Source: a virus
Length of the DNA: 59,596 nt
IMG/VR virus record: IMGVR_UViG_3300021962_000117
Coordinates: 1 to 59,596 of that record
Strand: one strand, 5' to 3'
In this document: positions 1 to 59,596 of the stretch, one piece after another
Position numbering within the stretch: the first letter of the stretch is position 1
Layout: the number at the start of each line of letters is the position of its first letter
Translations under genes and position numbers: made by a program
Notes under the pieces: generated by a model
The model's input: the letters and a program-made list of their open reading frames with translations, nothing else
What the model was told of the DNA's origin: nothing
Databases searched by the model: none

Positions 1-1
1 G

Positions 2-2131
2 CACGACTATCGTTTTAATGACAACCAACAGTTCGTTGATATTAATACTCGTTTAGATTTTAAGATTAACGTTCCTACACTTTACTTTGGACGTTTTACT
101 GACCCAGATGCAAGGGCAGCAGATGGAGATAGTTCATCAACACTCAACGTAAGAGGATATGCTGGTGGTGTTCCTGAGACTAATGTAGTTCTTTCAGAGG
201 CACTTGCTTCCAAGTATGCTCTTGGTTTATTCACTGGTGCATCAAACTCTAATACTGGTATCAGTGCTGGTTGGTCAACCGATCCATTAACATACTATGG
301 TGGACAGGATGATGGTGATGGAGACTACACCATTGGTATGGCATTTATGTTCTCTGGTATCAGTGCTGGGGACATCGTAAATATCCAGTATGCTTATATC
401 TTTGGTCCTTCATCCTATGATGCTGCTGCTGGTGCTGTTGCTGCTGGTGCTGGGGGTGCTACATCATCCTCATTCACAGTTACTGATGTAGGATCTGCTT
501 CTGCTCCTACAACATCTGCACCAACAGTTACTGGAACTTCAACCACAGATGTAGTTACAACTTCTTCAACTGATGTGACTAGAACCGTTGAGGAAACTGA
601 TGCTGATGGTAACCCAGTCGTAAAGACTTATACTGATACTGTTACCACCACAACTACAACACCAGTTACAACTACAACCTATTCCGATGGTTCTACTACA
701 ACATCAGAAGGGACACCAACTTCAACATCAGCAGTCACTGGAAGTTCTCTTGGAGCAACAGCAGTTACAAGAACAGTCGTAACTTCATCTGATTCAACTG
801 CAAACACAACAGCAACAAGAACAGTTACGAGAACTGTAACCTCAACTGATGCTGATGGTAATCCAGTTGTTAGAACTTATACCGATACTGTTCTTGATAC
901 TACACCAGTTACTACTACAACAACCACATCAACACCAGTTACTACTGTTTATTATGCAGATGGAACAACAAGTGTTGTTGAGGGGACTTCAACTTCATCT
1001 TCAACTTCTTCTACTGGAACCACAAGTTCTTCCGTAGTTGCAACTTCATTAAATTCCACTGCAGTTACAGCACCTTCTATTGTAACTTCTGATGCACCAA
1101 CCGCAGGTCTTCCTGTTGTTAAGGTAAAACTTACTGAGCACACTGCATCCGAAAATGATGGTGTTCAAAAGATTGCTAGAAAGCATACCACCACAAAAAC
1201 AACTGGTATGACAAAGACAGTTGTAACAACACCAGTTACAACTACAACTGCTGCTGATGGAACTGAGACCGTCACAGAAGGAACTCCCACAACCACCTAT
1301 GAGTTCTGGAATGATGTTAAGATTTCATATGACTATGATTCACTTTATGGTCGCGTAGACCAACACGAAGTTCTTGATAAGATCTCTGGTGGATTACGTG
1401 GTATTCTCAATCACACACCATCCAGCGGTAACGATAAAGTAAGAGTATTCAGCAAGAACTATCTTGGATGGTCTAATGCTGACAATGGATATTATGGCAA
1501 AACCAAAATCTTTGGTGGTGGATTTGAGATTGATGTAAAACCAACTTGGACCGTTGGTGCTCAGTATAATAATATGAGTGTAAACCTTGATGGTTCTGAT
1601 AGCACTTCTAAACTCCGTGCAAATCATTATGGTGTGTTCAGTATGCTTCGTGGTAATACCTTATCACTTCGCACTAATGCTGGACTTGCACAAAATCAAT
1701 ATACAGTTTCCAGAAACGTTGCTGGTATCTTTAAGAATGATAGTGCAACGAATGGTCAAGAGTGGTGGGTAAACAACAGACTTTACTGGCACGCTAATAA
1801 GAACATTACTCCATTTGTTGGTTATACTGTTGGTGGATATCGTAGAGATGGTTTCATCGAAAGCGGTTCTATTCAGTCTGCAAGAAAGGTTGGTGAAGTC
1901 AATAAGACTACTCATACTGGTGAGGCAGGTGTTTCTATTACACATCGTTTCGGTGGTAAGAAGAATAATGACTTTGGTGTTGGTTTAGAGGCATCAGTAA
2001 ATACAAATGCTGATGTTCAAGTTGTTGCTGCTGTTGACTATAAGGAAACATTATTCCTTGAAGGTATCCATCAAATCCAAGATGGAATCAACAACTCAGC
2101 AGTTTCTGCAAAAGTCAAATTTAGGTTCTGA
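2..2131 (+). CDS. Thr/Ser-rich virion surface protein with C-terminal barrel-like domain (5' end outside window)
   Basis: The reading frame is open from the first bases of the window, so the N-terminus is missing; 709 residues are visible. About residues 1-150 are a mixed globular region. A long Thr/Ser/Val-rich stretch follows, with three degenerate copies of a unit built around TDADGNPVV, a Thr tract and a YxDGT-xxxEGT motif. The last 230 or so residues change character: alternating polar and aromatic strands rich in Gly, Asn and Tyr, ending in KFRF with a terminal Phe, like an autotransporter or outer-membrane beta-barrel. The Thr-rich part looks like a stalk. A strong terminator follows. 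It is probably a structural or host-contact protein; I cannot match it to a named T4 gene. Confidence 0.75.
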   Translation, partial: HDYRFNDNQQFVDINTRLDFKINVPTLYFGRFTDPDARAADGDSSSTLNVRGYAGGVPETNVVLSEALASKYALGLFTGASNSNTGISAGWSTDPLTYYGGQDDGDGDYTIGMAFMFSGISAGDIVNIQYAYIFGPSSYDAAAGAVAAGAGGATSSSFTVTDVGSASAPTTSAPTVTGTSTTDVVTTSSTDVTRTVEETDADGNPVVKTYTDTVTTTTTTPVTTTTYSDGSTTTSEGTPTSTSAVTGSSLGATAVTRTVVTSSDSTANTTATRTVTRTVTSTDADGNPVVRTYTDTVLDTTPVTTTTTTSTPVTTVYYADGTTSVVEGTSTSSSTSSTGTTSSSVVATSLNSTAVTAPSIVTSDAPTAGLPVVKVKLTEHTASENDGVQKIARKHTTTKTTGMTKTVVTTPVTTTTAADGTETVTEGTPTTTYEFWNDVKISYDYDSLYGRVDQHEVLDKISGGLRGILNHTPSSGNDKVRVFSKNYLGWSNADNGYYGKTKIFGGGFEIDVKPTWTVGAQYNNMSVNLDGSDSTSKLRANHYGVFSMLRGNTLSLRTNAGLAQNQYTVSRNVAGIFKNDSATNGQEWWVNNRLYWHANKNITPFVGYTVGGYRRDGFIESGSIQSARKVGEVNKTTHTGEAGVSITHRFGGKKNNDFGVGLEASVNTNADVQVVAAVDYKETLFLEGIHQIQDGINNSAVSAKVKFRF

Positions 2132-2166
2132 TATTAAGAAAATAATTAAAACCGAATATCCTGACA

Positions 2167-2193
2167 AAGACTTTCTTCGGAGAGTCTTTTTTT
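2167..2193 (+). terminator. Rho-independent terminator
   Basis: A 9-bp stem (AAGACTTTC / GAGAGTCTT, one G-U pair) is capped by a TTCG tetraloop and followed by a run of T. It ends the upstream virion gene and separates it from the petE group. Confidence 0.9.
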
Positions 2194-2200
2194 ATAGATA
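2193..2200 (+). promoter_or_regulatory. Late-promoter-like motif before petE
   Basis: TATAGATA differs by one base from the T4 late promoter TATAAATA and lies 20 bases before the petE start. It is followed by TAGTAGTTGCA, an 11-mer found again at 3470-3480 just after another ATAAATA motif. Late use is inferred from this similarity. Confidence 0.4.
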
Positions 2201-2219
2201 TAGTAGTTGCAAATACCTA

Positions 2220-2543
2220 ATGAAATTCTTTTTTGCACTTCTGGCTACACTTTTTCTTGCTGCACCTGCATGGGCGGTAGATATTCAAATGGGATCAAAT
2301 GGAAACTTGATTTTTGATCCAGCAGAGGTTACAATATCCGCAGGAGAAACAGTTCATTTTGTGAATAACATGCTCCCTCCCCATAATGTTATTGTTGAAG
2401 ATCATCCAGAATTATCACACGAAGGTCTTGCTATGTTACCAGGAGAAGATTTTGAGATTGCTTTTCCTGAAGCAGGAGATTATACTTACTGGTGTGCTCC
2501 TCACAAAGGTGCAGGCATGATTGGTACTATCCATGTCTCATAA
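2220..2543 (+). CDS. petE: Plastocyanin
   Basis: This 107-residue protein is a type I blue copper protein that carries electrons from cytochrome b6f to photosystem I in the thylakoid lumen. A signal peptide (MKFFFALLATLFLAAPAWA) ends in an AWA cleavage site and leaves a mature protein of about 88 residues, slightly shorter than host plastocyanin. The copper ligands are visible: His in PPHNV, then Cys, His and Met in YWCAPHKGAGM. I chose the ATG that opens the signal peptide; a longer in-frame extension runs back into the preceding gene and its terminator. It overlaps the next small ORF by 11 bases. Phage petE is known from several cyanomyoviruses and probably sustains electron flow during infection. 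Confidence 0.95.
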   Translation: MKFFFALLATLFLAAPAWAVDIQMGSNGNLIFDPAEVTISAGETVHFVNNMLPPHNVIVEDHPELSHEGLAMLPGEDFEIAFPEAGDYTYWCAPHKGAGMIGTIHVS

Positions 2544-2655
2544 TCACAACTATGAACCTATGCCTGCCTGGGTTATCTGGGCGGGTGTAGGATTGATGAT
2601 CTTTACAGTCATCATCTTTGTTATATTCACTTTATCTGTAATGTACTTTGGATGA
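2533..2655 (+). CDS. 40-residue single-pass membrane protein, unknown
   Basis: The short ORF starts inside the end of petE and reads MSHNHNYEPMPAWVIWAGVG at its start, followed by one long hydrophobic helix (about residues 12-38) with hardly any C-terminal tail. Its stop overlaps the next start. It is too short for routine gene calling, but the overlaps on both sides and the clean transmembrane pattern support it. The family is not recognised. Its place between petE and talC raises the possibility of a role at the photosynthetic membrane, which is inference only. Confidence 0.6.
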   Translation: MSHNHNYEPMPAWVIWAGVGLMIFTVIIFVIFTLSVMYFG

Positions 2656-2771
2656 ATCACTTTACCCACTTTACTCACATGATTATCTGTTGTTTCATAG
2701 GCGTTGGAGCGGGAGCTCTTGGCGTCTGGGTTTATCATAAAATCAAAGATAGCAAAGACCATAATCCATGA
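2652..2771 (+). CDS. 39-residue His-rich single-pass membrane protein, unknown
   Basis: It begins MNHFTHFTHMIICCFIG, continues with a Gly-rich hydrophobic helix (IGVGAGALGVWVY) and ends in a charged tail (KIKDSKDHNP). It overlaps the preceding micro-ORF by ATGA and runs to just before talC, so the four genes from petE to talC look translationally coupled. The N-terminal His residues and the CC pair could bind metal or heme, but nothing shows that directly. Function unknown. Confidence 0.55.
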   Translation: MNHFTHFTHMIICCFIGVGAGALGVWVYHKIKDSKDHNP

Positions 2772-2788
2772 AATATACACACAATTAT

Positions 2789-3436
2789 ATGAAAATTTTT
2801 CTTGATACGGCTGACACTCAAATCATTCATGAGTGCTATAACACTGGACTAATAGATGGTGTTACTACTAATCCAACTCTTATTAAGAAGAGTGGAAGAA
2901 ACCCTGAATCTGTTTACGAAATAATCAAAGATATTGGTATTAAAAATATCAGTATGGAAGTTGTTGGAGATGAGGGAGAAATGTATCGTGAAGGAAAGCG
3001 TCTTTACGAAAAGTTTGGCGCAGTAACTACCATTAAAGTTCCTTGCACAAGACAAGGACTTGCTGTTTGCAAATCTCTTTCGGATCAAAATATCAGAGTT
3101 AACGTTACATTGATTTTCAGCATTGCTCAGGCAGTTTTAGCCGCTAAATCTGGAGCATCTTACGTCAGTCCTTTTGTCGGAAGATTGGATGATCAATCTG
3201 TTGATGGTCTCGATCTTGTCAAAGGAATTTCTGAGATGTATCGTCTTCATAATGTAAAGACGGAAGTTCTTTCTGCATCAATTCGTAGTGTTCATAAAGC
3301 AGTAAGATCTTGGTACAGCGGCGCTGAAATTGTAACTATGCCTCCAGAAGTATTTGATCAAATGTATGATCATATTCTCACTGATAAGGGAATGGAAATT
3401 TTTGAAAGGGATTGGGCAGAAGTTTTTAAACCATAG
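2789..3436 (+). CDS. talC: Transaldolase, TalC/fructose-6-phosphate aldolase-like
   Basis: This 215-residue class I aldolase-fold enzyme transfers a dihydroxyacetone unit between sugar phosphates in the non-oxidative pentose phosphate pathway. MKIFLDTAD at the start, GVTTNPTLI, the Schiff-base Lys in TTIKVPCT and SPFVGRLDD are typical of the short TalC subfamily, and the length matches. I chose the ATG at MKIFLDTAD rather than an upstream in-frame ATG that overlaps the previous ORF. Cyanophage talC is well known and is thought to favour NADPH and ribose-5-phosphate production for nucleotide synthesis. Confidence 0.96.
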   Translation: MKIFLDTADTQIIHECYNTGLIDGVTTNPTLIKKSGRNPESVYEIIKDIGIKNISMEVVGDEGEMYREGKRLYEKFGAVTTIKVPCTRQGLAVCKSLSDQNIRVNVTLIFSIAQAVLAAKSGASYVSPFVGRLDDQSVDGLDLVKGISEMYRLHNVKTEVLSASIRSVHKAVRSWYSGAEIVTMPPEVFDQMYDHILTDKGMEIFERDWAEVFKP

Positions 3437-3460
3437 ACTATTCGTTCAATAGCACAAAAA

Positions 3461-3468
3461 AATAAATA
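3461..3468 (+). promoter_or_regulatory. Late-promoter-like motif AATAAATA before the HNH gene
   Basis: AATAAATA lies about 13 bases before the HNH endonuclease start in a 45-base intergenic gap. The following TAGTAGTTGCA repeats the sequence after the petE motif. Confidence 0.5.
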
Positions 3469-3481
3469 ATAGTAGTTGCAG

Positions 3482-3844
3482 ATGCTTATGCAATTACTTC
3501 CCTCCTCAAGAGACTATCTCTTTAATCTACACGCTTTCTCATCATCGGAAGCAAAAAGACTTTGGCGAAGGCACGTAAAGGAAAAATGGGAAGATAAATG
3601 TGCATACTGCGGATCTAGAGACAATATAACAATTGATCATATAGTACCACGAGCTAGAGGTGGATTAGACACGTCACATAACGTTGTGGCGTGTTGTAAA
3701 TCCTGCAATCAATCCAAAGGAATATATGATTGGAAAGAGTGGTTTGAACAACAAGAATTTTTTACAGAACAGAAACTGCATAAATTAGTACATTGGATTG
3801 ACGCACAAAAAAATGAAAAACTTAAACTTCACGGTATACTCTAA
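3482..3844 (+). CDS. HNH endonuclease
   Basis: A protein of about 120 residues with a complete HNH nuclease core: CAYCG, then IDHIVPRARGG, N, and CKSCNQSKG. It therefore has two zinc-binding Cys pairs and the catalytic His of the DHI segment. Free-standing HNH enzymes of this size in T4-like phages may be homing nucleases or take part in DNA degradation or packaging. The preceding N-terminal half (LPSSRDYLFNL) is short and unassigned. ATG codons at 3482 and 3488 are both possible. The 3' end overlaps the glutaredoxin gene by 32 bases. Confidence 0.88.
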   Translation: MLMQLLPSSRDYLFNLHAFSSSEAKRLWRRHVKEKWEDKCAYCGSRDNITIDHIVPRARGGLDTSHNVVACCKSCNQSKGIYDWKEWFEQQEFFTEQKLHKLVHWIDAQKNEKLKLHGIL

Positions 3845-4058
3845 AGATGGATGTCCCTATTGCACAAAAGTCTCTAGGGTGCTAGAATTATGTGATCTCA
3901 AACATGTGATTTACAAATTGAACGTTGACTTTGACAAATCTGAGTTTTATCAGAAATTTGGAGTAAATTCTACTTTTCCCCAAGTTCTTTGTGGAGAAGA
4001 ACATTTGGGTGGATGCACGGAAACCATGGAATTTTTGAAAGAGAATAATGTGGTATGA
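3813..4058 (+). CDS. Glutaredoxin
   Basis: An 81-residue thiol-disulfide oxidoreductase with the dithiol active site CPYC near the N-terminus (YSKDGCPYCTKV) and the cis-Pro loop TFPQV. It is the usual length for a phage glutaredoxin. T4-like phages use glutaredoxins as electron donors for ribonucleotide reductase; reductase genes would lie outside this window. The start is the ATG at MKNLNFTVY, inside the end of the HNH gene. The stop overlaps the next start (ATGA). A degenerate paralogue lies at 9787-10026. Confidence 0.93.
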   Translation: MKNLNFTVYSKDGCPYCTKVSRVLELCDLKHVIYKLNVDFDKSEFYQKFGVNSTFPQVLCGEEHLGGCTETMEFLKENNVV

Positions 4059-4414
4059 TGATAATGAATGAAATTTACGACATAGTAGAAAGTGCTATTG
4101 ACGTTGCTTTTTTGGATCAAAAATTTCTTTTGAAATTTTATGATTATTTGAAAGAACGAGATACAAAAAGAACAGAGATACTTGAGTTTATTCAAAGTCC
4201 AACTGCGAAAGAACTCAACGATCTGATTTTCGATCTTGATGAATACATCAAAGGCGGAACTGATAGTGAACACAAACAACTTCGTGAAGGATATGGACAT
4301 ATTCCAAAACCACAAGCAAGAAAAATAAAACAGTATCTCTTCACTATTCTTGAAGATGCCGAGAGGTATAGTAATGACCGAAAACCTGGAAGGAAAAAAA
4401 GAATCGCTAAATAA
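4055..4414 (+). CDS. Conserved cyanophage-type protein, unknown
   Basis: A 119-residue, highly charged, mainly helical protein that starts at overlapping ATG codons within the glutaredoxin stop and ends in a basic tail (RKPGRKKRIAK). No membrane segment or catalytic motif is visible. Its 3' end overlaps the next gene by about 40 bases. From its place next to small conserved genes I take it as part of the common cyanomyovirus set. Function unknown. Confidence 0.75.
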   Translation: MMIMNEIYDIVESAIDVAFLDQKFLLKFYDYLKERDTKRTEILEFIQSPTAKELNDLIFDLDEYIKGGTDSEHKQLREGYGHIPKPQARKIKQYLFTILEDAERYSNDRKPGRKKRIAK

Positions 4415-4616
4415 TATCAAAAGCAGTTCTCCTCAGTACATAGACCGAGGTGTAGAACTACTGATTAGAAACAAGAGGAGGAAAAGGGAAAAACCTAAAA
4501 CATTTCAAGTTGGGTTTGAGAAATTTTTCTCCATTTTTTCTAGAGAGATTCATCTCAAATTTAACTTTTTCTTGGATATAAGAAAAAATAACCTCTCTGG
4601 AGAAAAAAGATGTTAG
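4374..4616 (+). CDS. Small basic protein, unknown
   Basis: About 80 residues, starting at the ATG of MTENLEGKKESLNNIK. The centre is very basic (RNKRRKREKPK) and the end is rich in Phe and Lys. It overlaps the genes on both sides by 41 and 7 bases. No family recognised; the basic patch would fit nucleic-acid binding, which is inference. Confidence 0.6.
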   Translation: MTENLEGKKESLNNIKSSSPQYIDRGVELLIRNKRRKREKPKTFQVGFEKFFSIFSREIHLKFNFFLDIRKNNLSGEKRC

Positions 4617-4831
4617 CAGTAACTCTCACCATTAGCACACTTGTTTCAATAATGTTCTTTTTTGTTGGAGGTGTGGTAGGATGGTTAGCAAAAGAGCATT
4701 TTTATAATACTCAGCCAGTTTATACTCATCCAGAGATGTTCGATGAAAATGGCAACATTCTTCCTGATGAAATTTTAGCAGTACGATTTGAAAACAATTA
4801 TGACGACTACGAAGAAGAAGACGACGACTAG
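4610..4831 (+). CDS. Small membrane protein with acidic tail, cyanophage-conserved type
   Basis: A 73-residue protein with one N-terminal transmembrane helix (about residues 5-27, ending VGGVVGWLAKEHF), then HPEMFDENGNILPDEILAVR and an extremely acidic end (DDYEEEDDD). Proteins with this arrangement recur in T4-like cyanophages, but I know of no assigned function. The acidic tail is encoded by GAC/GAA repeats that also leave the next frame open. Confidence 0.78.
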   Translation: MLAVTLTISTLVSIMFFFVGGVVGWLAKEHFYNTQPVYTHPEMFDENGNILPDEILAVRFENNYDDYEEEDDD

Positions 4832-4859
4832 TAGCACAACAGCGTCGTTAGAACTCCCA

Positions 4860-5372
4860 ATGAATCCTTTTGTGTATGAAATATTAGAACTTGCATCTAA
4901 ACAACGTTCTAATGCTAAGAAAGTAGAAGTTCTAAAAAAATATGAACATAACTCCCTAAAGTCTATTTTTATTTGGAATTTTGACGATACTGTTATTAGT
5001 ATGCTTCCAGAAGGAGAAGTTCCCTATGGAGATGCACAGGATCAATCTGTTTACAGTGGTACTCTTTCTGAAAATCTTTCAAGAGAATCTAGTGGAGGAG
5101 AATCTGCAACAGGTCAAGATTTAGATGGAAGAGGAAAAACTTCTCTTCGTAGAGAATGGCAAAATCTTTATCATTATGTACAGGGTGGAAATAATGGACT
5201 CTCTACAATTCGTAGAGAAATGATGTTTATTAACCTTTTACGAGGACTTCATCCTAAAGAAGCTGAGTTGCTTTGTTTGGTTAAAGATAAAAATCTTCAG
5301 TCAAAGTATAAAATTTCACATGACAATGTGAAAGAAGCATATCCAGATATTCAATGGGGCGGTCGTTCGTGA
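4860..5372 (+). CDS. Conserved cyanophage protein, unknown
   Basis: A 170-residue soluble protein. It starts MNPFVYEILELASKQRS and contains IWNFDDTVISMLPEGEVPY, then a Ser/Gly-rich linker, and ends in a helical part with REMMFINLLRGLHPKEAELL. Similar proteins recur in T4-like phages without known function. The frame is open further upstream (ATG at 4800), but that extension is a Thr/Lys run antisense in character to the acidic tail of the previous gene, so I prefer this start. Confidence 0.75.
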   Translation: MNPFVYEILELASKQRSNAKKVEVLKKYEHNSLKSIFIWNFDDTVISMLPEGEVPYGDAQDQSVYSGTLSENLSRESSGGESATGQDLDGRGKTSLRREWQNLYHYVQGGNNGLSTIRREMMFINLLRGLHPKEAELLCLVKDKNLQSKYKISHDNVKEAYPDIQWGGRS

Positions 5373-5398
5373 CAGTAGCAACGAAAGAGGAACCCAAA

Positions 5399-5743
5399 AT
5401 GGATATCCAAAGCAATAGATCAGATTTTGGAATAGAATATACTCCAGGAACATCAAACCCTAAAAAATATTCTTGTGAAATCCTTTTGGAAAAAACAACT
5501 TTAGAGGCAGCTAACGATAGATCATTTCCTAATGATGCGAAATTAATCTGGTATATTGTTGATGGTGTGCAATATATTGATCTGACTAGATGCCAAAAAA
5601 CATCTAAACTTTTTGATATGTACTATGATACATATGGACCTGGTTCTGTACAAAAAATAGATTTTGGGTATGGAAGAGTAAGTCCAAAATTGTGGGGAGC
5701 TAAAGTTTCTTCTGATAAGAAAAAAGGAAAGAGAGAACGATGA
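5399..5743 (+). CDS. Conserved hypothetical protein
   Basis: A 114-residue protein with a mixed alpha/beta look and a Lys-rich end (SSDKKKGKRER). The ribosome site GAAAGAGG about nine bases before the ATG of MDIQSNRSDFG decides this start over an upstream in-frame ATG that lies inside the preceding gene. Its end overlaps the next ORF as ATGA. Not recognised. Confidence 0.72.
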   Translation: MDIQSNRSDFGIEYTPGTSNPKKYSCEILLEKTTLEAANDRSFPNDAKLIWYIVDGVQYIDLTRCQKTSKLFDMYYDTYGPGSVQKIDFGYGRVSPKLWGAKVSSDKKKGKRER

Positions 5744-5934
5744 GTTATGGATTTGGTGGAGGAGGAAACGCGAAGGTCATTATTGATGACGATGAAGTGG
5801 GAAAACTCCTTAAGAAATATAAAAAGATAAAAAAATATATGAAGAGTTCAGTTTTTCAAGTAAGAACTATGAATGGTACTGAAAGAATGGTACAAGAACT
5901 TATTGATGAATATAACGAGAATCCTTTAGACTAA
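5740..5934 (+). CDS. Small conserved hypothetical protein
   Basis: 64 residues: a Gly-rich start (MSYGFGGGGNAKV), an acidic turn (IIDDDEVG) and a Lys-rich helix. It overlaps both neighbours by a few bases, in the chain that leads into speD. Function unknown. Confidence 0.65.
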   Translation: MSYGFGGGGNAKVIIDDDEVGKLLKKYKKIKKYMKSSVFQVRTMNGTERMVQELIDEYNENPLD

Positions 5935-6260
5935 TGGGAAAGCACTATCTTTTAAATCTATATGGATGTTCGTATGAAAGACTGGACAATGAACAGTTTC
6001 TTATTCAACTTTTAGAAACATCTGCTATTTCTAGTGGAGCTAAAGTTCTTCATACGGTATCTCACAAATTTGAACCGCACGGTGTAACCGCGATATGTCT
6101 TCTTTCAGAAAGTCATATTAGTATTCATACTTGGCCTGAAGATGGAAAGGCAGCTGTAGATGTATACACTTGTGGAGAATGTGATCCAAAGATTGGATGT
6201 GATATTATTATCCAACAACTTTCGTCACAAAATCACACACTTAGTTATATTGAACGTTGA
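5934..6260 (+). CDS. speD: S-adenosylmethionine decarboxylase proenzyme
   Basis: A 108-residue pyruvoyl-dependent enzyme of the short prokaryotic type. The self-cleavage/pyruvoyl motif SESHISIHTWPE is intact, with the Ser that becomes the pyruvoyl group after the Glu. The catalytic Cys (DVYTCGECDP) and active-site His follow. It makes decarboxylated SAM for spermidine synthesis, and polyamines may help neutralise packaged DNA. speD is common in cyanomyoviruses. The ATG directly overlaps the stop of the previous gene. Confidence 0.95.
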   Translation: MGKHYLLNLYGCSYERLDNEQFLIQLLETSAISSGAKVLHTVSHKFEPHGVTAICLLSESHISIHTWPEDGKAAVDVYTCGECDPKIGCDIIIQQLSSQNHTLSYIER

Positions 6261-6308
6261 CATATGCTCAAGTTTGTATTATGATTTGAAAAAGGTATAT
6301 TTTTTATC

Positions 6309-6551
6309 ATGCACTACAAACCCTATTCACAAGAGTGGCATAGATATCGCTATCTCAAAGAGGCAATCGATAAATACCTAGATGATGGTATTGATCCAAC
6401 CTTTATTATGGATGATATTCGTGATATTCTTCATATTCGTTCGGAATCGGCATATCAAGAATTTTATAGGATTAATCAACTAGAGAACTATCTATCGGAA
6501 GAATCTCATGCTTTCAACTACATACCGCCTGAGGCTAGAGTCGATTTGTAA
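6309..6551 (+). CDS. Conserved hypothetical protein
   Basis: 80 residues starting MHYKPYSQEWHRYRYLKEAI; helical, charged, with no membrane segment. It follows a 48-base gap after speD that holds an AT-rich stretch but no clear promoter, and it overlaps the next gene by 44 bases. Function unknown. Confidence 0.72.
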   Translation: MHYKPYSQEWHRYRYLKEAIDKYLDDGIDPTFIMDDIRDILHIRSESAYQEFYRINQLENYLSEESHAFNYIPPEARVDL

Positions 6552-6822
6552 AAAAATCGCAAATAAGGATGAAGTATCTTTAACAGATATGGTTTGGGCA
6601 GAAAAACTTGCTAAGTCATACACAACTGCTAGAGAATGGTTAAACAAAGCTCGTCGTTATGCTGCTCAAGAAATTGAAGAGGGAAGCATGGATGATTTTA
6701 TGAATAGGATGGGACTAGGAGACCCCGACCCATCCAATTATAGAACGGGGTTTAGTGGTGCAGATGAAATCGTCGATTGGTTTAAGCAAGACAAATCAGA
6801 TGATTGGAGACAAAGAGATTGA
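6508..6822 (+). CDS. Conserved cyanophage protein, unknown
   Basis: A 104-residue helical protein with the pattern NKDEVSLTDMVWAEKLAKS and a C-terminal GDPDPSNYRTGFSGADEIVD segment. I recognise this as recurrent in T4-like cyanophages but without an assigned role. The start overlaps the previous gene, and the stop is joined to the next gene through ATTGA. Confidence 0.75.
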   Translation: MLSTTYRLRLESICKKIANKDEVSLTDMVWAEKLAKSYTTAREWLNKARRYAAQEIEEGSMDDFMNRMGLGDPDPSNYRTGFSGADEIVDWFKQDKSDDWRQRD

Positions 6823-7022
6823 CTTACGAAGAGTTTGTTAATAAAGGATCAGAACATTATATTGAAATGGCTCGCCTTATTGATATTAAACTCAAATATC
6901 GTATGGAATTTACTGATGATGAAAAAGAAATACAAGATCACATCTTAGAATTCCAACATCAAGTAAAACTTGATGAATTAAGAACTAAATTTGAAAAATG
7001 TTTTGACATAGAACAACAATGA
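6819..7022 (+). CDS. Small charged protein, TTG start
   Basis: 67 residues starting MTYEEFVNKGSEHYIEMARL from a TTG that overlaps the previous stop. GGAGA about eight bases upstream serves as the ribosome site and supports the TTG. The rest is a charged helical protein, possibly a coiled coil. Function unknown. Confidence 0.65.
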   Translation: MTYEEFVNKGSEHYIEMARLIDIKLKYRMEFTDDEKEIQDHILEFQHQVKLDELRTKFEKCFDIEQQ

Positions 7023-7189
7023 TTACTTTAATTAGTGGATGTATCCTAGCAGGATGCCTGCAAGATGTTCCTTATGTTGTAGGAGATCCTGTTCGTTATT
7101 ATCTAACACCAACAAGAAAAGAACGCATAGACAAATCTCAGTATTCATGCTATGTTAATGGTGAATTTTTCAAGTCCTGTCCACAATGA
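7019..7189 (+). CDS. Small exported or lipoprotein-like protein
   Basis: 56 residues beginning MITLISGCILAGCLQDVPY, a short hydrophobic start with a possible lipobox (LISGC or LAGC), and ending in a Cys-containing tail (KSCPQ). It is chained by ATGA overlaps to both neighbours. It may be anchored in or sent across the membrane; no family recognised. Confidence 0.6.
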   Translation: MITLISGCILAGCLQDVPYVVGDPVRYYLTPTRKERIDKSQYSCYVNGEFFKSCPQ

Positions 7190-7344
7190 GAGATAAGATT
7201 ATATTGATTCTTCCTTTCTTTCAAGTTATCATTGCACTGGTAACACTTTCTAAGATACCAGAGCCACCGCCACAGTATTTCTGTAAGCAAGCACAGGATA
7301 CTTATGGCAATTATGCAGACTTTATTATTTGTAATCCACAATGA
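7186..7344 (+). CDS. Small membrane-anchored or exported protein
   Basis: 52 residues with an N-terminal hydrophobic helix (IILILPFFQVIIALVTL), a Pro-rich turn (PEPPP) and two Cys in the short exposed part, ending CNPQ. The ending resembles the SCPQ of the preceding small protein, so the two may be distant paralogues or partners. Function unknown. Confidence 0.6.
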   Translation: MRDKIILILPFFQVIIALVTLSKIPEPPPQYFCKQAQDTYGNYADFIICNPQ

Positions 7345-7529
7345 AAGAACTCCTAACACATCATCAGTGGAAGTTAGTTTTCACTGCTGTCCGAAAGTAT
7401 CAACAAAACTATCCTCAGTCAGTTCCTTGCTACAAAGGAATGTATGCGGACTTGAGTTACATTCTTGACGTTCTTCAACCTATTGCATACGCCGAAACTT
7501 ATCATGATACGGACAACACTGAAAGTTGA
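7341..7529 (+). CDS. Small conserved hypothetical protein
   Basis: 62 residues starting MKELLTHHQWKLVFTAVRKYQ, soluble and helical. It overlaps the small exported-protein gene by ATGA and the AbrB-like gene by 26 bases. Not recognised. Confidence 0.62.
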   Translation: MKELLTHHQWKLVFTAVRKYQQNYPQSVPCYKGMYADLSYILDVLQPIAYAETYHDTDNTES

Positions 7530-7650
7530 TGATGATGGAGTCATCACATTTCCTGATGAGTTGATGAAAGAGCTTGGATGGAAGGAAGGTGATGTGCTAG
7601 AATGGATTGACAACCAAGATGGTTCCTTTTCTCTGGTGAAACCCGAATGA
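7504..7650 (+). CDS. AbrB/MazE-type (SpoVT-AbrB fold) small protein
   Basis: 48 residues, starting at the ATG of MIRTTLKVDDDGVITFP. The pattern ITFPDELMKELGWKEGDVLE followed by DGSFSLVK is the swapped-hairpin DNA-binding fold found in AbrB and in MazE-type antitoxins. It is just long enough for one such domain and would act as a dimer. It could be a phage transcription regulator; no toxin-like partner is evident next to it. The start lies inside the previous gene. Confidence 0.78.
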   Translation: MIRTTLKVDDDGVITFPDELMKELGWKEGDVLEWIDNQDGSFSLVKPE

Positions 7651-8132
7651 CTTACGAAGCTACTGTTGAACTTAAGTTTGATGCTACTTGGACTCGCACC
7701 TATACTGGTGGGTTTGGATCTACTATTGATGATGATATGCTCCCCGAAGAGCATTATCTGATCACTGCACCTGCTGCTGATCTAAACTGCCGACAATACT
7801 TCAAACTATTTGAGAAGTTCCTGTTGTGTGTAGGTATGGATCCCGTATCTATTCGCAGTGGTGCTATGTCTCTTGTCTTTAATGATTATGTGAATGAAGC
7901 AGACCAACGTAAGGTATGTGCTGAGTATGAACTGACTATGGATGAAGATCTTCGTAAGAAGTATGAAGAATTCAAGGAAGCAGATGAAGCATGGGCAAAA
8001 CTGAATAAAGGTCCTATGGGCACAGTAATAGATTATTGTGAGATGGATGATAAAGAGAAATGTCGTGAATATAACCTGCGTGAGGCAGAATACTATGACA
8101 AGCGTGCTCAACTGGATTTGAAAACAACATGA
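7647..8132 (+). CDS. Conserved hypothetical protein
   Basis: 161 residues. The N-terminal half looks like a beta-sheet domain (YEATVELKFDATWTRTYTGG); the C-terminal half is a long charged helix rich in Glu, Asp and Lys. It overlaps its neighbours by ATGA. It opens a block of unknown genes (to 9703) whose codon use looks somewhat less AT-rich than the genes upstream. Function unknown. Confidence 0.72.
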   Translation: MTYEATVELKFDATWTRTYTGGFGSTIDDDMLPEEHYLITAPAADLNCRQYFKLFEKFLLCVGMDPVSIRSGAMSLVFNDYVNEADQRKVCAEYELTMDEDLRKKYEEFKEADEAWAKLNKGPMGTVIDYCEMDDKEKCREYNLREAEYYDKRAQLDLKTT

Positions 8133-8398
8133 AAATTATTCAATTTGGCACACGTCAAGATTACGGCACAGAATATTATATGACTGTGCTTACAACCAGA
8201 CAATATTCCCTACTTCAGGTAGCATTTGACATTGGTGAGTATGGTAATTGGATCGAGTTTCCATATCTTCAAATTTCTATGGGATATGGTAGACTGTTCT
8301 CATTCCTATTCTCTCTTGGTAAGTTGGGATTTACTTTTGATATCGCTGGTCGCAACTGGCGTGATGAATTGTTCTACATTCAATCAGAACAACTATGA
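8129..8398 (+). CDS. Conserved hypothetical protein
   Basis: 89 residues, rich in aromatic residues (EYGNWIEFPYLQISMGYGRL), with a hydrophobic middle (LFSFLFSLGKLGFTF) too short and interrupted to call a clear membrane helix. ATGA overlaps on both sides. Not recognised. Confidence 0.68.
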   Translation: MKIIQFGTRQDYGTEYYMTVLTTRQYSLLQVAFDIGEYGNWIEFPYLQISMGYGRLFSFLFSLGKLGFTFDIAGRNWRDELFYIQSEQL

Positions 8399-8721
8399 AC
8401 TGGTTTGAATACTACATCAGACACTGTTGGTTCACTGGTTGGCAAAGCATCAATCATTCTTTCCGCAACTGGGCAGATTTGATGACTGGTAACTGGGCAG
8501 ATTATGGACTCATGTTCTATGATGATCCATATGAAGAATGCCGTGATTGCTTCTGGTCTTATCTGGGAGAAGATGATACTCTACCAAAAGAGTTTTTAGA
8601 AAATCTGTATGAAATGGCAGATCAAATTGAGCGTGGTGAAGTAGAACTTATTCCATATGATGTGAAAGATTTTGAAGAAGACATGGAAACTCTTGAAAAT
8701 TGGATAAAGGACAATGAGTAG
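8395..8721 (+). CDS. Acidic, Trp-rich conserved hypothetical protein
   Basis: 108 residues. The first half is rich in Trp, His and Phe (MNWFEYYIRHCWFTGWQSIN); the second half is strongly acidic (EDDTLPKEFLEN and DFEEDMETLENW). The net charge is clearly negative. This could be a DNA-mimic or interaction protein, but that rests on composition alone. Confidence 0.68.
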   Translation: MNWFEYYIRHCWFTGWQSINHSFRNWADLMTGNWADYGLMFYDDPYEECRDCFWSYLGEDDTLPKEFLENLYEMADQIERGEVELIPYDVKDFEEDMETLENWIKDNE

Positions 8722-8893
8722 ATTTGTAAAGAACCCAGACGAAATCGTGCTAGAGGATGTTAGAATGTTTCACTACGAAACCATGGAGGAAGGACGTGCT
8801 GTGTGGATTGGTATCTACACCAATGATGGCAAGATCTACCACATGAATATCGGTGGAGACAATCTCAAAGTGTATTACTCAAACGAATCATGA
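8714..8893 (+). CDS. Small beta-rich hypothetical protein
   Basis: 59 residues starting MSRFVKNPDEIVLEDVRMFH, with alternating beta strands (RAVWIGIYTNDGKIYHMNIG). It starts eight bases before the previous stop and ends by ATGA overlap with the next start, so it fills what would otherwise be a 170-base gap. Not recognised. Confidence 0.66.
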   Translation: MSRFVKNPDEIVLEDVRMFHYETMEEGRAVWIGIYTNDGKIYHMNIGGDNLKVYYSNES

Positions 8894-9096
8894 CTTACGA
8901 CGATCTCTACTGTCATGTGCTAAACTATGTTGCCATGCCGCATACTACCATCACAGAACATGACAAACGCCGTGCATGTCTCATTCTAGGTGCATTTATG
9001 GAGTTTATTATGGATTGTACTGATGCTGGTATTGACCCACGCACACTTGATATGAATGGTATTATCAATGAGAAACTTGATGAGATTGGAGTATGA
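8890..9096 (+). CDS. Small conserved hypothetical protein
   Basis: 68 residues, starting MTYDDLYCHVLNYVAMPHTT; soluble and mainly helical, with one Cys-Thr-Asp turn. Joined by ATGA overlaps to both neighbours. Function unknown. Confidence 0.68.
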   Translation: MTYDDLYCHVLNYVAMPHTTITEHDKRRACLILGAFMEFIMDCTDAGIDPRTLDMNGIINEKLDEIGV

Positions 9097-9323
9097 CTAA
9101 CAAAACTTGGACAGTAATGAATGATCTGGAAGAAGCATTCAATCAAATCACTACATTCTCTTTCCTCCTTGAACAATTACAAGAAGCAGTAGATTCGGCA
9201 GATGCTCAACGCATTGTAGATACTACTGCTGCACTTAATGCCTTCTATCCTCCCTATTGTCAAAACTGGGATAACAAATTCTGCAAAGCATGGGACCATG
9301 TAGTTAAAGGAGAAAACAAATGA
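9093..9323 (+). CDS. Small helical hypothetical protein
   Basis: 76 residues, helical, with a leucine-rich amphipathic segment (FSFLLEQLQEAVDSADAQRI) and a Trp/Cys-containing end. ATGA overlaps on both sides. Function unknown. Confidence 0.68.
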   Translation: MTNKTWTVMNDLEEAFNQITTFSFLLEQLQEAVDSADAQRIVDTTAALNAFYPPYCQNWDNKFCKAWDHVVKGENK

Positions 9324-9703
9324 CAATCCCTAATTTCAAATCCCAACCAGATTGGGAAGAGTTTACTAGCATGTTTGATGCACGGTGGCACTGTAAGAAA
9401 GCATTGCTAGATCGTGTGAAGGATGATATGTTTCCTGGCACATCATGGCACGGATTAACATCAGGTCACATGGAAGTCATCAACGACATCGTACAATCTC
9501 TTCTGTATGATGTAGAGTACACATTCAAAGATAAGTACCCAGAATACAAGAATGAGGATGATGAGATGTTCATCCCACGTCGTTCTTTCAAAGAGGATGT
9601 AACAGAAGCACTTAAAGATGCTCTAGGAACTGGTGGACAACAATTGGCAGAATGTCCTCCCTGTGAACCATGCGAACCTTGTGATCTATTCTCCCCAGAA
9701 TAA
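9320..9703 (+). CDS. Hypothetical protein with Cys-rich tail
   Basis: 127 residues. The body is a helical soluble domain; the C-terminus carries CPPCEPCEPC, four Cys in ten residues. That could bind zinc or an iron-sulfur cluster, or form redox-active disulfides. The next ORF downstream is a glutaredoxin-like protein, so a thiol-redox link is possible but unproven. Not recognised as a family. Confidence 0.7.
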   Translation: MTIPNFKSQPDWEEFTSMFDARWHCKKALLDRVKDDMFPGTSWHGLTSGHMEVINDIVQSLLYDVEYTFKDKYPEYKNEDDEMFIPRRSFKEDVTEALKDALGTGGQQLAECPPCEPCEPCDLFSPE

Positions 9704-9786
9704 TGTATCAGAGTAAATATAGTGTGGTCCATAAAGATGGATCTGAAACCGAATATAAATGGTCCCAAACTAGAAGAAGGTTTATT

Positions 9787-10026
9787 ATGTCACAGACAAC
9801 AGTAATTTATTCTAATGGTAGCCAAGAATGCGAGCGGATGGCAATGCTCCTTGAATCTCTTGGTGGAGAATTTCATGAGTATCTACTGGGAGTAGATTTT
9901 AGTGATCGTCAATTCCGTGCTGAGTTTGGACCTGAAGCAACGTATCCACAATGTTCTATTGGATCAAAACATATTGGAAATATGAAAGAAACACTTCAAT
10001 TTCTAAAAGAGAAAGGACTTTTCTAA
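9787..10026 (+). CDS. Degenerate glutaredoxin paralogue
   Basis: 79 residues aligning along their length with the glutaredoxin at 3813-4058: TTVIYSN, GVDFSDRQFRAEFG, the cis-Pro loop TYPQ, then IGNMKETLQFLKEKG. The active site is altered: where that protein has CPYC this one has SQEC, so the nucleophilic first Cys is lost and only the second remains. It may be a redox-inactive or regulatory relative. AGAAGAAGG seven bases before the ATG of MSQTTV supports this start; the frame is open back to an ATG at 9703 that overlaps the previous stop, so a 28-residue N-terminal extension cannot be excluded. Confidence 0.82.
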   Translation: MSQTTVIYSNGSQECERMAMLLESLGGEFHEYLLGVDFSDRQFRAEFGPEATYPQCSIGSKHIGNMKETLQFLKEKGLF

Positions 10027-10046
10027 AACTGTATCATATTATACAA

Positions 10047-10076
10047 TTGACAACGTATAGATAGTAATGGTATAAT
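10047..10076 (+). promoter_or_regulatory. Sigma-70-type promoter
   Basis: TTGACA and TATAAT are separated by 18 bases. Transcription would start near 10081-10083, so the RNA begins exactly with the GCGUUCAUCC half-element and the ORF starts only about ten bases later. This is a host-polymerase (early) promoter. Confidence 0.85.
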
Positions 10077-10083
10077 AACCATG

Positions 10084-10332
10084 CGTTCATCCTATGACTA
10101 AAGCACTCTTGCTTTTAGCATGGGTTCCACTTTTTTCTGTTTCGACGCCACGACTTATTCAAAATCCATATCCTGTGACTATAAGTTGTGACGCAGCGTG
10201 GGAACTGATGGACATCGTTAAAAACGACGATGTAGTAAATCAAAGAAGAGAAGACCGATTGCTATTGGAACTCCGAAAGGATGTAGTTCAAAGGTGCTAA
10301 AATTAAATAGGACGCAAGTAAGTCGCGGAACG
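10084..10332 (+). promoter_or_regulatory. Split glutamine-riboswitch-like element A enclosing an ORF
   Basis: The 5' half CGTTCATCCTAT (10084-10095) and the 3' half ATAGGACGCAAGTAAGTCGC plus GGAACG (10307-10332) can pair: CGTTC with GAACG, and TCCTAT with ATAGGA. The sequences CGTTCATCC, GGACG(C/G)AAGTA and GGAACG are those I recall as the conserved parts of the cyanobacterial glutamine riboswitches (glnA and downstream-peptide motifs). Here the two halves are about 210 bases apart, with a short gene between them. Confidence 0.55.
10094..10300 (+). CDS. Small exported protein inside riboswitch-like element A
   Basis: 68 residues with an N-terminal signal-like helix (MTKALLLLAWVPLFSVS), then a short domain with CDAAWELMDIVKNDDVV and a terminal Cys, so probably one disulfide after export. 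The start codon has no visible ribosome site and lies at the end of the 5' half-element, about ten bases from the predicted transcript start. The next ORF resembles it (signal, Cys, WEL motif near a second Cys). Such short exported proteins recur in cyanophages; function unknown. Confidence 0.7.
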   Translation: MTKALLLLAWVPLFSVSTPRLIQNPYPVTISCDAAWELMDIVKNDDVVNQRREDRLLLELRKDVVQRC

Positions 10333-10335
10333 GAG

Positions 10336-10533
10336 CGTTCATCCCAATGTTTTCAACAATTTTAATTTATGCAACATTGACTTGTTCTCAAGCCAATGCT
10401 CTGATCAATAAAGCCCAAAAGAACGAAAGTATTTCTGAACCTATTAGAAATGAAATAGTTCAAACTATTAAAGAATCTGCTTCAGATTCTTGTTGGGAGT
10501 TGAAAAATAGGGACGCAAACGACTGAAGGAACG
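10336..10533 (+). promoter_or_regulatory. Split glutamine-riboswitch-like element B enclosing an ORF
   Basis: The 5' half CGTTCATCCC (10336-10345) directly follows the 3' half of element A. The 3' half (10510-10533) contains GGGACGCAA and GAAGGAACG, the latter being the conserved tail of the glnA-type aptamer. CGTTC pairs with GAACG and TCCC with GGGA. The enclosed ORF has its stop inside the 3' half. The junction 10310-10345 can instead fold locally, with GAACG and CGTTC around a GAG loop, which is a circularly permuted version of the same motif just before the next ATG. Confidence 0.5.
10347..10526 (+). CDS. Small exported protein inside riboswitch-like element B
   Basis: 59 residues: a signal-like start (MFSTILIYATLTCSQANA, with an A-N-A type cleavage site), then a charged helix and SDSCWELKNRDAND at the end. 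Cys and WEL features are shared with the preceding small exported protein. No ribosome site is visible; the ATG follows the CGTTCATCCC half-element by one base. The stop codon is embedded in the 3' half-element. Function unknown. Confidence 0.68.
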   Translation: MFSTILIYATLTCSQANALINKAQKNESISEPIRNEIVQTIKESASDSCWELKNRDAND

Positions 10534-10568
10534 GGAATTAACATTCTCATTTCTTTAGGAGAACAACC

Positions 10569-10736
10569 ATGAACACACTTCAACTGATTAAAGAGCAGCT
10601 TCAAAAAGCAAATGCTCTTCATGATGCTCAGATCTATCACACCACATACCGTGGTTGTGAGTTTAGAGTAGGCAGTCATGAACCAAAGGAGACACACGGT
10701 ACATTTCAGTATCGCGGACATACTTACAGTAAATAA
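10569..10736 (+). CDS. Small DUF4278-like protein (YRG repeats)
   Basis: 55 residues with a helical start and two YRG motifs (TYRGCEF and QYRGHTYSK) spaced as in DUF4278, a family of short cyanobacterial proteins of unknown function. A clear ribosome site (TAGGAG) lies upstream and a strong terminator directly downstream. It is probably a host-acquired gene. The DUF assignment is from memory of the motif spacing. Confidence 0.72.
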   Translation: MNTLQLIKEQLQKANALHDAQIYHTTYRGCEFRVGSHEPKETHGTFQYRGHTYSK

Positions 10737-10738
10737 AC

Positions 10739-10762
10739 AAAAGGACCTACGGGTCCTTTTTT
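10739..10762 (+). terminator. Rho-independent terminator
   Basis: Perfect 9-bp stem AAAAGGACC / GGTCCTTTT with loop TACG, then further T. It ends the promoter-riboswitch-small-ORF unit that begins at 10047. Confidence 0.92.
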
Positions 10763-10807
10763 GTGTCTAGGTATAAACTAGTAGGCATTAATATTTGTTA
10801 AGGATTG

Positions 10808-10836
10808 CTGACAAATCATATACATAGTGATAGAAT
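10808..10836 (+). promoter_or_regulatory. Sigma-70-type promoter
   Basis: CTGACA and TAGAAT are separated by exactly 17 bases, about 70 bases before the next gene. It rules out the upstream ATG at 10827 as that gene's start. Confidence 0.6.
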
Positions 10837-10904
10837 TAAAGGGTGAGAAAAGTGTACTGAAAATCGATCTACATTATGGTCAAATAATTATCGTGGAGGT
10901 TATT

Positions 10905-11087
10905 ATGCATAATCTTATTTCACATAATCAGCTAGCTGGCTGGAGACAAAGCGTTACACGATTAGATAAAACATTAGATAGGAGCATCGAAGAATCTGAT
11001 ATTCTTAATGATTATTACAATTGTTTAATTGAATGCGACGATGATCAAACGTCTTGTAAGCGAATTTGCAGGAGGATTTTGCAATAG
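10905..11087 (+). CDS. Small Cys-containing protein, unknown
   Basis: 60 residues starting MHNLISHNQLAGWRQSVTRL. GTGGAGG six bases upstream decides the start. It is helical, with three Cys near the end (CLIECDDDQTSCKRICRRIL) spaced like a small helical disulfide or metal hairpin. It forms a single-gene transcription unit with its own promoter and terminator, which suggests an early protein. Function unknown. Confidence 0.75.
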   Translation: MHNLISHNQLAGWRQSVTRLDKTLDRSIEESDILNDYYNCLIECDDDQTSCKRICRRILQ

Positions 11088-11111
11088 TCATTGAAGAAAT
11101 TACAATTCTTC

Positions 11112-11137
11112 AGAGGGTTGACCACCCTCTTTTTTTT
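11112..11137 (+). terminator. Rho-independent terminator overlapping a promoter
   Basis: Stem AGAGGGT / ACCCTCT with loop TGACC and a run of T. A second hairpin (TGAAGAA / TTCTTCA, 11092-11112) lies directly upstream. The loop supplies the -35 box of the next promoter. Confidence 0.9.
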
Positions 11138-11146
11138 GTGTATAAT
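11118..11146 (+). promoter_or_regulatory. Sigma-70-type promoter built into the terminator
   Basis: TTGACC (terminator stem end and loop) and TATAAT are exactly 17 bases apart; the terminator's descending arm and T-run form the spacer. Transcription would start near 11153, about 17 bases before the next ATG. Confidence 0.8.
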
Positions 11147-11169
11147 TAGTATGAGATGACGTTGTTCTT

Positions 11170-11352
11170 ATGGATAAAGAAAAACTTAAACTCATAATTA
11201 AAAATCTGGAGTCTCTTGTAGACTGTCTTAAATCTGAAGTTTATTCTGACATAGATTCATATGTAACAAAATCAGATGAGTATATTGGTAACCAGAATTT
11301 TATTTCGGATTATGATGAAATTTTTTATGATGATGACGGATATCCTGATTAG
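11170..11352 (+). CDS. Small acidic protein, unknown
   Basis: 60 residues: an N-terminal helix (KEKLKLIIKNLESLVDCLKS) and a very acidic Tyr-rich end (YDEIFYDDDGYPD). It is the first gene after the promoter in the terminator, with no obvious ribosome site. Probably an early cyanophage-specific protein; function unknown. Confidence 0.7.
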   Translation: MDKEKLKLIIKNLESLVDCLKSEVYSDIDSYVTKSDEYIGNQNFISDYDEIFYDDDGYPD

Positions 11353-11360
11353 TAAAGAGT

Positions 11361-11546
11361 ATGTATGAATCTTTAAATTGCTTCGAAGAAGCATTAAAAC
11401 ATTTTGGGACAAGAGTCGATATGATTATTGCCTTGGAGATGTCACGAAGAATCACTCCAGAAGAATCATATCAACAAATTAAAACGGAACTCAAAGAACT
11501 GAAAAAGTGCCGTAAACAATTCAACAAAGGACATGAATGCGAATGA
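11361..11546 (+). CDS. Small helical protein, unknown
   Basis: 61 residues, starting MYESLNCFEEALKHFGTRVD; helical, Lys/Glu-rich with three Cys. It ends by overlapping the thyX start. Function unknown, but its coupling to thyX suggests co-expression. Confidence 0.68.
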   Translation: MYESLNCFEEALKHFGTRVDMIIALEMSRRITPEESYQQIKTELKELKKCRKQFNKGHECE

Positions 11547-12184
11547 CTGCAGTAAAACTTATTTCTGTTACTCCTGATGCAGAGAAGCACATGGCATATT
11601 GTGCCCGTGTGAGTAACCCAAATAATCAAGAGAATGAAAATTTCTCTGGACTTCTCCGTTACTGCATTACGCATCAACACTGGAGTATCTTTGAACAAGC
11701 AACAATGACTCTGGAGATCAATACTACTAGAGGAATCGCAGCTCAAGTGCTCCGGCACCGTTCGTTCACATATCAAGAATTTTCACAACGGTATGCTGAT
11801 AGTTCTTTGTTGGGTGATACTATTCCACTTCCAGAACTGCGTAGGCAAGATACTAAGAATCGTCAGAATAGTATTGATGATGTAGATCCTTATACTGTTC
11901 AGAAGTATGAGATTCTGATGCAACATCATTTCAAAGAAGCAATGAATCTGTATCAGAAAATGCTTGATGACGGAATTGCAAAGGAGTGTGCTCGTTTTGT
12001 GCTTCCTTTGGCAACTCCCACCAGACTCTACATGACTGGCTCAGTTCGGTCATGGATCCATTATATTGATCTGCGGTCTGGTCATGGTACACAGAAGGAA
12101 CATATGGATATTGCGAATGGTGCTAAATCTATCTTCTGCGAACAGTTTCCTGCTGTTGCAGAGGCATTAGAATGGATCAAATAA
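11537..12184 (+). CDS. thyX: Flavin-dependent thymidylate synthase
   Basis: A 215-residue enzyme that makes dTMP from dUMP with methylene-tetrahydrofolate, FAD and NADPH. The ThyX signature is clear in RHRSFTYQEFSQRY, and the C-terminal substrate region WIHYIDLRSGHGTQKEH is also intact. The length is as expected. The start MRMTAVK follows AAAGGA. It supplies thymidine nucleotides for phage DNA synthesis, and many cyanomyoviruses carry it in place of ThyA. Confidence 0.96.
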   Translation: MRMTAVKLISVTPDAEKHMAYCARVSNPNNQENENFSGLLRYCITHQHWSIFEQATMTLEINTTRGIAAQVLRHRSFTYQEFSQRYADSSLLGDTIPLPELRRQDTKNRQNSIDDVDPYTVQKYEILMQHHFKEAMNLYQKMLDDGIAKECARFVLPLATPTRLYMTGSVRSWIHYIDLRSGHGTQKEHMDIANGAKSIFCEQFPAVAEALEWIK

Positions 12185-12187
12185 ATA
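12180..12187 (+). promoter_or_regulatory. Late-promoter-like motif AATAAATA
   Basis: AATAAATA spans the thyX stop, about 20 bases before the next ATG, matching the placement of the other late-type motifs in this window. Confidence 0.5.
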
Positions 12188-12206
12188 CTCAATCATAGTT
12201 AAAATT

Positions 12207-12455
12207 ATGGCTACTTATCCTGTTATTAATAAACAAACTGGTGAACAAAAAGACGTTGTAATGAGCGTTCATGATTGGGATCAATGGAAACTTGATAATC
12301 CTGATTGGGACCGAGACTGGTCTGATCCATCTACCGCACCATATAGCGGTGAGATTGGAGAAGTCTATGACAAACTCAGGGTTAAACACCCTGGATGGAA
12401 TGATGTATTGCACAAAGCATCTAAAGTTCCTGGATCGAGAGTTAAGCCTGTATAA
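12207..12455 (+). CDS. Conserved cyanophage protein upstream of phoH
   Basis: 82 residues: MATYPVINKQTGEQKDVVMS, then a Trp/Asp-rich middle (DWDQWKLDNPDWDRDWSDPS) and PGWNDVLHKASKVPGSRV. This short protein recurs in T4-like cyanophages, where it is of unknown role. The start resembles the beginning of FmdB-like zinc-ribbon proteins, but the Cys residues are missing. It precedes phoH by two bases. Confidence 0.72.
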   Translation: MATYPVINKQTGEQKDVVMSVHDWDQWKLDNPDWDRDWSDPSTAPYSGEIGEVYDKLRVKHPGWNDVLHKASKVPGSRVKPV

Positions 12456-12457
12456 TT

Positions 12458-13213
12458 ATGACAAGAAGAAAAAGAACCCTGAATAAGTCTGCGGGAATTG
12501 GATTAACTGCAAGACAACAAAAAAAGAAGAAACCAATTAATTTGGATTTGCTGAGAGAAGTAGAACCTCTAACACAAAATCAAGAAAGTCTTTTTGATTC
12601 GTATAGTGACGGAAAAAATATCGTTGCTTATGGATGTGCTGGTACAGGAAAAACTTTCATTACTCTGTACAATGCTTTGAAAGAAGTATTGGATGTCAAC
12701 AGTCCATATGAAAAAATTTACATTGTCAGATCACTTGTAGCAACTAGAGAGATTGGTTTTCTTCCTGGTGACCATGAAGACAAAGCAGACATTTATCAAA
12801 TTCCATATAAAAATATGGTGAAATATATGTTTGAATTGGAGGATGACTCTGCCTTTGAAATGCTATATGGCAATCTCAAATCTCAAAATACGATTAGTTT
12901 TTGGTCAACATCATTTATTAGAGGAACTACCTTAGATAAAGCAATTATTATTGTTGATGAATTCCAAAACTTAAATTTCCATGAACTTGATAGTATCATT
13001 ACTCGTGTCGGTGAAGATACAAAAATTATGTTCTGTGGAGATGCAACTCAGTCAGATCTTGTCAAAACTTCTGAGAGAACAGGAATCATGGACTTCTTAA
13101 AAATCATTGGTATTATGCCTTCTTTTGATATGGTTGAATTTGGTCTTGATGATATCGTCAGATCTGGTTTGTGTAAGGAATACTTAACTGCGAAGGCAGA
13201 ACTTAATCTGTAA
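12458..13213 (+). CDS. phoH: PhoH-like P-loop ATPase
   Basis: 251 residues with Walker A (GCAGTGKT) and Walker B (IIIVDEFQN) motifs, and GDATQSD as in PhoH and superfamily 1 helicase-like ATPases. A Lys-rich N-terminus (about 30 residues) precedes the ATPase core. PhoH is a common cyanophage gene; although named after a phosphate-starvation gene, its role is uncertain and may involve RNA handling. It is followed closely by a nuclease gene. Confidence 0.95.
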   Translation: MTRRKRTLNKSAGIGLTARQQKKKKPINLDLLREVEPLTQNQESLFDSYSDGKNIVAYGCAGTGKTFITLYNALKEVLDVNSPYEKIYIVRSLVATREIGFLPGDHEDKADIYQIPYKNMVKYMFELEDDSAFEMLYGNLKSQNTISFWSTSFIRGTTLDKAIIIVDEFQNLNFHELDSIITRVGEDTKIMFCGDATQSDLVKTSERTGIMDFLKIIGIMPSFDMVEFGLDDIVRSGLCKEYLTAKAELNL

Positions 13214-13222
13214 AATACTATT

Positions 13223-13906
13223 ATGCAATTTACTCATCATAATTTTCTAGGTGATCTTGAATTAAATAAAAAAGAAACTAATGGAATCCGTTTGTACAAT
13301 CTTCCTGATGGACAATGGGTTCCATCCATTACATCTGTAACTTCTTTTTATAATCGACAGATCTTTGCTGACTGGCGTAAGCGAGTTGGTATTGAAGAGG
13401 CAAACCGTATCACTAAAAAAGCAACTGCGCGTGGAACTGATTTCCACGAAGTAGCGCAGGCGTATCTTGAGAACAAAGAACTGAACTGGGATGACTATCG
13501 TCCTCTTTCTAAAATTATGTTTCATCATGCAAAGCCTTTTTTAGATAAGATAAATAACATACATGCCATTGAAAGAACCCTTTATTCAGAATACCTTGGA
13601 TTGGCTGGTAGAGTTGACTGCATAGCAGAGTACGAAGGAGAGTTGGCGGTCATCGACTTTAAAACATCTGAAAAGATCAAACCAGAAAAGTGGTTAGAGA
13701 ACTATTTTGTTCAGGAAACTTTTTATGCTGCTGCTTATTATGAACTAACAGGAATTACTGTAAAAAAACTTATCACACTTATGGTTACTCCTAGTGGTGA
13801 AGTAAAAGTATTTGACAAAAGAAACAAAGGGGATTATATTAAGTTATTAGTACGTTATATTAAAGAATTTGTACATCACAACACTAATCAAACCCATGGA
13901 GAATGA
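13223..13906 (+). CDS. PD-(D/E)XK family nuclease (exonuclease-like)
   Basis: 227 residues. The PD-(D/E)XK core is visible: GTDFHEVAQ with the RecB/Cas4-type His, GLAGRVDCIAEY with the catalytic Asp, and AVIDFKTS giving the D-x-K pair. The C-terminal QETFYAAAYYEL helix fits the RecB-like subclass. It lies next to replication and recombination genes, so a role in host DNA degradation or recombination is likely. The exact polarity cannot be told from sequence. Overlaps the gp33 gene by 11 bases. Confidence 0.85.
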   Translation: MQFTHHNFLGDLELNKKETNGIRLYNLPDGQWVPSITSVTSFYNRQIFADWRKRVGIEEANRITKKATARGTDFHEVAQAYLENKELNWDDYRPLSKIMFHHAKPFLDKINNIHAIERTLYSEYLGLAGRVDCIAEYEGELAVIDFKTSEKIKPEKWLENYFVQETFYAAAYYELTGITVKKLITLMVTPSGEVKVFDKRNKGDYIKLLVRYIKEFVHHNTNQTHGE

Positions 13907-14153
13907 GTTAGAAAAAGCACTAGAGAGTAAATTTTTCTGTCCCTCCAAATTTGCTCAAGAGATTGAGTCTCTTGTTCTATTGGATGCCAATATGAATTAT
14001 ATTGATGCGATCATTCATTTTTGTGATTTGCATTCTATTGATCTGGAGTCTGTTCCTAAGCTCATCTCTAAACCTCTTAAAGAGAAACTAAAGTACGAAG
14101 CAATGGAACTAAACTTCTTGAAGAAGACCTCCAGAGCAAAATTGCCCTTTTAA
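13896..14153 (+). CDS. gp33: Late-transcription coactivator, gp33-like
   Basis: 85 residues: KFFCPSKFAQEIESLVLLDA, NMNYIDAIIHFCDLHSID, SVPKLISKPLKEKLKYEAME. This resembles the family annotated as phage late-transcription coactivator. gp33 bridges RNA polymerase and the sliding clamp so that late (TATAAATA) promoters are activated, and the matching motifs in this window make its presence meaningful. The order 33-59-32 is the T4 order, which supports the call. The start is the ATG inside the nuclease gene's end. Confidence 0.72.
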   Translation: MENELEKALESKFFCPSKFAQEIESLVLLDANMNYIDAIIHFCDLHSIDLESVPKLISKPLKEKLKYEAMELNFLKKTSRAKLPF

Positions 14154-14214
14154 TCCATTTTTGGGCGAAAAAAATTCCGGCAAAAATTTGACCCCTGTAA
14201 GATTTTTTAAAGTG

Positions 14215-14808
14215 ATGCCAGTTGATGCCTACCGTTGTTATTTGTCTTTAAAAAATCATTTTACTAAAGACAAATATGATTATCATAAGTATTGTGGAAA
14301 GAGTCGTGCCACTGTACAATCTTTTTATAAACGTAAAGATCGTTTTTGGTTTGAAAAAATAGCCAGAAACAAATCAGATCAAGAAGTTATTGAATTCTTC
14401 TTATCAAATTTTATTTCCTGCACAGATCCAGGAAAACTTTGGATTGGAGAAATTATTCGTGAAGGTGAAAGTAGATATACGGAATGGAAGAGAAGGACGC
14501 AATCTCTTTCATATATCTTCAAAAATGAAATGGACAATATCCTTGCAAATCAAGACTTAGATTCCATATTTTCAAAGAAAAGTGGACATCCAATTATTTT
14601 GAAAAAGTATTTGGGTGGAGAGGTCTCAATAGAATCTATGGTGATCTTGGATAAAATACTTGGATACAGACAAGAATTTGATGCTAATATTCAAGATCCA
14701 GTGTGGGAAACCGTAAGTTTGAGAATAAAAAAATATTCTTCCTTCCTAAATATCGATGTATTTCGTTATAAAAAGATTTTAAAAGAAATTGTTCTTGGAG
14801 TAGCATGA
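14215..14808 (+). CDS. gp59: DNA helicase loader gp59
   Basis: About 197 residues, resembling T4 gp59 (217 residues): MPVDAYRCYLSLKNHF, YDYHKYCGKSRA, FYKRKDRFWFEKIAR, SNFISCTDPGKLWIGEI, then the C-terminal helical domain ending with a run like T4's ILNIDSQKAK (FLNIDVFRYKK). gp59 loads the replicative helicase onto gp32-coated forks. Its place between 33 and 32 matches T4. An in-frame TTG at 14161 would add 18 residues, but that stretch has a hairpin-like character, so I prefer the ATG. Confidence 0.88.
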   Translation: MPVDAYRCYLSLKNHFTKDKYDYHKYCGKSRATVQSFYKRKDRFWFEKIARNKSDQEVIEFFLSNFISCTDPGKLWIGEIIREGESRYTEWKRRTQSLSYIFKNEMDNILANQDLDSIFSKKSGHPIILKKYLGGEVSIESMVILDKILGYRQEFDANIQDPVWETVSLRIKKYSSFLNIDVFRYKKILKEIVLGVA

Positions 14809-15149
14809 GTTTTTTCGATTCCGATATTGTTAGATCAGAAATGACAGAAATTTCTGAAATGCAAGAAGAAATTTATAGAAATGTCTTTAAATTTCCTCAT
14901 ATGACTAAAGATGATAAATTGTCACATGTCGATCTGCTTGATCGACTTCTAGACAAGCAAAAAGTTCTCTATGCTCGTCTTAGTTTTTCTGACGATCCAG
15001 AAGCAATTGAAATGAAAAATCAAATTGTCGAATCTGCCAAAATGATGGGAGCGCCCGCTGACGTTGATATGAACGCAGTGTTTACTAATATGTCTAATAT
15101 GTTGGCGAGCATGAGAAAACAGATTGACATAACAGGTTCAGACCTGTAG
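14805..15149 (+). CDS. DUF1825-like protein
   Basis: 114 residues: MSFFDSDIVRSEMTEISEMQ, KDDKLSHVDLLDRLLDKQKV, then SDDPEAIEMKNQIVESAKMM. The start and the central heptad-rich helices resemble DUF1825, a family of cyanobacterial proteins of unknown function. It overlaps gp59 by ATGA and precedes gp32, so it belongs to the replication unit. A 6-bp hairpin (ACAGGT/ACCTGT) covers its last codons. Confidence 0.75.
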   Translation: MSFFDSDIVRSEMTEISEMQEEIYRNVFKFPHMTKDDKLSHVDLLDRLLDKQKVLYARLSFSDDPEAIEMKNQIVESAKMMGAPADVDMNAVFTNMSNMLASMRKQIDITGSDL

Positions 15150-15198
15150 AATAACGAAGTACACACAAGCCAAATCCGTACAAATCCGAGGTAATCCG
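15132..15198 (+). promoter_or_regulatory. Putative gp32 translational operator (hairpin plus AATCCG repeats)
   Basis: A hairpin (15132-15147, loop TCAG) is followed by an A-rich leader with AATCCG at 15173, 15183 and 15193, a strict 10-base period, the last copy just before the gp32 ATG and around the GAGGTAA ribosome site. T4 gp32 represses its own translation by binding an unstructured leader nucleated by an upstream RNA fold; this layout is analogous. Inference from layout only. Confidence 0.45.
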
Positions 15199-15199
15199 A

Positions 15200-16135
15200 A
15201 TGTCTTTCGCAAATCTGAAAAAGCAATCTTCTCTTGGTTCTTTGACTGCCAAGTTGGTTAAAGAAGTTGAGAAGATGAATACTACTTCTGGCGGTGCAGA
15301 TGAACGTCTCTGGAAACCAGAGATGGACAAAGCTGGTAACGGTTATGCTGTTATCCGTTTCCTGCCTGCTCCTGAAGGCGAAGACCTCCCCTGGGCAAAA
15401 ATGTATTCTCATGCATTTCAAGGTCCTGGAGGTTGGTATATTGAAAACTCTCTGACTACTGTTGGTCAGAAAGATCCTGTTTCTGAGCACAACCGTGAAC
15501 TCTGGAACAGTGGAAGCGATGCTGATAAAGACACTGTTCGTAAACAGAAGCGCAAGCTTTCTTACTATGCAAACATTTATGTTGTTCAGGACAAAGCAAA
15601 TCCCGATAATGAGGGTAAAGTTTTCCTGTATAAGTTCGGCAAGAAGATCTTTGATAAGATCATGGAAGCAATGCAACCTGAGTTTGAAGATGAAACTCCA
15701 ATCAATCCTTTTGACTTTTGGCAAGGTGCTAACTTCAAACTGAAGTTGAAGAAAGTTCAAGGTTATTGGAATTATGATAACTCTGAATTTGATGCAGTAT
15801 CTCCACTCCTGGACGATGATGATGCACTGGAAGCATTGTGGAAGAAGCAGTATTCTCTGACTGCTCTGACTGCTCCTGATCAGTTCAAATCATATGAGCA
15901 ACTTGAGAATCGTCTTCAGATGGTTCTTGGACAGAAGAGTTCTTCTGTTTCTCGTTACGACGAAGAGACTGATGATGAGGACAATGATCGTGGGTCCTAC
16001 GCTCCCGATTTCTCTTCACGTTCTCAGAAGTCTGAACTGCCAGATGATCTGAGCGAACAACTCAACAACCTTTCATCTTCTAGTGAAGATGAAGATGATG
16101 CTCTGAGTTACTTCCAAAAACTTGCTGATGCTTGA
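15200..16135 (+). CDS. gp32: Single-stranded DNA-binding protein gp32
   Basis: 311 residues, the phage single-strand binding protein that coats replication and recombination intermediates. The basic N-terminus (MSFANLKKQSSLGSLTAKLV) serves cooperative binding. The core contains FLPAPEGEDLPWAKMYSHAFQ and the acidic C-terminus ends in DALSYFQKLADA, which recruits partner proteins. The T4 zinc-binding Cys residues are absent: the region after SHAFQGPGGWYIENS has none. This fits what I recall of cyanophage gp32. GAGGTAA precedes the start. Confidence 0.95.
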   Translation: MSFANLKKQSSLGSLTAKLVKEVEKMNTTSGGADERLWKPEMDKAGNGYAVIRFLPAPEGEDLPWAKMYSHAFQGPGGWYIENSLTTVGQKDPVSEHNRELWNSGSDADKDTVRKQKRKLSYYANIYVVQDKANPDNEGKVFLYKFGKKIFDKIMEAMQPEFEDETPINPFDFWQGANFKLKLKKVQGYWNYDNSEFDAVSPLLDDDDALEALWKKQYSLTALTAPDQFKSYEQLENRLQMVLGQKSSSVSRYDEETDDEDNDRGSYAPDFSSRSQKSELPDDLSEQLNNLSSSSEDEDDALSYFQKLADA

Positions 16136-16807
16136 TTATTGATATAATCTAATATTATCTGCTGATTTTAAGGTACTGCTCTGATATTGAGTAGTACCTT
16201 TTTTATATGGTAAAATAGATTCTATATCATCAAGAGCTACCCTGAGATATTCTGGTTTTAGAATGTATATCTCTCTTTTTTTATTGTTGATATTATCTTC
16301 ATATTCGTAATTTGTAACTTCTTTTGCACAATCAGTTACAGTAACGTAACTTTGAAGGCGAATGTCCCAGAAAGAAATGCTATGATTGCTTTCTACCCTT
16401 AACCCAGATCTAAGAACTATTCCACCAATACTATTTTTAACTTCTTTTGATTCGTAATGGTGAGCCGAACCTATATTTTCATATGATCCATATTTTTCTA
16501 ATAAATAACGATCAAATTCATTTTGGGATAATGGCCATTCTGATTGAATGTTTAAAATATTATTAGATAGAAGAACAATCCAATCTAAATTAGAATCGTC
16601 GTAAAACTTATATGCTACATTATCAGGTCTTTCGTTTCCAAGAATAATATAAGTTTCAAAGAAAGCCGAGTTTCCTATAATATCTGGTCTCAATTTTGCT
16701 CTTCTAAAGAAGTTTTTTACGTTAATATATTCTGATACGTTTTTGGTATCAGAAAGTCTATTGACATAAGAAAAATCGGGAAGATTTCTAAAATAGGTCT
16801 TTGGCAT
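16136..16807 (-). CDS. gp53: Baseplate wedge subunit gp53
   Basis: 223 residues: KTYFRNLPDFSYVNRLSD, VKNFFRRAKLRPDI, NERPDNVAYKFYDDSNLDWI, NIQSEWPLSQNEFDRYL. This is the gp53 family, a structural wedge protein of the T4-like baseplate. Its stop codon abuts the gp32 stop with no bases between, and its last codons also encode the gp32 terminator hairpin. The start is two bases from the gp48 stop. Confidence 0.92.
   Translation of the reverse strand: MPKTYFRNLPDFSYVNRLSDTKNVSEYINVKNFFRRAKLRPDIIGNSAFFETYIILGNERPDNVAYKFYDDSNLDWIVLLSNNILNIQSEWPLSQNEFDRYLLEKYGSYENIGSAHHYESKEVKNSIGGIVLRSGLRVESNHSISFWDIRLQSYVTVTDCAKEVTNYEYEDNINNKKREIYILKPEYLRVALDDIESILPYKKGTTQYQSSTLKSADNIRLYQ
16170..16204 (+). terminator. 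gp32 terminator embedded in gp53 coding sequence
   Basis: AAGGTACT / AGTACCTT forms an 8-bp stem around a 15-base loop, followed by T. It acts on + strand transcripts leaving gp32 but lies entirely in the 3' coding end of the convergent gp53. Confidence 0.8.
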
Positions 16808-16809
16808 TT

Positions 16810-18186
16810 TTAATATCCGATTGGATGTGCGTTCTTTTCATCATAATCATCAAAGTATATAGGTTCTAACTCACTGAAGTCTAATTTCATTTCATATGCG
16901 GTTAAATTTCCATCTGAGTGTGATGAGTATGTTCCATCAGGTATATAATTAATTGAACATTGGACCAAAGCACATTCTTTAATTCTGTTCATTCCAGGGT
17001 GCAATTCATTTTTGCTCACATATCTAACAGTAAAAGTATTTGGCGATTGTAAGAACAATCCTGTTTTTGTTCTTTTTGCTGCCATTCCTTTTTTGAAAAA
17101 GAAAATAATTTTTTTGATGGTTTCGGCTTCTGTTTTATTTCTAGCAGACATTCTAAATGTAAAAGTGAACGTTCTTAAAGATGGTCCATTGAACAAAAGT
17201 TCTAAGTTTGGATTTATAATAGATCCTGTCGTTCTTGATAAGATTGCATTTTTATCTGTTTTGGTCGCCGCTGATGAAAAGATCGATGCAATTGCTTTTT
17301 GAACATCTGATCTTCCTTCTGCACTCCCTAAAGCTTCCTCTGCTTTTTTTCCTATGTCTCCAATTGCTTCTCCAGGATTTCTTAAACCTTTTAAAAATAT
17401 ATCCGCTTGTGCTGCTTTTATTGGGTCCATTTCATTTTCCTGCCAATTGACTCGGTTCAAATCTGCAGCCGCACTTTGAATTGGCAGAATTACTGTTCCT
17501 TTGCTTTCGGCGGTATATGGGTCTCTTCTATCATCAAATCCGCTGAGACCACCGATACCTGAAACTTTATCTTTTAATTTTCTTGGAGAATATTCGATCA
17601 TTCTAAATTCCAAATGATCTTGCTTATCACTTATGTTTAGTGGATATTTTAAAGGTACTGCTCCAGCACCAGGCAATCCATAATTATCTCCTACACTTGC
17701 GGATGGAGCAAAAAAATCATTATTCTCTATATCAATAGATCCGCCATTTTGGTTTTCTGAATATTCTCCTTCTCCTGTCAATTCTTTTTGCAATTCTGGA
17801 TTTGCAAATTCTCCCCCAGCTTTATCTGCTGTTTGTTTTATAGCACTCTTTACTGATTGCTTAAACGCTTGATTATTTTTGTCATTTCCGTTTAATGATA
17901 ATTGAAATTTTTCCGACAATACTGCATTAGTATCTCCAGCTTTAACAGCCTTGCCATCCTTATCATAAAATTGCCATTTATTACCACCGTCTATACTTGT
18001 AGCAAGAACTTCATCTCCAAATAGTCCAGTAAAAAGACCACCACGTTTGACTAGGGTGTGTTTCAATGATCCTGGTACTATTACTCCACTATCATCAACA
18101 TCATACTGTACTTTAGCAGCATACTCTATAACATCACTACCAACTTTTGCTTTTGCAGGATCGCTTGTTAATTCTTTCTTCGCCAC
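16810..18186 (-). CDS. gp48: Baseplate tail-tube-associated protein gp48
   Basis: 458 residues. The central and C-terminal parts (KGTVILPIQSAAADLNRVNW, NLELLFNGPSLRTFTFTF, IIFFFKKGMAAKRTKTGLFL, SINYIPDGTYSSHSDG) are typical of the T4-like gp48 group, which sits on the central hub where the tail tube starts, together with gp54. The first 200 residues are more variable. Part of the only minus-strand structural operon here (gp4, small protein, gp48, gp53). Confidence 0.88.
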   Translation of the reverse strand: MAKKELTSDPAKAKVGSDVIEYAAKVQYDVDDSGVIVPGSLKHTLVKRGGLFTGLFGDEVLATSIDGGNKWQFYDKDGKAVKAGDTNAVLSEKFQLSLNGNDKNNQAFKQSVKSAIKQTADKAGGEFANPELQKELTGEGEYSENQNGGSIDIENNDFFAPSASVGDNYGLPGAGAVPLKYPLNISDKQDHLEFRMIEYSPRKLKDKVSGIGGLSGFDDRRDPYTAESKGTVILPIQSAAADLNRVNWQENEMDPIKAAQADIFLKGLRNPGEAIGDIGKKAEEALGSAEGRSDVQKAIASIFSSAATKTDKNAILSRTTGSIINPNLELLFNGPSLRTFTFTFRMSARNKTEAETIKKIIFFFKKGMAAKRTKTGLFLQSPNTFTVRYVSKNELHPGMNRIKECALVQCSINYIPDGTYSSHSDGNLTAYEMKLDFSELEPIYFDDYDEKNAHPIGY

Positions 18187-18205
18187 TTTTTAGAAATTAA
18201 CTTGT

Positions 18206-18553
18206 TTACTTATTTAGACGGAACTTGCCATACTGAACTGAGACCAAATCATCTAGTTCATCGTAATTTACAACATGCAGTTTTCCAATCACTTCTTCCC
18301 ATGTATATTGTCTCATTTGTCTCCAATGATAATTCAAACCTCTGAATCCCCAATTAAATAATTCCGTACATGCAATCAACGGAAATTCGTCATATTCAAT
18401 ATTAGGGGTTTTTGGTTGATATACGAATGTATAATAATTTCCTGGCTCTGGATATAAAACTTCTATATTTAAAGTTGCGATGATCATTTCCATCTGATCA
18501 TCTTGATTTTGTGATGCGTTTAACTCTTGTATTATGGGTTCGATGCGATTCAT
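18206..18553 (-). CDS. Conserved cyanophage structural-operon protein, unknown
   Basis: 115 residues: MNRIEPIIQELNASQNQDDQ, LYPEPGNYYTFVYQPKTP, YDEFPLIACTELFNWGFRGL, YTWEEVIGKLHVV. It is a small soluble alpha/beta protein. Proteins of this type lie between gp48 and gp4 in cyanomyoviruses as far as I recall, so it is probably a virion or assembly protein. It abuts gp4. Confidence 0.75.
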   Translation of the reverse strand: MNRIEPIIQELNASQNQDDQMEMIIATLNIEVLYPEPGNYYTFVYQPKTPNIEYDEFPLIACTELFNWGFRGLNYHWRQMRQYTWEEVIGKLHVVNYDELDDLVSVQYGKFRLNK

Positions 18554-18993
18554 TAGACACCTAGATCGTCTTCTGTTACTATTTTAAATTCTATTCGTCT
18601 ATCAGCACAAAACTCTTTAGCAGCTTTCCATTTTGCCTGATTCACCGCATAAGTTTTTGCTTCAAAAATATAAGACTCAGTAATTCTTGACCTTTGTTTT
18701 GGGGGGATTGTTTGTTTCTTTGGTTTTACTTCAATCACGTATGTTCTTGTTTTTCCACTAGATTCTTTTACCTTGATCAAAAAATCTGGATAGTATCTAT
18801 GGATTTTATTGTCAATCGGAGACCTATATGGAATCCAAAACTCTTCACTCCCCCATTCTAAAATATTTTCATTTAGATCGCACCAAGAACAAAATTTTCT
18901 TTCCCAATTACTTCTGCATATTATATTATTTGGGTTGCCCTTGTATTTTTTGGGATAGGATGGAACGTATATGCTTTTCTTGCTATTCCCCAT
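18553..18993 (-). CDS. gp4: Head completion protein gp4
   Basis: 146 residues matching the T4 gp4 pattern: YPKKYKGNPNNIICRSNWER, WGSEEFWIPYRSP, HRYYPDFLIKVKE, YVIEVKPKKQT. The E-D-ExK arrangement is that of a restriction-endonuclease-like fold. gp4 acts late in head completion before tail joining. It begins the leftward operon, 30 bases from a late-promoter motif on the minus strand. Confidence 0.92.
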   Translation of the reverse strand: MGNSKKSIYVPSYPKKYKGNPNNIICRSNWERKFCSWCDLNENILEWGSEEFWIPYRSPIDNKIHRYYPDFLIKVKESSGKTRTYVIEVKPKKQTIPPKQRSRITESYIFEAKTYAVNQAKWKAAKEFCADRRIEFKIVTEDDLGV

Positions 18994-19024
18994 AGGTCTT
19001 ATACATAATATATACGTAAAAATC

Positions 19025-19032
19025 TATTTATA
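19025..19032 (-). promoter_or_regulatory. T4-type late promoter for the gp4-gp53 operon
   Basis: Read on the minus strand this is an exact TATAAATA, about 30 bases before the gp4 start. It touches the start of the divergent gp54 gene. Confidence 0.7.
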
Positions 19033-19033
19033 A

Positions 19034-19972
19034 ATGCCCGCTAAATCGGTAGAACAAATTACTAAAGCTATCTTAAACACCGCACAGACATCTCATTATA
19101 ATGTTTATATTGGGTTGCCTGCAAAAACTGAAGGTAGCGAAGAAATTACGTTGAATGAATATTTGAAAAATAATGGAATAATATGGGGTTCAGTGCAAGA
19201 AAATATTCAATTAGCTTGCAATGAAGCATCTCTTCCTGGTTCATCATTCGCCACTCATGAACTTAATAGTGATTATACTGGCGTGACTGAAAGACATGTT
19301 TATCGAAGAAATTATGATGGAAATATTGATCTAACTTTTTATGTCGTCGCTGATATTCAATCTCCATATTCGGTGATTAGATTATTTGAATCTTGGATGA
19401 GATATATTGGAAATGAAAGCACGGAAGGAGATAACAGCACTAGAAATAGAAATCATTTCTATGCAGCAAAGTACCCAGATGATTACTATGGCACTTTAAG
19501 AGTCAATAAGTTTGAAAGAAATTATAAGACCAACTTGACTTACGAATTTATAGGCGCATATCCTACCAGCATAGCATCTATGCCATTATCTTATGAATCT
19601 CCAAATGTATTAAAATGCTCGGTAACCTTTAGCTATATCCGCTATAACATCAATCAAGTTCCTGGAGAAAAAACTGCAAAATCAGCTCCAGAAAAACCAA
19701 ATCTTACAGCAGGAATTCAAGATTTATCATACAGTAATGGTGCTGCTCTGGATCTTTGGACCGCTGAAAATGGAAAACTTGTTTCTGAATGGGGACAACC
19801 ATATCAAAAAGAAATAGTAGATCTTTTCCAAAATCCTCAATATAATACAAATGGGTTATCTGGACTGAGTGCAAGTGGATTGAATTCTCAACAGACTCTA
19901 GATGAATTGTATGAAGCAGGACGTTCTGGTAGAATAAAGAGTGCTTCTGAGTTTATAGGACCTCTTCAATAG
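19034..19972 (+). CDS. gp54: Baseplate tail-tube initiator gp54
   Basis: 312 residues (T4 gp54 has 320): SHYNVYIGLPAKTEG, ACNEASLPGSSFATHEL, RRNYDGNIDLTFYVV, SVIRLFESWMRYIG. This is the gp54/tail-tube fold, on which tube polymerisation starts. Divergent from gp4. Its C-terminus (after about residue 215) is a less conserved extension. A strong bidirectional terminator follows. Confidence 0.88.
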   Translation: MPAKSVEQITKAILNTAQTSHYNVYIGLPAKTEGSEEITLNEYLKNNGIIWGSVQENIQLACNEASLPGSSFATHELNSDYTGVTERHVYRRNYDGNIDLTFYVVADIQSPYSVIRLFESWMRYIGNESTEGDNSTRNRNHFYAAKYPDDYYGTLRVNKFERNYKTNLTYEFIGAYPTSIASMPLSYESPNVLKCSVTFSYIRYNINQVPGEKTAKSAPEKPNLTAGIQDLSYSNGAALDLWTAENGKLVSEWGQPYQKEIVDLFQNPQYNTNGLSGLSASGLNSQQTLDELYEAGRSGRIKSASEFIGPLQ

Positions 19973-19982
19973 CAACCATTAA

Positions 19983-20009
19983 AAAAGAGGGTCTTAATGA
20001 CCCTCTTTT
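19983..20009. terminator. Bidirectional rho-independent terminator
   Basis: Perfect 11-bp stem AAAAGAGGGTC / GACCCTCTTTT with loop TTAAT, flanked by A on one side and T on the other, between the convergent gp54 gene and the minus-strand gene at 20013. Confidence 0.95.
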
Positions 20010-20012
20010 AGT

Positions 20013-20258
20013 TTATGCTTTTTCTTTTTTAGAAGACTTAGAAGAAAGACCGTTAACTGCTGAAATCACAAGCATGTTTGAAAGGAGATACCACACTCCT
20101 TCAAATCCAACATTAATTCGATGCCTCATCTCTGCATGTTCGCTTTTAGCGGCAACCGCTTGCTCCAAAGCAAGATTATCATAGATAGCCCATGCTCCAA
20201 AATAAGCAGAGAAAGTAAGACCTTGGAGAAGAACGAGAAAGAAGAAAAGTTTTTTCAT
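20013..20258 (-). CDS. Small membrane protein, cyanophage-conserved type
   Basis: 81 residues with an N-terminal hydrophobic helix (LFFFLVLLQGLTFSAYFGAW), a charged middle and a second hydrophobic segment (VWYLLSNMLVISAV), ending in a Ser/Lys-rich tail. It could be an exported or two-pass inner-membrane protein. It is a lone minus-strand gene with its own likely promoter (TATAAT complement at 20281). It has GGAGTAAAG upstream. Function unknown. Confidence 0.75.
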   Translation of the reverse strand: MKKLFFFLVLLQGLTFSAYFGAWAIYDNLALEQAVAAKSEHAEMRHRINVGFEGVWYLLSNMLVISAVNGLSSKSSKKEKA

Positions 20259-20280
20259 TGCGGATTTGCTTTACTCCATA

Positions 20281-20286
20281 ATTATA
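20281..20286 (-). promoter_or_regulatory. Probable -10 box for the small membrane protein gene
   Basis: Minus-strand TATAAT, giving a start about 16 bases before the ATG. The -35 (TGGCGC at 17 bases) is poor, so it may rely on other factors. Confidence 0.45.
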
Positions 20287-20341
20287 GTCGGTAATCTCCC
20301 GATGCGCCAGGTCAGTGGACACTTTCCTCTTCTGGCACTAG

Positions 20342-20349
20342 CATAAATA
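20342..20349 (+). promoter_or_regulatory. Late-promoter-like motif CATAAATA before gp26
   Basis: CATAAATA, 28 bases before the chosen gp26 ATG and first in a long run of tail genes. An imperfect hairpin (GCCAG 20306 / CTGGC 20332) lies just upstream. Confidence 0.55.
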
Positions 20350-20377
20350 ACTTCACTGAGACATGTTATTGGACATT

Positions 20378-21097
20378 ATGCCTTTACCAAAAATTGCAAC
20401 TCCGACATATGAACTTGAATTGCCTTCCACTGGAGAAACTATTCAGTTTAGACCTTTTCTAGTGAAAGAGGAAAAACTCCTTGTTATTGCTATGGAGAGT
20501 GAAGACAATAAACAAATTACAAATGCTCTTAAAAGCGTGATTAAAAATTGTATTCATACAAAAGGAATCAAAGTAGAAACTCTTCCAACATTTGATATAG
20601 AATATTTGTTCCTTAATATTCGTGGAAAGTCTGTTGGTGAAGAAGTTGAAGTAAACATTATCTGTCCTGATGATGGAGAAACTGAAGTTCTGACCAAAAT
20701 TAGTTTGGAAGATATTAAAGTCCAAAAATCAGATGATCATACAAATAAAATAAAGATTAGTGATGATCTGATGATGGAAATGAAATATCCTTCTTTGGAT
20801 CAATTCATTCAAAACAACTTTGATCCAGGCAATAAAAATGTTATGGAACAATCATTTGAAATGATTAGTTCATGTATAGATAAAATTTATTCTGAAGATG
20901 ATGTTTGGGCTGCAGGTGATTGCACAAAGAAAGAAATTTCAGATTTCCTTGACTCTATGAATTCATCACAATTCAAGAGTGTTGAAAGATTCTTTGAAAC
21001 CATGCCTAAACTTTCTCATACATTAAAGGTATTCAACCCTGTAACTAAAGTTGAAAGTGAAGTCACTCTTGAGGGATTAGCAAGTTTTTTCGGATAG
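20378..21097 (+). CDS. gp26: Baseplate hub subunit gp26 / likely tail assembly chaperone
   Basis: 239 residues: MPLPKIATPTYELELPSTGE, FRPFLVKEEKLLVIAMES, then domains with CPDDGETE and a helical C-terminus. This is the T4-like gp26 family. I start at MPLPKIATP; an ATG five codons upstream is also possible. The last codons contain T TTT TTC followed by GGA TAG, so a -1 slip would bypass the stop and continue into the next ORF. Its position directly before the tape-measure genes fits a tail assembly chaperone role. Confidence 0.88.
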   Translation: MPLPKIATPTYELELPSTGETIQFRPFLVKEEKLLVIAMESEDNKQITNALKSVIKNCIHTKGIKVETLPTFDIEYLFLNIRGKSVGEEVEVNIICPDDGETEVLTKISLEDIKVQKSDDHTNKIKISDDLMMEMKYPSLDQFIQNNFDPGNKNVMEQSFEMISSCIDKIYSEDDVWAAGDCTKKEISDFLDSMNSSQFKSVERFFETMPKLSHTLKVFNPVTKVESEVTLEGLASFFG

Positions 21098-21115
21098 GTA
21101 TGGTTCATATGAACC
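21085..21115 (+). other. Candidate -1 ribosomal frameshift signal
   Basis: The heptamer T TTT TTC (21085-21091) is in the right phase with gp26 codons. The zero-frame stop follows after one more codon. Ten bases downstream, GGTTC-ATAT-GAACC (21102-21115) is a perfect palindrome that can form a stem. In the -1 frame the reading runs without a stop into the ATG at 21100 and through the gp51-like ORF. Confidence 0.7.
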
Positions 21116-21288
21116 TAACTGCATACTTTAAACTTAACTTTTCTCTCATGCAGTATCATAAATATTCACTAACGGAAATTGAAAATATGATTCCGTGGGA
21201 AAGAGATGTTTATGTCGCTCTCCTCCAACAGCATGTAGAAGAAGAAAATCTTAAAGCAGAGCAGCAGCAAACAAATGCCCGTTTCTAG
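21100..21288 (+). CDS. gp51: gp51-like hub assembly protein / chaperone extension
   Basis: 62 residues if started at 21100 (or 59 from MNLTAYF at 21109): FKLNFSLMQYHKYSLTEIEN, MIPWERDVYVALLQQHVEEE. The pattern Y-H-x-x-S-L-x-E-I-E-x-M resembles the short extension domain of tail assembly chaperones, as well as proteins labelled gp51 in cyanophages. It is three bases beyond the gp26 stop, in the -1 frame, with a frameshift signal upstream, so it may be made both alone and fused to gp26. It overlaps the tape-measure gene by 14 bases. Confidence 0.72.
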   Translation: MVHMNLTAYFKLNFSLMQYHKYSLTEIENMIPWERDVYVALLQQHVEEENLKAEQQQTNARF

Positions 21289-24200
21289 GTCGAAGCAAAA
21301 AGAAACTATTGATGAAAGAATCCTCAGGATAATTGGTCTTGAGGATATTTTTGACATTGACTATGAAACTTATTTGACTTTATTGAAAGAAGCAATGGTA
21401 AAGGCAAGAATGCCTAGGACCAAACTTTCAACAGAGGAGTCAGATCTTTTGCTTGATGAATATCGAAGAGTAAGATCAAAAAAAGATAAAGGTAGATTTG
21501 AAGTTAAGAAGAAAAAAATAACAACATCTACATTAAGAGGAATACCTGCAACTAAACAAGCAGCAAAATCTAAACCAGTAAGAAAATTATCTCCGGCAAA
21601 AGAAAAAACTACTGCTATCACTATTGCTGGAGGTGGAGGTAAATATTCTCCACAATTAGAATCTGATGTTGCAAGTATCCTTGTATCAGTAACTTCTATT
21701 CTTGGCACATTAAAAGCACAACAAAGTTTTTTAAGAAATAGAACTTCTGGCGAGAATAGAAGATTAGAAAAAGAAAGAAGATCGAAGAGAGAAGGTAGTT
21801 TAGAATCAAAACAATTTAACCCATTAAAAAAAGTTGTAGATAGGATACTTAGTCCAGTAAAAAACATACTTGGCGGAATTCTTGATTTCTTCGTTAACAT
21901 GTTTTTGGGGAGAATATTTATTAAACTGATTGATTGGATGGCTGATCCAAACAATCGAAAAAAATTAACAAATACATTCCGTTTCTTAAGTAATTTTTGG
22001 CCTGTATTTGCAGCAGCCGCTTTAGGATTTGGAACAGGTTTAGTCGGATTTGCTGGAAAATTAATTTCAGTTTTGGGCGGATTTACAGTTAAATTATTAA
22101 GTCTTGCTCCTAGACTTGCTGCAGCTGCGCGGTTTGGTCGTTTTGGCGCGGCTGGAAAACTTGGAGCTGCTGCTGGGTTATTTACTTTTGGTGCTTGGGG
22201 TCCTGAAGTATTTCCAGGATTGACCGGCGATGATAAAGGTGGAGAGGGATTTGGACTTAGTGGTGGTGGTCTTGTTCCTGGTGTAGACTTTAGTAATATT
22301 GGTTATGGTTTTGGACCTGTAGGAACTGACACTGTTCCTGCAATGTTATCTCCTGGCGAATTCGTCATGAGTAAAGGTGCAGTTGATTTACTTGGATCAG
22401 ATGTTCTTGCACAACTTAATTCTCTTGGAGGAGGAACTAACAAACCAAGGCAACTAAGCGGATTAACATATGCCGCTGGTGGTGGATATATTAACAGAAG
22501 AAATAGAGGTTCCGGTTTTGGATCTCCCGCAGGTGGATATCCAGATCAAATTAATAGAGACAGTGATCTTGTTAAATTGGCTCACAGGTTCATTCCAGGT
22601 GCTAAACATATAGTTGGTCATGAATCCACATTAAATAAAACTTTTCTTGGCAAGAAAATAGATAGAAACACCGCTGCTTTACAGGAAAATACTAGAGTAA
22701 CGAGAGAAAATACTTCAGCAAGAAGAAGCGGAGGTGGCAGACCTGGCAGACCTGGATCAAATTTAGGTTCATTGGGTAGTGGTATTCTTGGATTAGCAGA
22801 GGGAATTAGAAATAATGCAGGTCCAGCATTTAGAGACACTGTAAAATGGTTAGCAACAAATAATCCACTCGCTCTTTATGGAGCAGGATTAGAAAAGAAA
22901 GCATCACAAGCAAGTGAAGCAGAGAAAGCGATTGCTAAACTGACAGAAGAAAGAATTAAACAGGGTTTAATTAATCCAGAAGGAAAAGGATTGACATATG
23001 AACTAGAAAAGAAATTTAGATCTGACAATGATCGAATTCAGGGAATGTTCGCACCTGGTCATGACTTATATAAAAATGTTGGAAAAAGAAATTTACTTCA
23101 AAGATTCTTAGATAGATCTAGAGGAGGAAGATTCCTTCAGAATACATATGCAGATATCCAAAATAAAGGTCTTGTTAGAAATCCTCTCCTTGAATTACTA
23201 AAGACTGAACAATCGGAAAAATTTGTCGAGAAAATTACTGCCGGAAGATTTAAAAATTTTGGAGCCACAATAACAGGTGGAGAAATGGCTTTGAAAGGAT
23301 TGGCAGGTCCCCTTGGAAGATTTTATAGAATTGAAGATCAAGGATCTATGGGAAGATACTTGAGACCTGCAATGATGGAAGCTCAAAGAAGAGGTCATAG
23401 TAGTGTTGGAAATACTCAATTAGGACAAGCGTTATATGATAAATTGCTCCCAAATAAAATGGCAAACCTCGCTTTTGGTAGATTCCATTTTAATGTCGAT
23501 TCCAAGGGAAGGGCAAGAGTTGATTCTGGAGAATCTTATGATGCTTCGGAATTAACGCCAGAAGGGTACCATAAGCAAGCACGTCAGCATATAGTTAATT
23601 TCGCTCAAATTCTTCAGGGCAAAAAGGAAGGAAATCCTATTGGAGAATTGTTTAATGCTTTTAGAATGAACAGATCTGCATACTTAGCAACTGGTCAAAA
23701 TAAAGGTTTAACTAATTTAAAACCGATAGGACTTGGACATGATCTTGGCAAAGGATTCTTGTCAACAACTTCAAAGGGAAAAGTTATTCCTAAAATGTCC
23801 ACAGAACAACTAGAACTCTTTAGAGCTGGTGGTGGAGGAGCTGCTCTCGATAAAGGAATGACCTTTGAAGCCATTTTGGAAAAAGGTAGAAAATTAAAAG
23901 GACGTGAAATAGAACACAGAAGACGTGTCGCTTTGGGTAGTGTTTTCAATCAACCTGGATCTAAAGGTTATTACTCATCTACTACTGGCCAATTCTATAG
24001 TAATTACAATCAAGCACTTCAAGACCCAAGAGTTAATGCTGGACATCAATTAGAACTTGCCAAACAGCAACTTAGCGGAAAAAGAACAGCTCCACCGCCA
24101 ATGTCTCCTATTTTTAATAGTAAAAATGTTACAGTGGTTAATGCTTCTGGCGCGGGAGCAGCAAAACCAGGAGATCCAAAATTCATTGGTCCTGTTCCTG

Positions 24201-24289
24201 GAAATGATAAACCTGCGGTCAAAGCAACTCCATCAGGATGGGATTGGGCGAGACAGCAGGTAATGAATGTTCTTGGAATGGGAGGTTAA
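21275..24289 (+). CDS. Tape-measure-like tail protein 1
   Basis: 1004 residues. The N-terminal 200 residues are charged and helical. GGILDFFVNMFLGRIFIKLI and a long hydrophobic Gly/Ala-rich segment (about residues 205-310) follow. GTDTVPAMLSPGEFVMSKGA at about residues 350-370 is the classic motif of many phage tape-measure proteins. The rest is Gly- and charge-rich. Tape measures set tail length inside the tube and may reach the host membrane. Its position after gp26/gp51 fits. T4 uses gp29 for this; direct homology is uncertain. Confidence 0.8.
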   Translation: MPVSRSKQKETIDERILRIIGLEDIFDIDYETYLTLLKEAMVKARMPRTKLSTEESDLLLDEYRRVRSKKDKGRFEVKKKKITTSTLRGIPATKQAAKSKPVRKLSPAKEKTTAITIAGGGGKYSPQLESDVASILVSVTSILGTLKAQQSFLRNRTSGENRRLEKERRSKREGSLESKQFNPLKKVVDRILSPVKNILGGILDFFVNMFLGRIFIKLIDWMADPNNRKKLTNTFRFLSNFWPVFAAAALGFGTGLVGFAGKLISVLGGFTVKLLSLAPRLAAAARFGRFGAAGKLGAAAGLFTFGAWGPEVFPGLTGDDKGGEGFGLSGGGLVPGVDFSNIGYGFGPVGTDTVPAMLSPGEFVMSKGAVDLLGSDVLAQLNSLGGGTNKPRQLSGLTYAAGGGYINRRNRGSGFGSPAGGYPDQINRDSDLVKLAHRFIPGAKHIVGHESTLNKTFLGKKIDRNTAALQENTRVTRENTSARRSGGGRPGRPGSNLGSLGSGILGLAEGIRNNAGPAFRDTVKWLATNNPLALYGAGLEKKASQASEAEKAIAKLTEERIKQGLINPEGKGLTYELEKKFRSDNDRIQGMFAPGHDLYKNVGKRNLLQRFLDRSRGGRFLQNTYADIQNKGLVRNPLLELLKTEQSEKFVEKITAGRFKNFGATITGGEMALKGLAGPLGRFYRIEDQGSMGRYLRPAMMEAQRRGHSSVGNTQLGQALYDKLLPNKMANLAFGRFHFNVDSKGRARVDSGESYDASELTPEGYHKQARQHIVNFAQILQGKKEGNPIGELFNAFRMNRSAYLATGQNKGLTNLKPIGLGHDLGKGFLSTTSKGKVIPKMSTEQLELFRAGGGGAALDKGMTFEAILEKGRKLKGREIEHRRRVALGSVFNQPGSKGYYSSTTGQFYSNYNQALQDPRVNAGHQLELAKQQLSGKRTAPPPMSPIFNSKNVTVVNASGAGAAKPGDPKFIGPVPGNDKPAVKATPSGWDWARQQVMNVLGMGG

Positions 24290-24293
24290 TTAA

Positions 24294-27200
24294 ATGTTGC
24301 CAATCATTCTTAGAGGAGCTACGGCACTTAATAGAGCTAACACAGTAAGAAAAGCCTTAAGTGGTGGAAGTGGCGGGGGAAATAGAAATATTGGAGGAAC
24401 TGGAGGAACTGGAAGTAGAAATCAGACCAGTTCTATGACGGTTCGTCCCAAAACATCATTGATTCCATCATCAAACATATCCATCAATTTTTCCTCTGGT
24501 TCTGGAGGTTCTAGAACTAGTAATGCTAAAACAAATGGTCTTGAAAAAAATGTTAGATTGATTAAAATAACCGTAATCTCCATTGATAGAATTATTAAAT
24601 CAAATTTTATTTTGGAGCAGCAGGCAGAAAAAAGTAGAATACGAAGAGAAGAAGTTCTTCAAAGAAATAAAAGAGAATCTGATTTAGAAAGTAAGAAAAA
24701 ATCAGTTGATCTGACAGGAAATAAAGAGAGAAAAGTAAGAGTTCCTGGTCAAGGATTACTTGGTGGAATACTTGACTTTTTTGTTAACATGTTTTTGGGT
24801 TGGGCAACTTTAAAACTTCTTAAACATATTCCAACCATCACAAAAATATTAAAACCCTTAGCTTCGGCAGTTGATTTCTTTATAGATTTTTCTGGAAAAA
24901 TATTGAATGGATTGGTAACTTTTATTGACTGGGGAGTAAAACTTTATGATTGGTCACGATCTGGAGTTGGTAAAATCTTTGGCGATAATGGACTAAAAGT
25001 TTTTGATGGATTTATAAACACTATAACTACTGTAATGAATTTGGCGATTCTTGCTATGATGGCAGGAATCAATCCTCTCGATCCTTTTGGTAGAGGAAAA
25101 TCCAAAGGTGGACCTAAACCTAGACCAGGAAGAGGCGGCAGACCAAAAGTAACGACTAGTGGTGGAGGCGGTGCTGGTAGACCAAACATAAGAAATCCAC
25201 TTAGAAACAGACCAACTGTAACTCAAGGCGGTAAACAAGGAGGATTTAGATTTCCTGGTACTGGTCCTAAAGTAACTGGAGGATCTCAGCAATTACCAAA
25301 AGTTCCAAAAGGAATAAAAAATCTAAAAGGATTAAAGTCTAGTGGTCTTCTTGGATTGCTGTTACTTATTCCAACCATGTTTGAAGTTGGTGGATTGTTT
25401 CAGCAAGGTTATCGCAAAACTGCAATAAACGTAATAATTTCCACTCTTGCTGGAATTTCTGCTGGTAGTGCAGCTGCATCTGCGGTTGTTGCTGGTGCTG
25501 GTGCATTAGGTCTTACTGGAATTGGAATTCCTGCTGCTATTGCTCTTGCTCTCAGTAGTCTTGTTGCTGGTGGAGTTGCTGGATGGGCTGCATATGAAGC
25601 ATCATATAATACGTTAAAAGCATTTGGATTGCGTGATGATGATCCAGAACTTAAAAAGCAAGGATATTCTTCAGGTGGAGAAGTTGGAAAATCCAAGAAA
25701 AAACAATCGAAGAAAGATATTTCATATGTAGAACCAAGATATAAACCAGTAGAATTTGATGCGAAGAATAATGAGTTTTTTGGTGGAGTAGAATATAAAT
25801 TAGAAAATGGAGTAATGACAAAGGTCGATGCTCCAGAACAACAGCAAAAGACATCAAAACATCTTAAAGATTCTATACGCGAATATGGATCAACTGATTA
25901 TCTTGGTCCAATGTTCAACTTATACTCAAAGTCTTTGTTGGGCAAAAAACCTACCGAATATGATTATAGAGAAGCTGGGCAGGGCGTAAATGCTTGGTTT
26001 GCAAATGCATTGAATAGTGGAGATTTATCTTTAGCAGATATTCTTGTCAAAAAACAGTTTGACTTGACTACATGGTCAACTTCATCTTTAAAAGATATTG
26101 TTGGGGGTTCATCAAAAAGAACTGCCTCTTCTTATAGCGAAAGACAAAGAATGTTTTCTACTATTACTGGTGAAGCTTCACCTTTTATGGGTGGAGCTGT
26201 TACTGGTGGAGGAACATATTCTGGATCTGCCACTGGAGCAGGAATTTTAAGAAATGATCCAGCTTTCGTTCAGGCTGTAAACGAACTTGCAGTGAGACTT
26301 GGAGTAAATCCTGCAGAAATGCTTGGATTCATGGAGATTGAGACAGCAGGAACATTCAGTCCATCAATAGATAATGGTTTGGGGTATGTAGGATTAATAC
26401 AATTTGGACCAGAAGCTAGACAAGATTTAGGAGTAACTAAAGAACAACTCCAATCTATGTCAAGAATAGAGCAATTGAAGTGGGTAGAAAAATACTTTAT
26501 GAATGTCAATAAAATGGCTGGCAAATCAGTGTTTAGACCTGGAGGAGGAGCCAAAGCATCTGATTTATATACGGCAGTATTCTTACCGGCGTATGTTGGT
26601 GCTGATGATAGCACTGTTTTCCCACAATGGGCTTGGGCAGGAAATCCAGCTCTGAGAGATAGTTCGAGACCAGGAAGTCCAATCTGGAAAGGACATATTG
26701 GAAAACTTGTTCAACAAAGAGCGCAAAAATATGGAGCAAGTGGAATAACATTTACACCAACAGAAATGACTGCTGGTGGGGTAACTCCATATGGAGGAGT
26801 GGATTTATCTGGTGTTCAACAAGGAAATCCAGCAGAAGCAGCTAAGAGATTGCTTGCAGATTTTCCTCAGATCAAATCAAGAGGAAATAATTCACAAATT
26901 TTTGCAGCTGGTCTTGGGTATTGGTTGAAAAAGAATTTTGTTCCTCCAGCTAAAGATGCTCATCGTGCAGGTAGAGGAGATCTTGGAGATCCTGCCGGTG
27001 GAGATATGGAACATCCTGATCATGGAGGAGTTGTTGCATCTCATAGAGGAAAAGGTCATTATCAAGGAAAAGCACTTGATCTTGGCGGTATGGGAGCAGG
27101 TGCAGGAGGAGCTTATGCTGGCGATCAAAAATATATGTGGCCTTATATTGCTAAATTTTTAAAAATATATGGTCTCGATAAAGAACCATATGTTCCTCAA

Positions 27201-27626
27201 GTTATTTTCTCACAAGGAGAAAATTTCTCACCTAGAAAGATGGGAGTAATCGGACCTGATAGCGGACACAATGATCATATTCATATTGAGTTCCATAGAG
27301 GTGGATTTGTTCCTGGTCTTTCTGGACGTGAAATTGCATCTAAACTTTTACCTAAAGAATTTGTAGTTGACGTTGATTCGGCTAGAGCAATAGAAGAATC
27401 TTTCCCAGGATTGTTAATGGCAGTAAATCAAGCATCAAACAGGGAAGGAATTATAAAAGCAGTTTCGGAATACACATCAGTAAACTCTCCACAACTTCTC
27501 GTTTATAAAGAACAAGTTACAGACACCGTTTATCTTGATAAAGGTTCTTCATCAAGTATGTCTGAAGGATCAGCAACATCTAGCAATGTCGATTACTTTG
27601 GAATCCTTGATAGACTACCTGGTTAA
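24294..27626 (+). CDS. Tape-measure-like protein 2 with two peptidoglycan-hydrolase domains
   Basis: 1110 residues, preceded by GGAGG. Residues about 155-175 (LLGGILDFFVNMFLGWATLK) repeat the same motif as the preceding protein, so the two are paralogues at the N-terminus. Hydrophobic Ala/Gly helices lie around 355-440. Residues about 650-820 are lysozyme/transglycosylase-like, with FMEIETAG as catalytic Glu and GYVGLIQFG. Residues about 870-1000 carry GHYQGKALDLGG and GHNDHIHIEFH, the H-x-x-G-x-A-x-D and H-x-H pattern of M15/hedgehog-type peptidases. It probably carries the wall-degrading functions during DNA entry. Confidence 0.8.
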   Translation: MLPIILRGATALNRANTVRKALSGGSGGGNRNIGGTGGTGSRNQTSSMTVRPKTSLIPSSNISINFSSGSGGSRTSNAKTNGLEKNVRLIKITVISIDRIIKSNFILEQQAEKSRIRREEVLQRNKRESDLESKKKSVDLTGNKERKVRVPGQGLLGGILDFFVNMFLGWATLKLLKHIPTITKILKPLASAVDFFIDFSGKILNGLVTFIDWGVKLYDWSRSGVGKIFGDNGLKVFDGFINTITTVMNLAILAMMAGINPLDPFGRGKSKGGPKPRPGRGGRPKVTTSGGGGAGRPNIRNPLRNRPTVTQGGKQGGFRFPGTGPKVTGGSQQLPKVPKGIKNLKGLKSSGLLGLLLLIPTMFEVGGLFQQGYRKTAINVIISTLAGISAGSAAASAVVAGAGALGLTGIGIPAAIALALSSLVAGGVAGWAAYEASYNTLKAFGLRDDDPELKKQGYSSGGEVGKSKKKQSKKDISYVEPRYKPVEFDAKNNEFFGGVEYKLENGVMTKVDAPEQQQKTSKHLKDSIREYGSTDYLGPMFNLYSKSLLGKKPTEYDYREAGQGVNAWFANALNSGDLSLADILVKKQFDLTTWSTSSLKDIVGGSSKRTASSYSERQRMFSTITGEASPFMGGAVTGGGTYSGSATGAGILRNDPAFVQAVNELAVRLGVNPAEMLGFMEIETAGTFSPSIDNGLGYVGLIQFGPEARQDLGVTKEQLQSMSRIEQLKWVEKYFMNVNKMAGKSVFRPGGGAKASDLYTAVFLPAYVGADDSTVFPQWAWAGNPALRDSSRPGSPIWKGHIGKLVQQRAQKYGASGITFTPTEMTAGGVTPYGGVDLSGVQQGNPAEAAKRLLADFPQIKSRGNNSQIFAAGLGYWLKKNFVPPAKDAHRAGRGDLGDPAGGDMEHPDHGGVVASHRGKGHYQGKALDLGGMGAGAGGAYAGDQKYMWPYIAKFLKIYGLDKEPYVPQVIFSQGENFSPRKMGVIGPDSGHNDHIHIEFHRGGFVPGLSGREIASKLLPKEFVVDVDSARAIEESFPGLLMAVNQASNREGIIKAVSEYTSVNSPQLLVYKEQVTDTVYLDKGSSSSMSEGSATSSNVDYFGILDRLPG

Positions 27627-27648
27627 ATATAATTAAGAGGTAATAAGT

Positions 27649-28977
27649 ATGACTACTAAAATAGCAAACAAACAGTTAGAAGCATCTAATATTAAGAAAT
27701 GCGTAGTTTACTCAAATTCTGGTAGCGATAGCGTTGATATTACTGGCGGTATCGTGGATCTAAAATATTATGAAAGTCTTTTAACTAACAGCATTAAAGT
27801 TGAAATCGCTTTTGCTGATACTGGATATACAATTAATGAGACTTCACTCATAGAAGGACTTCCTCTTGTTGGTCAAGAAAAAGTTGAACTTGAGTTAGAA
27901 GATAATCTCGAACAAACTAAAAAATTAACTTTGTATGTCAATTCTGTAAATACATCGGCAAACAGAACAAACAAGTATATTGCGAATTTAGTATTGGTAT
28001 CAAAAGAATTCATGATGAATGAATATGTTAGAGTTAAAAAAAGATATAATGGAAAAATATCAGACTCAGTAACTAAAATAATAAAAGACGCATACCCATT
28101 TGGATTAGGAGCAAGTATAGATTCCAATCTTGTAGAACAGACATCAAACGTTTATAATTTTTTTGGAAATAATAGAAAACCATTCTGGATTTTAAATTGG
28201 TTAGCTAAAAAATCTATTCCTCAATCTGGTGGAGGAAGAGGGCAAACTGCAGGATACTTCTTTTTTGAAACGGATAAAGGTCTCAATTTCAAATCAATTG
28301 ATTCTTTGATGAAAGAAAAGCCAGTGTTGACATTGCTCTATAATGAAACTGCGGATGAAAAAGGAACTAAACTTCCCGCTTCTTATGATGGAAAAATTAT
28401 TAGATTGTCAGTGGTTACTTCAGCACCAGACGTAAAGAGAAGATTGAGATCGGGAGCATACAACACTAAAATTATAACTTGGAACCCCCTTACGTTTGAG
28501 TTTAAAACCACCTATCAAAAACTAGGTGATAGTATTGAAACTGGAGGAAAAGAATATCAAAGTACTAATAATAGAGAATTTCCAAACAATCAAAACGAAT
28601 CTTCTACTAGAACAATTTGGGTTTTAGAAGATCCAGGAGTTCTTCCTGATGGAGATGTAAAAACACAGTTATCAAAATCAGACCAGAAAAACTTAGAAGA
28701 GACAGATATTCTCAATCTTTCTGGGATGAGATATAATTCTTTATTCAACAGTGTTATTGCTATAAACATAGTTGGAAATTTGAAGGTGAATGTGGGACAA
28801 ACTATTTTTGTAGATTATCCGAAAAATGAAATGTCCAAAAATCCAGATGTCGCAAGTCAACATGGAGGAAAATATTTGATTCTTGATCTGTGTCATTCTT
28901 TTGAAGGTTCTTCTACAATTACAAGTTTAAATCTTGTCAGAGAATCGTCGAAGAGAGATCCTTCTAAGAAGGCTTGA
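27649..28977 (+). CDS. Baseplate hub protein, gp27-like
   Basis: 442 residues, preceded by GAGGTAA. Mostly beta-sheet, with SNSGSDSVDITGGIVDLKYY at the start, FFGNNRKPFWILNWLAKKSI in the middle and a C-terminal barrel-like segment ending in GGKYLILDLCHSFEG. The order tape measure, this protein, then an OB-fold gp5-like gene is that of contractile-tail hub modules, and the length is close to T4 gp27 (391). The gp27 call is by fold pattern and context. Confidence 0.68.
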   Translation: MTTKIANKQLEASNIKKCVVYSNSGSDSVDITGGIVDLKYYESLLTNSIKVEIAFADTGYTINETSLIEGLPLVGQEKVELELEDNLEQTKKLTLYVNSVNTSANRTNKYIANLVLVSKEFMMNEYVRVKKRYNGKISDSVTKIIKDAYPFGLGASIDSNLVEQTSNVYNFFGNNRKPFWILNWLAKKSIPQSGGGRGQTAGYFFFETDKGLNFKSIDSLMKEKPVLTLLYNETADEKGTKLPASYDGKIIRLSVVTSAPDVKRRLRSGAYNTKIITWNPLTFEFKTTYQKLGDSIETGGKEYQSTNNREFPNNQNESSTRTIWVLEDPGVLPDGDVKTQLSKSDQKNLEETDILNLSGMRYNSLFNSVIAINIVGNLKVNVGQTIFVDYPKNEMSKNPDVASQHGGKYLILDLCHSFEGSSTITSLNLVRESSKRDPSKKA

Positions 28978-28999
28978 GAAAAAAAATATAATAAAGTAT

Positions 29000-29007
29000 A
29001 ATAAATA
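29000..29007 (+). promoter_or_regulatory. Late-promoter-like motif AATAAATA within TATAATAAATA
   Basis: AATAAATA 26 bases before the cp12 start, overlapping a TATAAT, so both host-type and late-type recognition are conceivable. The same hybrid occurs at 36151. Confidence 0.5.
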
Positions 29008-29032
29008 GTCACTAGAAAATTCCAATTCAATT

Positions 29033-29245
29033 ATGGAAAGTATCGAAAAGCATATTGAGGCAGATAAGAAAATACTTGAAGATCCTACAGTTTCTCCTCA
29101 AATGAGACGCCACACTCAAGACGAACTGCAAGAACTGGAAGCATATGCAGAGCGTCATCCAGAAGATCATCATGACCCAACTTCCCTAGAGTTGTATTGT
29201 GATACGCATCCGGATGCTTTGGAGTGTAGAGTATACGACGACTGA
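29033..29245 (+). CDS. cp12: CP12-like Calvin cycle regulator
   Basis: 70 residues. The C-terminal Cys pair C-x8-C and the ending YCDTHPDALECRVYDD match CP12, the intrinsically disordered protein that bridges and inactivates GAPDH and phosphoribulokinase in the dark. The N-terminal Cys pair of plant CP12 is absent, and the central AWD-VEEL motif is degraded to QDELQELEAYAE. Known cyanophage CP12 proteins act with TalC to divert carbon from the Calvin cycle to the pentose phosphate pathway. Oddly, its stop overlaps the start of the gp5-like hub gene. Confidence 0.88.
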   Translation: MESIEKHIEADKKILEDPTVSPQMRRHTQDELQELEAYAERHPEDHHDPTSLELYCDTHPDALECRVYDD

Positions 29246-31734
29246 TGGTAGAAGAAAGTTCTCTATTTAATCCTTACTTTTTAGGATCCTCCTTTAAATG
29301 GTGGGTAGCACAAATACCCGAAGATGGTACTTGGCGAGAAAATATATCACCACAATCTCACGAGGGAACTTCAACTCAAAAAGGTTGGGGATATCGATAC
29401 AAAGTAAGGATACTTGGTGTTCACGACAAGGATGAAGAGATAGTCAAATCTGAAGATCTCCCTTGGGCACAAGTAATGTATCCCGTTACTGCTGGTAGCG
29501 GTGGTGCTGGGGCAATGCAAAGTCCAAATATACGACAGGGAATGTTCGTAGTTGGATTTTGGATTGATGATCAGGACATGGAATATCCAATGATTATGGG
29601 TGTCCTTGGAAATAATAATCAGAACACAAAAAAGAACAGCAAAACAATATCTACTTCAGAATCTAATTTTGGTCCTGTTAGTGGATATGCAAAAGGAAAA
29701 AATCCAGACCCAAATGTTAGAGTCTCTGATGATCAACTAAAAACTGATGCACAAAGTTTTAAAGAAGATGTATCGGATATTCATGAAATAGTTTCAGCAA
29801 GCACTAAAAAACATAATCTCTATACAGGATATTCTATTCCTTTATCGTCTCCATTAAAAAAAGATAATACCGATATGTCATCGGTTTCTAAGATTATTGA
29901 TAATATCATTAACATTATTAATGATATTCAACATGCTATGGCAAGTCCTATAGATGCAGTAAGTAAGCACACTGATTGGGACATACCAAAAATTTTGAAG
30001 GATGCAACAAAACAAATTGGTGGATTCATAAAAAGTATTATTCAAGGCGTTCGCTCATTTGTAACAAAAACTTTCTCCAAAGGATTTTCAAAAACAGTTG
30101 AGAATGTTTTTCCTAATGATAGAGCGAAATTATTTGGTGTAAAATATGAAGCCTTTAAAGCAATGTCAGCGTCTTTCACTAAGATAATAGGAATGCTTCC
30201 TGATCTTATTGGAAAGTTTATGCAAGCATCTTTTGGAAAGTATTCTTCAACTCCTTCATCAGAAAGCAATATGATTTCTCCTCTTGGTAGAGATCCTCTC
30301 TCTGGTGTTCTTGAAGGAATTTCTGTCGGATCTATTGTTATCGATGGTTTAGGAAATATAATTGATGGTGCGTTAGAGAATGGAACTAAAATCGTAGGCG
30401 GAAATGTAGTCGTTCAAGAAAACTTAAATAATAGTTCAAGATATAATGCATCTATCGTCTGCAATGGAAATAATATTGTTTCCGGAAAAATAGAAGGAAA
30501 TAATAATAGTTCTGATGGCATTAAAATAACTGGAGGTTTTATTGTTGTTAGAAACAATGAAATACTGACAGCACCAGAGGTAGCTAGTAGACCACTTTCA
30601 GAACGTCCTGTAGAAAGATATGAAAGAAGAAAACAAACTAGAAAAAACAGACCAATTTGTTCTACAGAAGCTTTGGTAGGAAATATTCTAGGAACAGTTC
30701 TTCCAGAAATTACTTCTTCAACTCAAATTGCAGTTAAGGGCGTAGAATCTTTCATGATAGATTACTATGGCGATATTGCCATTCTTCCAAATGGATTAGA
30801 AACACTAAGTAAATCTGGGGTAGATCCTAGCATCTTTAAACCACAAGATCCTTTTGAAGGATACACAACCGCAACATCAGCGATATCCAATCAAACTCAA
30901 GGATCTGGAAATCAACCTGTACGGGTTTTGACTTCTATTAACGATAAAGTTCAAATAGGAAAAGATATTATCAATCGCACATATTCTGCGATTGAAACTT
31001 CTATTGGTGGCAATATTCCTGTCAACGAATTGGTCCGTCTTACTGGCGTAAATCCAACTATCTTAAATGCAGCTAACACTGTAATAAGCAAAGATGCTGA
31101 TGATGTTACGGTTGCTGGTGCAGCACTTCAAATCGCAATGGAAGCAGGAAATTTTGGCATCGATCCTGCTATTGCTGCCGCTGCTGTAAGTGGAGATTTT
31201 GAATCTCTTGCCAATCTAGGAGCACAATCATTACTAAACTTGAGTCCAGAAGTATCTTCGACAATAGGAGCAGCGCAGGGTATTCTGGAACAAGTTAAAG
31301 GATTGTTAGGGTCTTTTGGCGGGACCTTGGCAGAAGCCACTAAGTTTGTCAATACAGTAATAGACTTCTTTTCCTTTGAAGAAAAACCAGAAAGTCCACA
31401 AGGAACTTCATATAGATTCCATGATGGTACAGAAGGAGTTGGTCAGTCTGACATTGCAAACATGTTTAATGTTCAAGAAGCAGCAGCACTTACTCAAGGC
31501 ATAGAAATAGCGTTAGACGAAAATCCATTTGCTTCACCATCTCAAAGTGGATTATTTAATCCCTCTACAGGTTTAATCATGCAAGATTATGCTGGGATAA
31601 CTTATGATGGATCTTTCATCGAATCTTTAAAAACATCAAACGCACCTATATCTGTTACTGATGTTCCATATCCAAGTAATAAAAATACCGCACCTGTTAG
31701 TAAAGATGATAAAAATTCCACAAAACTTTTCTGA
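29245..31734 (+). CDS. gp5-like baseplate hub/spike protein without lysozyme domain
   Basis: 829 residues. The first 130 form an OB-fold like the N-terminus of T4 gp5: FKWWVAQIPEDGTW, GYRYKVRILGVHD, DLPWAQVMYPVTAGSGGAGA, IRQGMFVVGFWIDDQDMEYP, MIMGVLGNN. T4 gp5 has a lysozyme after this; here there is instead a long helical and beta-rich region without a lysozyme motif, with NG/IxG repeats at about residues 360-440. The lytic domains sit on the preceding tape-measure-like protein. Translationally coupled to cp12. Confidence 0.78.
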   Translation: MVEESSLFNPYFLGSSFKWWVAQIPEDGTWRENISPQSHEGTSTQKGWGYRYKVRILGVHDKDEEIVKSEDLPWAQVMYPVTAGSGGAGAMQSPNIRQGMFVVGFWIDDQDMEYPMIMGVLGNNNQNTKKNSKTISTSESNFGPVSGYAKGKNPDPNVRVSDDQLKTDAQSFKEDVSDIHEIVSASTKKHNLYTGYSIPLSSPLKKDNTDMSSVSKIIDNIINIINDIQHAMASPIDAVSKHTDWDIPKILKDATKQIGGFIKSIIQGVRSFVTKTFSKGFSKTVENVFPNDRAKLFGVKYEAFKAMSASFTKIIGMLPDLIGKFMQASFGKYSSTPSSESNMISPLGRDPLSGVLEGISVGSIVIDGLGNIIDGALENGTKIVGGNVVVQENLNNSSRYNASIVCNGNNIVSGKIEGNNNSSDGIKITGGFIVVRNNEILTAPEVASRPLSERPVERYERRKQTRKNRPICSTEALVGNILGTVLPEITSSTQIAVKGVESFMIDYYGDIAILPNGLETLSKSGVDPSIFKPQDPFEGYTTATSAISNQTQGSGNQPVRVLTSINDKVQIGKDIINRTYSAIETSIGGNIPVNELVRLTGVNPTILNAANTVISKDADDVTVAGAALQIAMEAGNFGIDPAIAAAAVSGDFESLANLGAQSLLNLSPEVSSTIGAAQGILEQVKGLLGSFGGTLAEATKFVNTVIDFFSFEEKPESPQGTSYRFHDGTEGVGQSDIANMFNVQEAAALTQGIEIALDENPFASPSQSGLFNPSTGLIMQDYAGITYDGSFIESLKTSNAPISVTDVPYPSNKNTAPVSKDDKNSTKLF

Positions 31735-31740
31735 TAAATA
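31733..31740 (+). promoter_or_regulatory. Late-promoter-like motif GATAAATA
   Basis: GATAAATA spans the stop of the preceding gene, 33 bases before the next start, inside the palindrome CTGATAAATATCAG. Confidence 0.5.
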
Positions 31741-31772
31741 TCAGAAAAGAGAATTATATTCTTTCTTAATCA

Positions 31773-34700
31773 ATGTCTAGTAGATTTAACTTGCTCAATT
31801 CTTTGGGTGGAGACAACAACCTAATAAGAGTCTCTAGAGTTGATGAGAAAAAAGGCATCATCTCAGATTTGACTGTAGAGCAGGCTAATCTCTGGTCATA
31901 TTCAAATCCAGGAGAAACTTACATCTTTATAGATGGTGATAATAATATTCATTATCTAGGAATAAATGAAGTCAATAAATTAAAAAATAAAAATTTAAAA
32001 CGAACTATCAAGTGCGATACTGGTGTAAAAGAGTGCGGTCCTCCAACAATTAAAATTTTTGGAGGAGGTGGAATTGGTGCGGTGGGAAATCCTATCATTA
32101 GTTCAACAGGAGCAATTTTAGCCGTTGATGTTGTTCATGGTGGATATGGATACAAATCGACCCCAAAAGCAATAGTACAAGATTTATGTGAACTTGGTGG
32201 AGGAGCAACTCTTCAGGTAACCCTTGGAGAGCAACCTATTTTTGAGGAGTATTTTGATGAAACGGAAGAAATATCTTTTCCAGAAATAGATGAAAACATA
32301 GTAACTCCTGGAAACAGTCCGAATTTTGATGCAAACGGAAAAGAAATAGGAACAGAGTTCAACCCAAGAAAATATTTTGCCGGATCTGATTCGATAGAAG
32401 CTGAAGAAGCAAAAGCAGGAGAATTATTTGATCCCATTCAGGAACAAATTGCGGCATATGAAAAATTAGTAAGATCAATTAAAAATCCTTGGTGGACAAC
32501 TAGAAGTGGTCAACCAGGGAAAGTCTCTATGAATGGAGAAACACTTTCTCAAGTTTTTCCTGTGATTATGCCTCCAGATTTGAGAAAGGCTTTTGAAGAG
32601 AATGGATCTACACCATGGGATTATTTCTTAGATCAGTATGGAATTTCTCCTACTCCACCTTCAGATATTCCTGGAAGTGATTTTTCAGGAAGATTATTTT
32701 CTCACGAATACTACATATATTTCCCCCTTGATGGTGATTATATTTTTAAAGGAATGTGTGATAATGAAGGTTTGGTTTACTTTGACTCTGAAAAAATTAT
32801 GGACGTTACCGGATTCGGTAAATTAAAAACCATAAAGAAAAACATCAAAAAAGGAATACATAAACTCAGATTAGATCTTTTAAATGTTCCTATATTTGAA
32901 ACAAATAGTATTAGAGATATAACAATTTTCGATACAGTTAAGTATATCGATAAAGCAGATAGAAAATTATATAGAGTTGATCCCACAAGTCGAGGAACAA
33001 AAAGTGCTAGTTTTATTTCTCAATATGGAGTAAGTCCATTTAGTTTCAGTACCCAAGAAGCACAAGAAAATAGTTTTGCCGGAACTCATGTTATCCGTTG
33101 GGAGTATATAGATTTTCCTGTGGATGGGGAATATGATGTAACTGTAGATTCTGATGATGATGTAACACTTTTTATTGGAAATCGTGAAGGAGGTGGAGCT
33201 AAAGAGATTGGAAATGGTCTAAGAGATGTTCGTCAAGGTGGAGATGAAACAATCATCAAGTATACTGGGTTCAGCTCTCCAGGTGTTCCGTATCCACCAG
33301 CAACTCAAACAATTTCATTGAAGAAGGGAAAATATAGAATTCGTGCTGAATTGACGCAAATTGATGTTGGACCATTGGGTAAAGGGAATCCAATGGCTCT
33401 TGCTATCGATATTAAATCCAAAAAGATAGAAAAAACTATTATATCTGCAAAGTCTTGGAATCAAAATCCAATGGCGATTGCTTTAGCTATTCAAGCTCCA
33501 GAACCCGGACCTCCTCCAATAGAAAATATTAAAAAAGAAGGAAGATGTAAAGACAATCCAATTTGGTCAACTAGACATCCTGGAGCATCTCAACAGTGGT
33601 ATCCTGTAGAAATTGCCAAAGACAAAGGAGGGAATCCTTATCTGAATCGTTATACTATGTCTCCAGTTCCTCCATTAGATACTCCTAACAGTGATGGATC
33701 TGGAATCGTATGGAGAAATGATTGGATTGTTGATATTCCTTACGCAGGAAAATATAGAGTTGATGGTGCAAGAAGACAAACTGCAAGAGTTTTAATTGAC
33801 GACAAAGTAGTAACTGGACTCACTGGACCATATGGGGGACCAGCATTGGAGTGGGTGCAGAAAAACTTTGCTGGATGGGATGATCCAAAAACAAACAATA
33901 GTCGCGTTGGAAGAAAATCTACTTTTGTCGATCTAGAGAAAGGACAGCATAAAATATCAGTAGAACTTGTAAATGTTCCTCAAGTTCAACAAGTTCTAAT
34001 TCATGAAGAAATTTTTGGAGCGCATTATTGGATCGGGAATGTTACTCCAAAGGCTAAGACTGTAGAAACTAAACGTGAAGAATGGGTTGTTGTTGATGAT
34101 GTTTTCATACCTCCCATTATCAGAGGAGGAAGAGGTGGTGATGGAAGTATCACAATAAAAAGTGATACAACGTTCCATCAATATCAAGAAGGAACTTATT
34201 ACAAGGGTAAGAGAATAAGAAATTTGGGAGATTGGAATGACACAAATCCAAACACAAATTATATTGAATGGGATAAAGATACTAGACTGACATTAGGTTC
34301 TTATCATTCAGGAAGATTTGGTATTAAGGTTTGGCAGAAAAGAACTGTTGCCTCTCAAGAAGTTAAAATTACGACAGAACAAACAGCATACACTAGAGAA
34401 GGTGTAACATATAGCGGACCACAGTTGATGAAATTTAATCATCCAAGATGGTCAAGCTATTTCAATAAATTTTCAGTATCTCCTTATTTTCCAGATTTAG
34501 ATTCGGAGAATCCGGAAATTTTAAATGAATTTGTTTATACCTGGAGTAATGTAAAATTTCCAGAGTCTACTCAATATGAGTTTTCATTCCTTTCAGATAA
34601 TACTTCGGAAGTGTTTATTGATGGAGTAAAGGTTTTAAATGGAAATGGATTCAATCAAAATGGTGATGAATGGAGAAAGGTTAATATTACTGAAGGACTT

Positions 34701-35519
34701 CACACAATACAAGTAAAGGTAATTAATCTTCCAGGGGGAGGAACTAATGGAACTATCTTCAGAAATAATCCTACAGGTTTATTGCTTAGAATTCGTGTTC
34801 CTAGATTACTTGATGGTGATGGAGCATCATGGAAAGAAAATCCCATAGGGGTTTCTGCTGCTTTGGTTGCTCCACCATGTCCTAAACCTGGCGGAGGAGT
34901 TGGAATTGTAACTTCTATTATTCCAATTGATCCTGGAAATGGATATATTCCTGTTGCAGGAAACAATACTTATAATGTTGGATTAGAACTTCAAGAAATT
35001 ATTCCAGTAGATCCAGGAAGAGGATATGAACTTGGACCTATTGATGTTGAAGGACCAGCACAGGCAGAGATTTGTGAGATTGGACCTAATGGAGAAATAC
35101 TGAAAGTTTGCGTGTCTCCAGGATTGGGATATGTTGATTATCCCTCCATAACTGTTCCTGCAGAAAATCCAGGATATAATGCAGTTTTAGTTCCAGTATT
35201 TAAAGTTATCAGAGATCCAATCTTTATTGATCAAGATAAGTTGGTTCAAGTAACTGATCTTGCTGGACTAAAACAAACAGGTTACGTTTTTGGTCGTCCT
35301 TACTATGGTGCTGTCTTCTACAAAGATGGCACTCGTTATGCTGGATACTACGAGACAGCAGGAGAGTTTGTTCAAGTCTATGATACTCTCAAAGAAAGTA
35401 TCGATTCTCAAGTCACTACTGCTCCATCTGCAATTCAGAGACAAGGTACAGATATTAGTTCTAATGATCCTAGACTAAATATTCCAAATACCCCTTCCAA
35501 TGGCGTAAATTTTAATTAA
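31773..35519 (+). CDS. Large virion structural protein with four PA14-like repeats
   Basis: 1248 residues. Four copies of a module recur at about residues 240-375, 410-530, 595-740 and 885-1010, each with a strand like FPLDGDYIFKG or FPVDGEYDVTVDSDDD, a turn such as VFIDGVKV, and a closing strand like KKGIHKLRLDLLNVP. That is the signature of PA14/GLEYA-type carbohydrate-binding beta barrels. Gly-rich linkers with GGGGIGAVG lie between them. It probably belongs to the tail tip or a fibre and may bind surface glycans. No T4 equivalent recognised. Confidence 0.78.
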   Translation: MSSRFNLLNSLGGDNNLIRVSRVDEKKGIISDLTVEQANLWSYSNPGETYIFIDGDNNIHYLGINEVNKLKNKNLKRTIKCDTGVKECGPPTIKIFGGGGIGAVGNPIISSTGAILAVDVVHGGYGYKSTPKAIVQDLCELGGGATLQVTLGEQPIFEEYFDETEEISFPEIDENIVTPGNSPNFDANGKEIGTEFNPRKYFAGSDSIEAEEAKAGELFDPIQEQIAAYEKLVRSIKNPWWTTRSGQPGKVSMNGETLSQVFPVIMPPDLRKAFEENGSTPWDYFLDQYGISPTPPSDIPGSDFSGRLFSHEYYIYFPLDGDYIFKGMCDNEGLVYFDSEKIMDVTGFGKLKTIKKNIKKGIHKLRLDLLNVPIFETNSIRDITIFDTVKYIDKADRKLYRVDPTSRGTKSASFISQYGVSPFSFSTQEAQENSFAGTHVIRWEYIDFPVDGEYDVTVDSDDDVTLFIGNREGGGAKEIGNGLRDVRQGGDETIIKYTGFSSPGVPYPPATQTISLKKGKYRIRAELTQIDVGPLGKGNPMALAIDIKSKKIEKTIISAKSWNQNPMAIALAIQAPEPGPPPIENIKKEGRCKDNPIWSTRHPGASQQWYPVEIAKDKGGNPYLNRYTMSPVPPLDTPNSDGSGIVWRNDWIVDIPYAGKYRVDGARRQTARVLIDDKVVTGLTGPYGGPALEWVQKNFAGWDDPKTNNSRVGRKSTFVDLEKGQHKISVELVNVPQVQQVLIHEEIFGAHYWIGNVTPKAKTVETKREEWVVVDDVFIPPIIRGGRGGDGSITIKSDTTFHQYQEGTYYKGKRIRNLGDWNDTNPNTNYIEWDKDTRLTLGSYHSGRFGIKVWQKRTVASQEVKITTEQTAYTREGVTYSGPQLMKFNHPRWSSYFNKFSVSPYFPDLDSENPEILNEFVYTWSNVKFPESTQYEFSFLSDNTSEVFIDGVKVLNGNGFNQNGDEWRKVNITEGLHTIQVKVINLPGGGTNGTIFRNNPTGLLLRIRVPRLLDGDGASWKENPIGVSAALVAPPCPKPGGGVGIVTSIIPIDPGNGYIPVAGNNTYNVGLELQEIIPVDPGRGYELGPIDVEGPAQAEICEIGPNGEILKVCVSPGLGYVDYPSITVPAENPGYNAVLVPVFKVIRDPIFIDQDKLVQVTDLAGLKQTGYVFGRPYYGAVFYKDGTRYAGYYETAGEFVQVYDTLKESIDSQVTTAPSAIQRQGTDISSNDPRLNIPNTPSNGVNFN

Positions 35520-35521
35520 TT

Positions 35522-36136
35522 ATGGCAACTCCAAAGAATAGTCCAAGCGCCAATAGTAGAGAGTCTTCAACAGCAAAATCTAATTTTCATACAACAAAAT
35601 TAGGACAAAAAGACGGAAACATATCTTTTGGTAGAATTAGCAAAGATGGAACTGTTATTAGTGATGTTGCTTTGCAGGGGGAAGATGGAAGACACCAATT
35701 AAGCCTCGATAAAGATGGTCCAAGAAAAGGATGGACATCTTCCACTAGTCCAGGAAATTTCCAGGTTATGTGTGGGCTTGATAAGGATGGAGAAACTGAA
35801 TCTCTAGTTCTATGTGCTCAAAATGGAAACATTGCTATCAGAGCTCTAAATGGTAGAGTAAGAATAGAAGGTTTGGACATTGATATAATTGCTAAAGGTC
35901 CGCAAGGAAATATTCATGTTGTAAGTAGTGAAGGAATAAAATTAGAATCAAAAAATATTGTAATCGATGCTTCAAATGCATGGAAAATTGCTTCTACTGG
36001 ATTGGGCGAGATTGTTGCCAATTCTACTTTAGAAATATACAGTTCTATGATTAGAGGAGTTACAGATGCTTGTGCCACAAAAGACAGCAAACTAGGTGGC
36101 AAAGATATTCAACAAAAAAATACAAAGTTGCAATAA
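35522..36136 (+). CDS. Beta-helix-like spike protein
   Basis: 204 residues in short repeated strands: GNISFGRISKDGTVISDVAL, GNIAIRALNGRVRIEGLDID, GNIHVVSSEGIKLESKNIVI. The spacing is that of an intertwined beta-helix like the C-terminal spike of T4 gp5. Since the gp5-like gene here lacks an obvious long helix, this separate protein could act as the spike or its tip. Assignment by pattern only. Confidence 0.68.
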   Translation: MATPKNSPSANSRESSTAKSNFHTTKLGQKDGNISFGRISKDGTVISDVALQGEDGRHQLSLDKDGPRKGWTSSTSPGNFQVMCGLDKDGETESLVLCAQNGNIAIRALNGRVRIEGLDIDIIAKGPQGNIHVVSSEGIKLESKNIVIDASNAWKIASTGLGEIVANSTLEIYSSMIRGVTDACATKDSKLGGKDIQQKNTKLQ

Positions 36137-36153
36137 ACAATATAAAAGTGTAT

Positions 36154-36161
36154 AATAAATA
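36154..36161 (+). promoter_or_regulatory. Late-promoter-like motif AATAAATA within TATAATAAATA
   Basis: Same TATAATAAATA hybrid as at 28997-29007, 28 bases before the next start. Confidence 0.5.
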
Positions 36162-36188
36162 CTCTATATCCTGATCTAATATTTAAAT

Positions 36189-36971
36189 ATGTCGATGCTG
36201 TTTGACGATGTTGCCCTTGGTGGTCAACTTTTTGTTGGTGCAGGAAAACCTATAGCTCTTGGTTTAGGTCCAGCAAAAGTTAGAGGATCAGCATTCATAG
36301 AAGGACCACAAATTGTTGGAGATCCTGGAGCATTCCCAGGAGTCTTAGCAACTTTGATGGTTGGACCATGCGTAAATTCAGATACTTCAGTTTTGCCCAT
36401 TCCTGGGTCATTGTGTTTTGGCGCAAATAATTCTCCATACTCTTTATTGGTGTCTGGAGACGCTGCTGTTTTTGAAAACTTTGATGTAAGTGGAACTATT
36501 AATGCTGGAAAAAATATAATTGCCAATGGAGAAGTTATGTCTCGTTGCGGAGGTCATATTCTTTCGGCAAAGAAAAATTTTGACATTCCCCATCCATCAA
36601 AACCAGGATATAGACTAAGACATACTTGTCCAGAGGGACCTTCCAATGACGTTTACTGTCGAGGAAGAGTAACGAAAAATGAGATAGTTCTTCCAACCTA
36701 TTGGAAAGATTTGGTTGATTACACAACTATCACCGTAACTTTGACTCCTATTGGTGCTCACCAAGATGTAATTGTCAAACGTTGGGATGAAGAGAAGGTA
36801 TATCTTCAAGCAAGACCAGGAATGCCTATCAACTGCTTCTACCAAATTTTTGCTACTAGATCTGATGGAGAAAGATTGATTCCCGAATACGAAGGAACCA
36901 GTCCAGAAGATTATCCTGGCAACAATGACGAATATTCAATCTCAGGATATCATTACGATAGGAAAAAATAA
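36189..36971 (+). CDS. Virion structural protein, paralogue A of a tandem pair
   Basis: 260 residues. The N-terminal half is Gly-rich beta structure. The C-terminal domain runs GGHILSAKKNFDIPHPSKPG, YRLRHTCPEGPSNDVYCRGR, TVTLTPIGAHQDVIV, EYEGTSPEDYPG. The same domain occurs in the next gene, so the two arose by tandem duplication. Both are cyanophage-type structural proteins of unknown position, possibly fibre or collar components. Stop and next start overlap by one base. Confidence 0.75.
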   Translation: MSMLFDDVALGGQLFVGAGKPIALGLGPAKVRGSAFIEGPQIVGDPGAFPGVLATLMVGPCVNSDTSVLPIPGSLCFGANNSPYSLLVSGDAAVFENFDVSGTINAGKNIIANGEVMSRCGGHILSAKKNFDIPHPSKPGYRLRHTCPEGPSNDVYCRGRVTKNEIVLPTYWKDLVDYTTITVTLTPIGAHQDVIVKRWDEEKVYLQARPGMPINCFYQIFATRSDGERLIPEYEGTSPEDYPGNNDEYSISGYHYDRKK

Positions 36972-37690
36972 TGGCAAATTTTAGTTTTAATCACACTCCC
37001 GATGATGGAACTTGTGATCAAGGAATTTATGGCACAAAGAAAACTAATCTTCAGTATATTGCATATGCTTCAACTGGAGATATTGAGGATGATTATCCTG
37101 ACAATGCTTGTGATAGATTCATTCATGGAAATGCTCAGATCGATCAACTTCAAGTTAATACATTATTGGATGGCAATGGAACTGTAAACGTTGGCGGTGA
37201 TGTTAAGTCTAATGGAGGAGCGCACATTCTTTCAAACAAAAAGAATCTTCCATTTGATATGCCTCACCCTAATAAGAAGGGATGGAGACTTCGCCATGTT
37301 TGTATTGAAGGACCAGAAATCGCTGTTTACTGCAGAGGAAAAATTCCTGCAGATGGCATCATTAACCTTCCAACGTTCTGGGATGGACTTATAAATCCCG
37401 ATGATATGTCAATCAGTTTAACTCCGATTGGTTCATGGCAAGAACTCTTTGTTCAAGAAATTCGTTGGGGAAAGCAAGTTGTTGTCAGAAATAATGCTGG
37501 TGGTCCGATTAATGGTGATTATTATATCGTTGCCCGTAGACTTGATGATGACCTAATCGTTGAGTATGAGGGAGAATCTCATGAAGATTATCCTGGCGGC
37601 AATGAAGGATACTCTTTCAACTTCGAGCACAACTATGTTAAGGATCTGATTCAAAAATTTGTCGCTGAAACCCTTGACAAGGGATCCTGA
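36971..37690 (+). CDS. Virion structural protein, paralogue B of a tandem pair
   Basis: 239 residues. The N-terminus (CDQGIYGTKKTNLQYIAYAS) differs from paralogue A, but the C-terminal domain is shared: GGAHILSNKKNLPFDMPHPN, KGWRLRHVCIEGPEIAVYCR, SISLTPIGSWQELFVQEIRW, EYEGESHEDYPGGNEG. The Cys positions in the shared domain are conserved. The last codons contain the -35 box of a perfect host-type promoter. Confidence 0.75.
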   Translation: MANFSFNHTPDDGTCDQGIYGTKKTNLQYIAYASTGDIEDDYPDNACDRFIHGNAQIDQLQVNTLLDGNGTVNVGGDVKSNGGAHILSNKKNLPFDMPHPNKKGWRLRHVCIEGPEIAVYCRGKIPADGIINLPTFWDGLINPDDMSISLTPIGSWQELFVQEIRWGKQVVVRNNAGGPINGDYYIVARRLDDDLIVEYEGESHEDYPGGNEGYSFNFEHNYVKDLIQKFVAETLDKGS

Positions 37691-37702
37691 TCATCCTATA
37701 AT
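37674..37702 (+). promoter_or_regulatory. Consensus sigma-70 promoter
   Basis: TTGACA and TATAAT with a 17-base spacer, both hexamers perfect. The -35 lies in the 3' end of a late structural gene. It drives the small genes from 37729 on, with start near 37709 and AAGGGA as ribosome site. Confidence 0.92.
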
Positions 37703-37728
37703 ATGTGGGTAATCAAGGGACCTTCCCA

Positions 37729-37911
37729 ATGCAAGATGAATTTTTGACCAAGTGCGTTGTTGATCCGAGCACTCGTAAATTTTACATCTACTCTAATGAA
37801 GGAGATTCTAAAGTTGTAGACTGCGAAACCATGGATCAGTTTATGGGTGTTCTCTCATACATTCGCGAAAATTGCGATGAAGATGTTGTATCCTATGCAA
37901 ATCCTCTGTGA
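37729..37911 (+). CDS. Small conserved hypothetical protein, early-type
   Basis: 60 residues: MQDEFLTKCVVDPSTRKFYI, then YSNEGDSKVVDCETMDQFMG and an acidic end. First gene after a consensus promoter; the ATG at 37729 follows AAGGGA, while an in-frame GTG at 37705 would lie at the transcript start. Two Cys. Not recognised. Confidence 0.72.
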   Translation: MQDEFLTKCVVDPSTRKFYIYSNEGDSKVVDCETMDQFMGVLSYIRENCDEDVVSYANPL

Positions 37912-38072
37912 TTGAACATCCACCATCACTCTACGAAGAAATCCTAAAGTGCTACGAATATGAGACCAGAAACAAGACACTCTATGGAAATGTTGTTCGC
38001 GGCAAAATGGAATTTGCCCAAAGCAGCGGCAAATGCGGGTCTGACCAACAAGGAGATGAAAATCACCTTTAA
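37908..38072 (+). CDS. Possible small protein, GTG start
   Basis: 54 residues from a GTG that overlaps the previous stop, starting with I-E-H-P-P-S-L-Y-E-E-I. It shares 113 bases with the next ORF in another frame, and its second half (GKMEFAQSSGKCGSDQQGD) looks unlike a folded protein. It may be real only in its first part or not at all. Confidence 0.3.
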   Translation: MIEHPPSLYEEILKCYEYETRNKTLYGNVVRGKMEFAQSSGKCGSDQQGDENHL

Positions 38073-38139
38073 CGAATATTGTGCTTTTCATCCACCTACC
38101 TACGAAGTCGCAACTGATGTTGTAAAAATTGAAGTCTAA
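37960..38139 (+). CDS. Small HTH-like protein, unknown
   Basis: 59 residues: MRPETRHSMEMLFAAKWNLP, KAAANAGLTNKEMKITFNEY, then CAFHPPTYEVATDVVKIEV. The middle reads like a helix-turn-helix (KAAANAGLTNKEMKITF), so a small DNA-binding regulator is possible. Its stop lies inside a terminator hairpin. The ORF is more protein-like than the overlapping GTG ORF. Confidence 0.65.
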   Translation: MRPETRHSMEMLFAAKWNLPKAAANAGLTNKEMKITFNEYCAFHPPTYEVATDVVKIEV

Positions 38140-38152
38140 CAAGACTTTTTTT
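38132..38152 (+). terminator. Rho-independent terminator directly before the tRNA gene
   Basis: 6-bp stem AAGTCT / AGACTT with loop AACA and a seven-T run, overlapping the previous stop codon. The first tRNA base follows immediately. Confidence 0.75.
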
Positions 38153-38236
38153 GGGAGCGTGGCGGAAGTGGTAGACGCACCAGACTTAAAATCTGTTGGG
38201 AGTATTCCCGTGTCGGTTCAAGTCCGACCGTTCCTA
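38153..38236 (+). tRNA. tRNA-Leu (anticodon UAA)
   Basis: 84 bases with acceptor arm GGGAGCG / CGTTCCT (two G-U pairs), a D-arm with GTGGCGGAAGTGGTAGACGC, an anticodon loop CTTAAAA giving UAA, a long class II variable arm (TTGGGAGTATTCCCGTG) and GGTTCAAGTCC in the T-arm. CCA is not encoded. The anticodon reads UUA, a codon favoured in AT-rich phage genes. One C-U mismatch at the top of the anticodon stem. Confidence 0.93.
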
Positions 38237-38256
38237 TATACTAAAAAGAAAATACG

Positions 38257-38535
38257 ATGGCACATAGGATAGAAACTTCTTATCGTTGGTTGATCAACTA
38301 TGAAGATAACACAGCAAAGTTGGTTTTAACCTATGGAATCAGAGGATTTGTTTTTACTTTTGATGATGTTGAAGATAAAGAAAATACAATAGAAGTTCAA
38401 AATATAGCAAATGAGCAACCTGAATTGTCACACGAAGAACTTTATAAGCAATCAGGTTACCTAATCATGGAAGAATGTCATCCATGTTTATTTGAAATGG
38501 ACATTGAGAATCCAGAAATGTTGCCAATAGATTAA
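38257..38535 (+). CDS. Conserved hypothetical protein
   Basis: 92 residues: MAHRIETSYRWLINYEDNTA, a beta-rich first half, then an acidic end (EECHPCLFEMDIENPEMLP) with a C-x-x-x-C pair. It lies in the early-type islet after the tRNA. Not recognised. Confidence 0.7.
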   Translation: MAHRIETSYRWLINYEDNTAKLVLTYGIRGFVFTFDDVEDKENTIEVQNIANEQPELSHEELYKQSGYLIMEECHPCLFEMDIENPEMLPID

Positions 38536-38536
38536 A

Positions 38537-38719
38537 ATGAAAATTAACTTATGGTATTCTAGTGGAATGGGACAATGGAGATGGACACTATGCGAAGAAA
38601 ATAACAAAGGAATTGACTCCAATCTTCAATATGCTGGACAACATCCATTTTTGCGTGAAGCAATGAACGATGTTGCTAACACTGTAGAATATATTTTAGA
38701 ATCAAAACAAAGTGAGTAG
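38537..38719 (+). CDS. Small hypothetical protein
   Basis: 60 residues, starting MKINLWYSSGMGQWRWTLCE, Trp-rich, then a helical end. One base after the previous stop. Not recognised. Confidence 0.65.
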   Translation: MKINLWYSSGMGQWRWTLCEENNKGIDSNLQYAGQHPFLREAMNDVANTVEYILESKQSE

Positions 38720-38729
38720 AAATACCTAA

Positions 38730-39344
38730 ATGAAATCTGATTTTTATATAGATAGAGTTAGTAAAGAAGAAGTAAAAGATCTTCTTTATAATCATCATTA
38801 TCTTAAAGATGAGTCCAAAGATTTCAAATCGGGGTATAACTATGGGCTTTTTAAACGGACTGAGTGGGAGTGTCCTCTTAGGATTGGCAAGTGTCTTGGC
38901 GCTTGCATTTTTACTGGTCTCCCTGTTCCAGAAATTGCCAGAGGAGCATTTGGGTTAGAAAGAAATCAACAGGAAGGTTTATTTGAACTTTCCCGTCTTT
39001 GTATGGATCCAGAAGTACAGAAAGAAGAATATAATATTACCTCTTGGTTTGTAAGTCGTTGTATAAGGAGGTTTAGGAAAGATGCCACAGTTCGTGCTAT
39101 TCTTAGTTACGCTGACTCTAATCACCACACTGGAACTATATACCGAGCTTGTAATTTCAAATATTATGGGTTAACAGATCCAAAAAAAGACTTTTATTAT
39201 GCTGATGGCACTAAACATTCTCGTGGCAGTGTTAGAGGATCTGAAGGAGAATGGAGAGATAGAAGCCGTAAACATAGGTATCTAATGGTTTTTGAATTTG
39301 GGTTAAATGTTTTGTGGAAAGAAGAAAGTTATGGTGTAATATAG
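38730..39344 (+). CDS. Mom-like acyltransferase-fold protein (possible DNA modification)
   Basis: 204 residues. EIARGAFGLERNQQEGLFEL, SRLCMDPEV, TSWFVSRCIRRFRKDA and ILSYADSNHHTGTIYRACNF resemble the GNAT-fold Mom family of phage Mu, which modifies adenine in phage DNA to block host restriction. The YAD-x-x-x-x-H-x-G-T-x-Y-x-A-x-x-F pattern is the main support. If active it could protect this phage's DNA. The C-terminus (KHRYLMVFEFG) is also Mom-like. A related N-acetyltransferase of other function cannot be excluded. Confidence 0.72.
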   Translation: MKSDFYIDRVSKEEVKDLLYNHHYLKDESKDFKSGYNYGLFKRTEWECPLRIGKCLGACIFTGLPVPEIARGAFGLERNQQEGLFELSRLCMDPEVQKEEYNITSWFVSRCIRRFRKDATVRAILSYADSNHHTGTIYRACNFKYYGLTDPKKDFYYADGTKHSRGSVRGSEGEWRDRSRKHRYLMVFEFGLNVLWKEESYGVI

Positions 39345-39367
39345 AGAATTTCCTCTTTTTCTCTTAT

Positions 39368-39375
39368 GATAAATA
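39368..39375 (+). promoter_or_regulatory. Late-promoter-like motif GATAAATA
   Basis: GATAAATA, 31 bases before the next start, marks the return to late structural genes. Confidence 0.55.
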
Positions 39376-39405
39376 ATCTATAACGGAACTCTAAGCATTA
39401 ATAAG

Positions 39406-42400
39406 ATGGGTCTTTCCAGGTTAGATAATTTTTTAAAGAATGCTCGTGGTAACATTCTTTATGTAAACCCAAACGATTTAGATTCTACAGATAGTATCGA
39501 GAATCAGGGCAATTCACTTACTCGACCATTTAAATCTCTGCAGCGTGCTTTAATTGAAGCCGCAAGGTTTTCATATCAGAGAGGTTTGAATAACGATAGG
39601 TTTGGTCAAACCACAATTCTTTTATATCCTGGCGACTATCCAATTGATAACCGTCCTGGTTGGATTCCTGATGGAGTTGGCAACTTCAAATTACGAAATG
39701 GGTCATCCAGTAGTAATTTTTCTCCATGGGATTTAACAACCAACTACGATTTAACAGTTGCAGACAACGCACTGTATAAAATGAACAGTATCCACGGTGG
39801 AGTTATCATTCCCCGTGGTACATCTATTGTAGGTATGGATCTCAGAAAAACTAAGATCCGTCCTTTGTATGTTCCTAGTTCCACCAACGATAATATAGAA
39901 AACTCTGCCATCTTCCGTGTTACTGGAGGATGTTACTTCTGGCAGTTCTCTTTCTTTGATGGAGATCCCAACGGTCAAGTATATACTGATTATACTGATA
40001 CTAAGTTTGTTCCAAATTACTCCCACCACAAATTAACTTGTTTTGAGTATGCTGATGGATCCAATAATGTAAGCATCGCTGATGCTTTCATGACTTATAG
40101 TGCAGACAGAACTGATCTGGACATGTACTATGAAAAGGTTGGTCTTGCATATGGACAAGCTAGTGGAAGATCTGTTGAGCCAGATTATCCTTCTAGTGGA
40201 TTAGACATTCAACCGAAGGTTGATGAGCACCGTATTGTTGGATCTACAGGCATTTCTGTAGGTATTTCCAGCATTCGCTCTCATGATGGTTCAAGCACTA
40301 GCGTATCCACAACAAATATTACAGTAACAACTGATTCTGCAATAGATGGATTAGATGTAGATACACCTTTTAGAATTACAGGAGTTGTTGAAGATGGATA
40401 TAATGGTCAATATGTTGTCAGTGAAAAATTAAGTTCCACAGAAATTAAATATCAAGTCCAAAATCCACCTATTGAACCTTCTCCTACTTCAACTGGAGCA
40501 AATCTTTCACTGCAGTCTGATACTGTAACATCAGCATCTCCATATATTTTCAATATATCGATGAGATCTGTCTTCGGTATGAATGGACTTCATGCTGATG
40601 GATCAAAGGCAACTGGATTTAAATCCATGGTTGTTGCCCAATTCACTGGTATTGGATTGCAAAAAGATGATAGAGCATTCGTATTATACGATACAACCAC
40701 CGGAGAATGGAAAGATTCTACCAGTCCCGGAAATGCTACCTTAAGTAATAATTCCAAAGCAGTATACAAACCAAATTACGCAAACTACCATATCAAATGT
40801 TCCAATAATGCGTTCATTCAGAACGTATCTATTTTTGCTATTGGATATGCAAATCAATTCCTTTGTGAATCTGGTGGTGATATGTCAATCACCAACTCAA
40901 ACTCCAACTTTGGTGCTAAAGCACTTTTATCAAAAGGATTTAGAAAAGAAGCATTTTCTCAAGATGATATAGGATATATTACGCATATTCTTCCACCTAA
41001 AGAAATTGAAAATGAAAATGTTAATATTGAATTTAACTCTATTGATGTATCCAAAACTATTAGCGTAGGAAATAGCACAAGACTCTATCTCTATAATGAA
41101 ATAAACTCTGATGTTCCTCCAACCAATATTATTGATGGATACAGATTTGGTGCTAAATCCGGAGATACTCTTGATGTATTGATTTCCGTTGGTGGATCAA
41201 TTACTAAGTATTCTGGATCCATTTATATGGAAGGATCTAATGTTACTTCCAAAAAACTTTTCCGTGTCAATCAAAGTTCTGCAGGAGTCAATAGCGTCAC
41301 GAGTAATGTTGTTGAACTTACAGCAGCACATACATTATCAAACGGAGAGAGTATTAGAATTATATCCGAAAATGGAAGTCTTCCTGATGGATTAATTCCA
41401 AATAGAATTTACTATGCGATTACTAGCACATCGTTCTCTGGAATCACCACAAACACTCAGTTGAAAATTGCAAAAACACTGAACGATGCGGTAGCTGGAG
41501 AGCCAGTACCAATCAACGAAAAAGGTGGATCGATTAAAATCGAAAGCCGTGTGTCTGATAAGAGTGCCGGAGATCTTGGGCATCCACTTCAATACGACTC
41601 CGTAGAATCTCAATGGTACGTTACTGTTGGTTCCGATAATACAATTTATCCTACCATTGTTGGACTTGGAACAACTGCTCTTGGATCTGCGACTCCAAGA
41701 ACTTTCTTCACCAGACAACCAGATACAAGAAATGCAAATGACACTGTATACAGGGCTCGTTATGTAATTCCCGCTAATGCTGGAGGAGTTGTAGCAAGAC
41801 CACCTCAGGAAGGATTTATTCTTCAAGAATCAAACACTTCTATCGGTTCTACTACAGGAGAAGTTGAAACTTACTTTGGAACAGGTTCTATTAATAACGT
41901 AAATCAATTAAGAAACTTTAGATTAATTTCTAATGTTTCTTGGAGTGGTGGAAAGGTATATGTCACAACAGAACTTCCACATAACATCGAAGTTGGACAT
42001 GAAGTAGAACTTTATAATATTAAGAGCACTTCAAATACAGCAGGAACTCAAAATGTAGGATATAATAAATTATGGACTGTAAGCGAAGTTCCACATGCGA
42101 AGCAATTTGTTTTTGAATCTTCTGCTGATGAAGGTTCGTTTACAAACAATACAAATCAAAGAAATACAAATCTTCCATATTTCAAGAGAAAGAGATTCAA
42201 AGATACCTATGTTGTTTATAGGGTTGAAGAGGCAAAACAATATATTGCAGGTAGACAAGATGGTATCTACTATTTGACTTTCTTAAATTCCAGCAACTCT
42301 CCGACAGTAACACCATTTTCTACTAATAGATATCTCCAAAGTGTACAGGAATTTTTCCCACAAAACAATAAAGATAATCCTGTTTCTGATCCATTAGAAG

Positions 42401-45240
42401 CAAGATCCTTTGCAACTTCAGATCTGATTGGTAAAGTTGTTGTAAATGATGTTCAAAGTAGCATAACAAAAGAAACCATAAACAAACTTGTCGATGATAC
42501 AAAACTTGGTATTGGAGTTACTGATGTTATATCTTATGATCCAGGATTAGTTGGATCGGCACAAACTCATACACTTAGAACTCATGTAGATCATGGTCTC
42601 AATAGAATAACAAGAGTTAGTATTGCTAATAGTGGATCGGGATATGGATCTGGAATATCTGGAAATGTATACAATGCCACTCTTACTGGACTTGCTGGTT
42701 CCACAACAGGGCAATATGCTACAGCTAAAATTACTGTAGATGCCGCTGGTGGAATTACAGATATTAAGATCATGGATGGTGGTAGTGCTTATGCTGAAGG
42801 TAATACTCTTGCCATTACAGGCATCAGCACCTTTGCTCCATATTCACAGGCAACCGTTACTGTCAGCAAGATTTACAATAATATTGGAGATGTTATCGAA
42901 GTAGTTGGAATTAAGTCCGAATCAAATCATAAGTTTAATAGACTGTATAAGATTTCGGAAATTCCTGTAGGATCAGCTAGAAGTGTTACTGTTTTCTCCT
43001 ACGAATCAATTTCAGGAGTTACAACAACAGGTTTAAATGCCAGCTTTACATCTAACGCATATGCATACCTTACCGGACCCGCTTTGTCGATATCTTCTTT
43101 AGACTATAACAACACTGCTGGTATCGCTACTATCGTCACTGCGTCTAGACATGGACTTTCTGTTGACTCTAAAGTAAGAATTAATAGTTCCACAACTCTG
43201 TTTAATGGAGAATTCATTGTAAAGAGAAAGATTGACTTAGTTACTTTCTCTGTCGGCATTGGAAAATCTATTGCACCAACTTCTCTCTCAGGGACAGCGG
43301 AAGTATTTAAAACAGGAAGAACTTCTAGGGGTGGAGTTGTTAATGGTGATAATGAGAACCTGAATGGAAGAATGTCAATCGGTTACGCTGGCATCACAAC
43401 AACATTAGGATCTGCTATTGCTACGGCAACTGCGGAAAATATTAATATTACAAATGTAGGAAATCTCGATATCAACATCGGAGACTATCTGATGATTGAT
43501 AATGAAATCGTCAGAGTTAAAACAAATGTACCAAGTACTCCAACCAATCCTATAAATGTCTTCCGTGGTGTACTTGGAACAAGGGCAACAACACACTCAA
43601 CAAATTCCATTGTTACTAGGGTAAATGTTCTTCCTGTCGAACTGAGAAGACACTCTATTATGCGTGCTTCTGCACATACTTTTGAATATGTTGGATTTGG
43701 TCCTGGAAACTATTCTACTGCTTTCCCAGATAAACAAGATCGCTCTATTACTCCTGATGAAGAACTTCTAGCTCAATCTACTAGAGAAGATGGTGGAATT
43801 AACTTCTACACAGGAATGAACGATAGAGGAATTTCTTATGCTGGTAACAAGAAACTTAGTACTGTTACTGGACAAGAAGAAATCTTTGATACTCCTATCC
43901 GTACTGTAACTGGTGATGATATTGGAGTAATTCCAAACATCAACGTCATTAGTCCAATCGAAGGAATTTTCACACGTTCTATTAGAGTTGAAGGAGGAAC
44001 AGATAATAGCGCGTCATCCGAATTCAATGGTCCAGTAATCTTTAGTAATAAGATTACTTCTACATCTGAAAAAGGAATTGAAGGTGCTTCATTCTTCATT
44101 CAAGGTGATGCAACTGTTTCTAGAAAATATACTGTTGGAATTGCAACACCAGTTCTTTCTGGCACTCCTGGAGACGTAGTATACTTCGACAATCCATCTG
44201 CAGGTGGATATATTGGATGGGTCTATACTTCAAATCAAGACTGGTATCGTTTCGGCAATGTAAGTCTTTCTAAGAATCTTAACATCGCTCTGTTTGATCA
44301 GGTTGGAATTGCAACAACATCCCCAGGAGTCAACAGACTTCAAATAGGATCTGGTTCCAATTTATTTGCAGTAGATACCAATGGAGTTGGAATTGGAACA
44401 AGCGCAAATCTTTACAAACTAAATGTTCGTGGAAATACTAATATTTCTGGAACTTTATATGCTGGATACTTTGCAGGTGACGGATCTGGTATTACTAACC
44501 TCAACGCAGCTGCGCTTGGTTGGACTCAAGTTACAAATGGAATTTATAATTCAAATCTAACAAGAGTCGGTCTTGGAACAACAAACCCAAGATTTATCAC
44601 TGAAATTGGAGCTGTTGGAACTGGAGCAACAACGTTACATGTTAATGGATATGCTAACTTCGTTGGTTTCCTTTCTGCCACTAACCTAAGAGTTAGTGGA
44701 ATGCTAACGGCAAATGCATTTGACTTTAATTCTACTAGTGGTCAAATCAATGCTGGTGTCGGAACATTCACGAAGATTGTAGTTGGAACCGCAATTTCTA
44801 CATTCGGATCCAATGTCGGAATGGGTACAGAAACACCAAGAGCGAAACTTGACGTTGAAGGATCTGCTAGATTTAAATCATATTCCGAAGGTGTAGAGAT
44901 TCTTGATATCAGTTCTGGTGTAGTAACGGTAGACTTGTCTAAGGCAAATAACTTCACTTTAGAAGTTGATGCTGTTGTTGAGAAATTTGAAATTCTCAAC
45001 TGCCCATCAGATGCTACTTCTTGGATGGTCAAAATTGATCAAAACTCTACAGGTGGTTATTCCGTTGGCATTACTACATTCGTAGACAGTGGTGCCAATC
45101 CAATTAATCTCTATTGGCCAGGTGGAGGAGTTCTTCCTGGAGTGACAACTGAAGCATCAAGAACAGACATCTACTCGTTCAAAACGTTTGATGGCGGAAC
45201 AAACTGGTACGGATTCGTCGGAGGTCAGAACTTCTTATGA
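39406..45240 (+). CDS. Giant virion structural protein, tail/baseplate fibre type
   Basis: 1944 residues starting MGLSRLDNFLKNARGNILYV, NPNDLDSTDSIENQGNSLTR. The first 550 or so residues read like a right-handed beta-helix (pectate-lyase-like) with GGVIIPRGTSIVGMDL. The middle holds repeated beta domains, including a Gly-rich module (GSGYGSGISGNVYNATLTGL and MDGGSAYAEGNTLAI). The last third carries short fibre repeats of the kind VGIGT and GDGSGITNL. Proteins starting this way are standard in cyanomyoviruses as virion structural proteins. It overlaps the next start by ATGA. Confidence 0.82.
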   Translation: MGLSRLDNFLKNARGNILYVNPNDLDSTDSIENQGNSLTRPFKSLQRALIEAARFSYQRGLNNDRFGQTTILLYPGDYPIDNRPGWIPDGVGNFKLRNGSSSSNFSPWDLTTNYDLTVADNALYKMNSIHGGVIIPRGTSIVGMDLRKTKIRPLYVPSSTNDNIENSAIFRVTGGCYFWQFSFFDGDPNGQVYTDYTDTKFVPNYSHHKLTCFEYADGSNNVSIADAFMTYSADRTDLDMYYEKVGLAYGQASGRSVEPDYPSSGLDIQPKVDEHRIVGSTGISVGISSIRSHDGSSTSVSTTNITVTTDSAIDGLDVDTPFRITGVVEDGYNGQYVVSEKLSSTEIKYQVQNPPIEPSPTSTGANLSLQSDTVTSASPYIFNISMRSVFGMNGLHADGSKATGFKSMVVAQFTGIGLQKDDRAFVLYDTTTGEWKDSTSPGNATLSNNSKAVYKPNYANYHIKCSNNAFIQNVSIFAIGYANQFLCESGGDMSITNSNSNFGAKALLSKGFRKEAFSQDDIGYITHILPPKEIENENVNIEFNSIDVSKTISVGNSTRLYLYNEINSDVPPTNIIDGYRFGAKSGDTLDVLISVGGSITKYSGSIYMEGSNVTSKKLFRVNQSSAGVNSVTSNVVELTAAHTLSNGESIRIISENGSLPDGLIPNRIYYAITSTSFSGITTNTQLKIAKTLNDAVAGEPVPINEKGGSIKIESRVSDKSAGDLGHPLQYDSVESQWYVTVGSDNTIYPTIVGLGTTALGSATPRTFFTRQPDTRNANDTVYRARYVIPANAGGVVARPPQEGFILQESNTSIGSTTGEVETYFGTGSINNVNQLRNFRLISNVSWSGGKVYVTTELPHNIEVGHEVELYNIKSTSNTAGTQNVGYNKLWTVSEVPHAKQFVFESSADEGSFTNNTNQRNTNLPYFKRKRFKDTYVVYRVEEAKQYIAGRQDGIYYLTFLNSSNSPTVTPFSTNRYLQSVQEFFPQNNKDNPVSDPLEARSFATSDLIGKVVVNDVQSSITKETINKLVDDTKLGIGVTDVISYDPGLVGSAQTHTLRTHVDHGLNRITRVSIANSGSGYGSGISGNVYNATLTGLAGSTTGQYATAKITVDAAGGITDIKIMDGGSAYAEGNTLAITGISTFAPYSQATVTVSKIYNNIGDVIEVVGIKSESNHKFNRLYKISEIPVGSARSVTVFSYESISGVTTTGLNASFTSNAYAYLTGPALSISSLDYNNTAGIATIVTASRHGLSVDSKVRINSSTTLFNGEFIVKRKIDLVTFSVGIGKSIAPTSLSGTAEVFKTGRTSRGGVVNGDNENLNGRMSIGYAGITTTLGSAIATATAENINITNVGNLDINIGDYLMIDNEIVRVKTNVPSTPTNPINVFRGVLGTRATTHSTNSIVTRVNVLPVELRRHSIMRASAHTFEYVGFGPGNYSTAFPDKQDRSITPDEELLAQSTREDGGINFYTGMNDRGISYAGNKKLSTVTGQEEIFDTPIRTVTGDDIGVIPNINVISPIEGIFTRSIRVEGGTDNSASSEFNGPVIFSNKITSTSEKGIEGASFFIQGDATVSRKYTVGIATPVLSGTPGDVVYFDNPSAGGYIGWVYTSNQDWYRFGNVSLSKNLNIALFDQVGIATTSPGVNRLQIGSGSNLFAVDTNGVGIGTSANLYKLNVRGNTNISGTLYAGYFAGDGSGITNLNAAALGWTQVTNGIYNSNLTRVGLGTTNPRFITEIGAVGTGATTLHVNGYANFVGFLSATNLRVSGMLTANAFDFNSTSGQINAGVGTFTKIVVGTAISTFGSNVGMGTETPRAKLDVEGSARFKSYSEGVEILDISSGVVTVDLSKANNFTLEVDAVVEKFEILNCPSDATSWMVKIDQNSTGGYSVGITTFVDSGANPINLYWPGGGVLPGVTTEASRTDIYSFKTFDGGTNWYGFVGGQNFL

Positions 45241-47249
45241 GAATAGCAAAGAGTCTCCAAACAAGTTTAGAATTAAATGGACCCATTATTTCATGGGTCA
45301 CTCACCCATCATCAGTATCGGGAGCAGATGGCACAAGTCTTACTTTTACTGGACTAGCCACTGCTACCTTTCCAGTTCAAGATCCACCTATAGTAGCTGC
45401 TAATGATGGATACTTATCTTATAGATGGTATGAAGTTGGAATTGGTTCTTTAACTGACGGAGGAAGAATTAGTGGGGCTGGAACTACCATCCTCACTATT
45501 TCCAATCTTGATTCTCCTGGAGATTCTGGAAGACAATTTTATCTCACGGCGGACTATGCTCCGTCTGCATATTCTCAACCAGTTGGTTCTGCAGTCACAG
45601 TTGGTACTGCAAGATCAACTGGTAATGCTTTAAATGAAAATTATCATTCCAATATTGCGACGATAACGGTTTTCCCCGAAATTCAAATTACAGGACAACC
45701 CTCACCATTAAGTATTGCTCAAGGTCTTACTGGAATATTTAATGTTACAGCATCTCTTACAGATTCTTCTCAAGGAGCAGAATCTTATAGATGGCAAATA
45801 AACCAAACTGATATTTCCGATGGAACTATCAACCATGGAGATGGAAAGACTACAGTAATCTCTGGATCTGGAACAAACAGACTTGTAATAGTATCCGACT
45901 ATATTTCTGAAAGAAGAGTTCGATGTAAGGTAACTCATCCATTATCAGGAAATAGTCCACAATATAGTAGCAATGTTCGTTATGATGTTGTAAGTGCAAG
46001 ACAAATTGTAAACTTCGAATACATCAATCAAGGATCTGCTGTTTTAAATGGAACTGATTCCATTAATTTTTTTGATACTGATCAACACGTACTTGATGCT
46101 AACAATCCTGCCATTACAGGTATTGTTAGATTTTATGCACCAGAGAGAGATGTTAGAATAATTATGCATCTATATGCAGCAAAAGGGTATAGTGCTAATG
46201 GTTATTCCGGTGGAGAAGGAGGATATTCTAAAATTAGATTCACTATTAAACAGGGCGAAGAATATATTTTAAATAATATTCCACAGGCTAATAGTAGTGG
46301 TTCTATTTTCTTGTATCATAAGCAAAGTTTACTTGCTGTTTCTGCTGCAGGAGGAAGTGCTGGAAGTTCTGGAAACGGAGGTCCTGGTGGAGGAGTAGGT
46401 GTTGCTGGTGGAGCTGGTTCTGGTCCTGGTGGTGGAAGTGGTGGAGTCTTATGGCAAGCAGGAACTTTACCTTTCCCAGGAATTTTTGGATCTAGCGCAG
46501 ACTTTTTTAATCAACCAGGATTTTTGCTTGATGGAGATACTATTGCAAATGCTCCTGCTGGTGGTAGAATTATTCCTTGTCCTAGAGGAGGATATTATAG
46601 AAGAGCTGGATATGCACCTTGTCAAGAAGTAGGTAATCGAATTTTTTATAATCCTGAGGGAGTTCCTACTAATGGAACCGCAGAACTTTCTTCCGGTTTT
46701 AAAGCTGGATACGGAATCAGAAACACTGCAGGAAAAGGAATTAATAATGGAGGAGTTGGTGGCAATGGAGCCACTGGTGGAGCTGGTGGAAACGGCGGCG
46801 GTGGCGGTGGCGGTGGATCAGGATATAATTCTGGAGGAGTCGAAGTTCTGGAAGCAACTCAAGGTGGAAACACTGGTATTGCTAAAGTTATTTTTGAACT
46901 TGGGGACGAAAGATTCATTGAAGAAGATGTGACGTTTACTGCTGCTCTCGAAAGTGGACCAGATCATTTTATAACATTTACATTGCAAAGTGGCGAAGGT
47001 CCAGCAACTATGAAATTCGGTGCTTCTTCTTTTGGAGGAGAATTGGGGAATGTTGTAAAACAGATAAGACGAGGATCTATCTATAAAGTAACAGATCAAT
47101 CTGGTTCATTAAGAATGAATGGAGCACAGTTGGGATTAGAAGATTTTAGTTCTGATGATGTACTTAATAACTATGATGATTTGACTATAACTGTAGATAA
47201 AGGAAATATTCTCGAAAGAGATGGAGGATTCTGGTACGAGTTTTTCTGA
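45237..47249 (+). CDS. Adhesin-like structural protein with Ig-like domains and polyglycine region
   Basis: 670 residues. Two or more Ig-like domains occupy about residues 1-260 (SYRWYEVG, SYRWQINQTDIS, RRVRCKVTHPLSG). From about residue 330 the sequence becomes very Gly-rich (SGGVLWQAGTL, then NGGVGGNGATGGAGG, with a longer run of Gly at about residue 520), like the polyglycine sandwich of the T-even gp38-type adhesins. Then a compact beta domain ends the protein. It is a candidate receptor-binding protein. Translationally coupled to the giant gene before it. Confidence 0.72.
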   Translation: MRIAKSLQTSLELNGPIISWVTHPSSVSGADGTSLTFTGLATATFPVQDPPIVAANDGYLSYRWYEVGIGSLTDGGRISGAGTTILTISNLDSPGDSGRQFYLTADYAPSAYSQPVGSAVTVGTARSTGNALNENYHSNIATITVFPEIQITGQPSPLSIAQGLTGIFNVTASLTDSSQGAESYRWQINQTDISDGTINHGDGKTTVISGSGTNRLVIVSDYISERRVRCKVTHPLSGNSPQYSSNVRYDVVSARQIVNFEYINQGSAVLNGTDSINFFDTDQHVLDANNPAITGIVRFYAPERDVRIIMHLYAAKGYSANGYSGGEGGYSKIRFTIKQGEEYILNNIPQANSSGSIFLYHKQSLLAVSAAGGSAGSSGNGGPGGGVGVAGGAGSGPGGGSGGVLWQAGTLPFPGIFGSSADFFNQPGFLLDGDTIANAPAGGRIIPCPRGGYYRRAGYAPCQEVGNRIFYNPEGVPTNGTAELSSGFKAGYGIRNTAGKGINNGGVGGNGATGGAGGNGGGGGGGGSGYNSGGVEVLEATQGGNTGIAKVIFELGDERFIEEDVTFTAALESGPDHFITFTLQSGEGPATMKFGASSFGGELGNVVKQIRRGSIYKVTDQSGSLRMNGAQLGLEDFSSDDVLNNYDDLTITVDKGNILERDGGFWYEFF

Positions 47250-47250
47250 C

Positions 47251-47258
47251 GATAAATA
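47251..47258 (+). promoter_or_regulatory. Late-promoter-like motif GATAAATA
   Basis: GATAAATA directly after the preceding stop, 34 bases before the next start. Confidence 0.55.
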
Positions 47259-47291
47259 AAATATAAACATAGGGGTGGAGAGTGAAACCCA

Positions 47292-48977
47292 ATGGCAATC
47301 AATAAGAATTTTGTCGTCAAGAACGGTTTAGAAGTAAACAATACTTTACTTGTTGCCGACTCAGCAAATAATAAAGTTGGTATCGGTAGTACGATTCCTG
47401 CCTTTGAATTGGATGTCATTGGCGGTATCGGTGCTACCGATATTATTATTTCCGGTTTAGCAACAGTAACTACAGAACTGAATGTTGGTACTAATGGTTC
47501 AGTTCTTACTGTTCTTGGAATTGGCGGATCTGTTGGTGTTGGAACTGCTCTACCAGCATATCTCTTAGATGTCAGAGGAACTGGGGCAGGAACAACTTCG
47601 CTTTATGTTCAAGGTGATGCGGATATTAGCGAAAGACTCTATGCTAAGAGTATAGAAGTTATCGATTTAACCGTAACTGGAGTAGGAACAATTCCTACTA
47701 TCGACGTTACTGCTGCAACAATCGACAATCTTCAAGGAACTAACCTAAGTTTTAGTGGAATTGCTACAGTCTCTCAAGACTTATATGTCAGCAGAAATGT
47801 AAACATCACTGGCATAACCACACTTCAAGATAATTTATTTGCGACTAACCTCCAGATTGATAACGTTACCGTATCTGGAATCACTACAACAAATACTATA
47901 AGTATTGGGTCTACTCAAATTGTATCCAATGAGAGACAACTTCAAAATATTGCTTCTCTTGATGCAACAACCACCGCGACAATAGAAGCAGCAGTAGCTA
48001 ATGCTCCTAATACTCAAACAGATCTAAATGTAACCGGTATTACTACTTTAGGTGATGATACTTCTATTGGTGGAAATCTGAGTGTAACTGGATTCAGCAC
48101 GATTAGTGGTTATCTTGACATCAACAATAGTGCAGATATTAGCGGAGACCTAAGCGTATCTGGAGTAGTCACTGCTACGGCTTTTGTTGGAGATGGATCT
48201 CAACTTACTGGTGGTGGAATCGGAATCCAATCAACAGGATTTTCTGTTGGATATGGAATTACGACTCTTAATTTTAGAGGATCTGCGGTTTCTACCGTAG
48301 AATCAAATGAAGTTCTTGGCATTACAACAATTACTCTTGTTGGCGGAAGCGGCGGTGGTGGAGCTGCTGGCGATGATGGTCAAATTCAATATGCCACTAG
48401 CGGAAGTCTTGATGCTTCACCAGATTTGGTATTTGATGGAGGAACAATCAACATCAAGGGAACTGATGTTGGTATTGGTTCAACCGCTATCTATGCATTA
48501 AATACAGGAGCACAATTCTTTACTGTAGACACTTCCGATGTTGGAATTAAGACTGCAAGTATCGGCATCGGCACAACTGCTCCATTATACAAACTGCATG
48601 TTGTTGGTGGAGGAACTTCTCTCGGTGGAGATGTCTTCATCAACGAAGATGTTGTAATAGGCGGAAATACAAATATTACTGGAGTATGCACAGCACAAGA
48701 TTTTGATTCTCTTTCTGACGTAAACTATAAGACAAATATAGAAACAGTATCAGGTGCATTAACTAAGATAGAACAGATGCGTGGAGTTCGATTTGATTGG
48801 AAAGACTCCGGTCAACCATCTTTCGGTGTTGTTGCACAAGAACTTGAACAGGTTCTTCCGGAACTGGTCAGAGGAAGTGATCCAAGAACCGTAAATTATA
48901 ATGGCATTATAGGTGTTTTGATTGAGGCTATTAAAGAACTTAGTGAGGAAGTCCGTACTTTGAAAGGTGAAAATTGA
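47292..48977 (+). CDS. Fibre protein with C-terminal S74 self-cleaving chaperone
   Basis: 561 residues. Most of it is made of short fibre repeats (VGIGS, GVGTALPAYLLDV, SGITTLGDDTS). The last 95 residues are an intramolecular chaperone of the S74 peptidase family: LSDVNYKTNIETVSGALTKI, GVRFDWKDSGQP, FGVVAQELEQVLPELV, VNYNGIIGVLIEAIKEL. The Ser of LSD and the Lys of YKTNI are placed as in the self-cleavage Ser-Lys pair. The chaperone helps the trimeric fibre fold and is usually cut off. Confidence 0.9.
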   Translation: MAINKNFVVKNGLEVNNTLLVADSANNKVGIGSTIPAFELDVIGGIGATDIIISGLATVTTELNVGTNGSVLTVLGIGGSVGVGTALPAYLLDVRGTGAGTTSLYVQGDADISERLYAKSIEVIDLTVTGVGTIPTIDVTAATIDNLQGTNLSFSGIATVSQDLYVSRNVNITGITTLQDNLFATNLQIDNVTVSGITTTNTISIGSTQIVSNERQLQNIASLDATTTATIEAAVANAPNTQTDLNVTGITTLGDDTSIGGNLSVTGFSTISGYLDINNSADISGDLSVSGVVTATAFVGDGSQLTGGGIGIQSTGFSVGYGITTLNFRGSAVSTVESNEVLGITTITLVGGSGGGGAAGDDGQIQYATSGSLDASPDLVFDGGTINIKGTDVGIGSTAIYALNTGAQFFTVDTSDVGIKTASIGIGTTAPLYKLHVVGGGTSLGGDVFINEDVVIGGNTNITGVCTAQDFDSLSDVNYKTNIETVSGALTKIEQMRGVRFDWKDSGQPSFGVVAQELEQVLPELVRGSDPRTVNYNGIIGVLIEAIKELSEEVRTLKGEN

Positions 48978-48983
48978 TAAATA
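48976..48983 (+). promoter_or_regulatory. Late-promoter-like motif GATAAATA
   Basis: GATAAATA overlapping the previous stop, 36 bases before the next start; GATAAATAAATTTATC is nearly palindromic here. Confidence 0.5.
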
Positions 48984-49018
48984 AATTTATCTAACCCTAG
49001 CCGAGTGGTAACACGAAG

Positions 49019-49453
49019 ATGGCAATCAAAGTCTCAGGAACAACTGTTATTGATGACAGTAGGAGTATTATAAATGTTGGTGTGGCGACTGTTGGTCTGC
49101 TCACAGCAACAAGTACTCAGACCGAAAACTTAAATGCGAGTGGTATAACAACCATCGCTAACTTAAATTCTACCTCTTCGTCTTCTACGAATTTAAATGT
49201 TAGCGGTATTTCGACGCTTGGAATTGCCCAAGCAACTTCTTATACTGGAGATGGATCACAACTTTCCGGAATTAATGTCGGTGTTACTTCAGAAGGATCT
49301 CTGATTGGTTATGGATTTACCACAATTAACTTTGTTGGTACAAGTAACAGTATCAGAGCAGAAGGCACTACCGTCCACGTTAAAATTTCCGGTGGCGGTG
49401 GTGGTGGCGGCTCACCAGCACAGTCTTTCGTTTACGCATCAATCTTCGGTTGA
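49019..49453 (+). CDS. Short fibre-repeat structural protein
   Basis: 144 residues: MAIKVSGTTVIDDSRSIINV, then repeats with LNASGITTIANLN and LNVSGISTLGIA, then GDGSQLSGINVGV, a Gly run and QSFVYASIFG. It repeats the fibre-unit vocabulary of the preceding S74 fibre (GDGSQLTGGG, GYGITTLNFRG) without the chaperone. Probably a related, truncated fibre or a fibre tip. Confidence 0.75.
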   Translation: MAIKVSGTTVIDDSRSIINVGVATVGLLTATSTQTENLNASGITTIANLNSTSSSSTNLNVSGISTLGIAQATSYTGDGSQLSGINVGVTSEGSLIGYGFTTINFVGTSNSIRAEGTTVHVKISGGGGGGGSPAQSFVYASIFG

Positions 49454-49489
49454 TCTCATATAAATTAATAAACAGGAGTTTCTACAAAA

Positions 49490-49861
49490 ATGGCTGCACC
49501 AAATTTAGCTAACACATCAAACATTCTTGCAAGACAGACCGCAGTTGGTCTCAATACTACTGCTTATGTTGGAGTTGTAACCAACACTGCAGACTCGGGC
49601 AAGGTTTTAAGAGTAGACAATATCAGAATTACCAACGTACAAGGGACATATGCAACTAACGTAACCGTTGGTTGGTCTACTGTTGGTGCTGCAACAACAT
49701 ATAGAGTTGCATCCACAATGCCAGTTCCAGCGGATTCTGCTCTGATCGTCGTAGACAAAGACAGCGGACTTTACTTAGAAGAAAATCAGAATATCATCGT
49801 AAAGGCAGATAACGCCGATTACTTAGAAGTTCTTGTTAAGTATGAAGAACTTAGCGCATAA
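49490..49861 (+). CDS. Small conserved virion structural protein
   Basis: 123 residues: MAAPNLANTSNILARQTAVG, beta-rich with TNVTVGWSTVG and ALIVVDKDSGLYLEENQNI, a single compact domain. An AGGAG site (AACAGGAG) lies upstream, and a TATAAATT late-type motif at 49459-49466. Similar small proteins lie among the tail genes of cyanomyoviruses; exact place in the virion unknown. Confidence 0.75.
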   Translation: MAAPNLANTSNILARQTAVGLNTTAYVGVVTNTADSGKVLRVDNIRITNVQGTYATNVTVGWSTVGAATTYRVASTMPVPADSALIVVDKDSGLYLEENQNIIVKADNADYLEVLVKYEELSA

Positions 49862-49916
49862 TAGAAAACAATTATAAAAAACAACACTTTCGTATAAGGT
49901 ACCAAAGGAGACGAAG

Positions 49917-52900
49917 ATGAGCGCACCTCAAGGCGGTTATATTGGAAACACACCCCAAAATTGGGAACCAGGCAAAAGACCTGGTGTGTGGAAAGCTAAG
50001 GATATTCAGGCACTCCAAAAAGAGGGAGAGTTAACTCGTACAGCTTGGAGTTTAAAATCTGCCAAATATCGACCACCGTTCAAGTCATTTGATGTAAAAC
50101 AATACGAAAATCAACCTACCTGCGTTATTCTCAATAGCGCAGGTACAAAAATGTATGTAGTTGGACGACAGAATGTAAAAATTCTTCAGTTCAGCCTTTC
50201 TACTGCATGGGATATTACATCTGCTACATTTGATAATGTAGACTTTGATATTAGAGATTATGAATCGTCTCCAACTGAACTTGCTATTAATGAAACTGAT
50301 GATAGAATCTTCTTCGTTGGTACCGAAAGAGGAAATCTCTATCAAATCGATCTGACCACTGCTAGTGATCTTTCTACAGGAACTATCGGAAGTTTTGCTC
50401 CTTTACAAAGTGCAGTTCCCGATATCGATGGAATTTACTTCAGTTCTGGTGGCGGAAGCCTTTTCGTAGTATCTAGAACTGATGATAGCATCACCACATT
50501 CACTTTATCTACTGGATTTGATGTAACAACAATTACAAACAAATTCCAATCAACTTCAAAGAAAACTGTAGGTCTTTCCACAAACCTCGTCCTGGATCCA
50601 ATCACCCGTATGCGTGCCACCTTGAACGGTGTTACGGATATTGGTACTCCACATGGACAGGGTGACTGGAATGATGCCAGAACTACTAGTGTATGGTTTG
50701 ATCCTACAAACGTAAGACCAAAGTCCGTTTCTTTCAATGATGATGGAACCATTCTCTTCATTCTTGGTGACAATGGAGAACTGTATACTTGGTATCTTGG
50801 TACAGCATACGTTCCAAACTCCGGTTCTTTCAATAGATTCGAAACAACCAATCCACTGATTCTTGACGAAACATTAGAAAGCCCTCAGTCTCTCTTTATG
50901 AGACCTAATGGTTTCAACTTCTATATTGCAGACTCCAATGGAATTATTGCACAGTATGATCTGCCTGGAGCGTTTAACGTTGATAGACTTTCCTATAATT
51001 TTGAACGTAGACTTTATGTAGGAAACAGTCCACAGGACGTTCAAGTTTCTCCTGATGGTAAGACAATGTTTGTTCTTACCACTGATGGAAATTACAGACT
51101 CAAAATGTATAGGACTTCTCGTCCATTTGATTTTGGTACTTTGTTGACTGATCCCAGAGATTTTGTCTTCAGCTATAATGGAGAATATCTCTATATTTGC
51201 GATAACTCAAATATTTTCCGCCATGAACTTTCAACTCCTTGGGATATCAAAACCGCAACATACACAGGAAATAAGTTCAGAACAAGTGATTCTCCTTTAA
51301 GTGAAGGAAACCTTGAAGGTATCACTTGGAAAAATGATGGAACAAAATTGTGGATTTGTGGATATGGTCAAGATAGAATTTATGAGCTTGACCTTGCTAC
51401 CCCATGGGACTTAACAACAATATCATATAATCTTGTTTATCAGAGCACTACAAGCGAAGGAACACCAAGAGATATTGGCATTTCTACAGATGGTACAACT
51501 CTTTATTATGCTGGTGAAAGATATATTAGAATGTTCTATCTGACAACACCATGGACTCTTGCAGATGGAGTTAGTCAGTCAGATTACACTGTAGATACTC
51601 AAAGTCTCAGAGGTCCAGGTTATTATTATATTAGATCTGCAAAATGGTCTAGAGATGGTAAGAGAATGATCATCTCTTATGGAGATGGTAACAGTTGGAA
51701 TATAAGTGTACACCAGTACCGTACACAGTGGGCATTCCACCTAGACAATAACAGCCATGATAACCCACAAGGTCTCGCATTTAGCGAAGATGGCACATAT
51801 ATGTACACTACTGATTATGATGACCATAGAGTATTCCAGTGGCATCTTTCAGAACCTTGGGAACTAAATTCTGCTGGTTTTGTAACCTATTTCCAACTCA
51901 ACGATACAAGCAGAGAGAACCACTCTGGTCAAATTTACAATAGATATCCAAATAATCCAAGAGGAGTTGGAATCAGTAGCGATGGTGGCAAACTCTTTGT
52001 TCAGGGAAATAGCATCGTTTCTCAATTCTCACTGACAACATCTTTCTATGTTGACTCTGTTGGTGTAGGTACCACTGGATATTATTCCCAGGATGATGAC
52101 GGCGACATGAGAGATCTGTGCTTCTCCTCTGATGGTAGAAGACTGTTCATGATCGGTGAAGGATATCAGAGACTATATGAGTTCCCTCTAAAAAATCCTT
52201 ATGATATTGACCCAACAACATCATTACGACACCCTGATATTGTGGCTGTCGTTGGTATGGGCACATCCACGTCTATTTCTCCAAGTGGACAGTATGGAAC
52301 AGAAAACGATATTAACGCTTGTGCCATCAGCACCGCAGGCGATTATTTCTATATTACTGGCCTTTATAACTATTCCGTATATCGTTATTCCTTAGGAATT
52401 GCAAACAGTATTAAGTCGATGTCTCATGACTCGACATTTAAATTCTGGAATAGCTATTTGGGAGATAAAGAATATTATCCTAGAGGACTTGCATTCTCCA
52501 CAGATGGCAGAAACATGTATGTTGCTGGCAGTTATTTTGGTGGTGAAGTCAAGCAGTATAGATTAAGAAACGCATGGAGTATTTCTACTACTAGCGATCT
52601 TCAGAATCCAACCGTTTCCTTTGGTGGCACAATGCCACTTTGTCAGTTTAAGTATGAAGAGTCTCTGGATGTTGGCAAGCCTCAATATGGCAACTTTGAG
52701 TCTCAAGAACAGAACATGATTAACATCATTCAAAGAAATGATGGATATCCTCAAATTAAGGGTGTTGGATTTGGATCAACTGGACGCGAACTTTATGTAA
52801 TGGGTTGGAATGAGGGTCTTATGAGAATGTACCCTCTCAGCACTTCTAATCATGTTTATTCAGCTGGTTTCTCTTCAGAAGTAGCATACGATACTTATTA

Positions 52901-55900
52901 CTATCCTGGTGTTGGTCTTGTTACTTCATGGGGATGGAGAACTGGACAGGCTGGAGCAGGAAACTGGTATGGCGGAGATCCACAACAATGGAGAGATGGT
53001 TACAGCGAATCTGAAGCTCGCGGACTCTATGTAAGACCTGATGGTCTTAAGTTCTATATTGTTGGTTCATCTGCAGATAGAGTATATGAATATAACATCT
53101 CTACTGCAACTCCATGGAACATTGATACTCTTGGTTATCACACCATGACTGATTATGGTCGTGGAACATATAGCAATTTTGGTATTGATATCTACGGTTA
53201 TGGTAAGTCTGGTCTTGGAACTACTACTGCATATCTGGGTGCAGCAGGAATTTATGAAGCTTCTGGTATTGAATGGAAACCAGATGGATCCAAGATGTAC
53301 ATCACTGATTCCTACTCTAGATCAATTTGGCAGTTCGAAGTTGGTATTCCTTGGAATGTTGGTACTGCAAACACAGGACAGGAGACAAGATACTATAGAC
53401 GATCTGAGCAAGGTGGAGATCCAGGAAACAGCGGCGGTGTAGGATTCTCTACCGTTGGTGTGGCGAAGTCTTTCATGTTGGACCTCAATTGGAATAATAA
53501 TACTGCTGGTGGTCGAGCACTTGAATATCAACCACGATCTATGAGATTCAACCTTGACGGTACTTTAATGTACGTCATTGGTGTAGGATCCGATAGACCA
53601 TTCGTATTTGAACTGGATACTCCATGGGAAATTGACACCGCAAGATATAGAAATCAAAAACTCACCACCCAATTCCAAAGAACTAATGCTGATGGAACTG
53701 GATTCCCTGGTATTACAACTGTAGAGGGCAATCCATATGGTATGGCTTGGAGTAGAGATGGTAAGCACCTCTATATTACAGGCAATAATGGTTATGTTTA
53801 TGACTTTGAAAATGCTCTTGCATGGAACACTGATTACGAGACAGATTACAGTGTTCAGGCTGGATATGGCAACAGTATGCACTTCTTCGAAAGTGGATTT
53901 AACAGAAAAGCATTCCCATCTGGTATTACTACTGCAACAGACGTTCAGTATAATCCAGACATGGATAAGATGATTGTTGTTGGATACTCCAACTCTACTG
54001 GTTCTGAAGTCAAGCAATATGGAACTGGAACATCTCTGGGAAGAGGTGACTATCAAGGAACCTTAGCTCTTGGTCATGTAAGCACTGGACAATCATACAT
54101 ATTCCAACAGTTTACTGGATCAGACGGATCTATTCGTGGATCTGCATTCAGTACAGATGGCAAGTACTATTATCATGTTGGAAACTCTCGTGATAGAGTA
54201 TTCAGATATGAACTTCAAGTTCCTTGGAACATTAATTCGTTTATATTCGGATACGATCCAGCTCGCGTTGGTTACGGTACAACTTCTGATAGTGGAACCG
54301 TTGGTGTTACCTCCTTCTATGTTGGAAGTCAAGAAGGCAATCCATATTCCATGACTTTCAACTATGATGGAAGTAAGATGTACATTGGTGGCGCAAACCA
54401 TCGCGTATATCAATATAATTTACCACAAAATCATTATTGGGGCATTACTAGTGCCGTTTATTCGACAAATATGTATGCTGGTAGTGAAGGAACAGAGATT
54501 CAATCTATTGCATTCTCCACATCTGGTAAGAGATTGTATGTTGCCACTCACAGCAACAGCTGGGTAAGACAGTATTGGCTTGATAATGCATGGGAAGTAA
54601 ATACCAGCAATGCTGGTGGAGAGGGTAACCTCAAATTCGGTACTTTTGGAGAAAATCCAAGATCGTTTAAGTGGAATAATGATGGAACAAAACTGTTTGT
54701 ACTTAGTGATGCTAAGAAAGAAGTTATTGAGTTCAATCTGCATTATCCATATGACATCTTAAGATCTCAGGAGCATGTTTCCGCTGCAGGAACAACACCA
54801 GTTAATAATGTTGTTGGTCTTGGAACAACTGGATTTAGTGTCTCTGATGCAGATGCGACCAACCTTGGTGGACTTGCGTTTAATGCTGATGGAACCAAGA
54901 TGTATGTTGTTGGTTTTGGTTCTACTACCATTACCCAATATGGTCTGTCAACTGCATTCAACGTAAGAAGTGCTTCCTTCGAGAAGACTAAGGGTCTTTA
55001 TCCTGATGGTTTACTTCCAGAAGAAATTGGATTCAACTCCACTGGTTCCAAGATGTATATCTTGGATAGAAAGTTAGACTATCTCGTAGAATATAATCTT
55101 GGTACTAATTATGATATTGATACAGCAGATTTAGGACACGTTGGTTTTGCATCTACCGCTACATATAGCGTACTGAACTTTGATACCGTTACTGCTGGTA
55201 TTGCTCTTACGAATAATAATACCGATCTTGTACAAGTCAACTTAACATCTGGCGCAGCTAGCTGGAGTCAAAGTGCTATTGCTGCTGGTTCTAGTTTCGG
55301 TGCTCCATTCACAATGGAATATCGAGTCAGAGCAAATGGAAGTGGCGATTATCAGAAGATGGTCGGTCTTACCACCATTGGCGATCCTGCTACTTACACT
55401 GGCGGACCTGGCCAGCAAGGTACAATCTCTCATGGTTTCTATCACCAAAACCACAACAACTTAGGTGGTGGCGGAATTACCATTAGAACAAAACACCACA
55501 CAAATCCATCTCAAAGTGTTGATGCTCTTGGAAGTGGTTGGCGTGTTGGTAATGAAGATATCTTCAGAATTTCTTACGGTGTTGATGGATATGTTAGACA
55601 CTTCATCAACAAGGTAGAAGTTCAAAGAGTCTATGTTGGTGCTGGCATGTCCTACCATGTTGGTGCATACTTCGATACCAATGGTGCTCAGTTAGATGAC
55701 ATCCGCATCACTAATACTGGATTTACTACATCCTCCGATGGATATGGTAACGCATTCTACATGGGTAGATTTGAAAGTGACCCAAGAGGATTCTGCATGT
55801 CTGACAATGGTATCCACCTGAATATGGTTGGAAACCAACAGAATAGAATTTACAGATTCATTCTTGACGACGACTATAGAGTTGGTAGTGCTCTGAGTGT

Positions 55901-58900
55901 TGGTATCGATACTTACAGAGGAGTCCATTCTAATGGATATGGTTCTGTTGGCAACCTTGAAGGTACCACTCGCGCTGTTGGATTCAACACCAATGGTACT
56001 AAGGCATTCATCCTTGGAGACAGTGATAGACTCTGGCAGTTTGATTCTGCTATTAAGTATCAACCAAACAACGTACATGGTCCAGAAGGTTATTACTTTA
56101 ATACCTGGCCAGGTGACTTCGGTTCTCCATATGAAGTCAAGTTTAGACCAGATGGCAAGGTCATGTATGTATATGAAAGTGGAAACAGACTCTTTACATA
56201 TACATTAGATAGACCTTGGGATCTCACATCCGTAAATCAAGATCAAACCGATAGTAGAGCTTATAGATCTACACCATCTTCGGAGTATACATTTGATTAT
56301 GAAGTTTACACTTTTGATGTTAAGCATGACACTCAAGATACTATTTTCTTCACATCCAGATTTGGAAATGTGTATCAAATGCCAGCAAACCCACGTTGGT
56401 TGACTCCTACAGATCAACAAATTCAACACCTTGGATTTGCAAGTGAAGGTAAGATCGCATATGTAACTGGCATTCAATCTGCAGCGATTACAAGATACGA
56501 TCTTTCTACTCCATACGATATTAGAACTGCAGCAAGAAGTAATGATGGTCAGCAGTTCTATACCTATAGTGAAGTTCAAAAGAACCCACTTAAGTATAGA
56601 AAGCAAAAGTTTGATCCATTGTACAATAACAATAGCGGAAATAACGCTATTTGGAGAGAGCAAAACTATCGTAGCCTTTCATTCAACTACGATGGAACTA
56701 AGTTGTATGCTCTTGGACAAGATACTGATACTGTATTCCAGTATGATCTTTACAAGCCATATGACACAACAACAAGAGTTTCCCTTGGTGGTACTTACTA
56801 CATTGGTTATCAAGAAATTGAACCAGAAGCAGTTGACTTCAAGCCAGATGGATCGAAGATGTATATTGTTGGAACAAGTTCTGACAGAATTTTCCAATAC
56901 GATCTTGGTCAACCATGGGAAGTTGCTAGTGCCTCTTACAATGGAACTCTGACAAGAACAACTTCTCCTGCTCTTGATTATGCATATGCATCTCTGATTA
57001 CTGAGGATACAGAACCAAGAGAGTTTATCTTCAACTATAATGGAACTAAAGGTTTCATGATTGGTACACAGAGAAATACTGTTTATGAGTACAATCTGTC
57101 AACTCCATGGGATGTTGAAACTCTGGTAGCAACTGCAAATACCTTCACCGTTGTTGATTATGAAAGAGCATCACAAGGTCTCTTCTTCAAACCTGACGGT
57201 TCTGAGATGTATGTTGTTGGTTATGGTACCACTGCTACATATACCTCCGGACTCACCAGTGCAATGGTTTCCGCTGGTATTGCAACAACCATGGGCAACC
57301 GTCCTGGTAATGTATTCCAGTTCTCCCTTGCATCTAATTGGAATATTACATCTGCATCGTTTACAACTAGCTTCTACGTTGGCGATCAAGAGAATCAACC
57401 AACTCAGGTCAACTTTAGTTCTGATGGAACAAGAATGCTTATCATCGGTCAAGAAAGAGACCGTATGCAGACGTATGATCTGACAACTGCATGGCAACTT
57501 GACACTGCGGTTTATGAACCATTCAACTATAACAATTATAATGATAGTCAAGGTTCCTCTGATAACAGACCACAATCTTTTGGAATTAGTACAACAGGTA
57601 AAGACCTCTACATGGTCGAAGCGAATAATGAAAGAATCAGACAGTATGCACTTTCTTCGCCATATCAAGTAAGAAACCTTGATACAACCCCAAGAGCTTT
57701 CTACTTCAAACCAGATGGTCTCAGAGTTTACATTGTAGGTTCCTCACATGCTAGAGTATATTCATTCACTCTGACCACCGCATATGATCTGAGAACAATG
57801 ACCTTCGATGGTGGTTACTTCTATGTTAGCCCCGAATTAGGCACTCCAACTGGCATCTTCTTTGAGGATGATGGTCTTACAATGTACGTTAGTGGACATA
57901 GTGGCAGATTACATCAGTTCAACTTAAATACAGCATGGGATATCAAGAGCACCAAGAACTATAGAGAAACTGGTAGTGGAAATTATTACAACTCTATTGC
58001 TGGTATTGCTACAACATCATTCTCACTCACCAATAACCGTGGTTCATCGCCATATGGTCTTGCATTCAGCACTGATCGCTCTAGATTCTGGTGGTTAGAT
58101 GGTGCTAATAGCAACAACGCTGTATTTGAGCATTATAGACAAACAACCACAGGTATTACTAGTGCATACTGGTATGCTAATTACGATAACTATGATCAAT
58201 ATCCTCAAATTGATCGCAGAGGTTATGTTGATGGAGACGCTGACGACAGACTGTCGTTCCACATGAGACATATGTATCCAAATAGTCCAGAATTTATTGG
58301 ATTTGGATCTGAAGGTAAGATCATGTATGTCATGAACGACTCTCATGATATGATTCACCAATATCATCTCCCAACTCCATATAGATTAAACTTCTATACA
58401 GAAAGGCCATGGGATTGCGGATTCTCTACTGATGGTCAATATTTCTATGTCTTAGGTGACGACACCAAGAGAATTCATCAAATTGGTGTTGCTGGTACTG
58501 GAGATGCATATCATCTTCATGGTCATGGAAATGGAAGAGGTTACGATATTGTACACTCCACTTATGATGAAGCAGATTACCTCAATCTTGATATTGATAT
58601 TGAGAATGATTTCAGATCATTCGCCTTCAAACCTGATGGCACAAAACTTTATGCATTAGGTCATCAAAGAAAGAGACTGTATGAATACACTCTCTCTACT
58701 CCATGGAAGGTTAATACTGCTGGACTTGGAACAACAAGTTACTACATGTATTACACAGACCAAGAGGATAATCAACCTGGTGGCACTGTGCCAAACTTAG
58801 GTTCACCTTATGGTCTGAGATTCCATCCAGATGGAACCTATATGTACTGTGTTGATTGGGATAACTATAGATTCTTACAGTGGGAGTTCCAAACTCCTTG

Positions 58901-59596
58901 GGATATCAGCACCTTAGGATTTAAGACTGATTACTACATTGGAGATTTCCGTTATCACTTTAATAGCGTAAACCAACAGTTGAGACCAAGAACTCTTGGA
59001 TTCAGCACCTATGGCGATAAGATGTTCTTTATTGATGGCAATCAAAGTCATGTGGTTTCCTTCACTCTTGATACTGCATGGGAAATTGGTTCTGTTGGTG
59101 TTGGCACAACATTCTTCTATGTTGGTAATACGGAAGGCAGTCCATATGCACTTGGATTCTCTACTGACGGCACAAGATTCTTCGTTGCTGGTCATGATAG
59201 AAAACTGCTTCAGCAGTATGACATGGGCAACCAGTCCACTGCTCCAGGTATTTCCTCTGCATGGAACGTTGGTATCGCAACTACAGCACTTTGGCATGGT
59301 AGAAAATGGATTCCTGGTGCTGGCGATGGTATGAATGGTATTGGTAGATCAATGTCTCTTGAAGGACCAAGTATCGCAGGAACATTCTTTATTGGACCTT
59401 GGGAAACCAATCCAAGATCTCTACACTTCTCTCCAAATGGAGATAGATTCTGGGTTGTTGGACAACAATCCAATTATGTTCGCGAATTTAGATTCGACAT
59501 ATCTAAATGGGACTTGAGATGGTCTAATAATAATAGTGTTCTGACGGCAGGTAGTACAACATGGCAAACCAATCATCCAACTTACGGTCATGCCGA
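49917..59596 (+). CDS. Giant beta-propeller-repeat protein (3' end outside window)
   Basis: Open for 9,680 bases with no stop, so at least 3,226 residues, continuing past the window. Start MSAPQGGYIGNTPQNWEPG with AAAGGAG upstream. After about 60 residues the rest consists of some 45 units (counted by eye, mean about 65-70 residues) of the form F-x-x-D-G-x-K-M-Y-V-V-G, x-x-I-x-Q-Y-x-L-S-T-P-W-D-I-x-T-A, which is the strand pattern of YVTN/NHL-type beta-propeller blades. An inserted non-propeller domain at about residues 1755-1930 looks lectin-like. At six to eight blades each this makes roughly six propellers in a row. Probably a fibre or host-contact protein. Confidence 0.85.
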   Translation, partial: MSAPQGGYIGNTPQNWEPGKRPGVWKAKDIQALQKEGELTRTAWSLKSAKYRPPFKSFDVKQYENQPTCVILNSAGTKMYVVGRQNVKILQFSLSTAWDITSATFDNVDFDIRDYESSPTELAINETDDRIFFVGTERGNLYQIDLTTASDLSTGTIGSFAPLQSAVPDIDGIYFSSGGGSLFVVSRTDDSITTFTLSTGFDVTTITNKFQSTSKKTVGLSTNLVLDPITRMRATLNGVTDIGTPHGQGDWNDARTTSVWFDPTNVRPKSVSFNDDGTILFILGDNGELYTWYLGTAYVPNSGSFNRFETTNPLILDETLESPQSLFMRPNGFNFYIADSNGIIAQYDLPGAFNVDRLSYNFERRLYVGNSPQDVQVSPDGKTMFVLTTDGNYRLKMYRTSRPFDFGTLLTDPRDFVFSYNGEYLYICDNSNIFRHELSTPWDIKTATYTGNKFRTSDSPLSEGNLEGITWKNDGTKLWICGYGQDRIYELDLATPWDLTTISYNLVYQSTTSEGTPRDIGISTDGTTLYYAGERYIRMFYLTTPWTLADGVSQSDYTVDTQSLRGPGYYYIRSAKWSRDGKRMIISYGDGNSWNISVHQYRTQWAFHLDNNSHDNPQGLAFSEDGTYMYTTDYDDHRVFQWHLSEPWELNSAGFVTYFQLNDTSRENHSGQIYNRYPNNPRGVGISSDGGKLFVQGNSIVSQFSLTTSFYVDSVGVGTTGYYSQDDDGDMRDLCFSSDGRRLFMIGEGYQRLYEFPLKNPYDIDPTTSLRHPDIVAVVGMGTSTSISPSGQYGTENDINACAISTAGDYFYITGLYNYSVYRYSLGIANSIKSMSHDSTFKFWNSYLGDKEYYPRGLAFSTDGRNMYVAGSYFGGEVKQYRLRNAWSISTTSDLQNPTVSFGGTMPLCQFKYEESLDVGKPQYGNFESQEQNMINIIQRNDGYPQIKGVGFGSTGRELYVMGWNEGLMRMYPLSTSNHVYSAGFSSEVAYDTYYYPGVGLVTSWGWRTGQAGAGNWYGGDPQQWRDGYSESEARGLYVRPDGLKFYIVGSSADRVYEYNISTATPWNIDTLGYHTMTDYGRGTYSNFGIDIYGYGKSGLGTTTAYLGAAGIYEASGIEWKPDGSKMYITDSYSRSIWQFEVGIPWNVGTANTGQETRYYRRSEQGGDPGNSGGVGFSTVGVAKSFMLDLNWNNNTAGGRALEYQPRSMRFNLDGTLMYVIGVGSDRPFVFELDTPWEIDTARYRNQKLTTQFQRTNADGTGFPGITTVEGNPYGMAWSRDGKHLYITGNNGYVYDFENALAWNTDYETDYSVQAGYGNSMHFFESGFNRKAFPSGITTATDVQYNPDMDKMIVVGYSNSTGSEVKQYGTGTSLGRGDYQGTLALGHVSTGQSYIFQQFTGSDGSIRGSAFSTDGKYYYHVGNSRDRVFRYELQVPWNINSFIFGYDPARVGYGTTSDSGTVGVTSFYVGSQEGNPYSMTFNYDGSKMYIGGANHRVYQYNLPQNHYWGITSAVYSTNMYAGSEGTEIQSIAFSTSGKRLYVATHSNSWVRQYWLDNAWEVNTSNAGGEGNLKFGTFGENPRSFKWNNDGTKLFVLSDAKKEVIEFNLHYPYDILRSQEHVSAAGTTPVNNVVGLGTTGFSVSDADATNLGGLAFNADGTKMYVVGFGSTTITQYGLSTAFNVRSASFEKTKGLYPDGLLPEEIGFNSTGSKMYILDRKLDYLVEYNLGTNYDIDTADLGHVGFASTATYSVLNFDTVTAGIALTNNNTDLVQVNLTSGAASWSQSAIAAGSSFGAPFTMEYRVRANGSGDYQKMVGLTTIGDPATYTGGPGQQGTISHGFYHQNHNNLGGGGITIRTKHHTNPSQSVDALGSGWRVGNEDIFRISYGVDGYVRHFINKVEVQRVYVGAGMSYHVGAYFDTNGAQLDDIRITNTGFTTSSDGYGNAFYMGRFESDPRGFCMSDNGIHLNMVGNQQNRIYRFILDDDYRVGSALSVGIDTYRGVHSNGYGSVGNLEGTTRAVGFNTNGTKAFILGDSDRLWQFDSAIKYQPNNVHGPEGYYFNTWPGDFGSPYEVKFRPDGKVMYVYESGNRLFTYTLDRPWDLTSVNQDQTDSRAYRSTPSSEYTFDYEVYTFDVKHDTQDTIFFTSRFGNVYQMPANPRWLTPTDQQIQHLGFASEGKIAYVTGIQSAAITRYDLSTPYDIRTAARSNDGQQFYTYSEVQKNPLKYRKQKFDPLYNNNSGNNAIWREQNYRSLSFNYDGTKLYALGQDTDTVFQYDLYKPYDTTTRVSLGGTYYIGYQEIEPEAVDFKPDGSKMYIVGTSSDRIFQYDLGQPWEVASASYNGTLTRTTSPALDYAYASLITEDTEPREFIFNYNGTKGFMIGTQRNTVYEYNLSTPWDVETLVATANTFTVVDYERASQGLFFKPDGSEMYVVGYGTTATYTSGLTSAMVSAGIATTMGNRPGNVFQFSLASNWNITSASFTTSFYVGDQENQPTQVNFSSDGTRMLIIGQERDRMQTYDLTTAWQLDTAVYEPFNYNNYNDSQGSSDNRPQSFGISTTGKDLYMVEANNERIRQYALSSPYQVRNLDTTPRAFYFKPDGLRVYIVGSSHARVYSFTLTTAYDLRTMTFDGGYFYVSPELGTPTGIFFEDDGLTMYVSGHSGRLHQFNLNTAWDIKSTKNYRETGSGNYYNSIAGIATTSFSLTNNRGSSPYGLAFSTDRSRFWWLDGANSNNAVFEHYRQTTTGITSAYWYANYDNYDQYPQIDRRGYVDGDADDRLSFHMRHMYPNSPEFIGFGSEGKIMYVMNDSHDMIHQYHLPTPYRLNFYTERPWDCGFSTDGQYFYVLGDDTKRIHQIGVAGTGDAYHLHGHGNGRGYDIVHSTYDEADYLNLDIDIENDFRSFAFKPDGTKLYALGHQRKRLYEYTLSTPWKVNTAGLGTTSYYMYYTDQEDNQPGGTVPNLGSPYGLRFHPDGTYMYCVDWDNYRFLQWEFQTPWDISTLGFKTDYYIGDFRYHFNSVNQQLRPRTLGFSTYGDKMFFIDGNQSHVVSFTLDTAWEIGSVGVGTTFFYVGNTEGSPYALGFSTDGTRFFVAGHDRKLLQQYDMGNQSTAPGISSAWNVGIATTALWHGRKWIPGAGDGMNGIGRSMSLEGPSIAGTFFIGPWETNPRSLHFSPNGDRFWVVGQQSNYVREFRFDISKWDLRWSNNNSVLTAGSTTWQTNHPTYGHA

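Follow-up and report, generated by a model that had tools for sequence, protein, structure and literature searches.

Genes and repeated halves at the locus

The window, meaning the whole 59,596-nucleotide stretch of viral DNA that was analysed, contains an operon of three small genes with a sigma-70 promoter on its 5' side and an intrinsic terminator on its 3' side. The first two genes lie in the loops of two RNA helices, P2 and P2', which are described below. The features of the operon are as follows.

10047-10076, plus strand: promoter TTGACA-18-TATAAT, with TTGACA from 10047, a spacer of 18 and TATAAT at 10071-10076 (12/12 sigma-70 match)
10094-10300, plus strand: ORF1, 68 aa, from the ORF list, nested in the P2 loop; wider family under purifying selection as judged by dN/dS
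10347-10526, plus strand: ORF2, 59 aa, phrog_504 (E 1.3e-14), nested in the P2' loop, with its stop codon TGA in P3/loop E
10557-10561, plus strand: Shine-Dalgarno (SD) sequence AGGAG of the downstream gene, read from the sequence
10569-10736, plus strand: downstream gene, 55 aa, phrog_545 (E 2.2e-28), DUF4278-type (PF14105 E 0.0039, below cut-off)
10739-10766, plus strand: predicted intrinsic terminator

Two sequence halves recur around the first two genes, at the positions given in a preliminary description of this DNA. The 5' half, CGTTCATCC, has its sole exact copies in the window at 10084-10092 and 10336-10344, and the 3' half, GGACGCAA(N)GGAACG, is found at 10310-10332 and 10511-10533. 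The 3' pattern gave only these two matches on both window strands and none in 100 shuffles, which rules out chance resemblance. The description had also placed each ORF between two halves. An ORF does start directly after each 5' half (ATG at 10094 and at 10347), and the 3' halves come after or overlap the end of their ORF. The enclosure is incomplete for ORF2, whose stop codon at 10524-10526 is inside the second 3' half, so that ORF2 reads through GGGACGCAAACGAC.

A further claim, that the promoter sets the transcript start at the first half, agrees with prediction: the TATAAT box ends 7 nt 5' of CGTTC, and transcription is predicted to start at approximately 10083-10084, on the first strand of the RNA. 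Among the relatives described below, 381 upstream regions were examined, and a -10-like hexamer ends 7 or 8 nt 5' of CGTTCA in 259 of the 354 that have one. An inverted repeat, ATGGT-ATAATA-ACCAT, spans the -10 box of the window (10067-10082) and recurs in relatives as AGGTCTAT-A-ATAGACCT and as other sequences; arms of at least 6 are present in 223/381 upstream regions vs 24 in shuffled ones, the sequence varying while the symmetry is kept. Could this repeat be an operator? Directly 5' of the promoter lies a thioredoxin/glutaredoxin-like gene (9703-10026; phrog_22, E 1.1e-16). Elsewhere in the window, a tRNA gene with a long variable arm occupies 38153-38236 (Rfam tRNA, 51.7 bits), and we read it as leucine-type from its anticodon region.

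Pairing across units in cyanophage relatives

Comparison with 486 complete relatives shows that the two window units form one nested RNA and not two self-closing aptamers. Outer helix P1 joins the 5' end of the transcript, in unit 1, to the 3' terminus of unit 2, and the inner hairpin P1' consists of the unit-1 3' half paired with the unit-2 5' half. Helix P3, common to both junctions, forms between the two 3' halves, and P2 and P2' are hairpins whose loop is either compact or a whole gene. The elements of this fold in the window, together with an alternative hairpin, are listed here.

10084-10088, plus strand: outer P1, 5' strand CGTTC, pairing with 10529-10533; covariation CGTTC:GGAACG / CGTTT:GAAACG
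10090-10095, plus strand: P2, 5' strand TCCTAT, pairing with 10307-10312; contains the A and U of the ORF1 AUG; compensatory changes
10307-10312, plus strand: P2, 3' strand ATAGGA, pairing with TCCTAT
10313-10320, plus strand: outer junction CGCA and loop-E 5' strand AGTA (10317-10320), loop E being named after the passages on it in PMC6698751
C10315:G10534, plus strand: outer long-range pair X:Y, with covariation
10321-10325, plus strand: P3, 5' strand AGTCG, pairing with 10520-10524; covariation
10328-10340, plus strand: inner hairpin P1', GAACG-GAG-CGTTC, a circularly permuted P1; GAACG:CGTTC becomes CAACG:CGTTG in variants
10332-10335, plus strand: SD sequence GGAG of ORF2, in the P1' loop; linker type tracks the gene in unit 2
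10342-10345, plus strand: P2', 5' strand TCCC, directly 5' of the ORF2 AUG; pairing with compensatory changes
10510-10513, plus strand: P2', 3' strand GGGA, by pairing
10514-10517, plus strand: inner junction CGCA, whose C10516 pairs with G10333 (X':Y'); covariation
10520-10527, plus strand: P3, 3' strand CGACT, and loop-E 3' strand GAA (10525-10527); P3 covariation
10529-10534, plus strand: outer P1, 3' strand GAACG, and Y (G10534); P1 and X:Y covariation
10523-10558, plus strand: anti-SD sequestor hairpin formed by CTGAAGGAA (from 10523) and TTTCTTTAG (to 10558), incompatible with outer P1/P3

A distant blastn search with the locus returned 413 phage records, every one with the name Synechococcus phage, Cyanophage or Prochlorococcus phage. 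In Bellamy, two compact hairpins stand in place of the window genes; in S-MbCM7, Syn1 and ACG-2014g the first hairpin is compact and the second holds a gene, and Sf-CH1b has genes in both. Eight viral scans were run, seven by DNA pattern (six with at least 120 stretches each and one with 1) and the eighth by protein. The 486 complete arrays divide into compact/gene (199), gene/gene (177), compact/compact (58) and gene/compact (52), and because the scans worked by pattern these class frequencies are not population frequencies. Three of the DNA-pattern scans picked loci by the P2 3' strand and never by its 5' strand, and the P1-variant scan picked them by the unit-1 3' half and never by the unit-2 5' half. 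Sequences cut by a contig end or left unparsed were dropped (540 parsed and 486 complete in the P1 set; 444 parsed and 392 complete in an earlier set), and L044, a near copy of the window, was excluded from array counts. The relatives are related by descent, and the shuffle and Fisher tests ignore this kinship.

Loci picked by protein alone also carry the RNA. Eighty loci were selected by the downstream protein, 69 of them with at least 700 nt upstream, and the standard unit-2 3' half (at most one mismatch) is upstream in 68 of these 69. The remaining locus, L614, has a diverged double array (~1290-1450) before the same gene, its first hairpin being long and its second one different. A homologue of the ORF2 protein occurs in 306 of 50,697 phage records. 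From the 60 matches listed of these 306 records 11 isolates were taken, all of which (11/11) have the unit-2 3' half; 10 also have the inner hairpin, P-RSM1 with one mismatch to the pattern. The arrangement looks common in marine cyanophages, since every one of the 11 isolates examined has at least the 3' half of the RNA. The eleventh isolate, Sf-CH5, carries an annotated homing endonuclease gene in the P1' loop (L772:117-689), and similar inserts start at the same P1' place in L669, L687 and L734.

A host origin was considered and rejected: a genome-contig scan gave 6 matches, and the flanks examined resemble cyanophage sequence. Four RNA-bearing contigs (L562-L565), filed as Rhodospirillaceae, Nonlabens and a Euryarchaeota MAG, have a cyanophage-like sequence; we read them as mis-binned into those genomes.

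The strands of P1 distinguish nested from self-closing pairing. Among the 486 complete arrays, all five pairs of the inner helix form in 486 and all five of outer P1 in 484. Seventy-nine arrays have changed P1 strands (one, L577, with a different P3 type), and the inner helix keeps 5/5 pairs in 79/79, covarying from GAACG:CGTTC to CAACG:CGTTG. The outer helix is kept in 77, as CGTTC:GGAACG in 69 and by a double-sided change to CGTTT:GAAACG in 8, and a pair is lost in the other 2. Self-closing pairing leaves a mismatch in both units in 79/79. A scan for unit-1 3' halves of the form GHAACG (H = not G) found only GCAACG among the matches listed; of the 77 distinct GCAACG sites among those matches, 74 run on into CGTTG in unit 2, and the remaining 3 carry an insert there.

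Pairing in P3 crosses the units as well: AGUCG, after the unit-1 loop-E strand AGUA, pairs with CGACU, before the unit-2 GAA. Relatives have AGUCA:UGACU, GGUUAACG:CGUUAAUU, AGCCGACU:AGCCGACU against AGCCGACA:UGCCGACU, and others, making 44 distinct combinations in 519 arrays. On average 4.27 of the first 5 positions are paired vs 3.88 after shuffling (maximum 4.11 in 2000 shuffles), with A.C mismatches at positions 3 and 6 kept in some forms. The diverged array of L614 has seven P3 pairs of unrelated sequence, GAGCAUA:UAUGCUC, identified by eye.

According to the passages on both glutamine classes in PMC6698751, a long-range pair ends P1 in each, and we infer that X:Y is that pair. It is intact in all of 44 single aptamers (G:C 38, C:G 6). 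In 516 double arrays, outer X:Y is C:G in 508, G:C in 4 and C:A in 4 (4 broken), and inner X:Y is C:G in 502, G:C in 6, A:G in 7 and C:A in 1 (8 broken). Ten arrays have switched to G:C at one junction; the nested partner is kept there in 10/10, and both self-closing pairs would be broken in 10/10. One of the ten, L551, has A:G at its other, inner junction.

These patterns bear on a rival reading, in which two ordinary tandem glutamine aptamers, each self-closing and together a pseudo-cooperative doublet, carry a gene in each P2 loop. Tandem glutamine riboswitches are known (Weinberg 2010, PMC2864571), the passages on them in PMC9481103 counting 157 doublets and 4 triplets, and Rfam gives 24-38 bits to single units in some relatives. 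As in those tandems, two copies of the conserved halves lie in one leader; unlike them, the copies here interlock through P1 and P3. The P1 mismatches in both units of all 79 variant arrays and the broken pairs of all 10 X:Y-switched arrays rule out independent tandem aptamers, P3 crosses the units, and the loop-E halves AGUA and GAA are split between them, which leaves the tandem reading highly improbable. The preliminary description had preferred an aptamer around each gene, which the covariation of P1, P3 and X:Y contradicts. Its alternative, a circularly permuted fold made of one 3' half and the next 5' half beside the start codon, corresponds to the inner junction and is supported by covariation, and the compensatory changes that it had proposed to seek in related phages were found.

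The covariation is phylogenetically correlated, and a small number of events may account for the P1 variants. Folding 4 compact relatives by energy gave outer P1 in some and P3 poorly, with z from -0.69 to -2.66.

Comparison with known RNA classes

Rfam returned no glutamine-family match in the window at the gathering score; with E allowed up to 10, the region 9800-11000 gave none either. This is expected of an element of ~450 nt with genes in its loops, and forms with genes in both loops likewise went undetected. In the covariance-model search suggested for this locus, the glnA model (RF01739, cut-off 35) passed in some compact relatives only. Compact forms scored 34.5, 30.4 and 25.8 bits, the first being unit 2 of Bellamy (L003). 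In L461 the model aligned one aptamer across both units at 35.1 bits, and in L509 (38.4 bits, span from coordinates) and L003 it preferred a single unit. Against RF01704 (cut-off 33) relatives scored 22.8-27.1 bits, with 27.1, 26.4 and 24.3 in compact forms. One further contig, L458, holds a PhotoRC-II RNA (80.1 bits) and a single glnA aptamer of canonical form (53.6 bits).

The outer three-way junction is composed like a glutamine-I (glnA) aptamer. Its core reads CGUUCA-P2-CG(C/G)A-AGUA-P3-GAA-GGAACG, with the CGUUC:GAACG P1 in 484/486 arrays, loop E (AGUA with GAA, or AAA in some relatives) at the base of P3 and the long-range pair at the end of P1, and the RNA stands before DUF4278 genes as glutamine-I does. 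The earlier proposal of a glutamine-riboswitch-like RNA with genes inside it is supported. Unlike glutamine-I, P3 here bears a second junction, which is a circularly permuted and partly degenerate copy of the outer one; the conserved core and X:Y are kept in both, and loop E in the outer one only. A further difference is that the P2 and/or P2' loops hold protein genes, so that the window aptamer spans ~450 nt.

Glutamine-II, the Downstream-peptide RNA (RF01704), has the same CGUUCA, CGCA and GGAACG core and a C:G long-range pair. It precedes small proteins and is an ON switch in Prochlorococcus, as the relevant passages of PMC6316151 and PMC6698751 describe it. Its 3' hairpin around GGAACG is absent here, and the RNA is nested and not a pseudoknot. 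Membership in glutamine-II was rejected: scores fall below the cut-off, the hairpin is lost or has broken pairs, and P3 pairs across units instead.

Group I introns carry ORFs in their peripheral loops and resemble the present RNA in having protein genes in the loops of a structured RNA. They differ in that this RNA is not a ribozyme, start and stop codons join its helix, and the nested genes are not homing endonucleases, except for the one in the P1' loop of some relatives. Natural permuted RNAs treated in passages of PMC10085705 include hammerhead, twister, 5S rRNA and group II introns. They share with our RNA the circular permutation of a known fold; unlike them, ours has a riboswitch-type junction fused by a shared helix to an unpermuted copy. 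The word 'glutamine' is absent from the main text of PMC10085705, and parts of PMC9964418 and PMC9602691 name a glutamine riboswitch as one of the RNAs found in T4-like cyanophages. In the open-licence literature, searched by title and the start of the abstract, we found no description of a gene lying within a riboswitch aptamer, a permuted glutamine aptamer, a P3 or P1 common to two copies, or a natural permuted riboswitch. We know of no earlier natural circularly permuted riboswitch aptamer.

Nested genes and a proposed glutamine switch

P2 of the window, UCCUAU:AUAGGA, takes in two bases of the ORF1 AUG, and the ORF1 stop codon is six bases 5' of its 3' strand. In 239 distinct unit-1 gene loops, P2 position 3 is paired in 97.9% vs 76.1% after shuffling and position 4 in 77.0% vs 60.1%; in 288 distinct unit-2 gene loops, P2' position 4 is paired in 98.3% vs 77.8% and position 5 in 88.5% vs 73.8%. 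Changes mapped on a protein tree of 520 genes number 42 at position 3 of P2, 27 of them double-sided with pairing kept and 3 with pairing lost, and 70 at position 4 (20 double-sided, 19 lost), with weaker covariation at positions 5-7. In P-RSM1 (L777, ~635-665) the closing pair of P2 has gone from U-A to A-U (CGTTCAACCTCC..GGAGGTCGCA), a compensatory change.

The start codon holds a constant place, the AUG falling at the fifth base after CGTTCA in 198/238 unit-1 and 259/287 unit-2 genes. Unit-1 stop codons covary with the bases 5' of the AUG and are complementary to them in 138 of 167 genes (UAA with UU 85, UGA with UC 35, UAG with CU 18); the other 29 mostly have UAG with CA, UU, CC or CG. 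In unit 2, a GGAG-type SD (GAG linker) is present in the P1' loop in 260 of 293 arrays with a gene vs 1 of 116 without (Fisher p 7e-70, kinship ignored).

The nested genes are coding and under purifying selection. Median dN/dS is 0.126 (3,866 pairs) and 0.255 (1,113 pairs), the pairs being non-independent, and among loops with the AUG at the fifth base the length is a multiple of three in 171/198 and 257/259. The last two codons of ORF2, inside the aptamer, are nearly frozen at silent sites (of 249, AAC 220 vs AAT 1 and GAC 246 vs GAT 3), compared with 26% AAC and 21% GAC usage in the body of ORF2; codons GCA and GAC at -3 and -4 were fixed by the search pattern and left out of this evidence. 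Almost all of the 525 ORF1 and ORF2 proteins form one family linked at E<1e-4 (233/238 and 287/287, single linkage), and Pfam has no family above its cut-off for them. Most contain two cysteines around helices, and their hydrophobic N-termini suggest that they are exported. AlphaFold predicts a small helical protein with helices at 2-6, 12-23 and 30-43 (mean pLDDT 78).

Window downstream protein scores 18 bits against PF14105 (cut-off 25.3). Of five downstream proteins from other loci, one passes at 44.2 bits and two reach 25.0, RefSeq names that of S-SSM5 DUF4278, and downstream genes of relatives encode YRG-type proteins. The P3 end and loop E of unit 2, as CUGAAG, CUAAAG or CCGAAG, faces CUUCAG, CUUUAG or CUUUGG at the SD of this gene. 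This anti-SD helix has 6/6 pairs in 344/394 arrays, and 73% of 52 distinct combinations pair vs 58% after shuffling (maximum 67%). In the window the sequestor hairpin has -15.2 kcal/mol and z -4.42, with 0/200 shuffles equally stable; in L768 z is -0.92. The window sequestor also uses the GGAA strand of outer P1, so that sequestor and aptamer are mutually exclusive.

We consider it fairly probable that a nested double-junction RNA of the glutamine-I kind heads this small phage operon and acts as a reciprocal glutamine switch. Glutamine would bind the outer junction and perhaps the permuted inner one, which may not bind because it is without loop E, and binding would close P1, P2, P3, P1' and P2'. 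The closed fold would bury the gene-1 AUG within P2 and, for gene 2, the SD together with the AUG region within P1'/P2'; since these start sites lie in helices, the nested genes would then be off. It would also draw the anti-SD strand (CUGAAG, and in the window GGAA of P1) off the SD of the DUF4278 gene, turning that gene on. With little glutamine the sequestor hairpin would form, the DUF4278 gene would be off, and ribosomes could reach the nested genes, whose translation through the aptamer strands would keep the aptamer open. For the window, the outcome would be two small exported proteins at low glutamine and one DUF4278 protein at high.

Glutamine is the presumed ligand given that the contact nucleotides named in PMC6698751 (C1:G59, C58 and G22, in the passages on binding) are kept. 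The same source, in part, describes a two-piece glutamine-II aptamer that assembles on its ligand, so that glutamine can bridge strands that no short loop connects. Sections of PMC6316151 and PMC6698751 place glutamine riboswitches before DUF4278 genes and state that ligand binding turns expression on, and the downstream gene here would likewise be switched on by glutamine. Counting against the proposal, closing a loop that contains a 160-210 nt gene carries an entropic cost, and translation of gene 1 could begin ahead of the synthesis of the 3' half.

Two other accounts accept the fold and not the reciprocal glutamine switch. The nested RNA may control the DUF4278 gene only, its inner genes being tolerated cargo translated regardless of glutamine. 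The P2 loop does vary freely in length, with 4-nt loops or genes at the same position, and gene loss seems to leave the stem: unit 1 of S-RIM2 (L769, ~623-680) is a short hairpin, flanked by TCTCACAA..ATAGTGAGA as in relatives that bear a gene, and looks like a gene lost with its stem kept. Cargo would not explain the constant AUG placement, the drawing of AUG and stop into P2 with compensatory changes, or an SD in the P1' loop almost only where there is a gene, and we regard this account as rather unlikely. Alternatively, glutamine sensing has been lost and the RNA is a ribosome-controlled switch working by translational coupling, or an mRNA-stability element tying the 5' end to the 3' side. 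ORF2 stops in P3/loop E, ~42 nt before the next AUG, and the predicted 5' end is at outer P1. However, nearly all arrays retain the reported glutamine contacts (again from part of PMC6698751) and X:Y at each of the two junctions, and 58 distinct gene-free arrays keep the fold, which makes a loss of sensing improbable.

Riboswitches are usually taught as leaders before genes, whereas here genes sit within the aptamer. Start and stop codons are part of the helices, and therefore translation and ligand binding would compete for the same bases; with start codons in the helices that close a sensor, one RNA shape could decide which viral proteins get made. The fused permuted double junction is itself an RNA architecture supported by covariation, and Rfam fails to detect it in any form that has a gene in a loop. 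As a more tentative proposal, glutamine would close the helix that holds the start codons of the nested genes (and in many relatives their stop codons), turning nested genes off and the flanking gene on, and permuted and unpermuted aptamers sharing one helix would form a two-site viral sensor that times host nitrogen control. Such a sensor would bear on how phages read and rewire the nitrogen metabolism of their hosts.

Follow-up and report, generated by a model that had tools for sequence, protein, structure and literature searches.

Tail assembly chaperones made by −1 programmed ribosomal frameshifting are already known, lambda gpG/gpGT and others reportedly having been treated by Xu, Hendrix and Duda in 2004; the lambda heptamer is G_GGA_AAG. 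In E. coli dnaX, the heptamer A_AAA_AAG is preceded by an SD-like element about 10 nt upstream and followed by a stem-loop, and the frameshift truncates the protein. The chaperone genes of T4-like phages are said to be the subject of a study by Vladimirov, Gautam and Davidson in 2022 (Virology 566:9). According to a passage of the PRFect paper (PMC10885494, citing Vladimirov et al. 2022), some T4-like phages have short and fused long chaperone genes and use no frameshifting, a description that T4 gp26 and gp51 fit as the short and the fused gene. A second paper, citing the same work, mentions slippery sites of the poly-T type in the chaperone genes of T4-like phages (PMC12846349). T4 gp26 and gp51 are both classed as chaperones of hub assembly; assembly needs gp51, which is absent from the particle, and some genetic studies put gp26 in the hub (PMC3004832). 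The gp51 of cyanophages was described in 2010 as having ∼ 20% of the length of T4 gp51, without its first ∼ 200 residues, and gp51 was reported missing in Aeh1 (PMC3037559).

The window analysed here, a 59,596-nucleotide stretch of viral DNA (IMG/VR record IMGVR_UViG_3300021962_000117), appears to hold another case (Table 1). We propose, with a probability of roughly 0.93, that genes 26 and 51 of this T4-like marine phage, a cyanomyovirus, are one tail assembly chaperone gene expressed by −1 programmed ribosomal frameshifting, and that what is called gp51 is almost certainly, judged by comparison of sequences, the frameshift-encoded C-terminus of a long gp26. Most ribosomes would stop at the TAG codon and release gp26, the short form. 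Some would pause at T_TTT_TTC, helped by the stem-loop 10 nt downstream and the SD-like GAGGGA 8 nt upstream; the two tRNA-Phe would re-pair with UUU_UUU, and the next codon read would be CGG at 21091, giving a long gp26–51 protein of ∼ 303 aa. By analogy with lambda gpG/gpGT, the two forms probably serve to recruit the tape-measure protein and to coat it during assembly of the tail tube. The comparison with relatives set out below points firmly to selection on the heptamer, the SD-like element, the position of the stem and the −1 reading frame; the slippage itself, its efficiency and the chaperone role are what we infer.

Table 1. Features of the gp26/gp51 junction and the ORF that follows it (positions of the window).
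Feature	Position	Strand	Evidence
gp26 (T4_baseplate family PF12322), short form of the chaperone, 239 aa if begun at the conserved MPLPK	20378–21097	+	
SD-like element GAGGGA (codons Glu-Gly), 5′ of the slippery site	21071–21076	+	anti-SD pairing, GAG bias
Slippery heptamer T_TTT_TTC, phase X_XXY_YYZ	21085–21091	+	
Putative trans-frame extension, −1 frame, 65 aa, including all that is annotated as gp51 in relatives	21091–21288	+	
gp26 zero-frame stop TAG, 3 nt past the heptamer	21095–21097	+	
Separate 'gp51' ORF as usually called	21100–21288	+	phrog_634, E 2.3e-27; ATG not conserved, without SD
Putative stimulatory stem-loop GGTTC-ATAT-GAACC, 10 nt past the heptamer	21102–21115	+	positional conservation, arm covariation
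First of the large ORFs that follow (1004 aa), possibly a tape measure	21275–24289	+	

Direct reading of the window gave GCA AGT TTT TTC GGA TAG as the 3′ end of gp26, and so bore out the in-phase heptamer followed by GGA and TAG (21085–21097) of the preliminary description. The palindrome that it had placed ten bases past the heptamer was found exactly there, with its arms GGTTC and GAACC at 21102–21106 and 21111–21115 and an ATAT loop between them; the upstream GAGGGA is an addition to what had been seen. A −1 slip was also said to lead without a stop into the gp51-like ORF, and indeed the −1 frame is open from 21073 to the stop at 21286–21288, a TGA at 21070–21072 closing it upstream. Because this frame opens only at 21073, the shift must fall in the 25-nt overlap, which holds the heptamer. 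The 65-codon extension reads RIGMVHMNLTAYFKLNFSLMQ.... Profile matches place both parts in the gp26/gp51 family: gp26 matches Pfam PF12322 (E 2.6e-74) and phrog_150 (E 1.6e-78), and the gp51 part matches, besides phrog_634, the C-terminus of phrog_150. For gp26 an alternative in-frame ATG at 20363 is also possible. Among the 93 ORFs of at least 80 aa, gp26 is the only one whose six final codons include an in-phase heptamer and whose −1 frame stays open for at least 40 codons past the stop. TTTTTTC as such occurs 31 times in the window, against 31.6 expected; as its frequency in the single sequence is that of chance, the case rests on the comparison with relatives.

Matches to gp26 were found in 709 phage records and more than 500 IMG/VR stretches, and every complete junction in the first 80 loci reads T TTT TTC. 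S-PM2-like, HTVC008M-like and Vibrio loci were added, and 109 representatives with < 90% protein identity were kept. The first Phe codon is TTT in all of them; the second is TTC in 103 (of 108 that encode Phe), TTT in five and the Leu codon TTG in one. Other conserved Phe columns of gp26 have mixed codons (e.g. 36 TTT : 72 TTC), and Phe elsewhere is 69% TTT. The codon 5′ of Phe-Phe (TCT, AGT, GAT, AAT, GCT or GGT, for Ser, Asp, Asn, Ala or Gly) ends in T in 109/109; Ser codons elsewhere in gp26 end in T in only 60% of cases, compared with all of those before the heptamer. At the heptamer the −1 frame is open in every representative, with a median overlap of 37 nt. Were gp51 instead an ordinary separate gene with its own ATG, served by an SD of its own or by termination-reinitiation at TAGGTATG, two Phe codons of gp26 would be all that the T-run represents; these codons, however, are fixed at the nucleotide level, and X is always T.

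The heptamer extends to isolates beyond the cyanophages, as TTTTTTC in Aeh1 and nt-1, as TTTTTTT in Melnitz, HTVC008M, pf16 and Ochrobactrum OC, and as TTTTTTG in phiM9. A second set, drawn from bacterial and archaeal assemblies (mostly metagenome bins with phage contigs) and scanned separately, has T TTT TTN in 34 of 34 readable junctions. In two loci (L219 and L230) the zero-frame stop lies eight codons past the heptamer, which is still at the homologous Phe-Phe. Over some 200 loci the heptamer is nearly invariant and the −1 frame always open. The preliminary description had named relatives without the heptamer, or with stops between it and the second ORF, as grounds for refutation, and the proposed pair withstands this test. 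The sole exception found is the distant Vibrio phage K474 (L090), which is without the canonical heptamer. Its junction reads ACG CTT TTT GCG TAA TGATGG, with an ATG that overlaps the stop, which may mean that the second part is expressed there in a third manner. In L220, L225, L227 and loci of the HTVC008M/Melnitz type, TTTTTTT directly abuts a zero-frame TAA or TAG, so that in several lineages the codon to enter the A site next is a stop.

Both candidate stimulators were also followed through the relatives. Over 40 nt starting 5 nt past the heptamer, the mean folding z against shuffles was −2.24, compared with −0.52 to +0.11 at five control offsets. The stems vary by lineage and reach 14 bp, while their position downstream of the heptamer is conserved: GGTTC/GAACC and variants in the clade of the window, GTTCTATAATA/TATTATAGAAC in S-PM2-like phages, AGTATGGCTCA/TGAGTCATACT in another group and CCCTCT/AGAGGG in a fourth. 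The stem of the preliminary description stands as described in the window, although its 5-bp form is only one lineage's version of a variable structure. Two loci (L010 and L036) fold poorly downstream of the heptamer. Inner-stem pairing in the window clade is 0.862; shuffling the arms among sequences lowers it to 0.798 (sd 0.010), and none of 2000 shuffles attains the observed value. Slid partners reach 0.53 compared with 0.86. In the S-PM2-like clade, covariation is mostly uninformative, six of 11 pairs never varying, and a single pair has a two-sided change, in three sequences. We regard this modest covariation as support for a paired stem, not as proof, since related sequences inflate such tests.

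The SD-like GAGG(G) arises from Glu-Gly codons five and four before the first Phe, a spacing about that known from dnaX-type sites. Anti-SD pairing there averages −6.9 kcal/mol over the 109 relatives, the deepest trough of 54 offsets. Its Glu codon is GAG in 71/94 cases, against 30% elsewhere (P about 3e-19, from a binomial test that treats related sequences as independent), which indicates synonymous selection on GAGG. The element lies > 20 nt from the usual gp51 ATG, a distance too large for a role in initiation. These signals also bear on a second alternative, in which the polymerase rather than the ribosome slips on the T-run and the fused frame is made at the level of the transcript. Six Ts, or seven in a few relatives, could serve as such a tract, yet the fixed seventh base C, the phase requirement, the SD-like element and the stem are ribosomal signals, none of which transcriptional slippage needs; we therefore consider it highly improbable.

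We then examined how the sequence beyond the gp26 stop is read. Substitutions were counted between nearest-neighbour pairs over 15 codons starting just past this stop. Differences at −1-frame codon positions 1/2/3 number 151/119/327. The −1 frame has a pN/pS of 0.10, compared with 1.58 for the gp26 frame and 1.79 for the remaining one, which indicates purifying selection on the −1 frame straight after the stop. The peptide just past the site is typically R-[IV]-[AS]-[LMV]-x-[HY], where the supposed start Met of gp51 is one of several hydrophobic residues (M/L/V) at that place. A separately started gp51 would account for the way annotators call the gene, for the ATG 2 nt past the stop in the window and for an early ATG in 84/109 relatives. 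Against this, 25 of the 109 lack any ATG within the 14 codons that open the extension (16 of these also lack GTG and TTG), and where an ATG is present no SD was found before the first one (mean −0.7 kcal/mol, random −1.0). The residues between heptamer and ATG, and those that replace the ATG, are conserved, and in L219 and L230 the conserved extension starts before the gp26 stop. Annotators also leave the gp51 region uncalled in S-CAM1, S-WAM1, ACG-2014d and others, and it is unannotated in about one-fifth of the sampled phage records with a gp51 match. Separate initiation was rejected on the SD, ATG and codon evidence, and we give it very little weight. These data support an extension that is translated as a continuation of gp26, not independently started.

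Frameshifting might still be supplemented, where the ATG is kept, by internal initiation that yields some free gp51 beside the long form. An ATG does stand at extension codon 3 or 6 (counted from 0) in 77/109 relatives; however, these ATGs have no SD, are covered by the hairpin and are freely swapped for Leu or Val codons, and such an addition to the frameshifting model seems unlikely to us.

T4 and the T-evens provide a natural control. T4 gp26 and gp51, which lie on opposite strands, are paralogues, both matching PF12322 over its full length (E 5.2e-63 and 3.9e-52). Beyond this domain, the 249-aa gp51 has a further segment, for which phrog_634 (E 1.2e-23) and a profile comparison (probability 95) show homology to the gp51 ORF of cyanophages. 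Where its two parts meet, DVF|KLL aligns with SFF|R of the gp26-extension. By these alignments, T4 gp51 joins a full gp26-like domain and the cyanophage gp51 domain in one frame, as a natural fusion. T-even gp26 mostly retains Phe-Phe, written TTC TTT or TTC TTC; the three most distant have TTC ATT, TTA TTT and TTT ATT, and the −1 frame leads only into gene 25. Without a frameshift partner, T-even gp26 appears to have lost the heptamer, and phages with a separate long gene are therefore without the slippery site. The in-frame fusion in T4, together with the −1-frame translation signal and the position-conserved stem, supports the preliminary suggestion that gp26 and gp51 form a frameshifting pair. 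Aeh1 (L086) does have the gp51 domain (AGYSARTLRFFRLTLVNDSVYDLFNVNYEM...), which stands in the −1 frame downstream of gp26 and has escaped annotation. Both the short gp51 of cyanophages and the 'missing' gp51 of Aeh1 would follow from its being the frameshift-encoded end of gp26; the oddity noted in 2010 is explained if the cyanophage protein is not truncated. In hundreds of phage records the region appears as an isolated "baseplate hub assembly catalyst" or a hypothetical protein, or has been left uncalled.

On balance we favour frameshifting as the route by which the T4 superfamily (Kyanoviridae, KVP40-like and Aeh1-like phages, and the Sinorhizobium and Pseudomonas relatives) ancestrally made its long chaperone, with a dnaX-like three-part signal whose stem was reinvented in each lineage, and with a later duplication of the gene in the T-evens. 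The direction, from frameshifting to duplication, is one that we infer. If this is true, the T-even duplication gave the separate genes 26 and 51 and let the heptamer decay, and selection keeps the supply of short plus long protein, not the recoding device. The family also offers a clean comparison of recoding and gene duplication as ways of making the same protein pair.

A chaperone role would agree with how T4 gp26 and gp51 are classed for hub assembly (PMC3004832), and also with published work that identified tail assembly chaperones in T4-like phages, as cited in PMC10885494 and PMC12846349. No solved relative of gp26 was found by sequence. Its AlphaFold2 model (mean pLDDT 86) has as its highest-probability PDB match shown the HK97 chaperone gp13 (2ob9; Foldseek probability 0.72, E 1.1, not significant), a mere hint of an HK97-chaperone-like fold. 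A T-even gp51 model compared with the PDB by Foldseek gave nothing useful, and the search against viral models returned mainly gp26-family and uncharacterised phage proteins, which does not bear on the chaperone fold.

Upstream of gp26 lies a tail-tube-like ORF (PF23849, phrog_45). The 1004-aa ORF downstream has a weak match to the tape-measure family phrog_37649 (E 7.9e-6) and a stronger one to phrog_35029, of unknown function (E 1.2e-59); in HTVC008M the next large ORF after the junction matches tape measures. These matches lend weak support to the two large downstream ORFs being tape measures. The N-terminal parts of the 1004-aa ORF and of a 1110-aa ORF at 24294–27626 both match phrog_35029, which suggests that two related tail proteins are encoded in tandem; the 1110-aa ORF also matches peptidase and baseplate-hub profiles at residues ∼ 640–776. 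A TAAATA motif resembling T4-type late promoters stands ≤ 60 nt 5′ of the gp26 start in 80/103 relatives, most often 31–35 nt before it, and in the window as GCATAAATAAC at 20343–20351. A strong terminator-like hairpin, AAAAGAGGGTC-TTAAT-GACCCTCTTTT, occupies 19983–20009, between the tail-tube-like ORF (plus strand) and an 81-aa ORF on the minus strand (20013–20258).

Of the systems described so far, the Vandenendeviridae and Andersonviridae (GTTTTT) resemble the present phages: the short chaperone gene ends in a conserved T-run, the −1 frame is open in all genomes, and what follows has been mis-annotated as a hypothetical gene of its own. They are different families, and the passages of that paper that describe them report neither a TTTTTTC-type heptamer nor an SD-like element (PMC12846349). 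T4 differs from the window phage, whose gp26 locus is without a separate long gene and whose long form would come from frameshifting. With lambda gpG/gpGT and the other −1 frameshifting chaperones, the locus shares a short ORF with a −1 extension, a heptamer just before the short stop and, as it appears, a place after the tail tube gene and before the large tail genes. It departs from lambda in its family (PF12322, T4_baseplate), in the heptamer T_TTT_TTC, in a very short overlap (median 37 nt) and in having a clear stem and an SD-like element as candidate stimulators. That three-part layout is the one found at dnaX, where the frameshift truncates the protein; the frameshift proposed here would extend it.

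Follow-up and report, generated by a model that had tools for sequence, protein, structure and literature searches.

To our knowledge, the proteins behind host recognition in cyanophages are largely unknown. Among described receptor-binding proteins, Gp45 of the S. aureus siphophage phi11 is reported to contain a five-bladed propeller closed by an N-terminal strand (PMC4901313), and a ring of this kind thus occurs in a receptor-binding role. At the level of the genome, a survey of marine T4-like phages treats a variable fiber island as a host recognition cluster, earlier described in cyanophages (PMC7029224). A search of the literature by titles and the opening of abstracts, with partial coverage, returned no description of tandem propellers in a cyanophage or of a propeller family in units of five blades.

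The window examined here, a stretch of 59,596 nucleotides, is an entire IMG/VR record (IMGVR_UViG_3300021962_000117), and the 3' end of the giant gene with which it closes lies beyond the contig. Its genes include those for a tail tube cap, tail tube, baseplate hub, gp5-type lysozyme, transaldolase and PhoH. Gene content and order, together with DNA matches, place the virus with the T4-like cyanophages, close to S-SM2 and Bellamy. Its proteins from the tube cap through the wedge initiator are collinear with those of S-SM2 and Bellamy; past their homologue of the wedge initiator, S-SM2 and Bellamy carry different, shorter and variable fiber or adhesin genes. The genes of the window in this region are:

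39406-45240, + strand: main tail fiber gene, 1,944 aa, phrog_529, retained; 56-57% identity to the S-SM2 and Bellamy counterparts
47292-48977, + strand: fiber/baseplate wedge initiator-like protein with a C-terminal S74 chaperone domain
49019-49453, + strand: 144-aa short fiber-like stub, a relative of Bellamy gene 42
49490-49861, + strand: 123-aa partner gene; 37% identity to Bellamy gene 40
49917-59594, + strand: giant propeller gene, at least 3,226 aa from an ATG start, by open frame and coding phase; 47 blades

The giant gene lies downstream of the main fiber and wedge initiator genes and behind the small gene, in synteny with S-SM2 and Bellamy, and, judged by gene order, it occupies the slot of the variable adhesins in the T4-like cyanophage cassette. 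We infer that this cassette is the same island as the host recognition cluster. A preliminary description, made from the sequence of the window, had proposed that the giant gene may have replaced the long tail fiber genes of T4. This idea did not survive comparison: a PHROG search with three segments of the giant protein at E 0.1 returned no family, fiber families included, which led us to reject a T4 gp34-gp37 identity; the window keeps its own 1,944-aa fiber; and published work reports cyanomyoviruses to be without several T4 tail genes, including g34, g35 and g37 (PMC2984593). A reverse transcriptase, which would have pointed to a diversity-generating retroelement, was not found within this record, possibly a fragment. 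Elsewhere in the window, a Mom-like DNA modification gene (38730-39344, + strand; Pfam Mom E 6.5e-21; phrog_1384) adjoins the main fiber gene and has no counterpart in the S-SM2 and Bellamy stretches compared, and a virion structural protein of 1,248 aa (31773-35519, + strand) carries a PA14 domain (Pfam E 1.4e-12).

The start codon of the giant gene is preceded by ...AAAGGAGACGAAGATG, with an AAGGAG box (ribosome-binding site) just upstream, and 3,226 codons follow without a stop until the frame runs off the contig end; open frames in 20 random sequences matched for size and composition reached 176 codons at most. GC content by codon position was uniform across all 11 blocks of 900 bases (0.26-0.34 at position 3), so that no hidden frameshift was seen, and the single frame open to the contig end that had been read earlier, with a warning about a concealed stop or frameshift, was borne out. 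Megablast against 'phages' found no close orthologue of the giant gene, a plasmid search with residues 1-1200 gave no match, and queries of IMG/VR with three segments found no close relative. The last of these results, and the end of the IMG/VR record inside the gene, would fit a chimera or a sequencing error in the metagenome contig, but the continuous frame with its ribosome-binding site, the regular composition by codon position and the presence of the cassette gene immediately before it leave that explanation extremely improbable.

Third-position GC was 0.30 along the whole length of the giant gene, compared with a mean of 0.20 in five neighboring large genes, and this difference makes the recent import of a non-virion gene conceivable. 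The product might accordingly be an intracellular or secreted scaffold, or an exclusion factor, in the infected cell, and members of the blade family described below are also found on bacterial and archaeal contigs. However, the giant gene sits inside the fiber/baseplate module and is linked to the small gene, and we consider a non-virion protein improbable.

An iterated HMM applied to the giant protein gave 48 matches, which became 47 blades once a split blade (2420/2459) was merged, with the consensus EGSPRGLAFSPDGTKMYVVGNSNDRVYQYDLSTPWDIDT. About 45 diverged blade-like repeats with the signature DGxKMYVVG... had been noted before; the repeats and the signature, which is close to this consensus, stand, and the count is revised to 47. 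Since the HMM was trained on the giant protein itself, a hold-out run was done, in which a model built from 25 blades within residues 1-1740 recovered 19 blades in the remainder and, conversely, a model of 15 blades from the remainder recovered 24 in residues 1-1740; reversed sequences gave 0 and 0 matches, and 40 shuffles gave 1 in total. Pairwise identity among 40 full-length blades averaged 27%, with a maximum of 49%, and Tandem Repeats Finder reported no tandem array in the DNA of the gene. These two results indicate that the expansion is old, as had been suggested, and led us to reject recent slippage as the origin of the blades. The Pfam families SGL and Lactonase exceeded their curated cut-offs (Lactonase PF10282 with 32.2 and 29.3 bits against 21.7, in two of three segments), and their best stretches spanned one to two blades, or ∼30-60 residues. 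NCBIfam showed nothing near its cut-offs, and a sequence-profile search of PDB ranked 1l0q first (E 1e-20).

Residues 1-366 were modeled with AlphaFold2 on an alignment of 56 single five-blade rings from relatives. The model (pLDDT 78, pTM 0.75; mean pLDDT 93-98 at residues 61-200) contained, by DSSP, five four-stranded blades, the last of them completed by an N-terminal strand at residues 55-59, and a loop of low confidence at about residues 222-261. Both the construct and the alignment hold five blades by design, and a larger ring is still compatible with the model. VIA-align with model residues 50-349 placed 3qqz first among solved structures (Z 20.1, rmsd 3.0, 225 residues), followed by the designed Pizza6 and NHL propellers at Z 17; phi11 Gp45 was not among the best 50 rows, an absence that excludes nothing. 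In a viral structure library, the best matches of ring 1 were phage and marine-virus proteins, one of them named baseplate wedge subunit. An 840-aa N-terminal model also had four-stranded blades, though its confidence as a whole was low (pLDDT 65.8, pTM 0.38), and its structure matches were propellers. With the Pfam families, these models support a beta-propeller protein in which ring 1 is predicted to close, in agreement with the fold that the preliminary description had assigned and had proposed to check by repeat detection and structure prediction on the translation.

Two segments of the giant protein found related proteins in 11 and 10 phage records by tblastn. Further relatives were gathered with a degenerate DNA pattern for DGTKM[YF][VI][VI]G, which matched at least 120 stretches in IMG/VR and at least 118 in bacterial and archaeal genomes; all of these loci were chosen by one exact motif, and the sample is not a random one. 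On the viral side, 154 ORFs among the matches listed contained blades, and 113 were closed by stops at both ends. Exactly 5, 10 or 15 blades were present in 96 of these 113 (5 in 53, 10 in 32 and 15 in 11), the others having 2 (2 ORFs), 4 (4), 6 (4), 8 (2), 9 (2) and 13, 14 and 19 (1 each); after removal of near-duplicates, the proportion among the matches listed was 88 of 105. The spacing of the blades followed the same period. Across 42 proteins with 10 or 15 blades, the step from blade 5 to blade 6 ranged from 34 to 160 residues (sd 36), compared with an sd of 1.6 to 4.0 for steps within a five-blade group, and the fifth blade of the relatives scored ∼20 bits lower, blades 5, 10 and 15 being the odd ones. 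In the cellular sample, 44 of the 66 closed ORFs among the matches listed had 5 blades and 8 had 10, with 1 blade in 3 ORFs, 2 in 3, 3 in 3, 4 in 4 and 8 in 1.

These counts of translated repeats support five blades as the unit of the family, in viruses and in cells, and the multiples of five in the relatives are the main evidence for five, rather than the model of ring 1, whose construct holds only five blades. The chain of several propellers that had been postulated gains support in the form of five-blade rings, a unit that the preliminary description had missed. The same unit bears on the possibility that the giant protein is an enzyme, either a lactonase/gluconolactonase or a set of glycan-degrading propellers (depolymerase). 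SGL and Lactonase are indeed its best Pfam families and lie over their cut-offs, but the matching stretches extend over only one to two blades, and Pfam describes Lactonase as 7-bladed whereas this blade family comes in fives; we regard enzymatic activity as very improbable.

Among the matches listed, in loci held to about 15 kb (viral) and 8 kb (cellular), the giant protein had the highest number of blades, its 47 comparing with at most 25 in other viral ORFs and at most 30 in cellular ones. The ORF with 30 blades, open and at least 2,666 aa long, is on an Oceanospirillaceae contig (L241), so that long blade arrays also occur on bacterial contigs. In S-SCSM2R, the baseplate wedge protein gp53 (L005, 7915-10257; 780 aa) contains four matches to the same blade family; the gp53 homologue of the window (16136-16807, - strand) is 223 aa long. 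In S-SKS1, a 1,571-aa unannotated ORF downstream of gp6 (L003, 11707-16422) contains one five-blade group with a weak fifth blade.

Read in units of five, the 47 blades of the giant protein would form nine rings plus two further blades, in the following layout:

49917-50063, + strand: residues 1-49, the N-terminal segment; its GGYIG and PGVW motifs are common to other adhesins; probable anchor, from motif comparison
50064-50969, + strand: ring 1, residues 50-351, five blades, predicted to be closed by strand 55-59 (AlphaFold2 pTM 0.75, VIA-align Z 20.1)
50553-50711, + strand: insertion forming a loop between the third and fourth blades of ring 1, residues 213-265, for the most part of low model confidence (alignment and model)
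51024-51746, + strand: putative ring 2, blades at 370, 411, 463, 514 and 571 (blade matches; strands in the 840-aa model except at 544-606)
51762-52589, + strand: putative ring 3, blades at 616, 679, 728, 796 and 852 (blade matches and 840-aa model)
52752-53810, + strand: putative ring 4, blades at 946, 1031, 1117, 1203 and 1270 (blade matches)
53931-54758, + strand: putative ring 5, blades at 1340, 1403, 1473, 1526 and 1580 (blade matches)
54858-56231, + strand: putative ring 6, blades at 1649 and 1701, then an insert, then blades at 1953, 2015 and 2069 (blade matches)
55125-55772, + strand: 216-aa non-blade insert in ring 6, residues 1737-1952 (gap in blade matches)
56412-57353, + strand: putative ring 7, blades at 2166, 2248, 2301, 2364 and 2420/2459 (blade matches)
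57390-58112, + strand: putative ring 8, blades at 2492, 2549, 2589, 2642 and 2710 (blade matches)
58281-59093, + strand: putative ring 9, blades at 2789, 2830, 2896, 2962 and 3023 (blade matches)
59133-59519, + strand: putative tenth ring, truncated by the end of the contig after blades at 3073 and 3163 (blade matches)

In the N-terminal segment, model confidence was low except for a predicted helix at residues 27-44, where it was moderate. Likeness to a closing blade was highest in the expected phase along the giant protein, with a permutation p of 0.19; the short hops from blade to blade (370-411, 571-616, 2549-2589 and 2789-2830) were scattered over ring positions, and the register was not settled by an HMM of the ring. 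By eye, a degenerate further blade may be present at residues 2106-2165, before ring 7. Searches with the 216-aa insert in Pfam, PDB sequences and phages gave no match; by eye, the insert resembles a jelly-roll or SPRY-like domain.

The small gene upstream of the giant gene recurs in comparable positions. Its homologue in Bellamy, gene 40, precedes the 711-aa gene 41, and Bellamy carries triplets of stub, small gene and large gene. A profile from 15 small-gene sequences matched 65 of 4,462 ORFs at E 0.01, and 13 strong matches (E 1e-15) were found in the blade-pattern loci listed. In 8 of these 13 (L125, L289, L147, L079, L177, L097, L150 and L180, of which L289 is a cellular contig), the small gene stood directly before an ORF with at least 2 blades, compared with 40 of 315 other ORFs of 90-140 aa in the loci listed (p 9e-5); a blade ORF was not next in the remaining 5 copies of those loci. 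Elsewhere, the small gene precedes a glycine-rich or other protein, often a large one, as in Pelagibacter phage HTVC033P and in DSL-LC04, where the small gene is annotated 'putative lectin'. A search of PDB with the profile gave no match. The giant protein itself begins MSAPQGGYIGNTPQ and carries an N-terminal motif, a GGxIG or GYIGxxP start. Of the 39 distinct ORFs that follow the small gene, 15 have this motif, compared with 22 of 2,269 others, a count made among related sequences after the motif had been noticed. A strict model of the longer N-terminus, from four relatives, scored the giant protein at E 0.035, and phmmer with its N-terminus returned nothing convincing.

The position of the giant gene in the variable adhesin cassette, behind a small gene whose relatives stand directly before blade genes or other large tip genes, makes a receptor-binding virion protein the most likely identity of the giant protein. 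Its earlier designation as a host-contact protein is probably right, with indirect support from its place in the fiber/adhesin cassette, the small gene and the N-terminal motif. We consider it likely that this T4-like cyanophage carries the protein on its virion for receptor binding, as a short N-terminal dock followed by a chain of five-bladed propellers; its virion location, its docking through the N-terminus, the ring register beyond ring 1 and a ligand are what we infer. The short N-terminal segment would dock the protein to the tail or baseplate, and the 123-aa protein encoded just upstream would probably take part. The rest would be a chain of five-bladed propellers, nine full rings and the start of a tenth, with the 216-aa insert as an additional domain in one of them. 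A succession of diverged rings could present several binding faces for cyanobacterial surface sugars or proteins, and several faces could provide reach and avidity.

The chain might instead be a passive stalk or spacer, with propeller rods carrying a C-terminal adhesin encoded beyond the contig and blades that bind nothing. The C-terminus does lie beyond the contig, the rings are strongly diverged and no ligand motif was identified; but relatives often consist almost entirely of blade rings and end at the last blade (L133, L174), which argues that the rings can be the functional tip, and we hold a mere stalk to be unlikely. A more far-reaching form of the receptor-binding reading, to which we give a low probability, is a 'string of lectins' of at least 10 diverged five-bladed rings with a common N-terminal plug and small partner, in which each ring could bind a distinct surface glycan and host range would be changed by swapping or diversifying whole rings. 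The analysis points to a testable module of marine viruses, in which a partner gene of ∼120 aa precedes a large tip gene, and to a family of propellers whose blades come in fives on both the viral and the cellular side.

Compared with known systems, the giant gene shares its genomic region with the adhesin-like genes 33, 38, 41 and 44 of Bellamy, gene 41 being behind the homologous small gene, but none of these four has blades by either model, and neither model found blades among the 21 S-SM2 and Bellamy proteins checked. Relatives of the giant protein by tblastn are encoded by Roseobacter phages CRP-9, CRP-13, CRP-2 and CRP-738, Lentibacter phage ICBM2 and Synechococcus phage S-SKS1, where the blade proteins are annotated as hypothetical or have no annotation; the blade models match CRP-9 (3 x 5 = 15 blades) and S-SKS1 (5 blades). 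With YVTN/lactonase-like propellers (S-layer protein 1l0q; Pfam Lactonase and SGL), the giant protein has the SPDGTKMYVVG blade motif in common. The best solved match of ring 1, the C-terminal domain of E. coli YjiK (3qqz, length 243), belongs to a cellular protein and has 10% identity. The likeness to phi11 Gp45 lies in the predicted fold: five four-stranded blades and closure by an N-terminal strand, predicted in ring 1 of the giant protein, are features reported for Gp45. Gp45 is described as having one ring per chain and as forming a homotrimer with a helical stem and a tower, located on the baseplate, that binds a host glycan, in contrast to the giant protein, in which at least 9 putative rings follow one another in a single chain and no stem is seen. 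The parts of the giant protein are thus of known kinds, and a chain of this length is unusual.
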